A DNA stretch of 37,394 bases, from assembly GCF_008802355.1 (NCBI RefSeq), contig NZ_VZRA01000010.1:1-37394 (forward strand). The letters are read 5' to 3'. Every line of letters begins with the position of its first letter. Position 1 is the stretch's first letter. The notes below the pieces were generated by a model. That model was not told the origin of the DNA. It did not search any database and saw only the letters and a program-made list of their open reading frames with translations. The translations under genes were made by a program, and so were the position numbers. The DNA is from Oryzomonas sagensis. GTDB lineage: Bacteria > Desulfobacterota > Desulfuromonadia > Geobacterales > Pseudopelobacteraceae. Below are positions 1-37,394 of the stretch, in pieces.

Positions 1-2
1 CG

Positions 3-161
3 CTAGTAAATGATGATGTAACCGTGAGACTCCGCTATCCCCCGAACCTCGTCCTTATCCTTGAGCGTGTAGCTCTTCCCCTCCAACGTGAAAATGTAGC
101 CGCCCTTGCCGTCCGGTACCGCATCCTCCAACAGCGCCTCGAATGTCGCCGTCTTGACCAT
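3..161 (-). CDS. Small hypothetical protein, 52 aa
   Basis: Short ORF of 52 residues beginning MVKTATFEALLEDA and ending at a TAG at the window edge. The start at 161 is chosen because a strong GGAGGAG ribosome site lies 5-6 bases upstream; longer in-frame starts lack one and would run into the threonine aldolase gene. The protein is acidic, soluble, without signal peptide or membrane segment, with alternating residues (GGYIFTLEGKSYTLKDKDE) that look like a small beta-sheet domain. I do not recognise a family. It lies just downstream of the aldolase gene on the same strand with a 25-base gap, so the two may be co-transcribed. The ribosome site and composition make it a likely real gene; its function is unknown. 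Confidence 0.6.
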   Translation of the reverse strand: MVKTATFEALLEDAVPDGKGGYIFTLEGKSYTLKDKDEVRGIAESHGYIIIY

Positions 162-186
162 GATCTCCTCCCCCGTGCCCGATATT

Positions 187-1254
187 TTACTGTTCCCCGC
201 AGGCTTGCCGGACCGCTGCGGCCAGGTTGCGCACATCCTGCTCCGTGGTCAGCCACGAACACATGAAGCGGGCGCCGCCGGTGCCGATGAAGGAATAGAA
301 GTGCCACCCCGCCGCACGTAGCGCCGCGGTCGCCTGTTCCGGCATCTCCGTAAAGACCGCATTGGCTTGGCAGGGGTACATGAGGCGCACGCCGGGGATC
401 CCGGCCAGTTCGTCTGCCAGCAGCCGGGCTTGGCGGTTGGCGTTCTCGGCGTTGCGCAGCCAGGCCCCGCTCTCCAGCATCCCGATCCAGGGGGCGGAGA
501 TAAAGCGCATCTTCGACGCCAGTTGCCCGGCCTGTTTGCAGCGGTACTCGAACTCCTCGGCAAGCGCCCGGTCGAAGAAAACCACCGCTTCGCCGATGGC
601 CATGCCGTTCTTGGCCCCGCCAAGGCAGAGGACATCGACCCCTGCCTTCCAGCTCGTTTCCGCCGGCGTTACGCCCAGGGTTGCCACGGCGTTGGCAAAG
701 CGGGCCCCATCCATGTGGACCCGCAGGCCGTGGGAGTGGGCCAGGTCGCAGGCGGCGCCGATCTCGCCGGGCGTGTAGACGGTTCCCAGTTCCGTTGACT
801 GGGCCATGCTCAAAACCCGCGGCTTGGGATAGTGGATGTCGCTGCGCCGGGTGATGGCAAGCTCAACCGCATCCAGGTCCAATTTGCCGTTGATGCCGTT
901 GGTGTGCAGGATCTTTGTGCCGTTGGAAAAGAACTCCGGGGCGCCGCACTCGTCGGTCTCGATGTGGGCCATGTCGTGACAGACAACGCTATGGTAGGAA
1001 CGGCACAGGGATGCCAGGGCCAGCGAATTGGCCGCTGTGCCGTTGAAGACGAAGAAGACCTGGCAGTCGGTCGCGAACAGGCGGCGGATGCTTTCGCAGG
1101 CGCGCTCGGTCCAGGAGTCGTCGCCATAGGACGAGACATAACCGTGGTTAGCCTCCTCCATGGCGCGCCAGGCTTCCGGGCAGATGCCGGCATAGTTGTC
1201 GCTGGCGAATTGGTTGAATAACGGTTGCGAGGTGTGCTGGTCGTCCGATGGCAT
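187..1254 (-). CDS. ltaE: Low-specificity L-threonine aldolase
   Basis: PLP-dependent fold-type I enzyme of 355 residues that cleaves L-threonine (and allo-threonine) to glycine and acetaldehyde in the cytoplasm. Family hallmarks are an N-terminal FASDNYAG segment, the FNGTAANSLAL cofactor-phosphate region, the H/D pair in VHMDGARFANA that contacts the pyridine ring, and the Schiff-base lysine in LCLGGAKNGMAIGEA. Length is normal for the family (about 340-360). The start is the ATG at 1254, followed by MPSDDQHTSQP. The gene is divergent from the L,D-transpeptidase gene across a 167-base region carrying an inverted repeat. It supplies glycine/one-carbon metabolism or allows threonine use. The exact stereospecificity cannot be read from sequence. 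Confidence 0.9.
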   Translation of the reverse strand: MPSDDQHTSQPLFNQFASDNYAGICPEAWRAMEEANHGYVSSYGDDSWTERACESIRRLFATDCQVFFVFNGTAANSLALASLCRSYHSVVCHDMAHIETDECGAPEFFSNGTKILHTNGINGKLDLDAVELAITRRSDIHYPKPRVLSMAQSTELGTVYTPGEIGAACDLAHSHGLRVHMDGARFANAVATLGVTPAETSWKAGVDVLCLGGAKNGMAIGEAVVFFDRALAEEFEYRCKQAGQLASKMRFISAPWIGMLESGAWLRNAENANRQARLLADELAGIPGVRLMYPCQANAVFTEMPEQATAALRAAGWHFYSFIGTGGARFMCSWLTTEQDVRNLAAAVRQACGEQ

Positions 1255-1320
1255 CTCGTCCTCCTATAAACCGCCTGTCTAGTATGCTTATGAAAATTAA
1301 ATAGCATGGAGAGCCGGCGT

Positions 1321-1373
1321 GCCGCCAGAGATTTATTGTCCAACAAACAGCAAGGGGTTGAATATCTGGCGGC
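1321..1373. repeat. Interrupted inverted repeat in the ltaE / L,D-transpeptidase intergenic region
   Basis: Arms gccgccagagat (1321-1332) and atatctggcggc (1362-1373) pair over 11 of 12 positions with a 29-base spacer. It lies upstream of both divergent genes, about 50 bases before the L,D-transpeptidase start. It could be an operator pair or a leader hairpin; there is no T-tract, so a terminator is unlikely. Confidence 0.4.
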
Positions 1374-1421
1374 AAGCGAATAATATAACCATTTTACGTT
1401 TCAAGAATGGAAGGATTTCCT

Positions 1422-2303
1422 ATGCATCCCAGCCGAATGCGACTTTCTCACAAGATCGTCCTGGTGTTCATTTTTACCTCCCTGCTCGTGGGGGTCACCG
1501 TACTGCGTACCCCCTCCGAAACCAGCGAGCCGGGCGCTTCGCCGACCGACAAGGCGATGGAGGACCTTTCGCGGGTGGAGTACCCCAGCCTCAAGAACAT
1601 CAAATGGCATCCCCATTTCATCCAGCCGAATCAGACCTTGGAATCGCTCTTTGGGAATGACTGGATTTGGGTAGCGCGCTTCAATCGCATTGACCGGCGT
1701 CACGTGTATCCCGGCATGACGATCAAGGTGCCGGACAATATTGCCGATATCCGTGGCTATACGCCGCTGCCGCGTTTCTACGAGCCTGCCCGCAGCCACG
1801 ACAAATATATCCTTGTGGACCTTACCGAACAGTGGCTGGGCGGTTATGAGCACGGCAAGCTCGTCATATCCGTTCCGGCCGCCACCGGCAGGGCCGAGGC
1901 GCCAACCCCCACGGGACTGTTTCGCATCAGCGCCCGGGATCAGAACCACACGTCGTCCCTCTACAAGACCCAGAACGATGAGGAACAGTATCCCATGGAC
2001 AACGCCATGCGCTTTCATGTCGACGAGAAGAGCATCGGTTACTGGATTCATGCCCGGGACCTTCCGGGGCGTCCTGCCTCCCACGGCTGTATCGGGCTCT
2101 ATGACGAGGCGATGCAGAAACGGGTCTTCGGGGCTCCGGATAAGCCGGTGCTGCTGGATTCCGAAAAGGTGTATGCGTGGGCTGTGGGGGAGGCGGATTA
2201 CGAGGACGACAGCGGCAATCTTGAGGAACTGGAAGACGCGCCGTCGGTCGAGATCCGCGGCGAGTTGCCGCGGTATCTGCCCAAGAGTCCGTTCCGGCGG
2301 TAG
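1422..2303 (+). CDS. L,D-transpeptidase (YkuD domain) with N-terminal anchor
   Basis: Periplasmic peptidoglycan-modifying enzyme of 293 residues, expected to form 3-3 crosslinks or attach proteins to meso-diaminopimelate. A hydrophobic segment at residues ~10-28 (IVLVFIFTSLLVGVTVL) is a signal anchor. Residues ~65-110 resemble a LysM-like module (QTLESLFG...NRIDRRHVYPGMTIKVP). The YkuD domain follows, with the catalytic signature His210 ... SHGCIGLYD (His221, Cys223) intact. The start at 1422 is preferred over an ATG at 1407 because GGAAGGA lies six bases before it. The acidic tail (EDDSGNLEELEDAPS) is unusual but seen in relatives. Followed 42 bases later by a small secreted protein gene on the same strand. 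Confidence 0.88.
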   Translation: MHPSRMRLSHKIVLVFIFTSLLVGVTVLRTPSETSEPGASPTDKAMEDLSRVEYPSLKNIKWHPHFIQPNQTLESLFGNDWIWVARFNRIDRRHVYPGMTIKVPDNIADIRGYTPLPRFYEPARSHDKYILVDLTEQWLGGYEHGKLVISVPAATGRAEAPTPTGLFRISARDQNHTSSLYKTQNDEEQYPMDNAMRFHVDEKSIGYWIHARDLPGRPASHGCIGLYDEAMQKRVFGAPDKPVLLDSEKVYAWAVGEADYEDDSGNLEELEDAPSVEIRGELPRYLPKSPFRR

Positions 2304-2345
2304 CGCCTTTGGCAGAGGATAATCCTGAAAGTGGGGGGTAACACG

Positions 2346-2780
2346 ATGCGGATGATTATGACGGCTTTGGTGTTGTTGGGTCTGGCGACGCCTTCCCTGG
2401 CGGCCAAGGTTTATCTGAAGGATGGCGGGGTAATCGGCGCACGGTCGGTCTGGCGCTCCCCGGGCAAGGTGCATGTGCTGGTCAACCGGGATACGTTGAC
2501 GGAGTATGCGCCGTCCGAGGTCGACATGAAGCGGACCTTTCCCCGGCGGCACCACGTCGTGCGCCGCCGCCCCCATGCGGTGATCCCGCATAAGGGAGCG
2601 GCCGCCGTCGTGCCAACACAGGCGGCCGTTCCGCAGAAAAAAACCGGCACGGGCATGTCGCTGCCGTCGTTGCCGACGAAGCTGCCGGAGATGAGCCCCC
2701 CCTCTCTTGGTGGAAAAGAGGAGGGGACCATCAGGAAACAGAAGAAGGAGATGCAGGAACGGCTTAACGAGACCAACTAG
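2346..2780 (+). CDS. Small secreted hypothetical protein
   Basis: A 144-residue protein with a clear signal peptide (MRMIMTALVLLGLATPSLAA, cleavage near residue 20). The mature part begins with a short beta-rich stretch (KVYLKDGGVIGARSVWRSPGKVHVLVNRDTL) that resembles small SH3-like periplasmic domains, then a basic His/Arg-rich linker, a Pro/Ser segment and a charged C-terminal helix (KQKKEMQERLNE). The start at 2346 follows GGGGGT; the upstream ATG at 2331 would spoil the signal peptide. It follows the L,D-transpeptidase and may be co-transcribed, suggesting an envelope role. I do not recognise a named family. Confidence 0.7.
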   Translation: MRMIMTALVLLGLATPSLAAKVYLKDGGVIGARSVWRSPGKVHVLVNRDTLTEYAPSEVDMKRTFPRRHHVVRRRPHAVIPHKGAAAVVPTQAAVPQKKTGTGMSLPSLPTKLPEMSPPSLGGKEEGTIRKQKKEMQERLNETN

Positions 2781-2796
2781 GTGTGGCCGTTCTCGT

Positions 2797-3774
2797 TTAG
2801 CGCTGCTTCAGCCAGCGTGCCACATCCTTGGCGTGGTAGGTGATGATGATGTCGGCGCCCGCGCGCTTGAATCCGAGCATGGTCTCCATGACCACCCGCT
2901 CCTCGTCGATCCAGCCATTCAGAGCGGCGGCCTTTATCATGCTGTACTCCCCGGAGACGTTGTACACCGCCAGGGGCAGGTTGTAGTCGTTGCGCAGGTC
3001 CCGCAGGATATCGAGATAGGGGAGGCCGGGTTTGACCATGATGATATCGGCCCCCTCCTCGATGTCCGCCGCCGCCTCGCGCAGCGCCTCGAGCCGGTTG
3101 GCCGGATCCATCTGGTAGGAACGGCGGTCGCCGAACTGGGGGGTCGAGTCCGCCGCCTCGCGGAAGGGGCCGTAATACCCCGAGGCGTATTTCACCGCAT
3201 AGCTCATGATCGGGATGGCATCGTAACCGTTATCGTCCAGAATCTCGCGAATGGCCGCCACCCTGCCGTCCATCATATCCGAGGGCGCCACCATGTCGGC
3301 GCCCGCCTGGACATGGGAGAGCGCCTCCTTTGCCAGGAGTTCCAGGGTCGCGTCGTTGTCCACGTCACCGTCCTTGATGATGCCGCAATGGCCGTGGTCG
3401 GTGTATTCGCACATGCACACGTCGGTGATGACCGCCAGCCCCGGCACCTCCTTCTTCAACGCCCGAATCGTCTCCTGGATGATGCCGGTATCCGAGTAGG
3501 CATCGCTGCCCACGGCATCCTTGGTCTCCGGGATTCCGAAGAGTATCACCGCCGGGATGCCCAGGGCATACACCTCGCGGGCCTCCACAACGATATCGGC
3601 GATAGACTGCTGATAGATGCCCGGCATCGAGGATATCTCCTTCCTCGGGCCGTTGCCGAATGCCGAAAACATGGGGTAAATCAGATCGTTCACCGACAGG
3701 CTCGTCTCGCGGACCATCCTGCGGAATATCTCGCTGCCGCGAATCCTGCGTGCCCTGAACTGGGGGAAAAACAT
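2797..3774 (-). CDS. hemB: Delta-aminolevulinic acid dehydratase (porphobilinogen synthase)
   Basis: Condenses two 5-aminolevulinate molecules to porphobilinogen, the second common step of tetrapyrrole synthesis that feeds haem (needed in quantity by the cytochromes in this window), sirohaem and cobalamin. The 325-residue length is typical. The Schiff-base lysines are Lys195 ([12 protein letters not shown]) and Lys248 ([10 protein letters not shown]). The active-site metal cluster has cysteines at 120, 122 and 130 in [12 protein letters not shown], the zinc-dependent type rather than the aspartate-rich magnesium type. The start at 3774 is set by GGGAGG upstream; an in-frame extension to 3840 lacks support. 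It converges on the small secreted protein gene with only 16 bases between stops and diverges from the OmpA gene. Confidence 0.96.
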
Positions 3775-3957
3775 GGTTGCCTCCCTTTCCTTGACAAGAT
3801 GTGTCTGGAAATAATACTGCAACGTCCGGTCATAATGCAAGCGGCACGACCCGCCAACCGATCCGGCAGCGGAAAATAATCCTTTTCAAGCTTGCCATGT
3901 GGCGGTTTCGCGTTACAATCAGTACAAATGAGCATAGCGGTGCAGTTGTCTTTTGGG

Positions 3958-3986
3958 TTGTGCCGCGCCGCAGTTAGTGGTAAAAA
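3958..3986 (+). promoter_or_regulatory. Putative sigma-70 promoter for the OmpA-type gene
   Basis: A TTGTGC -35 (3958-3963) and a TAAAAA -10 (3981-3986) are separated by exactly 17 bases, 40 bases before the start codon, with AAAGGAG at 4011-4017 as ribosome site. Match to consensus is moderate. Confidence 0.4.
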
Positions 3987-4026
3987 TATCGTTTCATTAG
4001 TAATGCTATGAAAGGAGAGCACATTT

Positions 4027-5259
4027 ATGAGGAAAAAACTTGCATTGGTTGTGGTCGGTTCCATAGCGGCACTTGCAACCGCCGCGTCAGCCGGAAACAA
4101 GGAGGGGGCGTTCTCCCTGTCCCCCGTGATCGGCGGCTACACCTATGACGGGGTGCAGCATCGCGACACCACCCCGGTGTTCGGTGCCCGGCTCGGCTAC
4201 AACTTCACCAAGGCGTTCGGCGTGGAGGGGCTTTTCGACTACGCGCATACCGAGTCGACCAAGTCGGAACAGAAATTCGACATGTACCGCTACGGCGGTG
4301 AGTTGCTGTATCATTTCTTCCCGGACAATACCCTTGTCCCTTATGTGGCCGCCGGCTATGCCGGTCTCAACTTCAACGACAACAAGCCGCAGGGGGCTTT
4401 TGATTACGGTGCCGGCTTGAAGTACTTCCTCACCGACAACTTCGCGCTGCGGGGCGACGTGCGCCATATCCTCTACAATTTCCAAAGCAAGACCATCAAT
4501 AACGTCGAGTACACGGTCGGCGCCTACATCCCCTTCGGCGGGACGGCACCGGTCGTAAAAGCGGTTGAGGCCCCGGCCCCTGCTCCGGCTCCGGCGCCCG
4601 AACCTCCCAAAGCGGTGGAACCTCCGCCGGTAGCCCCGGCCCCTGCCGCACCCACGAGCACCCTGGCGGTTGCACCCGCAACCGTCACCAAGGGAGAGCC
4701 CGCCACCCTGAGCTGGACTTCGCGGAACGCCACCGCCTGCGATATCCAACCCGGCATTGGGGCTGTCCAACCCCAGGGTTCCATGAGCATCACGCCCGCC
4801 GATAACACCGACTACACCCTGACCTGCACCGGCGCAGGCGGTAGCGTCACGAGCGCGGCCAAGGTCGCGGTTACTGCGCCGGTCGTCGCGAAACCGGTTG
4901 CCAAGCTGTGCAGCCCCACGACGCTGGGGATTCAGTTCGACACGGCCAAGTCCGACATCAAGCCCAAGTACCATGACGAGCTGAAAAAAGTGGGTGATTT
5001 CCTCACCGAGAACCCGGGCGCCAAGGGCGTCATCGAAGGACACACCGACAACGTCGGTTCCCTGAAGATGAATATGGACCTTTCCCAGCGCCGCGCCGAG
5101 AGCGTGAGGGCGTACATCATCAAGAACTTCGGCATTGCACCTGAGCGGATCAGCGCCAAGGGGTACGGCCCCACCAAGCCGGTTGCCAGCAACAAAAACG
5201 CCGCCGGCAAGCAGAAGAACCGCCGCATCGACGCAAACTTCACCTGCGACGGCAAGTGA
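4027..5259 (+). CDS. OmpA-family outer membrane protein with Ig-like insert
   Basis: A 410-residue envelope protein. A signal peptide (residues 1-22, ending AASAG) is followed by an eight-stranded OmpA/OprF-type barrel (~25-175, alternating aromatic strands, ending in GAYIPFG). Next come a Pro/Ala/Glu linker (~180-215), an Ig-like beta domain (~218-290, with WTSRNATACDIQP and ADNTDYTLTCTG), and a C-terminal OmpA peptidoglycan-binding domain (~295-410, with GVIEGHTDNVGS, SQRRAESVRAYI and KQKNRRIDA). The barrel anchors in the outer membrane and the C-terminal domain binds diaminopimelate in the cell wall. The Ig-like domain between linker and OmpA domain is the unusual part. The gene is monocistronic, with its own promoter and a strong hairpin downstream. 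Confidence 0.9.
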   Translation: MRKKLALVVVGSIAALATAASAGNKEGAFSLSPVIGGYTYDGVQHRDTTPVFGARLGYNFTKAFGVEGLFDYAHTESTKSEQKFDMYRYGGELLYHFFPDNTLVPYVAAGYAGLNFNDNKPQGAFDYGAGLKYFLTDNFALRGDVRHILYNFQSKTINNVEYTVGAYIPFGGTAPVVKAVEAPAPAPAPAPEPPKAVEPPPVAPAPAAPTSTLAVAPATVTKGEPATLSWTSRNATACDIQPGIGAVQPQGSMSITPADNTDYTLTCTGAGGSVTSAAKVAVTAPVVAKPVAKLCSPTTLGIQFDTAKSDIKPKYHDELKKVGDFLTENPGAKGVIEGHTDNVGSLKMNMDLSQRRAESVRAYIIKNFGIAPERISAKGYGPTKPVASNKNAAGKQKNRRIDANFTCDGK

Positions 5260-5295
5260 TCCCATAGTCTGTGGCCCTAACCTGGCCGCGGTATG

Positions 5296-5343
5296 AACGC
5301 ACAAACGCCCTTCCGGATTACCCCGGAAGGGCGTTTGTGCGTT
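5296..5343. terminator. Bidirectional hairpin terminator between convergent genes
   Basis: A perfect 21-base inverted repeat (arms 5296-5316 and 5323-5343, six-base loop) lies between the convergent OmpA and lactate racemase genes. The terminal A/T bases of each arm give short U-runs in either direction, so it probably stops transcription of both. Confidence 0.75.
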
Positions 5344-5369
5344 TATTGGTGGTGGTATGGCGGGAGGGG

Positions 5370-6632
5370 TCAGGGTGCCGCCACCGGCAGTACGCTCCCG
5401 CCATCGGGCATGACCAGGGCCCGCCATAAGGGCGGCAGCAGGGCTTCGGCCTTTTCCATGGCTGCTGCGAGCGAGGAGGCGGGGGCCATGCCCATCTCCT
5501 TGACCTGGTGGCCCGGGAGCCGGGATACCAGGATGATGGTGAAGCGCTGCGCCTTCTGCAACAGGGAATAGGCGGTCTGGCCGTTGATCTCGTACTGTTC
5601 TCTGAGGGCGGCCTCGAACCGGTCAAGAGTGCGATGCCGGAACCAGTCGAAGAACGTGGCGTTGCCGAAGCCGTCCCGGCACTCGGCCAGGAGGATCATC
5701 ACGCCTCCTGGCTTGAGGGCCTGGGAGGCGTACTCCATGGACTTGTGCGCCTGGATGAGGTTGATGTCCCTGGGAAAGCCGCCGCAGGAAACGACGACCA
5801 GATCGGCCTTGGCCGCCACCGGGTAGGAAAACGACTCCCGGTAGGAGCGGCATCCCCGTTCGTGGGCTTCGCGCCACTCTCCGGCAAAAGCGGCAACGAT
5901 GCGCTTGTCCGGAGAGAGGACCGTGTTCAGGAGCAGGTCCGGTTCGACCATGGCGCAGGCCTCGACCATGGCCTGGTGCACCGGGTTCCCCTCCAGGTTG
6001 CCGGTGGTGGCCAGTGGGTTCTTGCCGCTGCCCGGCTGGGGGTTGAGTACGCAGAAGTGGCTCGCCATGCAGGCCTGACGGCTGGCGATGCCGGGCAGGA
6101 GCGCCTTGCGCCCCCCGCCGAACCCGGCGAAGTAATGAAAGCCGATCACCCCGGTCAGAATGAGCCGGTCGGCCTCCACAGCCCGGCGGTTGAGGCTGAC
6201 CTCGATGTTGGCGGAGGTCTTCCCCACCGTGACCAGTCCGGCGCGGTCGTCGCAGTCGTGGTCGCTGACCCTGATGCGGCCATGGAGCGGGCCCAGGATC
6301 TTTTCGTGCTCATGGGGGGTCTGTTTGCGATGGATGCCGAGGGCGATCAGGATCTCGATGTTGCGGTCCGGTATCCCTTGGCGGTTGAGCCGTTCCACCA
6401 GCAGGGGAAGGTAAACCTCGCTGCCGGTGTAGCGGGTGATGTCGGAAGTAACGATGACGACCCGATCTCCCGGCGCAAAGTTCGCGAGCATGGGCTCGCA
6501 ATCGTCGAGCGCCCCGGAGATGATCTCTTCGGGGGATTGGGAGGGGAGGGAGATGGCCGGCTCGATGACGCCGGCCAGGCGCTCCGGCGGGAGCAGGAGC
6601 GGAAACGAGGTCGATCCGTATTTGAGGTCCAC
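5370..6632 (-). CDS. larA: Nickel-dependent lactate racemase family protein (LarA-like)
   Basis: A 420-residue LarA/DUF2088 protein. LarA interconverts D- and L-lactate (relatives act on other 2-hydroxyacids) using a nickel-pincer nucleotide covalently attached to a lysine. The signature HYFAGFGGGRKALLPGIA is present: Lys176 matches the cofactor-bearing lysine, His192 the distal nickel ligand, and His101 (ALGIHRKQTPHE) and His166 the two catalytic histidines. Their spacings (75, 10 and 16 residues from the lysine) agree with characterised LarA. The start is a GTG at 6632, with GAAGGAGG eight bases upstream; an in-frame ATG at 6656 has no ribosome site. No larB, larC or larE cofactor-synthesis gene is in the window, so the cofactor must come from elsewhere. 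Substrate is uncertain. Confidence 0.85.
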   Translation of the reverse strand: MDLKYGSTSFPLLLPPERLAGVIEPAISLPSQSPEEIISGALDDCEPMLANFAPGDRVVIVTSDITRYTGSEVYLPLLVERLNRQGIPDRNIEILIALGIHRKQTPHEHEKILGPLHGRIRVSDHDCDDRAGLVTVGKTSANIEVSLNRRAVEADRLILTGVIGFHYFAGFGGGRKALLPGIASRQACMASHFCVLNPQPGSGKNPLATTGNLEGNPVHQAMVEACAMVEPDLLLNTVLSPDKRIVAAFAGEWREAHERGCRSYRESFSYPVAAKADLVVVSCGGFPRDINLIQAHKSMEYASQALKPGGVMILLAECRDGFGNATFFDWFRHRTLDRFEAALREQYEINGQTAYSLLQKAQRFTIILVSRLPGHQVKEMGMAPASSLAAAMEKAEALLPPLWRALVMPDGGSVLPVAAP

Positions 6633-6654
6633 TGATGTGCCTCCTTCGCCCCCC

Positions 6655-6735
6655 ATAATCAAACAGGGATGAACGGGATGAGGGGGATGTGCAAACATCC
6701 TGTCTCTCCGGTCCATCCCTGTAAAAAGGATTTTC
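6655..6735. repeat. Low-complexity repeat tract (aggatg/cagggatg type)
   Basis: The gap between larA and the YtxH gene holds several near-copies of short words of the form acagggatg, gggatgagg, gggatgtg and catccctgt in both orientations. This resembles dispersed intergenic repeats common in many genomes. No coding potential is seen here. Number and boundaries of copies are approximate. Confidence 0.4.
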
Positions 6736-6776
6736 CTCTGGTTATCTCCCTGGCGTGCATGCCGGAAAGGGATCGC

Positions 6777-7022
6777 TTAGATCCAGGCGTCGCCGCCGTC
6801 GTACTGGAAGTCCCCGTTCTTTGCCTTGGGTGACACCTTGAATTTTGCTTCCCGGGCGAGGCGCCGCATCTTCTCGGCAGCGTTTTCCCCCAGGTCGGTC
6901 AGTTTCTCCCGCACCTCGCGTCCCGGTTTCGGGGTCAGAAGAAGCGCGGCGGCAGCGCCGATGACGGCGCCGGAGACAAAGGCAATGACTGCTGCTGCGG
7001 CATTATCGTTGGTGGTTGACAT
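6777..7022 (-). CDS. YtxH domain-containing protein
   Basis: An 81-residue protein with one N-terminal membrane or hydrophobic segment (residues ~10-30, AAVIAFVSGAVIGAAAALLL), followed by the family motif LLTPKPGREVREKL and an amphipathic basic helix (ENAAEKMRRLAREAKFKV). The YtxH family comprises small membrane-anchored proteins of unclear function, often linked to stress. An AAAGGAGCC ribosome site precedes the ATG at 7022. It is upstream of the larA homologue on the same strand with a 144-base gap, so co-transcription is possible but not required. Confidence 0.8.
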   Translation of the reverse strand: MSTTNDNAAAAVIAFVSGAVIGAAAALLLTPKPGREVREKLTDLGENAAEKMRRLAREAKFKVSPKAKNGDFQYDGGDAWI

Positions 7023-7184
7023 GGCAGGCTCCTTTATCGCGTGGCAATCGTGATGGGTAAGATCGGCAATGGATCGACTCCATATCTAGCACAGCAGGCG
7101 CTGCAACATAAAGCAAAATTTTCCGGAGCCCTAAAAATGTGCGCCCTCGGCCCCCCTTCTCCCGGATCGTGTGGGGAACGGCCG

Positions 7185-10160
7185 TTACAATGTTCGCGCC
7201 AGGTGCCTTCTCACCATCTCCTCGAAATCCGTATCGCGGTTGCCGGTGTAGACCAGGGACGAGCCGATCTCGGCGGCGAGGATCGCACAGAGATATTTGC
7301 GGGGCAGGTTCCTGATGCGCTTCCGAAAGGCCGGCGTCTCCCGCAGGAGCCGGGGCAGGTGGTTGAGGATCGCCTTCCGGAAGGGCGGTTGCAGGCAGAG
7401 TTCCGGCCGGGCGGAGAAAAACTCGAACAGCCGGGTGTAGAAGCTGTTGATGTTCAGGCTGATGGTGTCGGAGATCTCGGTGTACAGCAGGCTGTCGCCG
7501 GATTCGCGCCGCCGCCGCAGGATCAGGCGCGCCTCGTCTTCGGTCCTTTTTTCCAGGATGGTCAGCACGTCCTTGACATACGCCTCCTTGTGTTCCAGGA
7601 ACTCCTCTTCGGACAGGAGCAGGTTGGCGATGATCTCGTAGGAGGAGGAGATGACGCCGCACTTGTTGGCCGCTGCGTCGCGCATGATCACCACCCCGTT
7701 CTTCTGGAGGCTGGTCCGGGCCTCGGGAGTGATGAAGGAGTTGGCCCCCTCCACGATCACCCGTGACGAAGGCGCCCCCGTTGCGTCGAGGAAGGTGCTC
7801 CAGTTCTGACCGTCGACGGTCTCGGGCCGCCCCCCGGCGGGGATGAAAAGATCGCTCTTTACCGTAAAGACGAGGCTGTTGTACACGCGGTAGAAGTCGT
7901 CCACCTCCAGCCATTCCTCCACGAGGCCGCCGGTTGCCCTGGCTACCTTGCGGTGGGTCTCCTTGAGCCCCTCGATCCGCCGGCCGGTGCGGTAGATGAT
8001 GAAGCCCCCCTCTCCCAGGGCGTCCGGGTTGAAGGCGTCCAGGTCGTGGGCCAGCACGATGCGCCGCAGTTCCCTGCGGTCGATGCCGTTGGGGTCGTAC
8101 AGGGCGGCGGTGCCGTCGAGGATCAGACGCACCTGCATGAGCGGGCAGCGCTCCAGCATGATGCGCAGGGCGTTGCCCGCCACGTCGCCGCCCGGGCCTC
8201 CGGTCATCTTGAGGGAGAAGGCGTCCCTGTTGATATGGATACCGGCCGCTTCGGCCATGGTGATCTCGGCGAATTTGACCACGCCGGTGGAGGTGACGCC
8301 GTATTCCTTGTGGTTGATGCCGATCCGCTTGCTGGACATGATGCCGATGCCGAGCATGTACCCCCGTTTTTTCGACAGGTTGGCTATGGCCTCGATCATG
8401 CCGTCGTGCATATTCTCGTCCGGCCCGATCTCGATCGGCTCGTCGTCGCCGTAGTAGTCCACCACCCGTGGGTCCCGGGCCCGGCCGCGGTCGGTCACGA
8501 AGATGTCCAGGAAAGCGTTGGCGATGCCGTATTGCAGCTTGTAAAGACGGCAGTTCTCCGCCTCGCCCCCCGCCTGCTCCAGGTCCGAGGCGTCCAGCAC
8601 CAGGGTCATCTTGGAACCGCCCTCGTAGATGTCCTTGTTCTTGAAGTGCTGGGTGTTGGCCAGGACGTACACCTCGCGGAAGAGGGTATTGGCGGCGGTG
8701 GTGTAGTCGTCGGCGCTCCGGGCGATGACCGTGCGCCATCCCCCCCGGGCGATATCCGAGAACCCCACGTGGTAGCCGGCGCCGAAGCGGCTGAAGAAGA
8801 ACGTCACCCGGAAGGGGAGGGTCTCGGGCAGGTCGGCGGTGAATTCGCGCCCCAACTCGCGCAGGTAGGCGGGGTCGAGACGGAAGGCCAGGGCCTGCTT
8901 GGCTACCACGAAGAAGTTGGTCTTGAGGGTGTGGGTGACCAGCAGCAGGCAGCAACGGTAGACGGCCCGGCGTATGTCGTCCAGCCAGCGGTGGCCGGTG
9001 TTGTATTCCTCGGCCGCCAGCCGGGTCTCGGCCAGGAGGTTGCCGTAGACCGCCTCCCGCCCGGCCAGGTCCGGGTCGAAGCGCGCCCGGAACAGGCTGA
9101 TGAACCTCTGGGCCATCTCGGGATGGTCGTAGAAGGCCTTTTGCACATCCTCCAGGCCGAACCGGTCCGGCTGGCTATGGGCCAGGCTGGTGTGGCAGAA
9201 GGCGATGCAGGCGTTGACCAGGGCCGCGTCCTCGCCCGACATCTGCCCCTCGGTGACATAGTCCCGGTAGGCGGGCGAGGAGGTGGCGATGATCTGGGTG
9301 GTGCATAATTCGCGGGTCAGGCGCGCCGCCAGTTCGCTCTCCGGCGCCAGGATCTCCCCCTGGCGGTTGATGACGAAAAAGGCCCCCAGGAAGTACGGAT
9401 GGATGCCGTTGGAGATGGTGTGGCAATAGGCGCGGCGGATACCGATATCCAGGCGGTTGAAGATTTCCAGCACCTGGAGCAGGAATTCATTCTGGGGCGG
9501 GTTGCCCACGGCGAACAGCACCCGCGTTTCCGGGTGGTCTTCGCGCACCACCTCTCTGATGTCCAGAAACAGGCCGCCCGCAGCGTTGCCGCGTTCAAAG
9601 AGCCAGATCAGCCAGGCCAGCCGCGACGGCGGCGTCATACGGACAAAATCCTCGTCATTGAGCCAGAGTATCTTCAGCAGGTGGTCGAGCTTTTTCGGGT
9701 CGAACTCCGGAAAGGAACAGCGCAACTCGGCGCGGATCTTGCGGGTCAGCGCGAGGGGAATCGCCACCTGCCGGCTCAGGTCGATCTCGTGGTTCTGGCG
9801 GCGGTCGAACTCGAAACGCTGCACCTCCAGTTCATGCTCCATGCCGGGCATGGGCGCGTTGGAGTGGGAGAACATGGCATAGGAAATCTCCTGCTCTCCC
9901 ACCCGGCGCAAGGTCTCGTAGAGGGAGCCGGGCTGATTGACGCAGGCGATCACCAGGCGTTTCTCCCGGTCCGTCAGGATCAGGCTGCGGTTGTCGCGCA
10001 GGCGGCCCATCTCGCGGGCCAGCAGTGTCAACGCCTCTTGCTCGTCGGCCATGGCTTGAAAGAAGTAGGGGCTCATGTGCCGCTGGAGCCAATCGGCATT
10101 TTGCACGGTGATTTCCCGCTCGGCCCTGGCCGAACGGCGGATAACGGAAGGAAGGTTCAT
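7185..10160 (-). CDS. NAD-type glutamate dehydrogenase, large (991 aa) form
   Basis: A 991-residue enzyme of the large NAD-specific glutamate dehydrogenase class (about 115 kDa), which oxidises glutamate to 2-oxoglutarate and ammonia. The N-terminal ~450 residues are the regulatory/oligomerisation part. The catalytic part includes GYHVGFSDIARGGWR, a glycine-rich YEGGSKMTLVLDASD segment with the likely substrate lysine, GINHKEYGVTSTG, and the dinucleotide-binding region SLKMTGGPGGDVAGNALRIM. The C-terminal ~150 residues are helical. The start at 10160 (MNLPSVIRR) follows AGGAGC; the longer reading from 10256 would overlap the divergent promoter of the cobalamin gene. It stands alone, which fits a catabolic enzyme allowing growth on or recycling of glutamate. 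Cofactor preference is inferred from class only. Confidence 0.88.
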   Translation of the reverse strand: MNLPSVIRRSARAEREITVQNADWLQRHMSPYFFQAMADEQEALTLLAREMGRLRDNRSLILTDREKRLVIACVNQPGSLYETLRRVGEQEISYAMFSHSNAPMPGMEHELEVQRFEFDRRQNHEIDLSRQVAIPLALTRKIRAELRCSFPEFDPKKLDHLLKILWLNDEDFVRMTPPSRLAWLIWLFERGNAAGGLFLDIREVVREDHPETRVLFAVGNPPQNEFLLQVLEIFNRLDIGIRRAYCHTISNGIHPYFLGAFFVINRQGEILAPESELAARLTRELCTTQIIATSSPAYRDYVTEGQMSGEDAALVNACIAFCHTSLAHSQPDRFGLEDVQKAFYDHPEMAQRFISLFRARFDPDLAGREAVYGNLLAETRLAAEEYNTGHRWLDDIRRAVYRCCLLLVTHTLKTNFFVVAKQALAFRLDPAYLRELGREFTADLPETLPFRVTFFFSRFGAGYHVGFSDIARGGWRTVIARSADDYTTAANTLFREVYVLANTQHFKNKDIYEGGSKMTLVLDASDLEQAGGEAENCRLYKLQYGIANAFLDIFVTDRGRARDPRVVDYYGDDEPIEIGPDENMHDGMIEAIANLSKKRGYMLGIGIMSSKRIGINHKEYGVTSTGVVKFAEITMAEAAGIHINRDAFSLKMTGGPGGDVAGNALRIMLERCPLMQVRLILDGTAALYDPNGIDRRELRRIVLAHDLDAFNPDALGEGGFIIYRTGRRIEGLKETHRKVARATGGLVEEWLEVDDFYRVYNSLVFTVKSDLFIPAGGRPETVDGQNWSTFLDATGAPSSRVIVEGANSFITPEARTSLQKNGVVIMRDAAANKCGVISSSYEIIANLLLSEEEFLEHKEAYVKDVLTILEKRTEDEARLILRRRRESGDSLLYTEISDTISLNINSFYTRLFEFFSARPELCLQPPFRKAILNHLPRLLRETPAFRKRIRNLPRKYLCAILAAEIGSSLVYTGNRDTDFEEMVRRHLARTL

Positions 10161-10264
10161 CGGATTGCTCCTGGCGTGTGGGATGGTGGTCCGTGCCCCA
10201 TAGTATACCGTCTCTCCGCCGCTCCGCAATGCCTTGCCCGCAATTTGCCGCGGCAATCCTTTGC

Positions 10265-10293
10265 TTGACCGCGCCCGGTCAAATTGCTATAGT
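10265..10293 (+). promoter_or_regulatory. Sigma-70 promoter for cobO
   Basis: TTGACC (10265-10270) and TATAGT (10288-10293) are separated by exactly 17 bases, 85 bases upstream of the cobO start. This is one of the best consensus matches in the window. Confidence 0.65.
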
Positions 10294-10377
10294 CAAACAC
10301 CGTTGTTTTATTCTGTTGTAATCGCCAGGAACCCAGCATCGACAAGGGGTTGGCGGGATTCTGGCCGGGAGCGGCGC

Positions 10378-10905
10378 ATGGCGTTGGAGCGTGGTTGCAT
10401 ACAGGTGTACACCGGCAACGGCAAGGGGAAGACCACCGCGGCTCTCGGTCTGGCCCTGCGGGCCGTCGGCCGCGGGCTCAAGGTGTGCGTCTTCCAGTTC
10501 ATCAAAGGGGGCGGCCCCTACGGTGAGCACCTGATCGCCGGCAATCTGGCCCCATTGTTCACCATCATCCAGACCGGACGGCCCGGCTGGGTCAATACCA
10601 AGGACATCACCAAGGACCGCCAGGTGGCCCAGGAAGCCTTGGAACGGGCCAAGGGCATCCTCGCCTCGGGCGAGTACGACCTGGTGGTTCTGGACGAGAT
10701 CAACGGCGCCGTGGGGTTCGGGCTGGTGGATGTGGAACAGGTCCTGGAACTCATCGGCCTCAAGCCGGAAAAGACCGAACTGGTCCTGACTGGCCGCAAC
10801 GCCCATGAAAAGGTGATCGAAACAGCCGACCTGGTGACCGAGATGCGCGAGATCAAGCATTACTACAAGGCCGGGGTGCCAGCCCGCACGGGAATAGAGA
10901 TGTGA
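10378..10905 (+). CDS. cobO: Cob(I)alamin adenosyltransferase (CobO/BtuR type)
   Basis: A 175-residue P-loop enzyme that transfers the adenosyl group of ATP to cob(I)alamin (or cobinamide), giving adenosylcobalamin. The phosphate-binding loop is TGNGKGKTTAA (residues ~12-22), with GKTT, the VCVFQFIKGG strand and the Walker B-like LVVLDEINGAV. Typical length is 175-200. The ATG at 10378 is chosen because GGGAG precedes it and the family begins close to the P-loop; the in-frame extension to 10234 would cover the promoter. The next gene downstream is an adenosylcobalamin-binding mutase subunit, so the enzyme and a user of its product are neighbours, separated by a palindromic element. Confidence 0.93.
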   Translation: MALERGCIQVYTGNGKGKTTAALGLALRAVGRGLKVCVFQFIKGGGPYGEHLIAGNLAPLFTIIQTGRPGWVNTKDITKDRQVAQEALERAKGILASGEYDLVVLDEINGAVGFGLVDVEQVLELIGLKPEKTELVLTGRNAHEKVIETADLVTEMREIKHYYKAGVPARTGIEM

Positions 10906-10908
10906 CCA

Positions 10909-11029
10909 CGAATCCGGAAAAAGTCCATCCGGTTCGTTGCGCTCATGATCGCCGCTGCGACGTACCGCACGGGTACGTCTCACTCCTCGCATTTCGCGCG
11001 CCTGCCGGCTGGAGCTTTTTGCGGATTCG
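10909..11029. repeat. Long imperfect palindromic element, about 120 bp
   Basis: Outer arms 10909-10932 and 11005-11029 match over about 20 positions (cgaatccg, aaaaag, tcca, ccgg on one side and the complement on the other, with single differences). An inner pair, cgacgtacc and ggtacgtct, flanks the centre near 10975. The whole can fold as one long cruciform or RNA hairpin. It fills the gap between cobO and the B12-binding mutase subunit gene and has the look of a dispersed intergenic palindrome. It could act as a processing or attenuation site. No ORF here is credible. Confidence 0.65.
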
Positions 11030-11078
11030 TTATTGAAACAGGATTGGGCTTATACATTTCATATCGGAGGTACCTTTC

Positions 11079-11483
11079 ATGGCTTCAAGAACATTACGCG
11101 TGCTTGTGGGCAAACCGGGGCTGGACGGTCACGACCGGGGGGCGAAGATCATTGCCCGCGCCTTCCGCGACGCCGGTTTCGAGGTCATCTACACCGGCCT
11201 GCACCAGACGCCGGAGCAGATCGTCTCGGCCGCCATCCAGGAGGACGTGGACTGCGTCGGCCTGTCGATCCTGTCCGGGGCGCACAACACCCTGCTGCCC
11301 CGTATCTGCCAACTCTTCAAGGAGAAGAACGCCGACGACATCAAGGTCTTCGGCGGCGGGGTCATCCCCGAGGACGACATCCCCGGTCTCAAGGCGGCCG
11401 GCATCTGCGAGATCTTCACCCCCGGCACCTCCACGGACGACATCGTCTCCTGGGTGAAGGACAACGTGATCCCGCGGGCATAG
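11079..11483 (+). CDS. Cobalamin-binding subunit of methylmalonyl-CoA mutase type
   Basis: A 134-residue stand-alone B12-binding domain of the methylmalonyl-CoA mutase C-terminal class. It carries the lower-ligand motif DGHDRGAK (His18 would coordinate cobalt), the SxL-type segment [13 protein letters not shown] and the GGG loop [11 protein letters not shown] that embraces the nucleotide tail. Start at 11079 with GGAGG upstream. It must pair with a separately encoded catalytic barrel subunit (methylmalonyl-CoA or a related acyl-CoA mutase), which is not in the window. Placement after cobO fits supply of adenosylcobalamin. A hairpin terminator follows. Which acyl-CoA isomerisation it serves cannot be decided from this domain alone. 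Confidence 0.9.
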
Positions 11484-11506
11484 CCGTCGTCGGTTCTTTG
11501 TGTATG

Positions 11507-11541
11507 AAAAAGCCGCCCTGGATTACCGGGGCGGTTTTTTT
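11507..11541 (+). terminator. Rho-independent terminator after the B12-binding subunit
   Basis: A stem with arms 11507-11521 and 11526-11540 (two mismatches or wobbles) and a four-base loop is followed by a seven-T run ending at 11541. It is closely similar to the terminator at 12381-12416 after the next gene. Confidence 0.85.
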
Positions 11542-11566
11542 GTCGAATGAGTAAAGTTGATGCCGC

Positions 11567-11597
11567 TTGATGTTGCTGTAAAAGACTATTATAGTCT
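11567..11597 (+). promoter_or_regulatory. Sigma-70 promoter with overlapping palindromic operator, upstream of SDR gene
   Basis: TTGATG (11567-11572) and TATAGT (11590-11595) are 17 bases apart. The -10 lies inside the perfect palindrome agactattatagtct (11583-11597; seven-base arms, one central base). A dimeric repressor binding here would block transcription of the SDR gene 47 bases downstream. No regulator gene is adjacent. Confidence 0.55.
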
Positions 11598-11643
11598 TAT
11601 TATGACGCAGCACCGAATCCCCTATCCATGAACGGAGAAAACC

Positions 11644-12360
11644 ATGAAACTCGAAAACAAAACCATTCTGGTAACCGGGTCGAATAGAGGCATCGGCAAG
11701 GCCTTGGTTGCAGCGTTGCTCAAACACCCTGTCACGAGAATCTACGCGGCGGCCCGCAAGACCGAAGATCTCCCGGCATTCGGCGATAGCCGCGTGGTGC
11801 CGCTGAAGCTGGACATTACCGACCTGGACCTCGTCAAAAAGGCTGCCGGTCTGGCGCAGGATGTGGATCTGCTCATCAACAACGCCGGTGTCGCCACCTT
11901 TTCGTCCGTTGTTACCAGTGAACCGGACGCGCTGAAACACGATATGGAGGTGAATTATCTGGGCACGCTCAACGTGGTCCGCTCCTTTGCGCCGGTACTG
12001 GAGAAGCGGGGCGGCGGCGCCATTGCCAATGTCATCTCCGTTGTCGGCCTCGCAAACATGGCCGCCGCAGGCGGTTACAGCGCTTCAAAGGCGGCGCTCT
12101 TTTCCGCGACCCAGGCCATGCGCGCCGAATTGAAGGCCAAAGGCATTTCCGTGCACGGCATCTTCCCCGGTCCGATCGATACCGACATGGCCCGCGACTT
12201 CGACATGCCCAAAACCGGCGCCCAGGAAACGGCGGAGAACATCATCAAAGGTCTCCTTGCGGATCAGGAGGATATCTTTCCCGATCCCATGTCCGCGCAG
12301 GTGGGCGAGTTGTGGGCGAAAGACCCGAAAGGCCTTGAGCGCCAGTTTTCAGGCATGTAA
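11644..12360 (+). CDS. Short-chain dehydrogenase/reductase (SDR family)
   Basis: A 238-residue classical SDR oxidoreductase. The Rossmann motif TGSNRGIG is at residues 11-18, NNAG at 79-82, the catalytic Ser at about 132 and the YSASK pair at Tyr145/Lys149. AARKTEDL after the second strand has basic residues that would favour NADPH. The PGPIDTDMARDF segment after the active site is typical. Start at 11644 after CGGAGAAAACC. The gene stands alone between two related terminators, with a promoter overlapped by a perfect palindrome, so it looks like a separately regulated unit. The substrate is unknown; the family covers carbonyl reduction of many small molecules. Confidence 0.9.
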   Translation: MKLENKTILVTGSNRGIGKALVAALLKHPVTRIYAAARKTEDLPAFGDSRVVPLKLDITDLDLVKKAAGLAQDVDLLINNAGVATFSSVVTSEPDALKHDMEVNYLGTLNVVRSFAPVLEKRGGGAIANVISVVGLANMAAAGGYSASKAALFSATQAMRAELKAKGISVHGIFPGPIDTDMARDFDMPKTGAQETAENIIKGLLADQEDIFPDPMSAQVGELWAKDPKGLERQFSGM

Positions 12361-12380
12361 TTGGGGGCTGGTTCATACAC

Positions 12381-12416
12381 AACAAAACCGCCCAGGATCA
12401 CCGGGGCGGTTTTGTT
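12381..12416 (+). terminator. Rho-independent terminator after the SDR gene
   Basis: Arms 12381-12396 and 12401-12416 pair over 15 of 16 positions around the loop atca, with an A-run before and a T-run after, so it could work in both directions. It is a near relative of the hairpin at 11507-11541. Confidence 0.85.
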
Positions 12417-12524
12417 GTTCGAATGGACAAAGGTTGTGTCAGGCCGCTTTGCGGGCAAGGCCCTCCGCGATGTAGGTTGCGGCAAGGGTGTTGATGCTAC
12501 CCCGCAGTCTTACTTTGCCTTCGT

Positions 12525-13430
12525 CTATTTTTGCACACTTATCTCAAACACCGCCCGTTTGTCTTCTGGAACACTCAGGATGTCATTGGTAGCTTGTGTG
12601 ATGCCGAGTTCATTTTCCCAGATGTAGGGCGGTGGCGAATATTGTTTTCCGGTTACAGGTTTCACTGCATTGGGGTCCGATGTAATTGACCTAAGCGTAT
12701 TTGCACTTGATGAAATGGCTGGCCGGTGAGCGGGTATAGAGAACGCACGTCCGCTTATTGCTGGAGTGGACTGACTGCTGGGTGGAAAATAGTCTTTGTT
12801 TTCTGCCCGTCCTTCCGCTTTTTCTTGGTCCGCTTTATTCGATGGAATCCCATTTTCAATATCTACTTGCGGGCGATAATTTTTTGTAAAAGACAGTGTG
12901 GTAATAAAACCTACTGATTTTAGGCCGTTTGATAAATTGTTTTCAATGCTAACCCTGACAACGGTGTTTTCCAGGGTCCAAGAAGAGGTGGTCGTATTTC
13001 TGACATACTCACCAAAAGTTTCAGTTCTTTTGTTTTCAACACGATTGTCACCGAATTTTTCATTACACCAACTCACATATTGTGTGTAATCATCAGTATT
13101 TACTCTGTTGATAGAATAAATAGCGAATGAATTTACTTCCTTGGTTTTGGTATTTACATACATGTTCATTGCTTCGGCGCTTAAATTACTTATGCTGATT
13201 GGTGTTGTATAATTGTCACTTATTTTGGTGTCTCCAATACCAGACCATCCTCCTGACTTCCATGGTGCCGACTTGTACAACTCACTGTCTTCAAAGGTCT
13301 CCCACTTGTATGTGGACCAGAAGTCCCTGCTTTCTAACAGTTTGGTTAATTCCGATGTCGCACCATTGGAAGCAGTGGCGGATGTAAGGATTGTCAATGT
13401 AACAAGTAAAAATCCCAGGAGTTTATTCAT
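12525..13430 (-). CDS. Secreted hypothetical protein, AT-rich gene
   Basis: A 301-residue protein with a signal peptide (MNKLLGFLLVTLTILTSATASNGA). The mature protein is rich in Asn, Ser and Thr, with a mixed alpha/beta N-terminal half (SAEAMNMYVNTKTKEVNSFAIYS...) reminiscent of small periplasmic domains that compare a stored value over time, and a low-complexity C-terminal half rich in Pro and Ser. I recognise no family. Start at 13430, set by AGGAGA seven bases upstream. GC content is clearly lower than in neighbouring genes, as in the next gene upstream, suggesting recent acquisition of both. The two genes are separated by a 15-bp perfect inverted repeat. Confidence 0.7.
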   Translation of the reverse strand: MNKLLGFLLVTLTILTSATASNGATSELTKLLESRDFWSTYKWETFEDSELYKSAPWKSGGWSGIGDTKISDNYTTPISISNLSAEAMNMYVNTKTKEVNSFAIYSINRVNTDDYTQYVSWCNEKFGDNRVENKRTETFGEYVRNTTTSSWTLENTVVRVSIENNLSNGLKSVGFITTLSFTKNYRPQVDIENGIPSNKADQEKAEGRAENKDYFPPSSQSTPAISGRAFSIPAHRPAISSSANTLRSITSDPNAVKPVTGKQYSPPPYIWENELGITQATNDILSVPEDKRAVFEISVQK

Positions 13431-13468
13431 TATATGTCTCCTCATGCCGTGGAGCGTAGCGAAATGAA

Positions 13469-13509
13469 ATGGGCACCAATAAGCAGCCTGTCCCCTTATT
13501 GGTGCCCAT
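13469..13509. repeat. Perfect 15-bp inverted repeat between two secreted-protein genes
   Basis: Arms atgggcaccaataag (13469-13483) and its exact complement (13495-13509) surround an 11-base loop. It lies in the 100-base gap between the minus-strand genes ending at 13531 and starting at 13430. There is only a weak T-rich stretch after it on the minus strand, so it may be a terminator/attenuator or an mRNA processing stem. Confidence 0.7.
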
Positions 13510-13530
13510 AGCAGGCGAATGTTCTTTGGA

Positions 13531-13878
13531 TCATTTTACAAAACCACCCGTTCGAACTTCTCTAAGACACCCTTGATAAAATACCAAAATATGTTGCAGT
13601 GAAGAGCCCTCAGTGTATATCCATTCTACATACGGCTCCTTTTTCAGCCAAGTATAGGGCTCACCACTTTTATAGCAAGGGTTCTCTTCCGGGTTAAAAT
13701 GCATCGGGGCACTCATGTCATTCGTTTTGAAAGCAGGGGGATCGCACTTAGCTTCCACCGTGGCAATTTTGTCTCCGGTCGAGACAATAGCGCCGTTGGG
13801 ACAGCTAAAGTTGTCGGCATATGCCAGCATGCCCGAGAAATAGAAAACAGCGGCTACAGCAATATCTGTCCATTTCAT
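13531..13878 (-). CDS. DUF2845-like small periplasmic protein
   Basis: A 115-residue secreted protein. The signal peptide is MKWTDIAVAAVFYFSGMLAYA. The mature start NFSCPNGAIVSTGDKIATVEAKCDPP matches the pattern of the DUF2845 family, in which a C-G/N-(x)-(L/I)-V-S-x-G-(D/S) stretch is followed by xxV-xxKCGxP. Cysteines at the start, after the helix, at ENPCYKS and near the C-terminus (YQGCLREV) could form two disulfides. The ATG at 13878 is chosen because GGAG lies seven bases before it. Function of the family is unknown. The gene is AT-richer than its surroundings and probably forms a pair with the downstream secreted protein gene. Confidence 0.7.
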   Translation of the reverse strand: MKWTDIAVAAVFYFSGMLAYADNFSCPNGAIVSTGDKIATVEAKCDPPAFKTNDMSAPMHFNPEENPCYKSGEPYTWLKKEPYVEWIYTEGSSLQHILVFYQGCLREVRTGGFVK

Positions 13879-14010
13879 ATTTTTCTCCACACTATTGGTT
13901 CCAGCATATGATTGGACGGTCCATTATCAGAGATATTTCGCAGAAAACAACTATGACATATTCTGTCTTGACCCTTGATTGTTGCTTCGGTGTTTAACTA
14001 TCTGAATTGT

Positions 14011-14068
14011 AGAGGCGAACTGCTGTTCGCCCAATCAGGGCGCATGCAATGCGCCCCTACGCCTGATT
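14011..14068. repeat. REP-like double-hairpin intergenic element
   Basis: Two adjacent palindromes: ggcgaac/gttcgcc (14014-14020 and 14025-14031, four-base loop) and gggcgcat/atgcgccc (14038-14045 and 14049-14056, three-base loop). A further enclosing pair aatcagg/cctgatt (14033-14039 and 14062-14068) is an alternative fold. This is the form of dispersed REP-type elements. It lies downstream of the five-haem cytochrome gene and may stabilise or terminate that transcript. The 13879-14094 gap holds no gene otherwise. Confidence 0.7.
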
Positions 14069-14094
14069 TGTATATTTAATCGCCGAAGCGATAA

Positions 14095-14895
14095 CTAATC
14101 AAACGTTTTCCTCAGCAGATGCGCAAACAACGCCAGCAGCAGCATGGCCGAAACAACAACCGCCCCGGCGATCTTCCGCTTCTGGCGCGACTCGTCCAGG
14201 GCCGTGAGCTGAGCCTGGATCTTCTTCAGGTCCGCCTGTATCCCGGCCGACTCTTTCTTCACCATCTCCACGTCCACGTTGTGGAACAGGGTGTGGAAGC
14301 GGTTGCGCACGGCGAATAACCCCTTCTCCAGGCTCTCCGTATCAGTCCCTTGCCCCTTGTAGACCGCGATCCGCTTGTCCATGGCGACGATCATGGTCTC
14401 GGTCTCCAGCATGGCTGCCCTGATCACCTTGGCTCGCTCGTAGCTGTGGCACTGGCTGCAGCGTTTCTCGTTGATGATATCCAGCGACGCCTTGACCACC
14501 AGATGGTTGCTGTGGCAGGTGACGCAGGTCGGCCCCCCCTTGCCCAAGGCCTTGCCGTGGGCGCTGGCCAGATAGTCCTTCAACACCCCCACGTGGCAGC
14601 GGCCGCAGAAGGCCGGGATGGCCGGTTCCTTGGGCGCGCCCAGGAAGCCGCGGGCCGGACTCATGGCGTTGGCCGCGTCCTTGGGGTCGCCGCCGTGGCA
14701 GGCGTTGCAGGCGATGCCGTTTTCCGCGTGAATGCTCCCCTTCCAGAGTTTGACCGGCTCGCCGATCTTGCCCGGCATGGCGCCGTGGCACTGGATGCAG
14801 ACGATCTCCTGCGGTTCCGCGGCGAATGAGGCCACAGGCAACAGCAGGGCGGCCAGGGGTAAGAGCAGGACGAGCAGGCTTCCCAACAGGTTCAT
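14095..14895 (-). CDS. Membrane-anchored five-haem cytochrome c of a bc-type complex
   Basis: A 266-residue protein with a signal peptide (residues 1-26, ending SFAA), five CxxCH haem-binding motifs (C33, C63, C97, C124 and C146), a charged helical region (~155-235, probably coiled coil) and a C-terminal membrane helix (~240-260, AGAVVVSAMLLLALFAHLL). It therefore sits in the periplasm on the inner membrane, where it would replace cytochrome c1 as electron acceptor of the Rieske/cytochrome b pair encoded just upstream. The start at 14895 has GGGAG upstream; an ATG at 14916 overlapping the cytochrome b stop (ATGA) is an alternative. It is the last gene of the three-gene unit. Similar complexes occur in Geobacteraceae; I do not assign a specific member. 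Confidence 0.88.
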   Translation of the reverse strand: MNLLGSLLVLLLPLAALLLPVASFAAEPQEIVCIQCHGAMPGKIGEPVKLWKGSIHAENGIACNACHGGDPKDAANAMSPARGFLGAPKEPAIPAFCGRCHVGVLKDYLASAHGKALGKGGPTCVTCHSNHLVVKASLDIINEKRCSQCHSYERAKVIRAAMLETETMIVAMDKRIAVYKGQGTDTESLEKGLFAVRNRFHTLFHNVDVEMVKKESAGIQADLKKIQAQLTALDESRQKRKIAGAVVVSAMLLLALFAHLLRKTFD

Positions 14896-14912
14896 GACAG
14901 TCTCCCGGTATC

Positions 14913-16016
14913 TCATGAGTAGTGCCCCCAGACGCTCAGCCCGATCCAGAGCAGAATCCCCCCCACGGCGCAGATCATGAACAGGGGGCGTTTCAGGGGG
15001 TGGCGTTCCTTGCTTCTGTCGATGAAGGGGAGCAGGGCCAGGAAGGTCATGGCGGCCCCCTGCACCGACAGGCCGATGAACTCGTTGGGGAAGATCTTCA
15101 AGGTCTGGTAGTTGGCCAGGAAGTACCATTCAGGCTTGATGTGGGCCGGGGTCTGGAGCGGGTTGGCCGGGAGAAAGGAATCGCCGGTGAAGAACAGGTT
15201 GGGAGCGAAGAACACCACCGCCAGGAAACAGGCCAGGTAGATGAAGATGGAGCGCAGGTCTTCCAGGGCATAGTGGGGGAAGAACGGGATGCCCCCCGGA
15301 TGGCTCTCGTAGCGGTAGCCGTCCCCCCGCCATTGGTTGGCGGTCTCCTTACGGCCGAAGGGGGGCGTGGAGACGCCGGTGCGTTGCAGGAAGAACAGGT
15401 GGGCGCCGACCACGGCCGCCATCCCCAACGGGATGAGCGCCACGTGCAGGGCGAAGAAGCGCCCCAGGGTCGGGGGGCCGACCAGCGTGCCCCCCCGCAG
15501 GAACTCCACCAGGTACGGCCCCACCGCCGGGATGGCGCCCACGCTGTTGGTGGCCACGGTGGTGGCCCAGAAGGAGAGTTGGCTCCAGGGAAGCAGGTAG
15601 CCGGTCAGAGAGATGCCCTGGACCAGGGTGAAGAGGATGAAGCCGGTGAGCCAGTTGAGCTCCCGCGGGCTCTTGTAGCTGTTCATGAAGAGCACGGACA
15701 ACATGTGGAGGAAGAGCACCAGCACCATCATATTGGAGCCGATGGCGTGACACGTGCGGATGAGCCAGCCGAAGGGGACCTGGTTCATGATGAAGGACAC
15801 GCTCTTGAACGCCTTGTCCGCATCCGGCACGTAGTAGATCAACAGCAGGATGCCGGTGACCACCTGCAGGGTGAAGATGAAGAGCAGGATGCTCCCCATG
15901 GAATACCAGGCATTGATGTTGCGGGGCAGGAGGTAGCCGGTCAGTTCCTTCGCCACGATCTCCCGGGCGCCGATGCGCACGTCGATCCAATCAATAAGCC
16001 GTTTGAAGAGAGCCAT
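14913..16016 (-). CDS. Cytochrome b subunit of a bc-type quinol oxidoreductase
   Basis: A 367-residue integral membrane cytochrome b, with the b6-like N-terminal part and subunit-IV-like C-terminal part in one chain. Haem-ligand histidines lie in CHAIGSNMMVLVLFLHM and in RFFALHVALIPLGM...GAHLFF. The quinol-oxidation (Qo) signature PEWY is intact in HIKPEWYFLANYQTLKIFP, and GYLLPWSQLSFW marks the cd-helix region. It would oxidise menaquinol, passing one electron to the Rieske protein and one across the membrane through its two b haems. The start at 16016 follows GGAGGCTGC. It lies 16 bases after the Rieske gene and overlaps or abuts the five-haem cytochrome gene, so the three are one operon. 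Confidence 0.95.
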   Translation of the reverse strand: MALFKRLIDWIDVRIGAREIVAKELTGYLLPRNINAWYSMGSILLFIFTLQVVTGILLLIYYVPDADKAFKSVSFIMNQVPFGWLIRTCHAIGSNMMVLVLFLHMLSVLFMNSYKSPRELNWLTGFILFTLVQGISLTGYLLPWSQLSFWATTVATNSVGAIPAVGPYLVEFLRGGTLVGPPTLGRFFALHVALIPLGMAAVVGAHLFFLQRTGVSTPPFGRKETANQWRGDGYRYESHPGGIPFFPHYALEDLRSIFIYLACFLAVVFFAPNLFFTGDSFLPANPLQTPAHIKPEWYFLANYQTLKIFPNEFIGLSVQGAAMTFLALLPFIDRSKERHPLKRPLFMICAVGGILLWIGLSVWGHYS

Positions 16017-16032
16017 GCAGCCTCCTGGTGTT

Positions 16033-16452
16033 TCAGCCGACGGTGATGATGCCGTTGGCGACGCTAAAGGGAAGTTTTGCGAGCGGTTTGGGCGGGGGGC
16101 CGGCGGTGACCACCCCCTCGGGGGTGTAGTGGCCGCCGTGGCAGGGGCAGAGGAAATCCTGCTTGTCCTTCTCCCACTGCACGATGCACCCCAGGTGGGT
16201 GCAGACGGCGGAGAGGGCGATCAGTCCGCCGCCCCGTTTGCGCACCAGGACCGCCGACGCGCCGTTGAATTCGAAGAACTTGGCCTCGCCTTCCGGGATA
16301 TCCTTCTCCGGGATCTCGACCCTGGCGGCCGCGCCCCTGGTGGAGCGGGGCGCCAGGTAGCGGTACACCGGCCAGACGGTCACGGCGGCAATGGCCGCCG
16401 CCAGCCCGCCCAGGCACACCCCCAGGAAGGTTCTCCTGCCGTTACTTTCCAT
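16033..16452 (-). CDS. Rieske [2Fe-2S] protein of a bc-type complex
   Basis: A 139-residue Rieske subunit: an N-terminal RRTFLGVCLGG segment plus a hydrophobic helix (residues ~8-30), a Tat-type signal anchor, then a soluble domain with the cluster motifs CTHLGC (84-89) and CPCHGG (102-107). Two cysteines and two histidines bind the cluster; the other cysteine pair can form the usual disulfide. It accepts the first electron from quinol at the cytochrome b Qo site and passes it to the five-haem cytochrome. The start at 16452 has a GGGAGGAA ribosome site. First gene of the complex; divergent from the MarR gene across about 250 AT-rich bases where the operon promoter should lie. Confidence 0.95.
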   Translation of the reverse strand: MESNGRRTFLGVCLGGLAAAIAAVTVWPVYRYLAPRSTRGAAARVEIPEKDIPEGEAKFFEFNGASAVLVRKRGGGLIALSAVCTHLGCIVQWEKDKQDFLCPCHGGHYTPEGVVTAGPPPKPLAKLPFSVANGIITVG

Positions 16453-16614
16453 GGATTCCTCCCGAGTGAAACAGAGATGATTACTTATAGCAACCCTGCC
16501 GGTTTTTTCAAGGCGAGAGTTTCGGCGCCGGCCCGATTTTGCAGCGGGAATAATGCCGATGGAGAGAGGAAAAAAGAATTGTTTACACAAAATTGCGTGT
16601 CGGGCACTTTACAA

Positions 16615-16643
16615 TTGTCGCTCAAATTTGTTTATGCTAGAAT
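16615..16643 (+). promoter_or_regulatory. Putative sigma-70 promoter for the MarR gene
   Basis: TTGTCG (16615-16620) and TAGAAT (16638-16643) are 17 bases apart in a strongly AT-rich 110-base stretch. The palindrome acaattgt overlaps the -35 (16611-16618) and could be an autoregulatory operator. The MarR start is 57 bases downstream of the -10. Confidence 0.45.
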
Positions 16644-16699
16644 TATTTATATTAAAATTATTGCACTGTTAATTGTTTTTTATGGAGGAAGGGAGAGGT

Positions 16700-17215
16700 A
16701 TGACCAAAACCGTCAAGGTGGCAGAGATCATTAATAATATCCGCAGGGTGTTCCAGGTTTTCAACGACTATTCCAAAAAGGCCAAACGGGAAACCGGCCT
16801 GACCGGTCCCCAACTCTGGGCGATCAAGATGATTGCGGAGAATGCGCCGGTCAAGGTGTCGGATCTGGCGCGGCTCATGTTCGTCCAGCCGGCCACGGTC
16901 GTGGGCATCCTCGACCGTCTCGAACGGAAGGGGCTGGCAGAGCGGACCCGGTCGCGGGAAGACCGCCGGGTGGTGACCATCGAGCTGACCAAGGCCGGCA
17001 AGGATCTGGTCGTCGAGGCCCCGGAGGTCGTCCAGGGGCATCTGGTCAAGGGGCTGGAAACCCTGTCCGCGCACAAGCTCCTGCTTATTGAAGACGGCAT
17101 GGAACAACTGGTGAAAATACTCGGCGCCCAGGAAATCCCCCCCAGGTTGATCCTGGCGCGGGAAGAGGAACTGGCCCAGGCGAAGAAAGCAGAGAAAAAA
17201 GAAGATAAGAGTTAA
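16700..17215 (+). CDS. MarR-family transcriptional regulator
   Basis: A 171-residue winged-helix regulator. Helices ~10-30 form the dimer region. The HTH lies at ~45-75 (VKVSDLARLMFVQPATVVGILDRLERKG), followed by the wing with the family signature RSREDRRVVTIELTKAG (~80-100). The C-terminal helices end in a Lys/Glu-rich tail (KKAEKKEDKS). It would act as a dimer, typically repressing its own and divergent genes until a small ligand or redox signal binds. The start at 16700 follows GGGAGAGG. It is divergent from the Rieske/cytochrome b operon and lies 90 bases before the dicarboxylate carrier gene, so either could be its target. Confidence 0.9.
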   Translation: MTKTVKVAEIINNIRRVFQVFNDYSKKAKRETGLTGPQLWAIKMIAENAPVKVSDLARLMFVQPATVVGILDRLERKGLAERTRSREDRRVVTIELTKAGKDLVVEAPEVVQGHLVKGLETLSAHKLLLIEDGMEQLVKILGAQEIPPRLILAREEELAQAKKAEKKEDKS

Positions 17216-17305
17216 CGGCATGGAGGGGGCATCCCCCCGGGACAGGGAACAGACCAGCGATACGTTTATGCCACGTCCCTAAAACCAATTTGAGAGGGAA
17301 CCAGG

Positions 17306-18640
17306 ATGAAAGGAAAGAGGATTTACCAGCATCTTTATTTTCAGGTTCTGGCGGCAATCGCCGCCGGCGTGCTGCTCGGCTACTACTACCCCGCAAGCGG
17401 CGTGGCCATGAAGCCATTCGGCGACGGGTTCATCAAGCTGATCAAGATGATCATCACTCCGGTCATCTTCTGTACGGTCGTGACCGGCATCGCCGGCATG
17501 GAGGACATGAAGAAGGTCGGCCGGGTCGGGGTCAAAGCGCTGTTCTACTTTGAAATGGTCACCACGGTGGCTCTCATCATCGGCCTGGCCATCGTCACCG
17601 TTATCCAGCCGGGCTCCGGCTTCAACGCCGATGTCAGCAAGATCGACACCAAAGCCCTGGCCGCCTTTACCACCCAGGCCCACTCAAGCAATACCGCCGA
17701 TTTCCTCATGAACATCATCCCCACGAGCGTGGTCGATGCCTTTGCCAAGGGCGACATCCTCCAGGTGCTCCTCTTCTCCATGCTCTTCGGCTTTGCCCTC
17801 TCGGCCTTGGGCGAGCGGGGAAAGGTCGTGTGCAGGCTTGTGGAACAGATATCCCATATCCTGTTCGGCATTGTCGGCATCATCATGCGGCTCGCCCCCC
17901 TGGGCGCCTTCGGCGCCATGGCGTTCACCATCGGGAAGTTCGGGGTCGGTTCCCTGTCCAAGCTGGGGATGCTCATGGGGAGTTTCTACCTCACCTGCAT
18001 CATCTTCATCTTCGTGGTGCTCGGCACCATTGCCAGGATCACCGGTTTCAGCATCTTCAAGTTCATCCGCTACGTCAGCGAGGAGATTCTCATCGTGCTC
18101 GGCACGTCGTCGTCCGAATCGGCACTCCCGCGCATGATGTCCAAGCTGGAGAATCTGGGGTGCAGGAAATCGGTCGTGGGGCTCGTCATCCCCACCGGTT
18201 ACTCCTTCAATCTGGACGGCACCTCCATCTACCTGACCATGGCCGCGCTGTTTGTGGCCCAGGCCACCAATACCCACCTTACCTGGACCCAGACCCTGAC
18301 CATGCTCGCCATCCTTCTCCTGACCTCCAAAGGGGCGGCCGGGGTTACGGGGAGCGGCTTCGTAACCCTGGCGGCCACCTTTGCCGCCATCCCGACCATT
18401 CCGGTGGCCGGCCTGGCCCTGATACTGGGGATCGACCGCTTCATGTCCGAGGCGCGCGCCATCACCAACCTGATCGGCAACGGCGTCGCCACCGTGGTCG
18501 TCTCCAAATGGGAAAACGAGATGGACATGGAGCGGCTGCACTGCGTCCTGAACCGGGAGGCATACCCGACGGAGGCCGATGAGGAGGCCCTGGCGGAGGA
18601 GGATGCATCTTTTCTTGAGCAGGTGCCGGTTAAAGAGTAA
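17306..18640 (+). CDS. dctA: C4-dicarboxylate/cation symporter (DctA family)
   Basis: A 444-residue carrier of the dicarboxylate/amino acid:cation symporter family, importing succinate, fumarate or malate (or acidic amino acids) with H+ or Na+. Family marks are [22 protein letters not shown], the serine-rich re-entrant loop [13 protein letters not shown], the helix [19 protein letters not shown] and the second hairpin [13 protein letters not shown]. The charged C-terminal tail ([16 protein letters not shown]) is usual. Start at 17306 after GAGAGGGAACCAGG. Fumarate and other C4 acids are common electron acceptors or carbon sources in Geobacter relatives. It follows the MarR gene and precedes the acetate-kinase-like gene with 78 bases between. 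Substrate choice between C4 acids and glutamate/aspartate is inferred. Confidence 0.9.
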
Positions 18641-18718
18641 GATAGGGATGGAGCCGGCATTCAATGCATGGGGCGGATGCCTCGAAACTTCTGTGCCGGC
18701 AGGGAAAGCGGAGTGTAC

Positions 18719-19996
18719 ATGAATATTCTGACCCTGAGTTGCCGGACCCATTCCATAAAATTCCATCTCTTCACGTGGGGCGGCGAGTCGCTGCTTGCGG
18801 CGGGGGATGTCAAGCGGGTCGGGCTCGGCGGGACGTCCATCAGCCTGAAGGTGACGGGCCGGGAGAATGAAACCCGGGAGGTGGAGTTTGTCGATCACCG
18901 CGGGGCCGTCTCCCTGATCCTCGCCATCCTGGACGACCCCCGGCACGGCATCGGGGAAGAAGCGGTACAGATCGGAGCCGTGGGCCACCGGGTGGCCCAC
19001 GGTGGGGAACAATTCCGCCACTCCGTGGTGATCGACGACCAGGTGCTTGAGGCCATCCGGGACCTCCAGCAACTGGCGCCGTTGCACAATGCCGCCAATA
19101 TCGCCGGGATCGAGGCCGCGGCAGAGTTGCTGCCCCATATCCCCCATGTGGCCATCTTCGATACCGCCTTCCACGTCACCATGCCGGATTTCGCCTATAT
19201 CTATCCCTTGCCGTACGAATGGTACAAAAAGTTCGGCGTGCGGCGCTACGGGTTTCACGGGCCGTCCCATATCTATCTCTCCCGGCGGGCCGCCATGCTC
19301 CTGGGCAAGCGGGCCGCCGCCTGCAACCTGATCACCATCCATATCGAGAAGGGGGTGTCCCTGTGCGCCATCAAAAACGGCGTGTCCATCGATACCAGCA
19401 TGGGGCTGACCCCCTTGGAGGGGGCGGTCATGGAGACGCGCAGCGGCGACTTCGACGCCGGCATCACCCCTTTCATCATGCAGCAGTTGAACCTTTCGGC
19501 TCGTGAGATTGAGAGCATCCTCAACCAGAAGAGCGGGATGCTGGGCATAACCGGGTTGAATACGGACCGCCGGCATATCCTGGAGGCCGCCTCCACCGGG
19601 CATGCCCGCTGCAAGCTGGCCCTGAAGATGGAAGCCTACCGCCTCAAGAAGTATATCGGCGCCTACCTGGCCGCCGTGGGGCCGCTGGATGCCGTGGTCT
19701 TCACCACCGGGGTGGGCGAGTGGGAGTGGCTCGCCCGTGAGTTGACCCTGGAGGGGCTGGAATGCTTCGGCATCCTGCCCGACCCGGAGAGAAACCGCGC
19801 CGCCCGCTCGGAGCGGGAAGAGGCGCTCATTACCGCCGACGCGTCGCCGGTCAAGGTCTTTGTCATGCCCACCGACGAAGAGCTCGTCTTTGCCCAGGAC
19901 GTGACCGCCATCCTGGCCGGGGAGTACAGCGACCACCAGCACTACGACTATTCCTTCGCCCGTCCCGATTTCGTTCCCCTCCGGCCTGCGGCATAG
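18719..19996 (+). CDS. Acetate kinase-like protein with altered nucleotide motifs
   Basis: A 425-residue member of the acetate/propionate kinase (ASKHA) family. Acyl-phosphate residues are kept: GHRVAHGG (arginine), AIFDTAFH (aspartate), RYGFHGPSH (histidine), METRSGDFD (arginine) and the C-terminal glutamate of VGEWEW. The nucleotide-binding parts are changed: the N-terminal NxGSSS is SCRTHS (residues 7-12), the phosphate-2 loop HLGNGAS is HIEKGVS, and GGIGEN is TGVGEWEW. It may therefore use another phosphate donor or have lost kinase activity. The ATG at 18719 is chosen because the family begins with this strand and GGAG precedes it. It follows dctA, possibly co-transcribed. The gene ends within a hairpin. 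Confidence 0.82.
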   Translation: MNILTLSCRTHSIKFHLFTWGGESLLAAGDVKRVGLGGTSISLKVTGRENETREVEFVDHRGAVSLILAILDDPRHGIGEEAVQIGAVGHRVAHGGEQFRHSVVIDDQVLEAIRDLQQLAPLHNAANIAGIEAAAELLPHIPHVAIFDTAFHVTMPDFAYIYPLPYEWYKKFGVRRYGFHGPSHIYLSRRAAMLLGKRAAACNLITIHIEKGVSLCAIKNGVSIDTSMGLTPLEGAVMETRSGDFDAGITPFIMQQLNLSAREIESILNQKSGMLGITGLNTDRRHILEAASTGHARCKLALKMEAYRLKKYIGAYLAAVGPLDAVVFTTGVGEWEWLARELTLEGLECFGILPDPERNRAARSEREEALITADASPVKVFVMPTDEELVFAQDVTAILAGEYSDHQHYDYSFARPDFVPLRPAA

Positions 19997-20008
19997 GCCG
20001 CAGGCCGG
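19981..20008 (+). terminator. Hairpin spanning the stop codon of the acetate-kinase-like gene
   Basis: Perfect 12-base arms ccggcctgcggc (19981-19992) and gccgcaggccgg (19997-20008) with a four-base loop. The TAG stop lies at the loop. There is no strong T-run after it, so it is a weak or factor-assisted terminator. Confidence 0.55.
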
Positions 20009-20095
20009 TTCTCCGCTTCACCCCCCATGCTATATTTTCCTTTTTTTGCGCTATAATTTACCCTGTTGATGGACAGCGACCTCCCGCTGAACCCT

Positions 20096-20230
20096 TCTCC
20101 GGGGGATCAACCACCCCCTGACCCCTTGAGGCCCCAGAGGGTCCTCCTTATCAAGGAGGGGGAAGAGATTTGCGCGTTTTTCTCCCCTCCTGGTTCAGGA
20201 GGGGCCGGGGGGGAGCCGTCCCCGGCGGCA
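20096..20230. repeat. Dispersed G/C-rich repeat, copy 1
   Basis: A stretch beginning ccccctgaccccttgaggc with a ccccagagggtcctcc core (20132-20147) and aaggaggggg, then ctcccctcctggttcaggag and a G-run. The core is almost identical to 32572-32622. The two halves of the element occur in opposite order in the two copies. The region upstream of the response regulator (19997-20251) otherwise holds only a TATAAT box at 20052-20057 with no good -35. Confidence 0.7.
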
Positions 20231-20251
20231 GCGCCACCCAAGGATGGATGC

Positions 20252-21679
20252 ATGGCGAACGTTCTGATCATCGATAACGACGATGCGACCGGTTCTTCAC
20301 TCTGCCGGACGGTGACCGACATGGGGCACGACGCCTCCTGGAGGAAAAACCTGCGGGAGGGGGTGCCGTTGGCCGTCTCCCGGCCGTTCGATGTCGTGTT
20401 CCTCGCTATCCATCTGCCCGACGGCAACGGGCTCGACCTGTTGCCGGTCATCCAGGCGACCTCCTCCGCCCCGGAGATCATCATCATGACCGGGGCGGAC
20501 GAACCGGACGCCGCCGAAACGGCCATCAAGAGCGGGGCGTGGGATTACGTGACCAAGGGGGCGGCCCCGGAGGAGGTCAAGCTGCCGCTGGTCCGGGCGA
20601 TCCAGTACCGGCAGGAGAAGCTCTACTGCTCCCGGAAGAACGTGACCTCCCTGAAGCGGGACGATATCGTCGGTAGCAGCCGGAAGCTGACCGCCTGCCT
20701 CGACCAGGTCGCGCAGGCCGCGGTGAACGACATCCCCGTCCTGATCACGGGTGAAACCGGCACGGGCAAGGAACTCTTTGCCCGGGCCATCCACCATAAC
20801 AGCGGACGGGCGGCGGGCAATTTCGTGGTGGTGGATTGCGCCGCCCTGCCCGACACCCTGGTGGAAAGCCTCCTGTTCGGCCACGAAAAGGGGGCCTTTA
20901 CCGGCGCGGAACACGGGCGCGACGGCCTGATCCTCCAGGCCCACGGCGGCACCCTGTTCCTGGACGAGGTGGGGGAGCTTTCCGTCTCCGTGCAGCGGGC
21001 CTTTCTGCGGGTGCTCCAGGAACATCGCTTCCGCCCTCTGGGGGGGAGCCGGGAGGTGGAGAGCGATTTTAGGCTCGTCTCCGCCACCAACCGGGACCTG
21101 GACGCCATGGTGCAGGGGGGCCAGTTCCGCAGCGACCTCCTGTTCCGGCTCCGCTCCTTTACCATCGAGATCCCCCCCCTGCGCGACCGGGATGGGGACG
21201 TCAAGGAGTTGGTGCGCTACCACATGGACCGGCTGTGCGAACGCTACGGCCTGGCCCATAAGGGGTTCGCCCCCGAATTTCTCCAGAGCCTGGCCGCCTA
21301 CGCCTGGCCCGGCAATGTCCGGGAACTGATCAACACCCTGGACCGGGTCATCGTTTCCGCGCGCTACGAGCCGACCCTCTTTCCCAAGCATCTCCCCAGC
21401 GACATCCGCATCAAGGCGGCACGGGCCGCGAACGGCCATAAGCGGCAGGGCGACGCCCCCCCGGCCGCCTTCCACGGGCTCCCCCCGCTGCACGATTTCC
21501 GGGACGAGACGGTGCAGCGGGCCGAAAACAACTATCTCCACGAACTGATCGCCGTCACCAGGGGGAATATCAACGAGGCCTGCAGCATCTCAGGGCTTTC
21601 CCCATCGCGCCTCTATGCCCTGATGAAGAACCATGGCATCCACCGTCGTTATTTCGATCCCGATGCCGAGGGGGAATGA
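20252..21679 (+). CDS. Sigma-54-dependent response regulator with non-canonical receiver
   Basis: A 475-residue NtrC-type activator: receiver domain (~1-120), AAA+ sigma-54 interaction domain (~137-370) and Fis-type HTH (~435-465). The ATPase is complete: Walker A GETGTGK (167-173), the sigma-54-contacting GAFTGA (214-219), Walker B LFLDEV (235-240) and the arginine-finger region. In the receiver, the switch Thr80 and Lys102 are present, but the phosphoacceptor aspartate is alanine (Ala52 in VVFLAIHLPDGNG, codon gct) and one of the acidic-pocket residues is Asn9 (IIDND). It cannot be phosphorylated in the usual way. The start at 20252 (MANVLIID) follows AAGGATGG. It lies 273 bases upstream of the cytochrome/ATPase operon and is a candidate regulator of it. 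Confidence 0.92.
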   Translation: MANVLIIDNDDATGSSLCRTVTDMGHDASWRKNLREGVPLAVSRPFDVVFLAIHLPDGNGLDLLPVIQATSSAPEIIIMTGADEPDAAETAIKSGAWDYVTKGAAPEEVKLPLVRAIQYRQEKLYCSRKNVTSLKRDDIVGSSRKLTACLDQVAQAAVNDIPVLITGETGTGKELFARAIHHNSGRAAGNFVVVDCAALPDTLVESLLFGHEKGAFTGAEHGRDGLILQAHGGTLFLDEVGELSVSVQRAFLRVLQEHRFRPLGGSREVESDFRLVSATNRDLDAMVQGGQFRSDLLFRLRSFTIEIPPLRDRDGDVKELVRYHMDRLCERYGLAHKGFAPEFLQSLAAYAWPGNVRELINTLDRVIVSARYEPTLFPKHLPSDIRIKAARAANGHKRQGDAPPAAFHGLPPLHDFRDETVQRAENNYLHELIAVTRGNINEACSISGLSPSRLYALMKNHGIHRRYFDPDAEGE

Positions 21680-21952
21680 CCCCCGGCACCGGGGGGGCCG
21701 CGCCGCGATTTCCTGGCCGGCGGCACATTTTCCTGTTTCGCAGTAATTCTCCTGCCACGCAAGAAAAAACTCTCCACGCATATCCACGGCCCTGATCAGC
21801 AACAATCCGAAATCATTCGTTTGTTTTTTTACCGCGGCATCGTTCTTTTCCGGTACGCCTGATGCTATGGCTAACGGTAGCGGGCCTGCGCCTTTGGTGC
21901 AGCGCGGGGGATTTGCCGCAACCAACGGATCACGGCACCATGCGGAGGGGCT
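21680..21952. other. Intergenic region upstream of the redox/ATPase operon
   Basis: 273 bases containing no credible gene. The first 170 bases are AT-richer than the surroundings, as expected for a promoter region. I looked for a TGGCAC-N5-TTGC sigma-54 promoter and a GEMM-type riboswitch and found no convincing match. A GGAGGGG ribosome site precedes the start at 21953. Confidence 0.5.
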
Positions 21953-23674
21953 ATGGGAACCAACGGCACGGGCATGGCACGGGGATGTTTCCTGGCGGTA
22001 CTGGCGACGCTGCTTTGTGCGCCCGCCTCCTTCGGCGCGCGGGACAACGGCGAATGTCTCGAATGTCACGGTGAGCAGTCCATCATCCAGCAGGGGGGCG
22101 CCCGCCTCTATGTCGATCCGCTGAAATTCGCCGACACCAGCCATGGGGTCGTCGGCTGCACCTCATGCCACGACAGCGTGACCGACAGACATCCCGAAGA
22201 CGGGACCAAGCCCTCACACGCCACCTGCAAGGAATGCCACGGCGCGGTTGCCAAGGAGTACGCCCAAAGCCTGCACGGCGGGAACGCCGCCTGCGCCGAC
22301 TGCCACAACCCGCACCGGGCGCGGAAATCGGCCGATGTGTCGGGGGTGGAGATCAACGCCGTCTGCTCCCGTTGCCACAAGGCTCCGGCAACCGTGAAGA
22401 GCCATGAAAAATGGCTCCCCGTGGCGAGGCTGCACCTGGACAGTCTCCCCTGCATCACCTGCCATACCGGGTCAAAGGGGTATTACATCAGCCTGTTTGT
22501 GGAGAAGGAGGCCCGGAAGGGCGCTTTCCGCCTGGCGACCTACGACGAGCTGGCGCGGCTGACCGGCGAGAGCGGCATCGCCTCCCTGATCGATACCAAC
22601 GGCGACAATTACATCTCGCTCCTGGAGTTGCGGAAATTCAACAAAAAAGCTCGTGACGACGGAATGCGCCTGCGGGGCATGATGATGCCCCAAGTGATGA
22701 CCCACAGCTACCAGATTCTGGACAATCGCTGGGATTGCACCTTCTGCCACGTCTCCGGGACCAAGGGGCTGCAGACCAGCTTCGTATCCTTCCCCGGCAA
22801 GAACGGGATCTACAGCCGGGTAGCCGTTGAAAAGGGAGCGATCCTGGATGTCCTCTACGGCACCCCCGACTTCTACATGACCGGCGCGACCCGCAGCAAG
22901 GGGGTCAGCATCATAGGCGCCCTCATCATCGCCTGCGGGATCGTCGTCCCCCTGGGGCACGGGTTCATCCGCTTCCTGACCCGCAGGAAGCGGGAGCACA
23001 ACCACGGCCAGGCCGCCCATGAGGTCATCGTCTACCTGCAGCCGACACCGGTCAGGATCTGGCACTGGATTCACGCCTTAAGCATCGTCACCCTCTGCGT
23101 CACCGGGGTGCAGATCCGCTTTCCCGAGGTCGTCAACCTGTTCGGCAGCTACCGGGCGGCGGTGATGCTGCACAACGTGGCCGGGGTTGTGGTGGCGCTC
23201 TCCATGGTGTACTGGATTCTCTATTATGTCGTCATCTCCCACGCCATCGGCAGGATCTACTTCCCCACCGGGGACGAGGTGAGGCACGGGCTCATCCGGC
23301 AGGCGATCTTCTACGCCTTCAACTACTTCCGCGGCAAGCCGAATCCCTTCCACGCCACCCCGGAGAACAAATTCAACGCGCTCCAGAAGACGGCCTATCT
23401 GGTGATCATGCTCGTCTTCATGCCGCTGGTGATCGTCACCGGCTTCCTGCTGCTGGATATCCAGCCCCTGCGGAACATGCTGTTCCTGCTGGGGGGGATC
23501 AAGCTGATCGACGGGGTGCACTTCTTTACCGCCTGTTGCCTATGCGCCTTCACCTTCTTCCATTTTTATCTGACGACCTTGGGCCCCACCCCGTTTTCCG
23601 AGATCAGGACCATGTGGACCGGATGGGAGAAGGAGGAGGAACCGGAGGAGAGCGAGCCGTCAACGGCCAAGTGA
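21953..23674 (+). CDS. Seven-haem cytochrome c fused to a cytochrome b membrane domain
   Basis: A 573-residue two-part electron carrier. After a signal peptide (~1-28) the periplasmic part has seven CxxCH motifs at C35, C69, C92, C114, C138, C167 and C262. A 12-residue EF-hand-like loop (Asp214, Asn216, Asp218, Glu225) lies between haems six and seven. Residues ~318-560 form a membrane domain of about five helices of the dihaem cytochrome b561/HydC type, with histidines in RIWHWIHALS, MLHNVAG and GVHFFTACCL...FFHFYL as likely b-haem ligands. It would take electrons from menaquinol through the b haems to the periplasmic haems, or the reverse. First gene of a 12.7-kb same-strand run. It resembles CbcL-type inner-membrane cytochromes of Geobacter in architecture, not necessarily in function. 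Confidence 0.88.
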   Translation: MGTNGTGMARGCFLAVLATLLCAPASFGARDNGECLECHGEQSIIQQGGARLYVDPLKFADTSHGVVGCTSCHDSVTDRHPEDGTKPSHATCKECHGAVAKEYAQSLHGGNAACADCHNPHRARKSADVSGVEINAVCSRCHKAPATVKSHEKWLPVARLHLDSLPCITCHTGSKGYYISLFVEKEARKGAFRLATYDELARLTGESGIASLIDTNGDNYISLLELRKFNKKARDDGMRLRGMMMPQVMTHSYQILDNRWDCTFCHVSGTKGLQTSFVSFPGKNGIYSRVAVEKGAILDVLYGTPDFYMTGATRSKGVSIIGALIIACGIVVPLGHGFIRFLTRRKREHNHGQAAHEVIVYLQPTPVRIWHWIHALSIVTLCVTGVQIRFPEVVNLFGSYRAAVMLHNVAGVVVALSMVYWILYYVVISHAIGRIYFPTGDEVRHGLIRQAIFYAFNYFRGKPNPFHATPENKFNALQKTAYLVIMLVFMPLVIVTGFLLLDIQPLRNMLFLLGGIKLIDGVHFFTACCLCAFTFFHFYLTTLGPTPFSEIRTMWTGWEKEEEPEESEPSTAK

Positions 23675-23709
23675 TTTCCGTTCCGGCTGTAAAAGGGAGG
23701 TCGAGAGTC

Positions 23710-24624
23710 ATGAGAACGACCAGCAGAAGGCAATTTCTCAAGCTGCTCGGGGCAACCGGCGCCGGGCTTCTGGCCGGTCGGCCGTGCGCCGCCCGGGGGG
23801 CAGGGACCGTCAACAACGACGAACTGGGCATGCTCTATGACGCCACGCGCTGCGTGGGGTGCAAGGCGTGCATGGCGGCCTGCAAGCGGGTCAACCGCGA
23901 CTCCGGCGGCCTCGCCTACGAGCGGGCCCCGTTCGATCAGGATAAATTGTGGGATGCGCCGGCCGACCTGTCGGGGAACACCAGGACCCTGATCAAGCTG
24001 TACAAGGGGCCGCAAAACCGCTGGTCGTACATCAAGTACTCCTGCATGCACTGCCAGGAGCCTTCCTGCGTGTCGGTCTGCCCGGTCAGCGCCATGACCA
24101 AGGACAAGGCGACCGGCATCGTGGACTACGACAAGAACAAGTGCATCGGCTGCCGCTACTGCCAGATCGCCTGCCCCTTCAGCATCCCCCGCTTCCAGTG
24201 GGAACGGAAGGCCCCCCAGATCGTCAAATGCGACCTGTGCCGCAACACCAACCTGCGGGGCAAGGGGCTGCCGGCCTGCGCCGAGGTCTGCCCGACGGGG
24301 GCCATAACCTTCGGCCGGCGCGGCGACCTGCTGCGGGATGCGCGTGGCAGGATCGAGGCCAATGGCGGCCGGTACGTCAACTACGTCTACGGCGAGCACG
24401 AGGTGGGGGGAACCAATCATCTCTACCTGGCAGGGGTGCCGTTCCCCAGGCTCGGCCTCCCCCGGTTGCCGGCCGAGGCGCCGGCCGAATTCTCCGAACG
24501 TATCCAGCACACCATCTACAAGGGGTTCATCGCCCCGGTCGCGCTCTACGGCATGCTCTGCATCATCGCGCTCAGGAACCGGAAAAAAAGGGAGAGCAAG
24601 GGTATCCAGGAAGAGGAGGAATGA
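23710..24624 (+). CDS. Tat-exported four-cluster ferredoxin-like subunit (HybA/DmsB type)
   Basis: A 304-residue iron-sulfur subunit. A Tat signal (SRRQFLKLLGATGAGLL, residues ~5-25) indicates the periplasmic face. Four cysteine clusters follow: CVGCKACMAACK, CMHCQEPSCVSVCP, CIGCRYCQIACP, and CDLCR with CAEVCP, enough for four [4Fe-4S] clusters. A C-terminal membrane helix (~275-292, GFIAPVALYGMLCIIAL) anchors it. It would wire the cytochrome to the NrfD/HybB quinone-binding subunit encoded next. No catalytic partner (hydrogenase, molybdoenzyme) is adjacent. Start at 23710 with GGGAGG upstream, 35 bases after the cytochrome gene; its stop overlaps the beginning of the next reading frame. Confidence 0.93.
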   Translation: MRTTSRRQFLKLLGATGAGLLAGRPCAARGAGTVNNDELGMLYDATRCVGCKACMAACKRVNRDSGGLAYERAPFDQDKLWDAPADLSGNTRTLIKLYKGPQNRWSYIKYSCMHCQEPSCVSVCPVSAMTKDKATGIVDYDKNKCIGCRYCQIACPFSIPRFQWERKAPQIVKCDLCRNTNLRGKGLPACAEVCPTGAITFGRRGDLLRDARGRIEANGGRYVNYVYGEHEVGGTNHLYLAGVPFPRLGLPRLPAEAPAEFSERIQHTIYKGFIAPVALYGMLCIIALRNRKKRESKGIQEEEE

Positions 24625-24626
24625 CC

Positions 24627-25943
24627 ATGAGGGAGCACGAACACAGCAAGGAATTCGTCCGGGTGCACAGCCCGATCCTGACCAAGCCCTTCTATTTCTT
24701 CCTGGCACTCTCCCTGGTGGGGGTCTACTTCATCATCCTCAGGTTCGTCAGGGGGATCGGGGCGGTTTCCAACCTGAGCGACGGCTATCCCTGGGGGATC
24801 TGGATCGCCTACGACGTGGCCACCGGCACCGCCATCGCGTGCGGCGGCTATGCCGTCGCCATCCTGGTGTACATCCGCAACCGCTGGCAGTACCATCCGC
24901 TCATCCGTTCCGCCATCCTGACCAGCCTGTTCGGCTACTGCCTGGCCGGCTTCTCGGTCATGGTGGACATCGGCCGCCCCTGGAACGCCTACGGGTTCTT
25001 CATGCCGTCCCGCTGGCAGCCCAACTCGGCCATGTTCGAGGTGGCCCTCTGCATCATGGGGTACTGCGTGGTGCAGATCATCGAGTTCTTCCCCTCCCTC
25101 CTCTGCGTTCTGGAACACAGCAAGCTGAAATGGCTCCAGAAGGCCATTTATCACTTCCATCCGCGCCACACTCCCCAGGACGAGGCCCTGGTGCGGACGA
25201 CCGTGGAATGGGTCCACTCGGCCACCGCCTGGTTTCATCCCAAGTTCAACACCATCCTGATCTTCATCGTGGCGCTCGGCCTCGTCCTGCCGACCATGCA
25301 CCAGTCGTCCCTCGGCTCCCTGATGCTGATCGCCCCCACCAAGCTGCACCCGCTCTGGCATACCGGCTTCCTGCCGCTGCTCTTTCTGATCAACTGCATG
25401 TACATGGGGTATGCCATCGTGATCCTGGAATCCCTGGTCTCCTCCTACCTGCTCAAGCGGGAGTACGAGGTGGAGGAGTTGTCCGGGCTGGCCCACATCA
25501 TCCCCTGGCTCGCCGCCGTCTGGCTGGCGGTGCGCTTGGGCGACCTCATCCAGCGCGACCAGGTGGCCCTCGTCTTCAAGGGGGACAAGTACTCCCTGTT
25601 CTTCCTGCTGGAGTTCCTGCTCCTGGCCGGCGGCTCCCTGCTCCTCTTCGAGAGCAAGCGGTGGCGGTCGCCGCGCTGGCTCTTCGCCACCGCCGTCATG
25701 ATGCTCCTGGGCGGCGCCCTGTACCGCTTCAACGTCTACCTGATCGGCTTCATCCCGGGCACCGGGTGGCGGTATTTCCCCTCCTTCGCGGAATTGATGA
25801 TCTCGGTCGGCATCGTATCCATCGAAATCCTGGGCTACCAGGTGTTGATCAAGTTTTTGCCGGTGCTTCCCAATCCCCACATGCACCGCGATATCGCCCA
25901 CGTGAAGCCGCCCAAGGCGGCCGAGGCCGTGGCCAGGGCCTGA
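24627..25943 (+). CDS. NrfD/HybB-family integral membrane quinone-interacting subunit
   Basis: A 438-residue membrane protein with about ten hydrophobic helices, of the HybB/NrfD (PsrC-like) superfamily. Family marks are the N-terminal PFYFFLALSLVGVYF helix, SDGYPWGIWIAYDVATGTA, DIGRPWNAYGFF and the C-terminal YRFNVYLIGF. Such subunits exchange electrons between quinone and a periplasmic iron-sulfur subunit, and some are proposed to translocate ions. The ATG at 24627 is preferred because GAGGAGG is seven bases upstream; an ATG at 24621 overlaps the previous stop but is too close to it. Third of the redox genes; followed after 29 bases by a small receiver-like protein. Confidence 0.93.
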   Translation: MREHEHSKEFVRVHSPILTKPFYFFLALSLVGVYFIILRFVRGIGAVSNLSDGYPWGIWIAYDVATGTAIACGGYAVAILVYIRNRWQYHPLIRSAILTSLFGYCLAGFSVMVDIGRPWNAYGFFMPSRWQPNSAMFEVALCIMGYCVVQIIEFFPSLLCVLEHSKLKWLQKAIYHFHPRHTPQDEALVRTTVEWVHSATAWFHPKFNTILIFIVALGLVLPTMHQSSLGSLMLIAPTKLHPLWHTGFLPLLFLINCMYMGYAIVILESLVSSYLLKREYEVEELSGLAHIIPWLAAVWLAVRLGDLIQRDQVALVFKGDKYSLFFLLEFLLLAGGSLLLFESKRWRSPRWLFATAVMMLLGGALYRFNVYLIGFIPGTGWRYFPSFAELMISVGIVSIEILGYQVLIKFLPVLPNPHMHRDIAHVKPPKAAEAVARA

Positions 25944-25972
25944 TGCGGCCCGTGTGAAAGGACCGTAACGCC

Positions 25973-26410
25973 ATGCAGATACTCCTGTTCGCACGGGACG
26001 GGGTCGGCGACCACATCCGCGACGCCGTGACCCGCACCGTGCCTGAAACCGAGGTCTTCGGCGCCATGGACGACCTGGTCAGCCGGTTCAGGCGCCCGTC
26101 CGGGGAGCCGGTGGTGGCTGTGCTGATCGTCGGCTCCCTGGGCGAGCTTGCCGCCCTGCGGCAGGTGAAGGGGATGCTGCACGATTGCCGCACCGTCCTG
26201 ATCCTGCCCGACCGGGAGGCGGAGACCGTGGCGGCGGGGCACCGTCTCCACCCCCGTTTTCTCGGGTGCCTGGATGACGACGGGGAGGAGGTGGCCGCCG
26301 TGCTGTGCAAGATGCTGGCGCTGCAGAAGGCTAACCGGGCGGAATGCCGGAATACCGCGCCGGTGGTTGAAGAGCCGCAGGGCGCCCCGATGCCACCGGG
26401 GCGGGGATGA
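25973..26410 (+). CDS. Small protein resembling a degenerate receiver domain
   Basis: A 145-residue soluble protein I cannot assign to a named family. Alternating short hydrophobic strands and helices (QILLFARDG, VVAVLIVGSLGE, CRTVLILPDRE, RFLGCLDDDGEEVAAVLCKML) match the order of a response-regulator receiver fold. It lacks the acidic pair after strand 1 and an aspartate at the end of strand 3 (IVGS instead), so it would not be phosphorylated. The C-terminal ~30 residues are a disordered Pro-rich tail. Start at 25973 after GAAAGGACC. Its place between the redox subunits and the ATPase subunits, with gaps of 29 and 21 bases, suggests a role in assembly or regulation of one of the two complexes. 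Confidence 0.72.
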   Translation: MQILLFARDGVGDHIRDAVTRTVPETEVFGAMDDLVSRFRRPSGEPVVAVLIVGSLGELAALRQVKGMLHDCRTVLILPDREAETVAAGHRLHPRFLGCLDDDGEEVAAVLCKMLALQKANRAECRNTAPVVEEPQGAPMPPGRG

Positions 26411-26431
26411 CGATCCCGCAGGGGAACCGCC

Positions 26432-26752
26432 ATGGAACAGGACATCCTGAACACGGTATTCGAGGTGGAGCGGGAGATCCGGGAGATGGTCGCCGCCGAG
26501 CAGCAGCGGGCCGAAGGCGATCTGGCCGCCCTGCGCCGGGAATGCGCGGACCTGGCGGCGGGGGAGGAGGTCCGGCTGCGGGAGGAGTTGGCCGCCGCGG
26601 TGGCGGCCGTGGAAACGGGTGAGGCGCGTCGGCAGGCCGATGCCGCCGTGACGGAGGCCGAGGCGCGAGCCGGGCGGCTGGCCGGGCTCGGGGACGACCT
26701 GCTTGCGGGGTGGGTGCGCCAGGGGATCAGGACCATACTACCGGGTGAATGA
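26432..26752 (+). CDS. atpH: V/A-type ATPase peripheral-stalk subunit H (G)
   Basis: A 106-residue, almost entirely helical protein. Residues ~8-85 are a Glu/Ala/Arg-rich coiled coil (VEREIREMVAAEQQRAEG..., EAEARAGRLAG), ending in a short hydrophobic tail (GWVRQGIRTILPGE). Such a first small gene encodes the stator subunit that pairs with subunit E in the archaeal/bacterial ATPase (AhaH, NtpF). Identity is inferred from form, size and its position directly before subunit I. The stop is one base before the subunit I start (TGA C ATG), indicating translational coupling. Sequence conservation in this family is weak, so the position is the main evidence. Confidence 0.8.
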   Translation: MEQDILNTVFEVEREIREMVAAEQQRAEGDLAALRRECADLAAGEEVRLREELAAAVAAVETGEARRQADAAVTEAEARAGRLAGLGDDLLAGWVRQGIRTILPGE

Positions 26753-26753
26753 C

Positions 26754-28643
26754 ATGATCGTCGCCATGTCCAAGGTTGAGATCATAGGACCCATGGAGCT
26801 TCTGCTCCCGGTGCTGGACCGTGTCCGGGCCCTGGGGCTGTTCCAGGTGGAACAGGAGATGCGCGGCTTTGTGGACCGGGAGGATGAAAAGGCGTTCCGG
26901 CCGGTCCGGCTGGATAAGAAGACCCTGGCGGAACGGTCGTACTGCGACGGCCTTATGGCAAAGATCGACCAGTTGGCCGGCTTCCTCCCCAAGCTGCCCA
27001 CCCGGTGCAGCTACCTCGAGCCGCACAGCGCCGTGGGGATCGTGGCCGAGGTGGTGGACAAACACACACTCCTGTGCAGCGGGCTCTGCCGCCGGCGGGA
27101 CGCCCTGGAGGGGGAACGGGGGGAGCTGCTCCGGCAGACCGCCTTCCTCGACGCCCTGGAACCGCTCTTCAAGACGGCCGGGGAGGGGACCGGGCTCGAT
27201 TTCATCGGCGTGTCCCTGAAAGACGGCGAGGCGGTGGATCACCTCTACCAGTTGATCGCGCGTCTGACGGGCGACACCTTTGAATTCGTCACGACCGGGG
27301 GCCCGGAGGGGGCGATCATCGTGCTCGTCACCCTGCCGGTCGAGCTCGGGGCCAAGGTGCGGGACGTGCTCAATGGGGAACGCATCCCGGAGTTGGCTTT
27401 CCCGGCCTCCCTGAGCCAACTCCCGTTCCCTGACAAGGTGCGCGCGGTGCGCCGCCGGATCGGCGACATCGGGGCCGAACTCGACCGGGTGAACGCCGAA
27501 CTGCACCGCTTTGCCTCCCGCTGGTGGCCCACCTATTCCTGCGTGCGGGAGTGGCTGCTGGACCGCCTGGCCCTGCTCACCACCACCGCGGCCATCCACA
27601 AGACCGACCTCTGCTTCTTCATCCACGGCTGGATGCCTTCGCCGGACGTGCCCCGGCTCCGCTCCCTGCTGAACGGGGAGTTCCAGGGGCGGGTGGTGGT
27701 GGAGGAGCAGGGGGCCCTGGAGGAGGAGATGGAGGTCATCCCCATCGCCATCAGGAACCCTCCCTATTTCCGCCCCTTCGAACTCTTTACGCGTATCCTG
27801 CCGCTCCCCTCATACCGCTCCTACGACCCGACCCCCTTCATCGGCATCTTCTTCCCGATCTTCTTCGGCATGATCCTGGGGGATGTGGGGTACGGCCTGC
27901 TGCTTTTGGCCTGTGCCCTGGTCATGCTGAAGCTGTTCCGCACGCGGCGCGACCTGCACGATGCCGCCCTGATCCTGCTGGTCTCCTCCTGCTATGCCGT
28001 GGTGTTCGGCTTTCTGTACGGCGAATGCTTCGGCGGGACGGCCGGGGGGTGGCGGCTCCTGGAACAGACCTGTGTCATCGAGCGTAGTCGCTCGATCATG
28101 CCGATGTTGGCGTTTTCCCTCTCCATCGGCGTCGCCCATGTCACCCTCGGCCTCTGCCTCGGCTTCTGGTCGACCCTGCGAAGGCGTTTGGTCAGGGAAT
28201 CCCTGGCAAAGCTCGTGAACATCCTGCTCCTGCTCTGCCTGGCGGCCCTGGCCGTGTCCCTGTTCAGCCCGTTTCCGCCCCCGATCCGCAAGGGGCTCAA
28301 CGTGGCCGTGCTGGTCGCCATCCCGCTCATGCTCCTGACCGGCGGACTTCTGGCGCCGCTGGAGATGATGAAGAACATCGGCAATATCGTCTCCTACGCC
28401 CGGATCATGGCCATCGGGCTCGCCTCGGTGCTGATCGCCCAGGTGGCGAACCGGTTCGCGGGGCTGACCGGGGATGTGCTGACCGGCGCCGTGGCCGGGG
28501 GGCTCATCCACCTGATCAATATCGCCCTGGGGATTTTCTCCCCCACCATCCATAGCCTGCGGCTCCATTATGTGGAGTTTTTCGACAAGTTCATCGTCTA
28601 CGGCGGCCGGAGGTTCGAACCGTTCAAAAAACCGCCCGGATAG
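26754..28643 (+). CDS. atpI: V/A-type ATPase subunit I (a-subunit)
   Basis: A 629-residue stator subunit that joins the peripheral stalks to the membrane and forms the ion half-channels against the c-ring. The soluble N-terminal half (~1-330) has the starting strand IVAMSKVEIIGPMELLLPVLD and a helical hairpin. The C-terminal half has about seven or eight membrane helices, including PTPFIGIFFPIFFGMILGDVGYG (conserved in the family), YGECFGG, NIGNIVSYARIMAIGLASVLIA with the essential channel arginine in SYARIMAIG, and LINIALGIFSPTIHSLRLHYVEFF. The tail GGRRFEPF is typical. An ATG at 26766 (MSKVEII) is an alternative start. Coupled to the upstream gene. Confidence 0.95.
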   Translation: MIVAMSKVEIIGPMELLLPVLDRVRALGLFQVEQEMRGFVDREDEKAFRPVRLDKKTLAERSYCDGLMAKIDQLAGFLPKLPTRCSYLEPHSAVGIVAEVVDKHTLLCSGLCRRRDALEGERGELLRQTAFLDALEPLFKTAGEGTGLDFIGVSLKDGEAVDHLYQLIARLTGDTFEFVTTGGPEGAIIVLVTLPVELGAKVRDVLNGERIPELAFPASLSQLPFPDKVRAVRRRIGDIGAELDRVNAELHRFASRWWPTYSCVREWLLDRLALLTTTAAIHKTDLCFFIHGWMPSPDVPRLRSLLNGEFQGRVVVEEQGALEEEMEVIPIAIRNPPYFRPFELFTRILPLPSYRSYDPTPFIGIFFPIFFGMILGDVGYGLLLLACALVMLKLFRTRRDLHDAALILLVSSCYAVVFGFLYGECFGGTAGGWRLLEQTCVIERSRSIMPMLAFSLSIGVAHVTLGLCLGFWSTLRRRLVRESLAKLVNILLLLCLAALAVSLFSPFPPPIRKGLNVAVLVAIPLMLLTGGLLAPLEMMKNIGNIVSYARIMAIGLASVLIAQVANRFAGLTGDVLTGAVAGGLIHLINIALGIFSPTIHSLRLHYVEFFDKFIVYGGRRFEPFKKPPG

Positions 28644-28694
28644 CCCCGCAGGGGCGGTCAGCGGGGTTCCCCGTTCGAAAGGAGGGAAGGAAAA

Positions 28695-28907
28695 ATGGAA
28701 AAGGTATTGCTCGGTTTTGCCGCGGCCCTTGCCGTGGGGCTCTGCGCCATCGCCACCGGGTGGGCCCAGTCCCGGATCGGCTCGGCCGGCGCCGGCACCC
28801 TGGCCGAGAAGCCCGAGCTGTCGGGGACGATCATCATCCTGCTGGCCATCCCCGAAACCATGGTGATACTCGGCTTCGTGGTCGCAGCCATGATTCTCTA
28901 TCTCTAA
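28695..28907 (+). CDS. atpK: V/A-type ATPase c-ring subunit K, two-helix form
   Basis: A 70-residue proteolipid: helix 1 (residues ~4-28), a polar loop (~29-42, GSAGAGTLAEKPE) and helix 2 (~43-69) with the ion-binding carboxylate Glu54 in LAIPETMVILG. This is the single-hairpin size, not the four-helix duplicated form of eukaryotic and some bacterial V-ATPases. Gln25 on helix 1 and Thr55 next to the glutamate match positions that complete the Na+ site in sodium-dependent rings, so Na+ translocation is possible; this is an inference. GAAAGGAGGGAAGG provides a strong ribosome site, as expected for a subunit needed in many copies. Confidence 0.93.
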   Translation: MEKVLLGFAAALAVGLCAIATGWAQSRIGSAGAGTLAEKPELSGTIIILLAIPETMVILGFVVAAMILYL

Positions 28908-28918
28908 GGGGGGACGCC

Positions 28919-29482
28919 ATGGGATACCATGAACTCGTCGCATCGCTGCGGCGGGAGGGTGAGGAACGGGTCGCCGCCATCCGGCTGGCGGCGGGAGCGG
29001 AGGGCGACCGGATCAGGGGGGATGCCGCCTTGGAGCTACAGGCGCTGCGGGAGAGCTACGCCCGACGCCGGGCGGACGCCGTTGCCGCTGCGGCCGGCAA
29101 GCTGGCGGCCGAGGGGCGGCGCCGCGCCGAACGGATCAGGCTGCATGCCGAAAGCTCTCTGGCCGAGCGGCTGTACGCCGTGGCCCGGGCCTCGTTGCCC
29201 GAACTGCGAGATGAAGAGTATGCAACGCATTTCGCCAGCCTGGTCGGGGAACTCCTCCCCTGCGCCTGGGAAACCGTCTGGGTCAACCCGGCCGACGTCG
29301 CCTTGGCCCAAAGGCACTTTCCCGGCGCCCGCATAGAGGGCGACCGCGCCATCTCCGGCGGCCTGAGGGTTGCGGGGGAGGGGGGGCGGCTCACCATCGA
29401 CAATACCTTCGAGAAGCGCCTGGAACGGTGCTGGCCCGAGCTCGCCTCCGAGGTCGTGGCGGCGGTCCTGCCCACGGTGTGA
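28919..29482 (+). CDS. atpE: V/A-type ATPase peripheral-stalk subunit E
   Basis: A 187-residue stator protein. Residues ~1-85 form an Ala/Arg/Glu coiled coil (LVASLRREGEERVAAIRLAAG...); residues ~95-187 form the globular cap that binds the A3B3 head, with ISGGLRVAGEGGRLTIDNTFEKRLER, the family's best conserved stretch. Start at 28919, after AAGGGGGGA, 11 bases past the subunit K stop. Length is within the family range. The position between K and C is that of archaeal operons. Confidence 0.93.
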   Translation: MGYHELVASLRREGEERVAAIRLAAGAEGDRIRGDAALELQALRESYARRRADAVAAAAGKLAAEGRRRAERIRLHAESSLAERLYAVARASLPELRDEEYATHFASLVGELLPCAWETVWVNPADVALAQRHFPGARIEGDRAISGGLRVAGEGGRLTIDNTFEKRLERCWPELASEVVAAVLPTV

Positions 29483-29485
29483 CCC

Positions 29486-30448
29486 ATGGGACTCCTGGCG
29501 GAACATGGGGGAAGCGGCGTGCCGCTCCCCTACCTCCTGGCGCGCGTCATGGGGCGGCGCGCCTACCTGGTGACGGACTGGCAGCGGGTGCTGGCCGCGG
29601 CCGAACCCCTGGCCTCCCTCCCCCCGTCCCCCTACCGCCAGGACCCGGAGGGGGGAGCGGACGAGGGGCTGTGGGGCGGCCTCCAGCGGGAGTTCGCCTG
29701 GGTCCACCGCCAGATGGGGCACCGCCTCCAGGAGATCTTCGAGCCGTTCTTTCTCACCCTGGAACTGCGCACCCTCTTCATGGCGCTGCGCCTCCGGTTC
29801 CGGGGTGAAGAGGGGCGCTCCCTGGCGGACCTGCTCCGTTTCAGCCTGCTCTGCGCCCCGGTGAAAAGGCTTCTTAGCGAAGGGGAGGACCTGCCGGCAA
29901 TCCTGGCCGGGGTGGGGGCGCACGCGTCCTTTTGGCCGGACGCGGGGCGAGCCTTGCCGGAGATCCTGCGGCACCAGGGGATGCGGGGGTGCGAGGAACA
30001 ACTGGTGGACGCCGGTCTGGAACATGCGGCCGCTCGTCGCCTCCATCCCGCTGTGAGCCTGTTTGTGACCCGGCTCATCGACCTGGAGAATTTTGTCGCC
30101 CTGGCCAAACAGGTGCGCTGGAGGATGGGGGAGTCCGGTTTTGTGGCGGGGGGAAGTATCGGCGTGGCGCTCCTCCGGGAGGCGGCCCGCGATCGGGAGG
30201 GTGGAAAGGCGCGCCGTCTCGCGGCCCGCGTGCTGGGGATGGAGCTGGACCCCACCGCCGCCGAGCTGGTCCCGCTCCTGGCGGCCCGCTTGGGCCTGAC
30301 CCTGCGCCGACAGGGGCGGGAGCCGGACGGGGTCGGCCTGATCCTGGACTACCTCTGGCGGCGTTTGACCGAGACGCGCAACCTGTCCCTGCTCCTCCAC
30401 GGTAGCGACCTGGAGCGCGAGACCCTGGGAAGGGAGATGGTGCTGTGA
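29486..30448 (+). CDS. atpC: V/A-type ATPase subunit C (central-stalk connector, d homologue)
   Basis: A 320-residue, mostly helical protein linking the rotor shaft to the c-ring. Subunit C proteins are poorly conserved; support comes from helical make-up, length (typical 320-350), a matching segment VTRLIDLENFVALAKQVRWRM (the 'D-x-x-N' helix of the family) and the position between E and F. Start at 29486 three bases after subunit E's stop, without a strong ribosome site of its own (translational coupling). Its end overlaps the GTG start of subunit F by four bases. Confidence 0.9.
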   Translation: MGLLAEHGGSGVPLPYLLARVMGRRAYLVTDWQRVLAAAEPLASLPPSPYRQDPEGGADEGLWGGLQREFAWVHRQMGHRLQEIFEPFFLTLELRTLFMALRLRFRGEEGRSLADLLRFSLLCAPVKRLLSEGEDLPAILAGVGAHASFWPDAGRALPEILRHQGMRGCEEQLVDAGLEHAAARRLHPAVSLFVTRLIDLENFVALAKQVRWRMGESGFVAGGSIGVALLREAARDREGGKARRLAARVLGMELDPTAAELVPLLAARLGLTLRRQGREPDGVGLILDYLWRRLTETRNLSLLLHGSDLERETLGREMVL

Positions 30449-30768
30449 AGAAGATCGTCTTCATCACCCCTGGGGATGCCCGGCCCGGCTTCGCCCTGGC
30501 CGGTTTCCAGCAGCACACGACCACCGTCGCCGGGGTCGAGGAGGCGTTGCGCAGCGTGCTGGCCGACCCGGAAACCAGGGTGGCGGTGGTGGACGAACGG
30601 CTGTTGCCGGGCATGAGCGAGGAGCGTTTCAAGGAGATGGGCGCCCGGTGGCCCGGTGTGTTGGTGGTCCTCCCGGCGCCGGAGCAGAAGGGGGCGGAGA
30701 GCGAGGAAGACTACGCCCTGCGTATCATCAGGAAGGCAATTGGGTATCACGTGCGCTTGCAGCGGTAG
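30445..30768 (+). CDS. atpF: V/A-type ATPase subunit F
   Basis: A 107-residue rotor regulatory subunit with a Rossmann-like fold: KKIVFITPGDARPGFALAGFQ at the N-terminus, TRVAVVDERLLPGM in the middle and PGVLVVLPAP before the C-terminal helix. It binds subunit D in the central shaft and tunes ATPase activity. It begins with a GTG at 30445 inside the end of the subunit C gene (GTGA overlap). A 76-base gap with short cctatagg-type repeats separates it from subunit A. Confidence 0.93.
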   Translation: MKKIVFITPGDARPGFALAGFQQHTTTVAGVEEALRSVLADPETRVAVVDERLLPGMSEERFKEMGARWPGVLVVLPAPEQKGAESEEDYALRIIRKAIGYHVRLQR

Positions 30769-30781
30769 GGGCAGGAGCGGG

Positions 30782-30811
30782 ACCTATAGGACTCATAGGT
30801 TCTATAAGACC
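30782..30811 (+). repeat. Short tandem/palindromic element between subunits F and A
   Basis: Three near-copies of a ctatagga-like word at roughly ten-base spacing, with the local palindrome acctat/ataggt (30782-30787 and 30795-30800). It is the only non-coding stretch between F and A. It could be a small hairpin that affects mRNA processing. Confidence 0.4.
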
Positions 30812-30844
30812 GGAGTAGCTATCCTCACAGAAAAGGACCTCACC

Positions 30845-32473
30845 ATGGACGGACGCATCACCGGCATATCCGGCCCCACGGTCACCGCAAAGGTCGGCGG
30901 TGTGAAGCTGTGCGACATGGTCCTGGTGGGCCATGCCGGGCTGGTGGGCGAGGTGGTGCGGCTGGCGGGGGAACAGGCGATCGTCCAGGTCTACGAGAAT
31001 ACCCTGGGGCTGGGGGTGGGGGAACCGGTCGTGGGGACCGGGGGGCAGCTCACCGTCACCCTCGGTCCGGGGCTGGTCTCCACCATGTACGATGGCCTGC
31101 AACGGCCCCTGGAACGGGTGCGCGCCGCTGTGGGCCCCTTTATCCGGCCCTGCCGGGATATCCCCCCCCTGGACACCGCAGCGGAATGGCGATTCGAGCC
31201 GGACCGGAAGGCCGGGGATGAGGTAGGGGCTGGCGAGGTCATCGGGCGCATCCGGGAGGGGGCGTTCGTCCACCTGATAACCGCCCCGGTACCCGGCAGG
31301 CTGGGGGAGGTGCGGTCGGGGAGGTGCACCCTGGCGGAGCCGGTGGCCCGCTACGCGGACGGGTGCGGGATTTTTGCCCTCCAGAAATGGCCGGTGCGCC
31401 GGCCGCGCCCCTTCCGGCGCAAGCTCCCCCCGGTGCTGCCGCTCGTCACCGGCCAGCGGGTCATCGACTTCCTCTTCCCCCTGGTGCGGGGCGGCACCGC
31501 CATCTTTCCGGGCGGCTTCGGCACCGGCAAGACCATCCTGGAGCAGACCATCGCCAAGTTCGCCGACGCGGACCTGGTGGTGTACGTGGGGTGCGGCGAG
31601 CGGGGCAACGAGATGGCGGAACTGCTGGAGGAGTTCCGCACCCTGAAGGATCAACGCACCGGCGCCTCGCTCCTGTTCCGTACCATCGTGGTGGTCAACA
31701 CCTCCAACATGCCGGTGGCCGCCCGGGAGGCGTCCATCTACACCGCCGTCACCATTGCGGAATACTACCGGGACCTGGGGCTGCACGTGCTGCTCCTGGC
31801 CGACAGCATCTCCCGCTGGGGCGAGGCGCTGCGGGAGATCTCCTCCTCCCTGGAGGAGATGCCGGGCGAGGAGGGGTATCCCACCTATCTCTCGTCCCGG
31901 CTGGCGGCCTTTTTCGAGCGCGCCGGGGCGGTGGAGACCCTGAACGGCGCCATCGGCTCCCTCACCATGATCCTCTCCGTCTCCCCGCCGGGGGGGGACT
32001 TCTCCGAGCCGGTCACCCAGGCCTGCCTCCGCACCACCGGCGTGTTCCTGATGCTGGACGCCGCCCTGGCCCACAGCCGCCATTATCCGGCCATCAACTG
32101 GGCCCAGAGCTATTCCCTCTACGCCGCCGGGGTGACGGGGCACTTCACCGCCCGGGTGGCCCCTGCCTGGGGAGAGATGCAGCAGCGCTGCCGGGAGCTG
32201 TTGCAGCGGGAGGAGACCCTGCGGGAGGTGGCGGAGATCGTGGGGGCCGAGGGGTTGCAGGATGGGGACCGGCTCCTGATGATGACCACGGAGCGGATCA
32301 GGAACGAGTTTCTCTGCCAGAACGCCTACGGCGACGACGCCTTTTGCGCCCCGGAACGGACGGCGGCAAAGATGGGCGCCATCCTGGCGTTGTACGACCG
32401 GGCCGAGGCCGGACTCAAGCAGGGGCTTTCCCTGGACGAGGCGCTGGTATCCCGTGTGGCGAGTACCTTGTAA
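30845..32473 (+). CDS. atpA: V/A-type ATPase catalytic subunit A
   Basis: A 542-residue catalytic subunit. It has an N-terminal beta-barrel (GRITGISGPTVTAKV), the subunit-A-specific bulge (~110-190, AEWRFEPDRKAGDEVGAG), the P-loop GGFGTGKT (~222-229), VGCGERGNEMAELLEEF with the catalytic glutamate, ADSISRWGEALREIS, GEEGYPTYLSSRLAAFFERAG, and the C-terminal INWAQSYSLY region. Length is somewhat below the usual 575-590, mainly from shorter C-terminal and insert loops, and no catalytic motif is missing. The start at 30845 follows AAAAGGACC. It hydrolyses or makes ATP in the cytoplasmic head together with subunit B. A 199-base gap with a repeat follows. Confidence 0.96.
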   Translation: MDGRITGISGPTVTAKVGGVKLCDMVLVGHAGLVGEVVRLAGEQAIVQVYENTLGLGVGEPVVGTGGQLTVTLGPGLVSTMYDGLQRPLERVRAAVGPFIRPCRDIPPLDTAAEWRFEPDRKAGDEVGAGEVIGRIREGAFVHLITAPVPGRLGEVRSGRCTLAEPVARYADGCGIFALQKWPVRRPRPFRRKLPPVLPLVTGQRVIDFLFPLVRGGTAIFPGGFGTGKTILEQTIAKFADADLVVYVGCGERGNEMAELLEEFRTLKDQRTGASLLFRTIVVVNTSNMPVAAREASIYTAVTIAEYYRDLGLHVLLLADSISRWGEALREISSSLEEMPGEEGYPTYLSSRLAAFFERAGAVETLNGAIGSLTMILSVSPPGGDFSEPVTQACLRTTGVFLMLDAALAHSRHYPAINWAQSYSLYAAGVTGHFTARVAPAWGEMQQRCRELLQREETLREVAEIVGAEGLQDGDRLLMMTTERIRNEFLCQNAYGDDAFCAPERTAAKMGAILALYDRAEAGLKQGLSLDEALVSRVASTL

Positions 32474-32496
32474 CACTTACGTTAACGGATACAATT

Positions 32497-32632
32497 CCCT
32501 CCCCCCTCGCGGGGGAGGGTTAGGGTGGGGGGGACGTTGCCATGACGTGGGCCTGGTTGCAGCTTCACCCACCCCCTAACCCCTTTAGGCCCCAGAGGGT
32601 CCTCCCGTCAAGGGAGGGGGAACTTCCCGGCA
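32497..32632. repeat. Dispersed G/C-rich repeat, copy 2, inside the ATPase operon
   Basis: The 199-base gap between subunits A and B holds two inverted-repeat modules: ctcccccctcgcgggggagg with a G-run (about 32506-32534), and ccccctaacccctttaggc followed by a ccccagagggtcctcc core and aagggaggggg (about 32572-32622). The core repeats the sequence at 20109-20170 almost exactly. No reading frame here is credible; subunit B starts 41 bases later. Confidence 0.72.
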
Positions 32633-32672
32633 TAGTGCTCCATGATCTGATCCTGTCCGACACGAGGTGGCT

Positions 32673-33995
32673 ATGAGGCTGAGCGAACACCGATACCGTA
32701 CCGTCGCCTCCGTGGGGGGGCCGCTCCTCTTCGTGGAGGGCGTCGTGAACTGCCGCATGGGGGAGATGGTGCGGATCATCTACCCGGACGGCACGGCTGT
32801 GGCTGGCGAGGTGTTGAAGATCTCCGGCCAAACCGTGCTGATCCAGGTGTTCGGCGAGACCGCGGGCATCGACCTGGGGGCCGAGGTGATCTTCAGCGAT
32901 GCGGTCCGCCGGGCTCCATTGTCCCGCTCCATGGTGGGGCGGGTCTTCAACGGCTCCTTCGAACCCATCGACGGTCTCCCCATGTTTATCCCGGAGCAGT
33001 GGGGCGGGGTGAACGGCCTCCCCATCAACCCCACGGCCCGGGCCTGCCCCGAGGAATTCATCGAAACCGGCTTTACGGCCATCGACACCCTCAACACCCT
33101 GGTCAAGGGGCAGAAGCTCCCCATCTTCTCCTGCGCCGGGCTCCCCTCCCGCGAGGTGGCGGCCGGCATCCTGCGCAACGCGCGCCTGGCGGGCGGGGGC
33201 GAATTCGTGGTGGTGTTCGTGGCCCTGGGGTTGACCCACCACGACTACTCCTTTTACATGGACGCGCTCCAGGAGATGCACACCGGTTTCGTGGCCTTCG
33301 TGAACCGGGCCGACGAACCGGTGGTGGAGCGGCTCCTGGCGCCCCGCTTCGGCCTGGCCTGCGCCGAGTACCTGGCCTTTTCCTGCGGCATGGACGTGCT
33401 GGTGGTGGTGACCGACATCACCAACTACTGCGACGCCCTGCGGGAGGTCTCCACGGCCCGGGAGGAACTCCCCGGCCGCCGGGGCTACCCCGGCTACATG
33501 TACTCCGACCTGGCCTCTCTGTACGAACGGGCCGGGCGGATACAGGGAACGGCCGGGTCGGTGACCATGCTGCCGGTGGTGACCATGCCGGAGGACGACA
33601 TCACCCACCCCATCCCGGACCTGACCGGCTATATCACCGAGGGGCAGATCGTGCTCTCCCGCGAGCTGCACCAGCGGGGCGTCTTCCCGCCGGTGGACGT
33701 GCTCCCCAGCCTGTCCCGGCTCATGCAGCGCGGCATCGGCCCCGGCCATACGCGGGATGACCATCGTCGGATCGCCGACGCCCTGTACCGGCACTACGCC
33801 AAGGGGCGCTATGTGCGCGGCCTGGAGGCGGTGGTGGGGCGGGAGGGGATGGTGGAGGCGGATCGGGTGATGCTGGATTTCGCCGACGCCTTCGAGGCGG
33901 AGGTCATCGGCCAGGGCGAGGCCCGGCGGGGGATCGGCGCGAGCCTGGACGCCGGGCTGGCCCTGTTGAAACGTTTTTCTTTGGAGCCGCCATGA
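32673..33995 (+). CDS. atpB: V/A-type ATPase non-catalytic subunit B
   Basis: A 440-residue regulatory nucleotide-binding subunit. It has the N-terminal barrel (YRTVASVGGPLLFVEGV), SMVGRVFNGSFEPIDG, the degenerate P-loop region LVKGQKLPIFSCAGLPSREVAAGIL (no GKT, as expected), VTDITNYCDALREVSTAREELPGRRGYPGYMYSDLASLYERAG and GYITEGQIVLSRELH. It alternates with subunit A in the head. The start at 32673 follows GAGGTGG; the in-frame GTG at 32667 is part of that site. It is separated from subunit A by the dispersed repeat but overlaps subunit D by four bases. Confidence 0.96.
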   Translation: MRLSEHRYRTVASVGGPLLFVEGVVNCRMGEMVRIIYPDGTAVAGEVLKISGQTVLIQVFGETAGIDLGAEVIFSDAVRRAPLSRSMVGRVFNGSFEPIDGLPMFIPEQWGGVNGLPINPTARACPEEFIETGFTAIDTLNTLVKGQKLPIFSCAGLPSREVAAGILRNARLAGGGEFVVVFVALGLTHHDYSFYMDALQEMHTGFVAFVNRADEPVVERLLAPRFGLACAEYLAFSCGMDVLVVVTDITNYCDALREVSTAREELPGRRGYPGYMYSDLASLYERAGRIQGTAGSVTMLPVVTMPEDDITHPIPDLTGYITEGQIVLSRELHQRGVFPPVDVLPSLSRLMQRGIGPGHTRDDHRRIADALYRHYAKGRYVRGLEAVVGREGMVEADRVMLDFADAFEAEVIGQGEARRGIGASLDAGLALLKRFSLEPP

Positions 33996-34612
33996 TCCAC
34001 CCGACCCGCACCAACCTGCTGCTGCTCAAGGAAAAGGCCCGCTCCGTGACCGGGAGCGTCGGCATCCTCACGGCCCGCCGCCTGGCCCTGATCCGAGAGA
34101 TCCTGGCCATCTCCACCCCCTTCCTCCAGTCTCGGGCCGAGGTGAAAAAGGCCTACACCAGGGCCCTGACCGAGATGGCGCTTGCCAGTGGCCTGGAGGG
34201 GGACGATTTCGTCGGATCGCTCCCCATGGGGACTGCCCGGGATGTGGGGGTGGAGGTGGGGGAGCGGAACGTCATGGGGCTCCGTTACCGGGAAATCCAG
34301 GTCCAGGGGGAGGTGCGCCGCCCCCCGGACGAGCGGGGCTACGACTGCCGCTTCACCACTCCGCACCTGGAGGAGGCCATCGGCCTCTTCGAGGAGATCG
34401 TGGCGGAGATGTTGGTGATCGCCGCCTTCGAGGTGCGCATGAAGCGGCTGGGGGAAGAGGTGGTCCGGGTGACGCGACGGATCAGGGTGCTGGAGGAGCG
34501 GGTGCTCCCCGGCCTGCAAAGCGAGATCAGGGCAATCGCCCACTATATCGGCGAGCGGGAGCGGGAATCCTTCTACCGCCTGAAGCGTTTCAAGGAGCAG
34601 CGGAGCGGATGA
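33992..34612 (+). CDS. atpD: V/A-type ATPase central-shaft subunit D
   Basis: A 206-residue, long antiparallel coiled-coil rotor shaft. The N-terminal MIHPTRTNLLLLKEKARSVTGSVGILTARRLALIREI and the C-terminal MKRLGEEVVRVTRRIRVLEERVLPGLQSEIRAIAHYIGERERESFYRLKRFK helices are characteristic. It transmits rotation from the head to subunits F and C and the c-ring. The ATG at 33992 overlaps the subunit B stop (ATGA), so it is translationally coupled. Last gene of the operon; no obvious strong terminator follows before the tRNA promoter at 34701. Confidence 0.95.
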   Translation: MIHPTRTNLLLLKEKARSVTGSVGILTARRLALIREILAISTPFLQSRAEVKKAYTRALTEMALASGLEGDDFVGSLPMGTARDVGVEVGERNVMGLRYREIQVQGEVRRPPDERGYDCRFTTPHLEEAIGLFEEIVAEMLVIAAFEVRMKRLGEEVVRVTRRIRVLEERVLPGLQSEIRAIAHYIGERERESFYRLKRFKEQRSG

Positions 34613-34700
34613 GCCGGACGGGGCAAGTGGGATAACTACCATGATATCACCGTTTTGCCCTGTGATCTCAGGATGATGATTTTTTTGCGTACATTTTGAG

Positions 34701-34730
34701 TTGACACAGCCAATAATTCCATGCTAAAAA
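34701..34730 (+). promoter_or_regulatory. Sigma-70 promoter of the tRNA-Asn gene
   Basis: A perfect TTGACA (34701-34706) and a TAAAAA -10 (34725-34730) with 18-base spacing, 19 bases before the tRNA. The strong -35 fits a stable-RNA promoter. Confidence 0.65.
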
Positions 34731-34749
34731 ATCGACTCTACACCGCTAT

Positions 34750-34825
34750 TCCCCAATAGCTCAGTTGGTAGAGCAGGTGGCTGTTAACCACCTTGTCCCT
34801 GGTTCGAGTCCGGGTTGGGGAGCCA
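34750..34825 (+). tRNA. tRNA-Asn (anticodon GTT)
   Basis: A full 76-base cloverleaf. Acceptor stem tccccaa pairs with ttgggga (34815-34821). The D arm is gctcagttggtagagc, the anticodon arm ggtgg-ctgttaa-ccacc gives GTT, and the T arm is cctgg-ttcgagt-ccggg with one wobble. The discriminator is G and CCA is encoded (34823-34825). AT-richer accessory genes begin right after it, so it may be an integration site. Confidence 0.97.
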
Positions 34826-34834
34826 AACAAAACA

Positions 34835-34867
34835 AGGGCTTACAGAGATGATCTGTGAGCCCTTTTT
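34835..34867 (+). terminator. Rho-independent terminator after tRNA-Asn
   Basis: Arms agggcttacaga (34835-34846) and tctgtgagccct (34852-34863) with one wobble, a five-base loop and a T-run to 34867. Confidence 0.85.
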
Positions 34868-34909
34868 GTTTGTGCAACCTCTGATGCAACCCCTGCCTCT
34901 TTCACTGGT

Positions 34910-34942
34910 AAAAAAACCGGGGGCATCTTTCGACACCCCCGG
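34910..34942 (-). terminator. Terminator of the 59-residue minus-strand gene
   Basis: Seven G/C pairs, ccggggg/cccccgg (34917-34923 and 34936-34942), with a 12-base loop. On the minus strand a run of seven T follows. It begins 28 bases after the stop of the small gene. Confidence 0.8.
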
Positions 34943-34969
34943 CGCGTGGTGATAACGTGTTGTGGACAG

Positions 34970-35149
34970 TCACAGCACAGATAAATTCCTGAATCTCGGT
35001 TGAAGTGAACGCTGGTACATCACCCGGCCCCGCCTGTCCAGTCTTGCAAAAGCCTCTTCGATCCTATCCGCCTCAACCTCGTTGCCTATCCTCCAAGCCT
35101 GTGCCCTTGCTGCAATAAGCTCCATCCGCGTCATAGTGCTGTAGTTCAT
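34970..35149 (-). CDS. Small hypothetical protein, 59 aa, with strong ribosome site
   Basis: The 59-residue reading frame MNYSTMTRMELIAARAQAWR... ends at a TGA at 34970-34972. An AGGAGG site lies seven bases before the ATG and a good terminator follows the stop, so this is very likely expressed although short. It is basic and helical, with Arg/Glu-rich segments (EVEADRIEEAFARLDRR) and no membrane segment. I recognise no family; size and context suit a small DNA-binding or regulatory protein of a mobile element. Upstream (35150-35326) is AT-rich and includes a TTGACA box at about 35210 on the minus strand with a poor -10. Confidence 0.65.
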   Translation of the reverse strand: MNYSTMTRMELIAARAQAWRIGNEVEADRIEEAFARLDRRGRVMYQRSLQPRFRNLSVL

Positions 35150-35326
35150 GGTGTAACCTCCTGAGATTGTATTTCAGCAATGACCTTACCATTCCATAAA
35201 GACATATTGATGTCAAATAAGTCATTAATATCAATTATTTAAACATCTTTTATGTGCGAATAAAACACCCAAGATGATACCCCCCCATGGGGTGTAGGGG
35301 GATGCCGGAAACGACCCCCACCCTTT

Positions 35327-35830
35327 TTATGGTAAAGGGTCCCATCCGGTATAATGGATGCTCTCTCTTTCCCGATGCCGAAACCCGCCAAGACGATGAG
35401 GGCCGATACTGGCACCTGAAGCCGTCCCTGCCGCCATTACCGGAACTGCCCGGCGTTCACACTCGATGAAGTAGTCCCGGACTTCAAAGCCCTTGTCGGG
35501 CCTGGACATCTTGGCAATGTGCTTGGCCGAATCAGTGGTGAGATAGTATTTCTTGAGGTGCTTCATCCCGCTGGGGAGCTGCTCCCCTTTTTCGGTGAGC
35601 AGGTAGTTTCGGTTTTCCACAAGTCTTGCCCTGGCGACCTGATCCTTGATCCAATTACTGAAGCCCCTAGAGATGCCAAAAAATCCATGGAGGCCCCTGA
35701 CGTTGACGATTTGGTGGCATTTCCTGGTGTTCCTGCCTGTCACTAGGGACGTGGTGCCCGATTTGTATTTCACGTTAAATTGCGGTAGTATCAGGGCCTT
35801 AACATCACCCACTGCCACCCGGCATGCCAT
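35327..35830 (-). CDS. AntA/AntB-type phage antirepressor
   Basis: A 167-residue protein whose middle part (~40-130) matches the AntA/AntB antirepressor domain: VNVRGLHGFFGISRGFSNWIKDQVARARLVENRNYLL, then KKYYLTTDSAKHIAKMSRPDKGFEVRDYFIECERRA. Such proteins, encoded by temperate phages and related elements, counteract the phage repressor. The first ~38 residues and the last ~35 are not recognisable; the C-terminal DNA- or repressor-binding half usual in larger antirepressors is absent. The ATG at 35830 has only a weak GAGG upstream; a TTG at 35833 or an internal GTG are alternatives. It is divergent from the next gene with about 12 bases between start codons. Confidence 0.8.
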   Translation of the reverse strand: MACRVAVGDVKALILPQFNVKYKSGTTSLVTGRNTRKCHQIVNVRGLHGFFGISRGFSNWIKDQVARARLVENRNYLLTEKGEQLPSGMKHLKKYYLTTDSAKHIAKMSRPDKGFEVRDYFIECERRAVPVMAAGTASGASIGPHRLGGFRHRERESIHYTGWDPLP

Positions 35831-35842
35831 CAAGGGGGCCTC

Positions 35843-36394
35843 ATGCGATTTCTCTCACGGACCAAAAACAGAATGAACTCCTACCGCCAAAGCCAGTACG
35901 ACAGCAGGGAGTTTATCATCTCCATGACCGACCGCGATTATGATGAGTTGCAACTATGTGATGCCGCGCTCAAGGTCTGGCTGCCAGAAAACGTCATAAA
36001 GGTGCTGTATGAGATCACGGTGCTGCTGAATATACCCATTTCGGACTTCATAAGGCAGTTGTTTTTCACCCACCTGTACGGCAGGTACGACCTACTTGGT
36101 TACATCGAAAGAAGCAAGCTCAAGTTTACAGACCCGGATCAGCCTTCGCCGTGTGCCAAGACTGTACCCAAAGAAGAGGCTTCACCTTCCCCCAGAATCC
36201 CCCTGTCCTCCGACAGCAACAAAGTCATTGCCCTGAAGGTCTGCCTGCCTTCAGCAATGAAGCAGGGGCTTATCGACCTCGCAGACAAAAAGTATCAACC
36301 CGTTTCTGAGTACGCCCGGCAACTCATAATTACCCACCTGCTAGGGCATCAAGCGCCATCCCCCGTCCACCTGGAGAATGCCGAAGAGGCTTAG
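35843..36394 (+). CDS. Protein with two tandem ribbon-helix-helix-like repeats
   Basis: A 183-residue protein, not of a family I can name. Residues 42-80 and 130-168 are an ungapped repeat (16 of 39 identical), each with the pattern ALKVxLP...L...(P)(I/V)S(D/E)(F/Y)xRQLxxTHLxG. This is the strand-helix-turn-helix order of an Arc/CopG-type ribbon-helix-helix unit: strand ALKV.LP, helix 1, a turn with P(I/V)S, helix 2. Two units in one chain joined by a ~50-residue Pro/Ser linker would form a dimer-like DNA-binding domain within one protein. The start at 35843 has AAGGGGG upstream. The N-terminal 40 residues are polar. Likely a regulator of the element; DNA binding is inferred. Confidence 0.68.
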   Translation: MRFLSRTKNRMNSYRQSQYDSREFIISMTDRDYDELQLCDAALKVWLPENVIKVLYEITVLLNIPISDFIRQLFFTHLYGRYDLLGYIERSKLKFTDPDQPSPCAKTVPKEEASPSPRIPLSSDSNKVIALKVCLPSAMKQGLIDLADKKYQPVSEYARQLIITHLLGHQAPSPVHLENAEEA

Positions 36395-36561
36395 AGTATC
36401 CCGCCAGCAGGTCCGTCTTGCTCCCTGAGTTAGGGGATCAACCAATTAATTTTCTAATGAGCGGGGATGTTCCACACGGCATTTTTCCACATGCTACCGT
36501 GTAGGCATGGCAAGCGCACTTTTGCGATTTAAGCCAAATTCACGGTTTATGGAGGTGCAAC

Positions 36562-36981
36562 ATGGAAAAATTCTTTTTGGTGGTTATGGTCTCGTTGATG
36601 TTGGCAGCTTGCGGCGGTGGCAGCTCAACTCCGGCAGCCCCACCCAGCGTTGATGTAACCGGCACCTGGAAGGGCAGCTCAACGGAGAGCGCCTTCGGAT
36701 CAAGCATTGCCACATTAAACGCGGTACAGTCAGGCGCTGCCGTCACCGGCACCTATTCCAACATCTACGGCACCGGCTCTGTATCGGCAACAGTCAGCGG
36801 CGGCACCATGTCATTCACGATCAGCCCCACTGGATGCACAGGAACGCTTTCAGGAACAGGAACAGTGACAACGGATACCACGACCGGCCAGACAAAGATG
36901 GCCACGTCCTTCAGTGGCACTTACGTTTGCAATGGGACCACCTTCAATGACAGCGGCACGGGCAACCTTATTAAACAGTGA
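36562..36981 (+). CDS. Putative lipoprotein, Ser/Thr/Gly-rich beta protein
   Basis: A 139-residue lipoprotein precursor. The signal peptide ends in the lipobox LAAC (Cys16 or so, in LMLAACGGGSS). A Gly/Ser-rich linker follows, then a beta-strand-rich domain with repeated T-G-T-(W/Y) steps (VTGTWKGSS, AVTGTYSN, GTGSVSATVSGGTMSFT, FSGTYVCNGT), resembling small beta-barrel or sandwich lipoproteins common in Geobacter relatives. Two cysteines (PTGCTGT and YVCNGT) may form a disulfide. GGAGG precedes the ATG. Function unknown; probably lies on the outer membrane. Followed 22 bases later by a small gene on the same strand. Confidence 0.78.
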   Translation: MEKFFLVVMVSLMLAACGGGSSTPAAPPSVDVTGTWKGSSTESAFGSSIATLNAVQSGAAVTGTYSNIYGTGSVSATVSGGTMSFTISPTGCTGTLSGTGTVTTDTTTGQTKMATSFSGTYVCNGTTFNDSGTGNLIKQ

Positions 36982-37003
36982 GAACGGAAAGGAGGAGAAC
37001 ACG

Positions 37004-37258
37004 ATGCCAGTCAAGGACATGGGCAGGGACGATCAGCACTTTCAGAAGCTGATGGGGAGGGGCGGCTTAGTGACCTCCGTGATCGGGCTAGGGAAGCCCG
37101 GTTCGCCCTCGGTGGCTCCGACGCTGGACGAGAAGATGAGGACCAAGCGAAGCTCTCTCTCTCCGGCCCCGCAAAACGAGATCGATCAGATATTCAAGGA
37201 GGCCAGGGAACAAATGAGCGGGGAATGTGAGCCGGAAGCGAAGGGCGACAAGCCCTAG
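37004..37258 (+). CDS. Small hypothetical protein, 84 aa
   Basis: An 84-residue polar protein starting MPVKDMGRDDQHFQKLMGRGG, with a very strong AAAGGAGGAG ribosome site. The middle part is Gly/Pro-rich (IGLGKPGSPSVAPTLDEK), followed by an acidic helix (NEIDQIFKEAREQMSGECEPE). No signal peptide or membrane segment; no family recognised. It may share a transcript with the upstream lipoprotein. Its stop codon overlaps the stop of the convergent gene at the window edge. Confidence 0.65.
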   Translation: MPVKDMGRDDQHFQKLMGRGGLVTSVIGLGKPGSPSVAPTLDEKMRTKRSSLSPAPQNEIDQIFKEAREQMSGECEPEAKGDKP

Positions 37259-37394
37259 CCCTTTATAAGCTCAAACAGCATCATTGCAACCGAAAGGGTG
37301 GAGTCAACATCCCCGGAGAAGTTCACACAGTACGTTATCAGCGATTCTCTGTTGTATGCCTTGTGAACACAGTACAGGGCATACCGTAGCGTAT
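37255..37394 (-). CDS. C-terminal end of a gene running off the window
   Basis: The minus strand from the window end to a TAG at 37255-37257 reads 45 residues without interruption, including LRYALYCVHKAYNRESLI and STLSVAMMLFELIKG. Other frames here are closed, and the amphipathic make-up with two regular helices looks like real protein. The start lies outside the window. I cannot name the family. Its stop overlaps that of the convergent 84-residue gene, a tight tail-to-tail arrangement. Confidence 0.5.
   Translation of the reverse strand, partial: TLRYALYCVHKAYNRESLITYCVNFSGDVDSTLSVAMMLFELIKG

Follow-up and report, generated by a model that had tools for sequence, protein, structure and literature searches.

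A putative sigma54-controlled operon joining a fused multihaem cytochrome, an orphan HybA-HybB pair and a V/A-type ATPase in Oryzomonas sagensis

In Oryzomonas sagensis, thirteen genes between positions 21953 and 34612 of the window, i.e. the whole analysed stretch of 37,394 nucleotides, encode a fused CbcA-CbcB-like cytochrome, a HybA-HybB pair, a pseudo-receiver and a complete V/A-type ATPase. All of them lie on the plus strand, as do all other features described here, and their order is the one listed in an earlier sequence-only reading, with atpH being assigned only by homology to other operons. The best explanation for this arrangement is a sigma54-controlled operon for respiration with low energy yield, in which the cytochrome and HybAB would exchange electrons with menaquinone and which would have its own V/A-type ATPase; the chances of this explanation are judged to be even. 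A literature search, judged by titles and the openings of abstracts, found no description of an operon joining this type of cytochrome, HybAB and a V-ATPase.

Oryzomonas is an iron-reducing, culturable genus of paddy soil. To our knowledge, the question why some bacteria have a V/A-type ATPase beside the F-type enzyme is mostly unanswered. In this genus, the second ATPase goes together with a cytochrome belonging to a class that operates near the thermodynamic limit of respiration, and with a module of hydrogenase kin that is probably electrogenic. This points to a switchable energy circuit, with co-induction at low potential and joint deletion phenotypes as concrete predictions. The arrangement further suggests that HybAB can exist independently of its hydrogenase.

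Organization and predicted transcription of the gene cluster

With the refined gene starts of hybA (23710), hybB (24621), atpI (26754), atpE (28919), atpA (30845) and atpB (32673), the junctions from the cytochrome gene to atpD measure 35, -4, 29, 21, 1, 51, 11, 3, -4, 76, 199, and -4 nt. The tight spacing noticed earlier thus applies to 11 of the 12 junctions, which do not exceed 76 nt, the remaining one being 199 nt. Compared with Oryzomonas genome G049, all 14 genes compared have a dN/dS below 1 (range 0.00-0.53). Internal promoter-like sites (1 versus 1.5 expected, sigma70 patterns only) and terminator-like sites (9 versus 7.8 expected) occur at shuffle level. Because of this, the tight spacing and the conserved sigma54-like core described below, one transcript is favoured, and the genes for the cytochrome, HybAB, and the ATPase are probably transcribed together. 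An ATPase with a promoter of its own and separately transcribed neighbours is highly improbable, given the gaps of only 29 and 21 nt that flank the pseudo-receiver gene and the shuffle-level internal sites, although a repeat in the 199-nt gap between atpA and atpB (32474-32672) could interfere with transcription. Partial matches to this repeat occur at six other places of the genome, and the corresponding gap in G049 has 25 nt. A regulatory hairpin in the gap of the window is not supported, as the fold is not unusual (z -1.23) and the sequence is that of the repeat.

Probable upstream regulator and candidate sigma54-like promoter

The cytochrome gene is preceded by a gene for a sigma54-dependent response regulator (20252-21679) ending 273 nt upstream. 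It consists of a receiver and a sigma54 activator domain (PF00072 and PF00158, scanned from a longer ORF start at 20066) and is probably the activator of the operon. An orthologue precedes the cytochrome gene in G049, G051, and G053; none was found within the stretches searched around the cytochrome gene in G050 (about 10 kb upstream) and G052. Downstream of the regulator gene, three direct TCCTG-centred repeats (21711-21754, with starts at 21711, 21731, and 21750) are candidate activator sites. They are recognisable in all five ATPase-bearing Oryzomonas genomes, in some with single changes.

The sigma54-like -24/-12 element CGGTACGCCTGATGCT (21851-21866), taken together with the base preceding it, agrees with the consensus at 10 of 13 positions and misses three. 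For comparison, 9 of 13 positions are given for the sigma54 promoters of glnB and dcuB in Geobacter sulfurreducens and 10-11 for others in an excerpt of the respective study (PMC2725144). The motif alone is uninformative, with 153 matches in the window and 153 expected, so that the site becomes informative through its conservation. A 17-nt core is invariant before the cytochrome gene in 5/5 ATPase-bearing Oryzomonas genomes, and an invariant run of this length was reached by none of 20000 column shuffles. G050 keeps this core, although a search of about 10 kb upstream of its cytochrome gene did not reveal the regulator gene; the core is absent upstream of the cytochrome gene in G052, which has no ATPase. 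The genome of O. sagensis has rpoN, and the window contains both features of a sigma54-dependent operon, namely a predicted -24/-12 promoter and an adjacent gene for an enhancer-binding protein. A promoter common to the CbcA family is not supported: with a simple sigma54 score, the best sites (11 of 12 positions, in G000:C2 of the own genome and in G052) lie about 800 nt upstream of the cbcA genes, and nothing convincing was found upstream of those in G026, G042, and G044.

The fused CbcA-CbcB-like cytochrome

The first gene of the cluster (21953-23674) encodes a haem-c domain with seven CXXCH motifs and a membrane-bound cytochrome b domain (PF01292, E 2e-23), which agrees with the seven-haem c/b cytochrome recognised before. 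The two parts are 56% and 54% identical to the CbcA-like and the CbcB-like protein of the own genome, respectively. They are fused in one open reading frame in the window and in the five other members of the genus; at every other full-length place, the parts are interrupted by a stop or appear as two entries. The split type is also present in O. sagensis itself (G000:C2, L073), with separate genes for the seven-haem and the b protein and an additional gene for a 12-haem protein.

This protein resembles CbcBA of G. sulfurreducens, an inner-membrane quinone:cytochrome oxidoreductase whose CbcA presumably also has seven haems, in the combination of a multihaem c part with a PF01292-type b part and in the sigma54-type regulator adjoining the cytochrome gene. 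It differs in that the c and b parts are fused instead of being encoded by separate cbcA and cbcB genes, in that no further cytochrome gene follows, and in its connection with HybAB and the ATPase. CbcBA has been described to serve near -0.2 V, close to the energetic limit (excerpt of PMC12307469), and has been predicted to work also in reverse in other bacteria (excerpt of PMC10553843).

The orphan HybA-HybB pair and the pseudo-receiver

The following two genes had been read as a Tat-exported four-cluster ferredoxin and an NrfD/HybB subunit, and both assignments hold. The first (23710-24624) encodes a HybA homologue (NCBIfam NF008134, 377 bits, cut-off 263) with a twin-arginine start and 16 cysteines for four [4Fe-4S] clusters, all 16 of which are placed as in Escherichia coli; export is predicted, the Pfam TAT_signal match being just below its cut-off. 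The second (24621-25943) encodes a HybB homologue of the NrfD family (NF008133, 548 bits, cut-off 450). According to a list of quinone-site and ion-pathway residues taken from an excerpt of PMC8076601, 24 of 25 functional residues of HybB are as in E. coli, comprising 6/6 at the quinone site, 13/13 on the N-side, and 5/6 on the P-side. The position of E268 is occupied by D in the window protein and in 27 of 27 relatives. A PDB sequence search with HybB gave no match. As had been noticed, a catalytic hydrogenase subunit is lacking: neither the large nor the small subunit has a tblastn match in the whole window (E 1e-3). By its sequence, the pair is thus an orphan HybAB, the quinone module of [NiFe] hydrogenases, here without HybO and HybC. 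This identity, which the earlier reading had missed, changes the mechanism.

The pair passes both equivalog cut-offs and keeps the cluster cysteines and the listed quinone and channel residues of HybA-HybB from Hyd-2-type [NiFe] hydrogenases, whereas HybO and HybC do not adjoin it and it falls outside the HybAB of the genus's hydrogenase in trees. A recent duplication of the resident hybAB is not supported by this placement, for which the tree carries a long-branch warning that leaves the exact position unsure. In gene content, i.e. a multihaem cytochrome c, a four-cluster Fe-S protein, and an NrfD-like protein, the module also resembles the Qrc, Hmc, and Nhc complexes. Unlike these, it has no QrcB-like gene, its c part bears a b domain of its own, and its HybAB is of hydrogenase kin. 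The equivalog cut-offs for subunits of these complexes were not reached (HmcB 249.8 of 420 bits, HmcC 222.4 of 550, QrcC 85.3 of 400, QrcD 68.3 of 570). In G051, the HybA copy and atpA each contain a frame break, which may reflect either an assembly error or decay.

The receiver-like protein of the earlier reading (25973-26410) has a CheY-like fold and can be specified as a pseudo-receiver (REC), as its strand 3 lacks the terminal Asp. It is weakly constrained (dN/dS 0.31-0.53). Its homologue is a companion of hydrogenase operons, being encoded downstream of a different hydrogenase operon in relatives. In the slot between cytochrome and ATPase, HybAB is found in three of the five ATPase-bearing Oryzomonas genomes. 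In a fourth, G050, this slot is filled by a complete [NiFe] hydrogenase that brings its own FeS and NrfD subunits. Neither the operon of G053 nor that of G050 includes HybAB, so that cytochrome and ATPase dispense with the pair in these genomes.

The kinship of HybAB raises the question of whether the pair acts as a reserve quinone module to catalytic hydrogenase subunits encoded elsewhere, such as the resident Hyb (G000:C1), and whether the operon is linked to hydrogen, either through H2 oxidation or through H2 evolution driven by the proton motive force. Among the matches listed (from about 70 bits upwards), the large subunit of the REC-type hydrogenase occurs in three other Oryzomonas genomes and in none of the three with HybAB in the operon, and it is this REC-type hydrogenase that sits completely inside the operon of G050. 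In addition, a gene for a [NiFe] large subunit lies close to the ATPase in G014, G026, and G059, which share one arrangement, and in G127 and G276. However, the presence/absence pattern compares three genomes with three and follows the clade, and PF00374 occurs in 73 of 76 genomes of the family, so that some hydrogenase neighbours are expected by chance. Moreover, the resident hydrogenase operon retains its own HybAB, from which the window copies have diverged (69% identity for HybA, 62% for HybB). A hydrogen-linked operon is therefore regarded as quite unlikely.

The V/A-type ATPase

The complete V/A-type ATPase proposed before was recovered in one cluster. It begins with atpH for a peripheral stalk subunit (26432-26752), which has no Pfam match and was assigned by its position and by homology in the V-ATPase operons of relatives. 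It is followed by atpI for the a/I subunit (26754-28643, PF01496), atpK (28695-28907, PF00137), atpE (28919-29482, PF01991), atpC (29486-30448), for which PF01992 is just below the cut-off and homology to other operons was used, and atpF (30445-30768, PF01990). The catalytic subunit is encoded by atpA (30845-32473, PF00006, PF22919, PF16886), followed by atpB (32673-33995, PF00006, PF22919) and atpD for the central shaft (33992-34612, PF01813).

AtpK has 70 amino acids forming one two-helix hairpin. It keeps Q25, E54, and T55, and a counterpart of Gln65 or Tyr68 of Enterococcus hirae is absent. Its nearest solved chains are K subunits of V-type ATP synthases, presumably those of Thermus. In having one hairpin and the Q, E, and T of the aligned chains, AtpK resembles its counterpart in the Thermus-type V/A-ATPase. 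In contrast to that enzyme, the ATPase in the window is a second one beside an F-type ATPase and is joined to redox genes. The genome encodes F-type alpha, gamma, and beta subunits as well as a second ring subunit, so that its designation as a second ATPase is correct. An extra F-type beta match at C1:764472 belongs to an ATPase of the FliI/SctN family instead.

The subunit order was also read correctly, but it is not specially archaeal (Methanosarcina-type), as had been proposed, since it is usual in this bacterial class. Outside the genus, 39 of 50 loci show the full series I-K-E-C-F-A-B-D; of the others, ten are truncated by contig ends, and the divergent locus G141 has no match for E, C, and F. 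An archaeal origin deduced from gene order was rejected, because an order that is general in the class is uninformative on origin. V-ATPases are distributed patchily, in 13 of 76 genomes of the family and 56 of 277 of the class. In a tree of B subunits, those of Oryzomonas group with G098, which belongs to a different family within the order (support 99/94). Of the eight remaining ATPases of the Oryzomonas family, seven form part of a separate clade (99/100), while G005, a fragment, was not placed.

Conservation of the linkage in relatives

Cytochrome, REC, and ATPase genes are linked in 5/5 ATPase-bearing Oryzomonas genomes and in none of 37 outside the genus, where 50 of 51 ATPase genomes were inspected and a sequence of 1.5 kb or more preceding atpI is available in 37. 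The conserved linkage proposed as a check therefore holds for the genus as a genus-level assembly and is no general rule of the Desulfuromonadales. These statements rest on tblastn and genome searches, gene calls in some loci being missed or wrong. Among the five genomes, the intervening genes vary, and two have different upstream flanks. In other genera, the ATPase has varied neighbours.

This distribution bears on an explanation by two units sharing an operon, in which a V/A-ATPase from another Geobacterales lineage would have been placed downstream of the promoter of a CbcBA-type cytochrome unit, the two being co-expressed but functionally uncoupled. The grouping of the B subunits with another family, the patchy occurrence of V-ATPases with varied neighbours, and the presence of the cytochrome without ATPase in G052 are in line with it. 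On the other hand, the order is kept in 5/5 genomes despite a dS of about 0.3-0.7 to G053/G050, insertions, and changed flanks, and G052 also lacks the regulator and the promoter core at its cytochrome gene and has its REC copy elsewhere. An uncoupled pair of units thus appears unlikely.

Proposed function

In the preferred explanation, a sigma54-controlled operon for low-energy-yield respiration, the fused CbcA-CbcB-like protein would connect menaquinone with periplasmic cytochromes by electron exchange. HybA-HybB, lacking a hydrogenase, would provide a second menaquinone site. Its haem partner in the periplasm, which may either donate or accept electrons, would most likely be the seven-haem domain; the electron path from the haems to HybA and its direction are inferred. 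HybAB would move protons from the cytoplasmic side, in the manner of QrcCD within the Qrc complex. QrcABCD has been described as electrogenic, oxidizing cytochrome c and reducing menaquinone, with QrcD being close to HybB (excerpt of PMC6303296). The V/A-ATPase may convert the resulting gradient of a coupling ion, either H+ or Na+, into ATP or run in reverse and thereby drive electrons uphill; the pseudo-receiver may be an accessory protein. Energetic coupling of the redox module to the ATPase is likewise inferred, and the self-contained membrane loop proposed by the sequence-only reading is plausible.

A further, more doubtful idea is that a hydrogenase-derived HybAB has been re-used by the fused multihaem cytochrome, resulting in a new cytochrome:menaquinone coupling complex that is co-produced with a rotary ATPase of its own, a single low-energy switch controlling both. 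If true, this would be a respiratory unit for the energy limit, which either uses a weak gradient for ATP synthesis or consumes ATP in pushing electrons uphill. A scan of the contigs of named genomes found one locus, in Oryzomonas japonica Red96.

Organization of the gene cluster

The sequence-only reading had placed a redox module and a rotary ATPase in one thirteen-gene cluster on a single strand, which is confirmed by ORF lists and family scans. The 13 genes on the + strand (21953-34612) encode a cytochrome, HybA, HybB, the pseudo-receiver protein REC (25973..26410), and the V/A-ATPase in the order atpH-I-K-E-C-F-A-B-D. They are located on the single contig C10 (37,394 bases) of a 3.61-Mb genome with the NCBI lineage Desulfuromonadia, Geobacterales, Geobacteraceae. 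Eleven of the 12 junctions are at most 76 nt long; the 199-nt atpA-atpB gap contains a repeat (32474-32672) with six other partial matches in the genome, one of them at window 20107-20164. A GC-rich repeat of similar look is found in the cytochrome-REC gap of the Oryzomonas genome G053. An ORF region on the - strand of the window (14095-15129) with five CXXCH motifs is a candidate for a multihaem cytochrome.

The fused cytochrome

In the product of the first gene of the cluster, a domain with seven CXXCH motifs precedes a PF01292 cytochrome b. It shows 56% and 54% identity to the products of two adjacent genes on contig C2 of the same genome. Next to this pair are genes for a 12-haem protein and a sigma54 regulator, as in the layout of the Geobacter Cbc cluster. 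The names CbcA and CbcB rest on this layout and on PMC12307469 and PMC10553843. Among the homologous loci compared, an unbroken single frame (no internal stop) is limited to the six Oryzomonas members. Judged from its haem motifs and a signal-like start, the seven-haem domain is predicted to be periplasmic. Another link between a hydrogenase and CbcBA occurs in G045 (locus L094, 124-7899), where hydrogenase, HycI, CbcA-like, CbcB-like, and nine-haem genes form one run.

HybA and HybB

The ferredoxin-like and NrfD-like proteins match the models of HybA (377 bits, cut-off 263) and HybB (548 bits, cut-off 450). Identities to the respective proteins of 27 hydrogenase loci of the family are 66-72% for HybA and 60-64% for HybB, with 69% and 62% for the resident hydrogenase pair, which is among the 27. 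All 16 cluster cysteines of HybA are kept in comparison with these loci and E. coli, and 24 of 25 functional HybB residues, taken from PMC8076601, are as in E. coli. At the one remaining position, E268, the window and all 27 relatives have D. In trees, which carry a long-branch warning, the window HybAB branch separately from the HybAB of the hydrogenase that the genus itself possesses.

The window pair is intact in its residues and, in contrast to HybAB of Hyd-2-type hydrogenases, has no hydrogenase adjoining it. Because of these two features, and because the seven-haem domain is encoded 35 nt upstream of hybA, HybAB are most simply read as a Qrc-like cytochrome:menaquinone coupling site. Qrc, as described in PMC6303296, is an electrogenic complex that supplies menaquinone with electrons taken from cytochrome c in the periplasm, and its subunit QrcD is close to HybB. 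For electron path, direction, ion, and coupling to the ATPase, we infer a scheme in which HybAB would form an electrogenic coupling site to the periplasmic seven-haem domain in the manner of Qrc, and the V/A-ATPase would use or supply the ion gradient of the redox part. CbcBA operates near -0.2 V (PMC12307469), and its reverse running has been predicted in other bacteria (PMC10553843). The interpretation of a redox module acting with an ATPase is partly supported and now more specific, and the cluster combines known parts in a new way.

Conservation of the linkage

V-ATPase genes are present in 13 of 76 genomes of the family, 23 of 141 of the order, and 56 of 277 of the class ('family' in all counts refers to database labels such as f1 and f4). 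The proposed linkage of redox and ATPase genes in relatives was found in all five ATPase-bearing Oryzomonas members, including G049 with the same genus label as the window, where cytochrome, REC, and ATPase genes have the same order on one strand; it was not found outside the genus, where the cytochrome gene adjoins the ATPase in none of 50 stretches (37 of them reach 1.5 kb or more upstream from atpI, including 32 with 5 kb or more, and 13 end sooner with the contig or stretch). These stretches represent 50 of the 51 ATPase-bearing genomes, without G157 and without the second ATPase copy of G149. Only in G026 does a split CbcA-CbcB lie about 9 kb from the ATPase. The linkage is conserved beyond chance neighbours within one genus.

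HybAB lie between cytochrome and REC in the window's own genome, G049, and G051, and zero genes separate the two in G053. In G050, REC and atpH are separated by an entire [NiFe] hydrogenase operon that carries a second REC (locus L056, 4785-11836). A 32-codon atpH remnant at the left junction makes it probable that this operon entered a pre-existing cytochrome-REC-atpH arrangement. G052 has no ATPase. Its cytochrome gene still follows SDF and ackA, and neither the regulator nor REC nor the promoter core was found beside it.

ATPase neighbours outside the genus comprise hydrogenase large subunits (G014, G026, G059, G127, and G276), cytochrome oxidase subunit II (G126 and G140), alternative complex III genes (G011), and sigma54 regulators (G110 and G112). 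A meaningful association with hydrogenase genes is suggestive only, as PF00374 occurs in 73 of 76 family genomes and three of the cases are one arrangement. In loci L061, L063, L065, and L067, a B12-binding domain/radical SAM gene lies immediately upstream of atpH; a divergent [NiFe] hydrogenase follows in three of them, and the contig ends in the fourth.

The V/A-ATPase

The cluster encodes a full V/A-ATPase subunit set, and genes for F-type alpha, gamma, beta, and c were also found in the genome, in agreement with the suggestion of a second ATPase beside the F-type. An additional F-type beta candidate at C1:764472 proved to be a FliI/SctN-family ATPase. The atpK product has 70 residues and one hairpin and is nearest to K chains in solved V-type ATP synthases, presumably from Thermus. 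Three side-chain positions that have been considered for Na+ sites in single-hairpin subunits are kept as Q25, E54, and T55, but these nearest K chains share them, and E. hirae Gln65 and Tyr68 are without counterparts, so that the coupling ion may be either H+ or Na+. In a tree of 33 B subunits picked from the fetched loci, the five Oryzomonas sequences group with G098 of family f4 (support 99/94). Seven of the eight other f1 ATPases form a separate clade with G081 of f3 (99/100); the eighth sequence, that of G005, is fragmentary and could not be placed. This topology is consistent with a gain of the Oryzomonas V-ATPase by lateral transfer.

The pseudo-receiver protein

REC had no match in family scans. 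The description as receiver-like holds for its model (mean pLDDT 69), in which strands and helices alternate in receiver order, but not for the strand-3 Asp, which is absent: strand 3 ends with VLIxGS in 9 of 9 homologues. The top PDB matches in Foldseek are mostly receiver domains, none of them below E 0.001. REC is present in seven of 76 family genomes (E 1e-5). Copies follow a [NiFe] hydrogenase operon (small, FeS, NrfD, large, HycI) in G006, G053, and G050; the copy of G052 sits behind small, FeS, NrfD, and large subunits, the latter identified by homology search as gene calling is unreliable in that region.

Constraint and regulation

Values of dN/dS range from 0.00 to 0.53 over 14 genes against G049, with REC highest, and from 0.04 to 0.45 for genes shared with G053 and G050, not counting the FeS and NrfD genes of the G050 hydrogenase, which are paralogues. 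The single-contig genome G051 (locus L055) has frame breaks in HybA (~6478-6517) and atpA (13535-13538), and with two genes affected, decay and an error in the assembly are equally likely causes.

The gene of a sigma54-type regulator ends 273 nt before the cytochrome start, and rpoN is present in the genome. In the aligned upstream regions of the six members, all five genomes with the ATPase share the 17-nt block CGGTACGCCTGATGCTA without any change, and G052 lacks it. Of 228 ungapped columns, 87 are identical, and a run of 17 identical columns occurred in 0 of 20000 column shuffles. Within the block, GG and GC are spaced by ten bases, and 10 of 13 consensus positions agree, counting the preceding base; 9 of 13 are given for the glnB and dcuB sites of G. 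sulfurreducens in PMC2725144. The motif alone is uninformative, since the window contains 153 matches at 153 expected. In G050, the regulator was not found in about 10 kb upstream of the cytochrome, which speaks against a simple regulator-promoter scheme. Three TCCTG repeats, 19-20 nt apart, are located upstream of the block. Genes for a sodium:dicarboxylate symporter and acetate kinase (window 17306-19996) lie upstream of the regulator, and this pair keeps its place ahead of the cytochrome in G049, G051, and G052.
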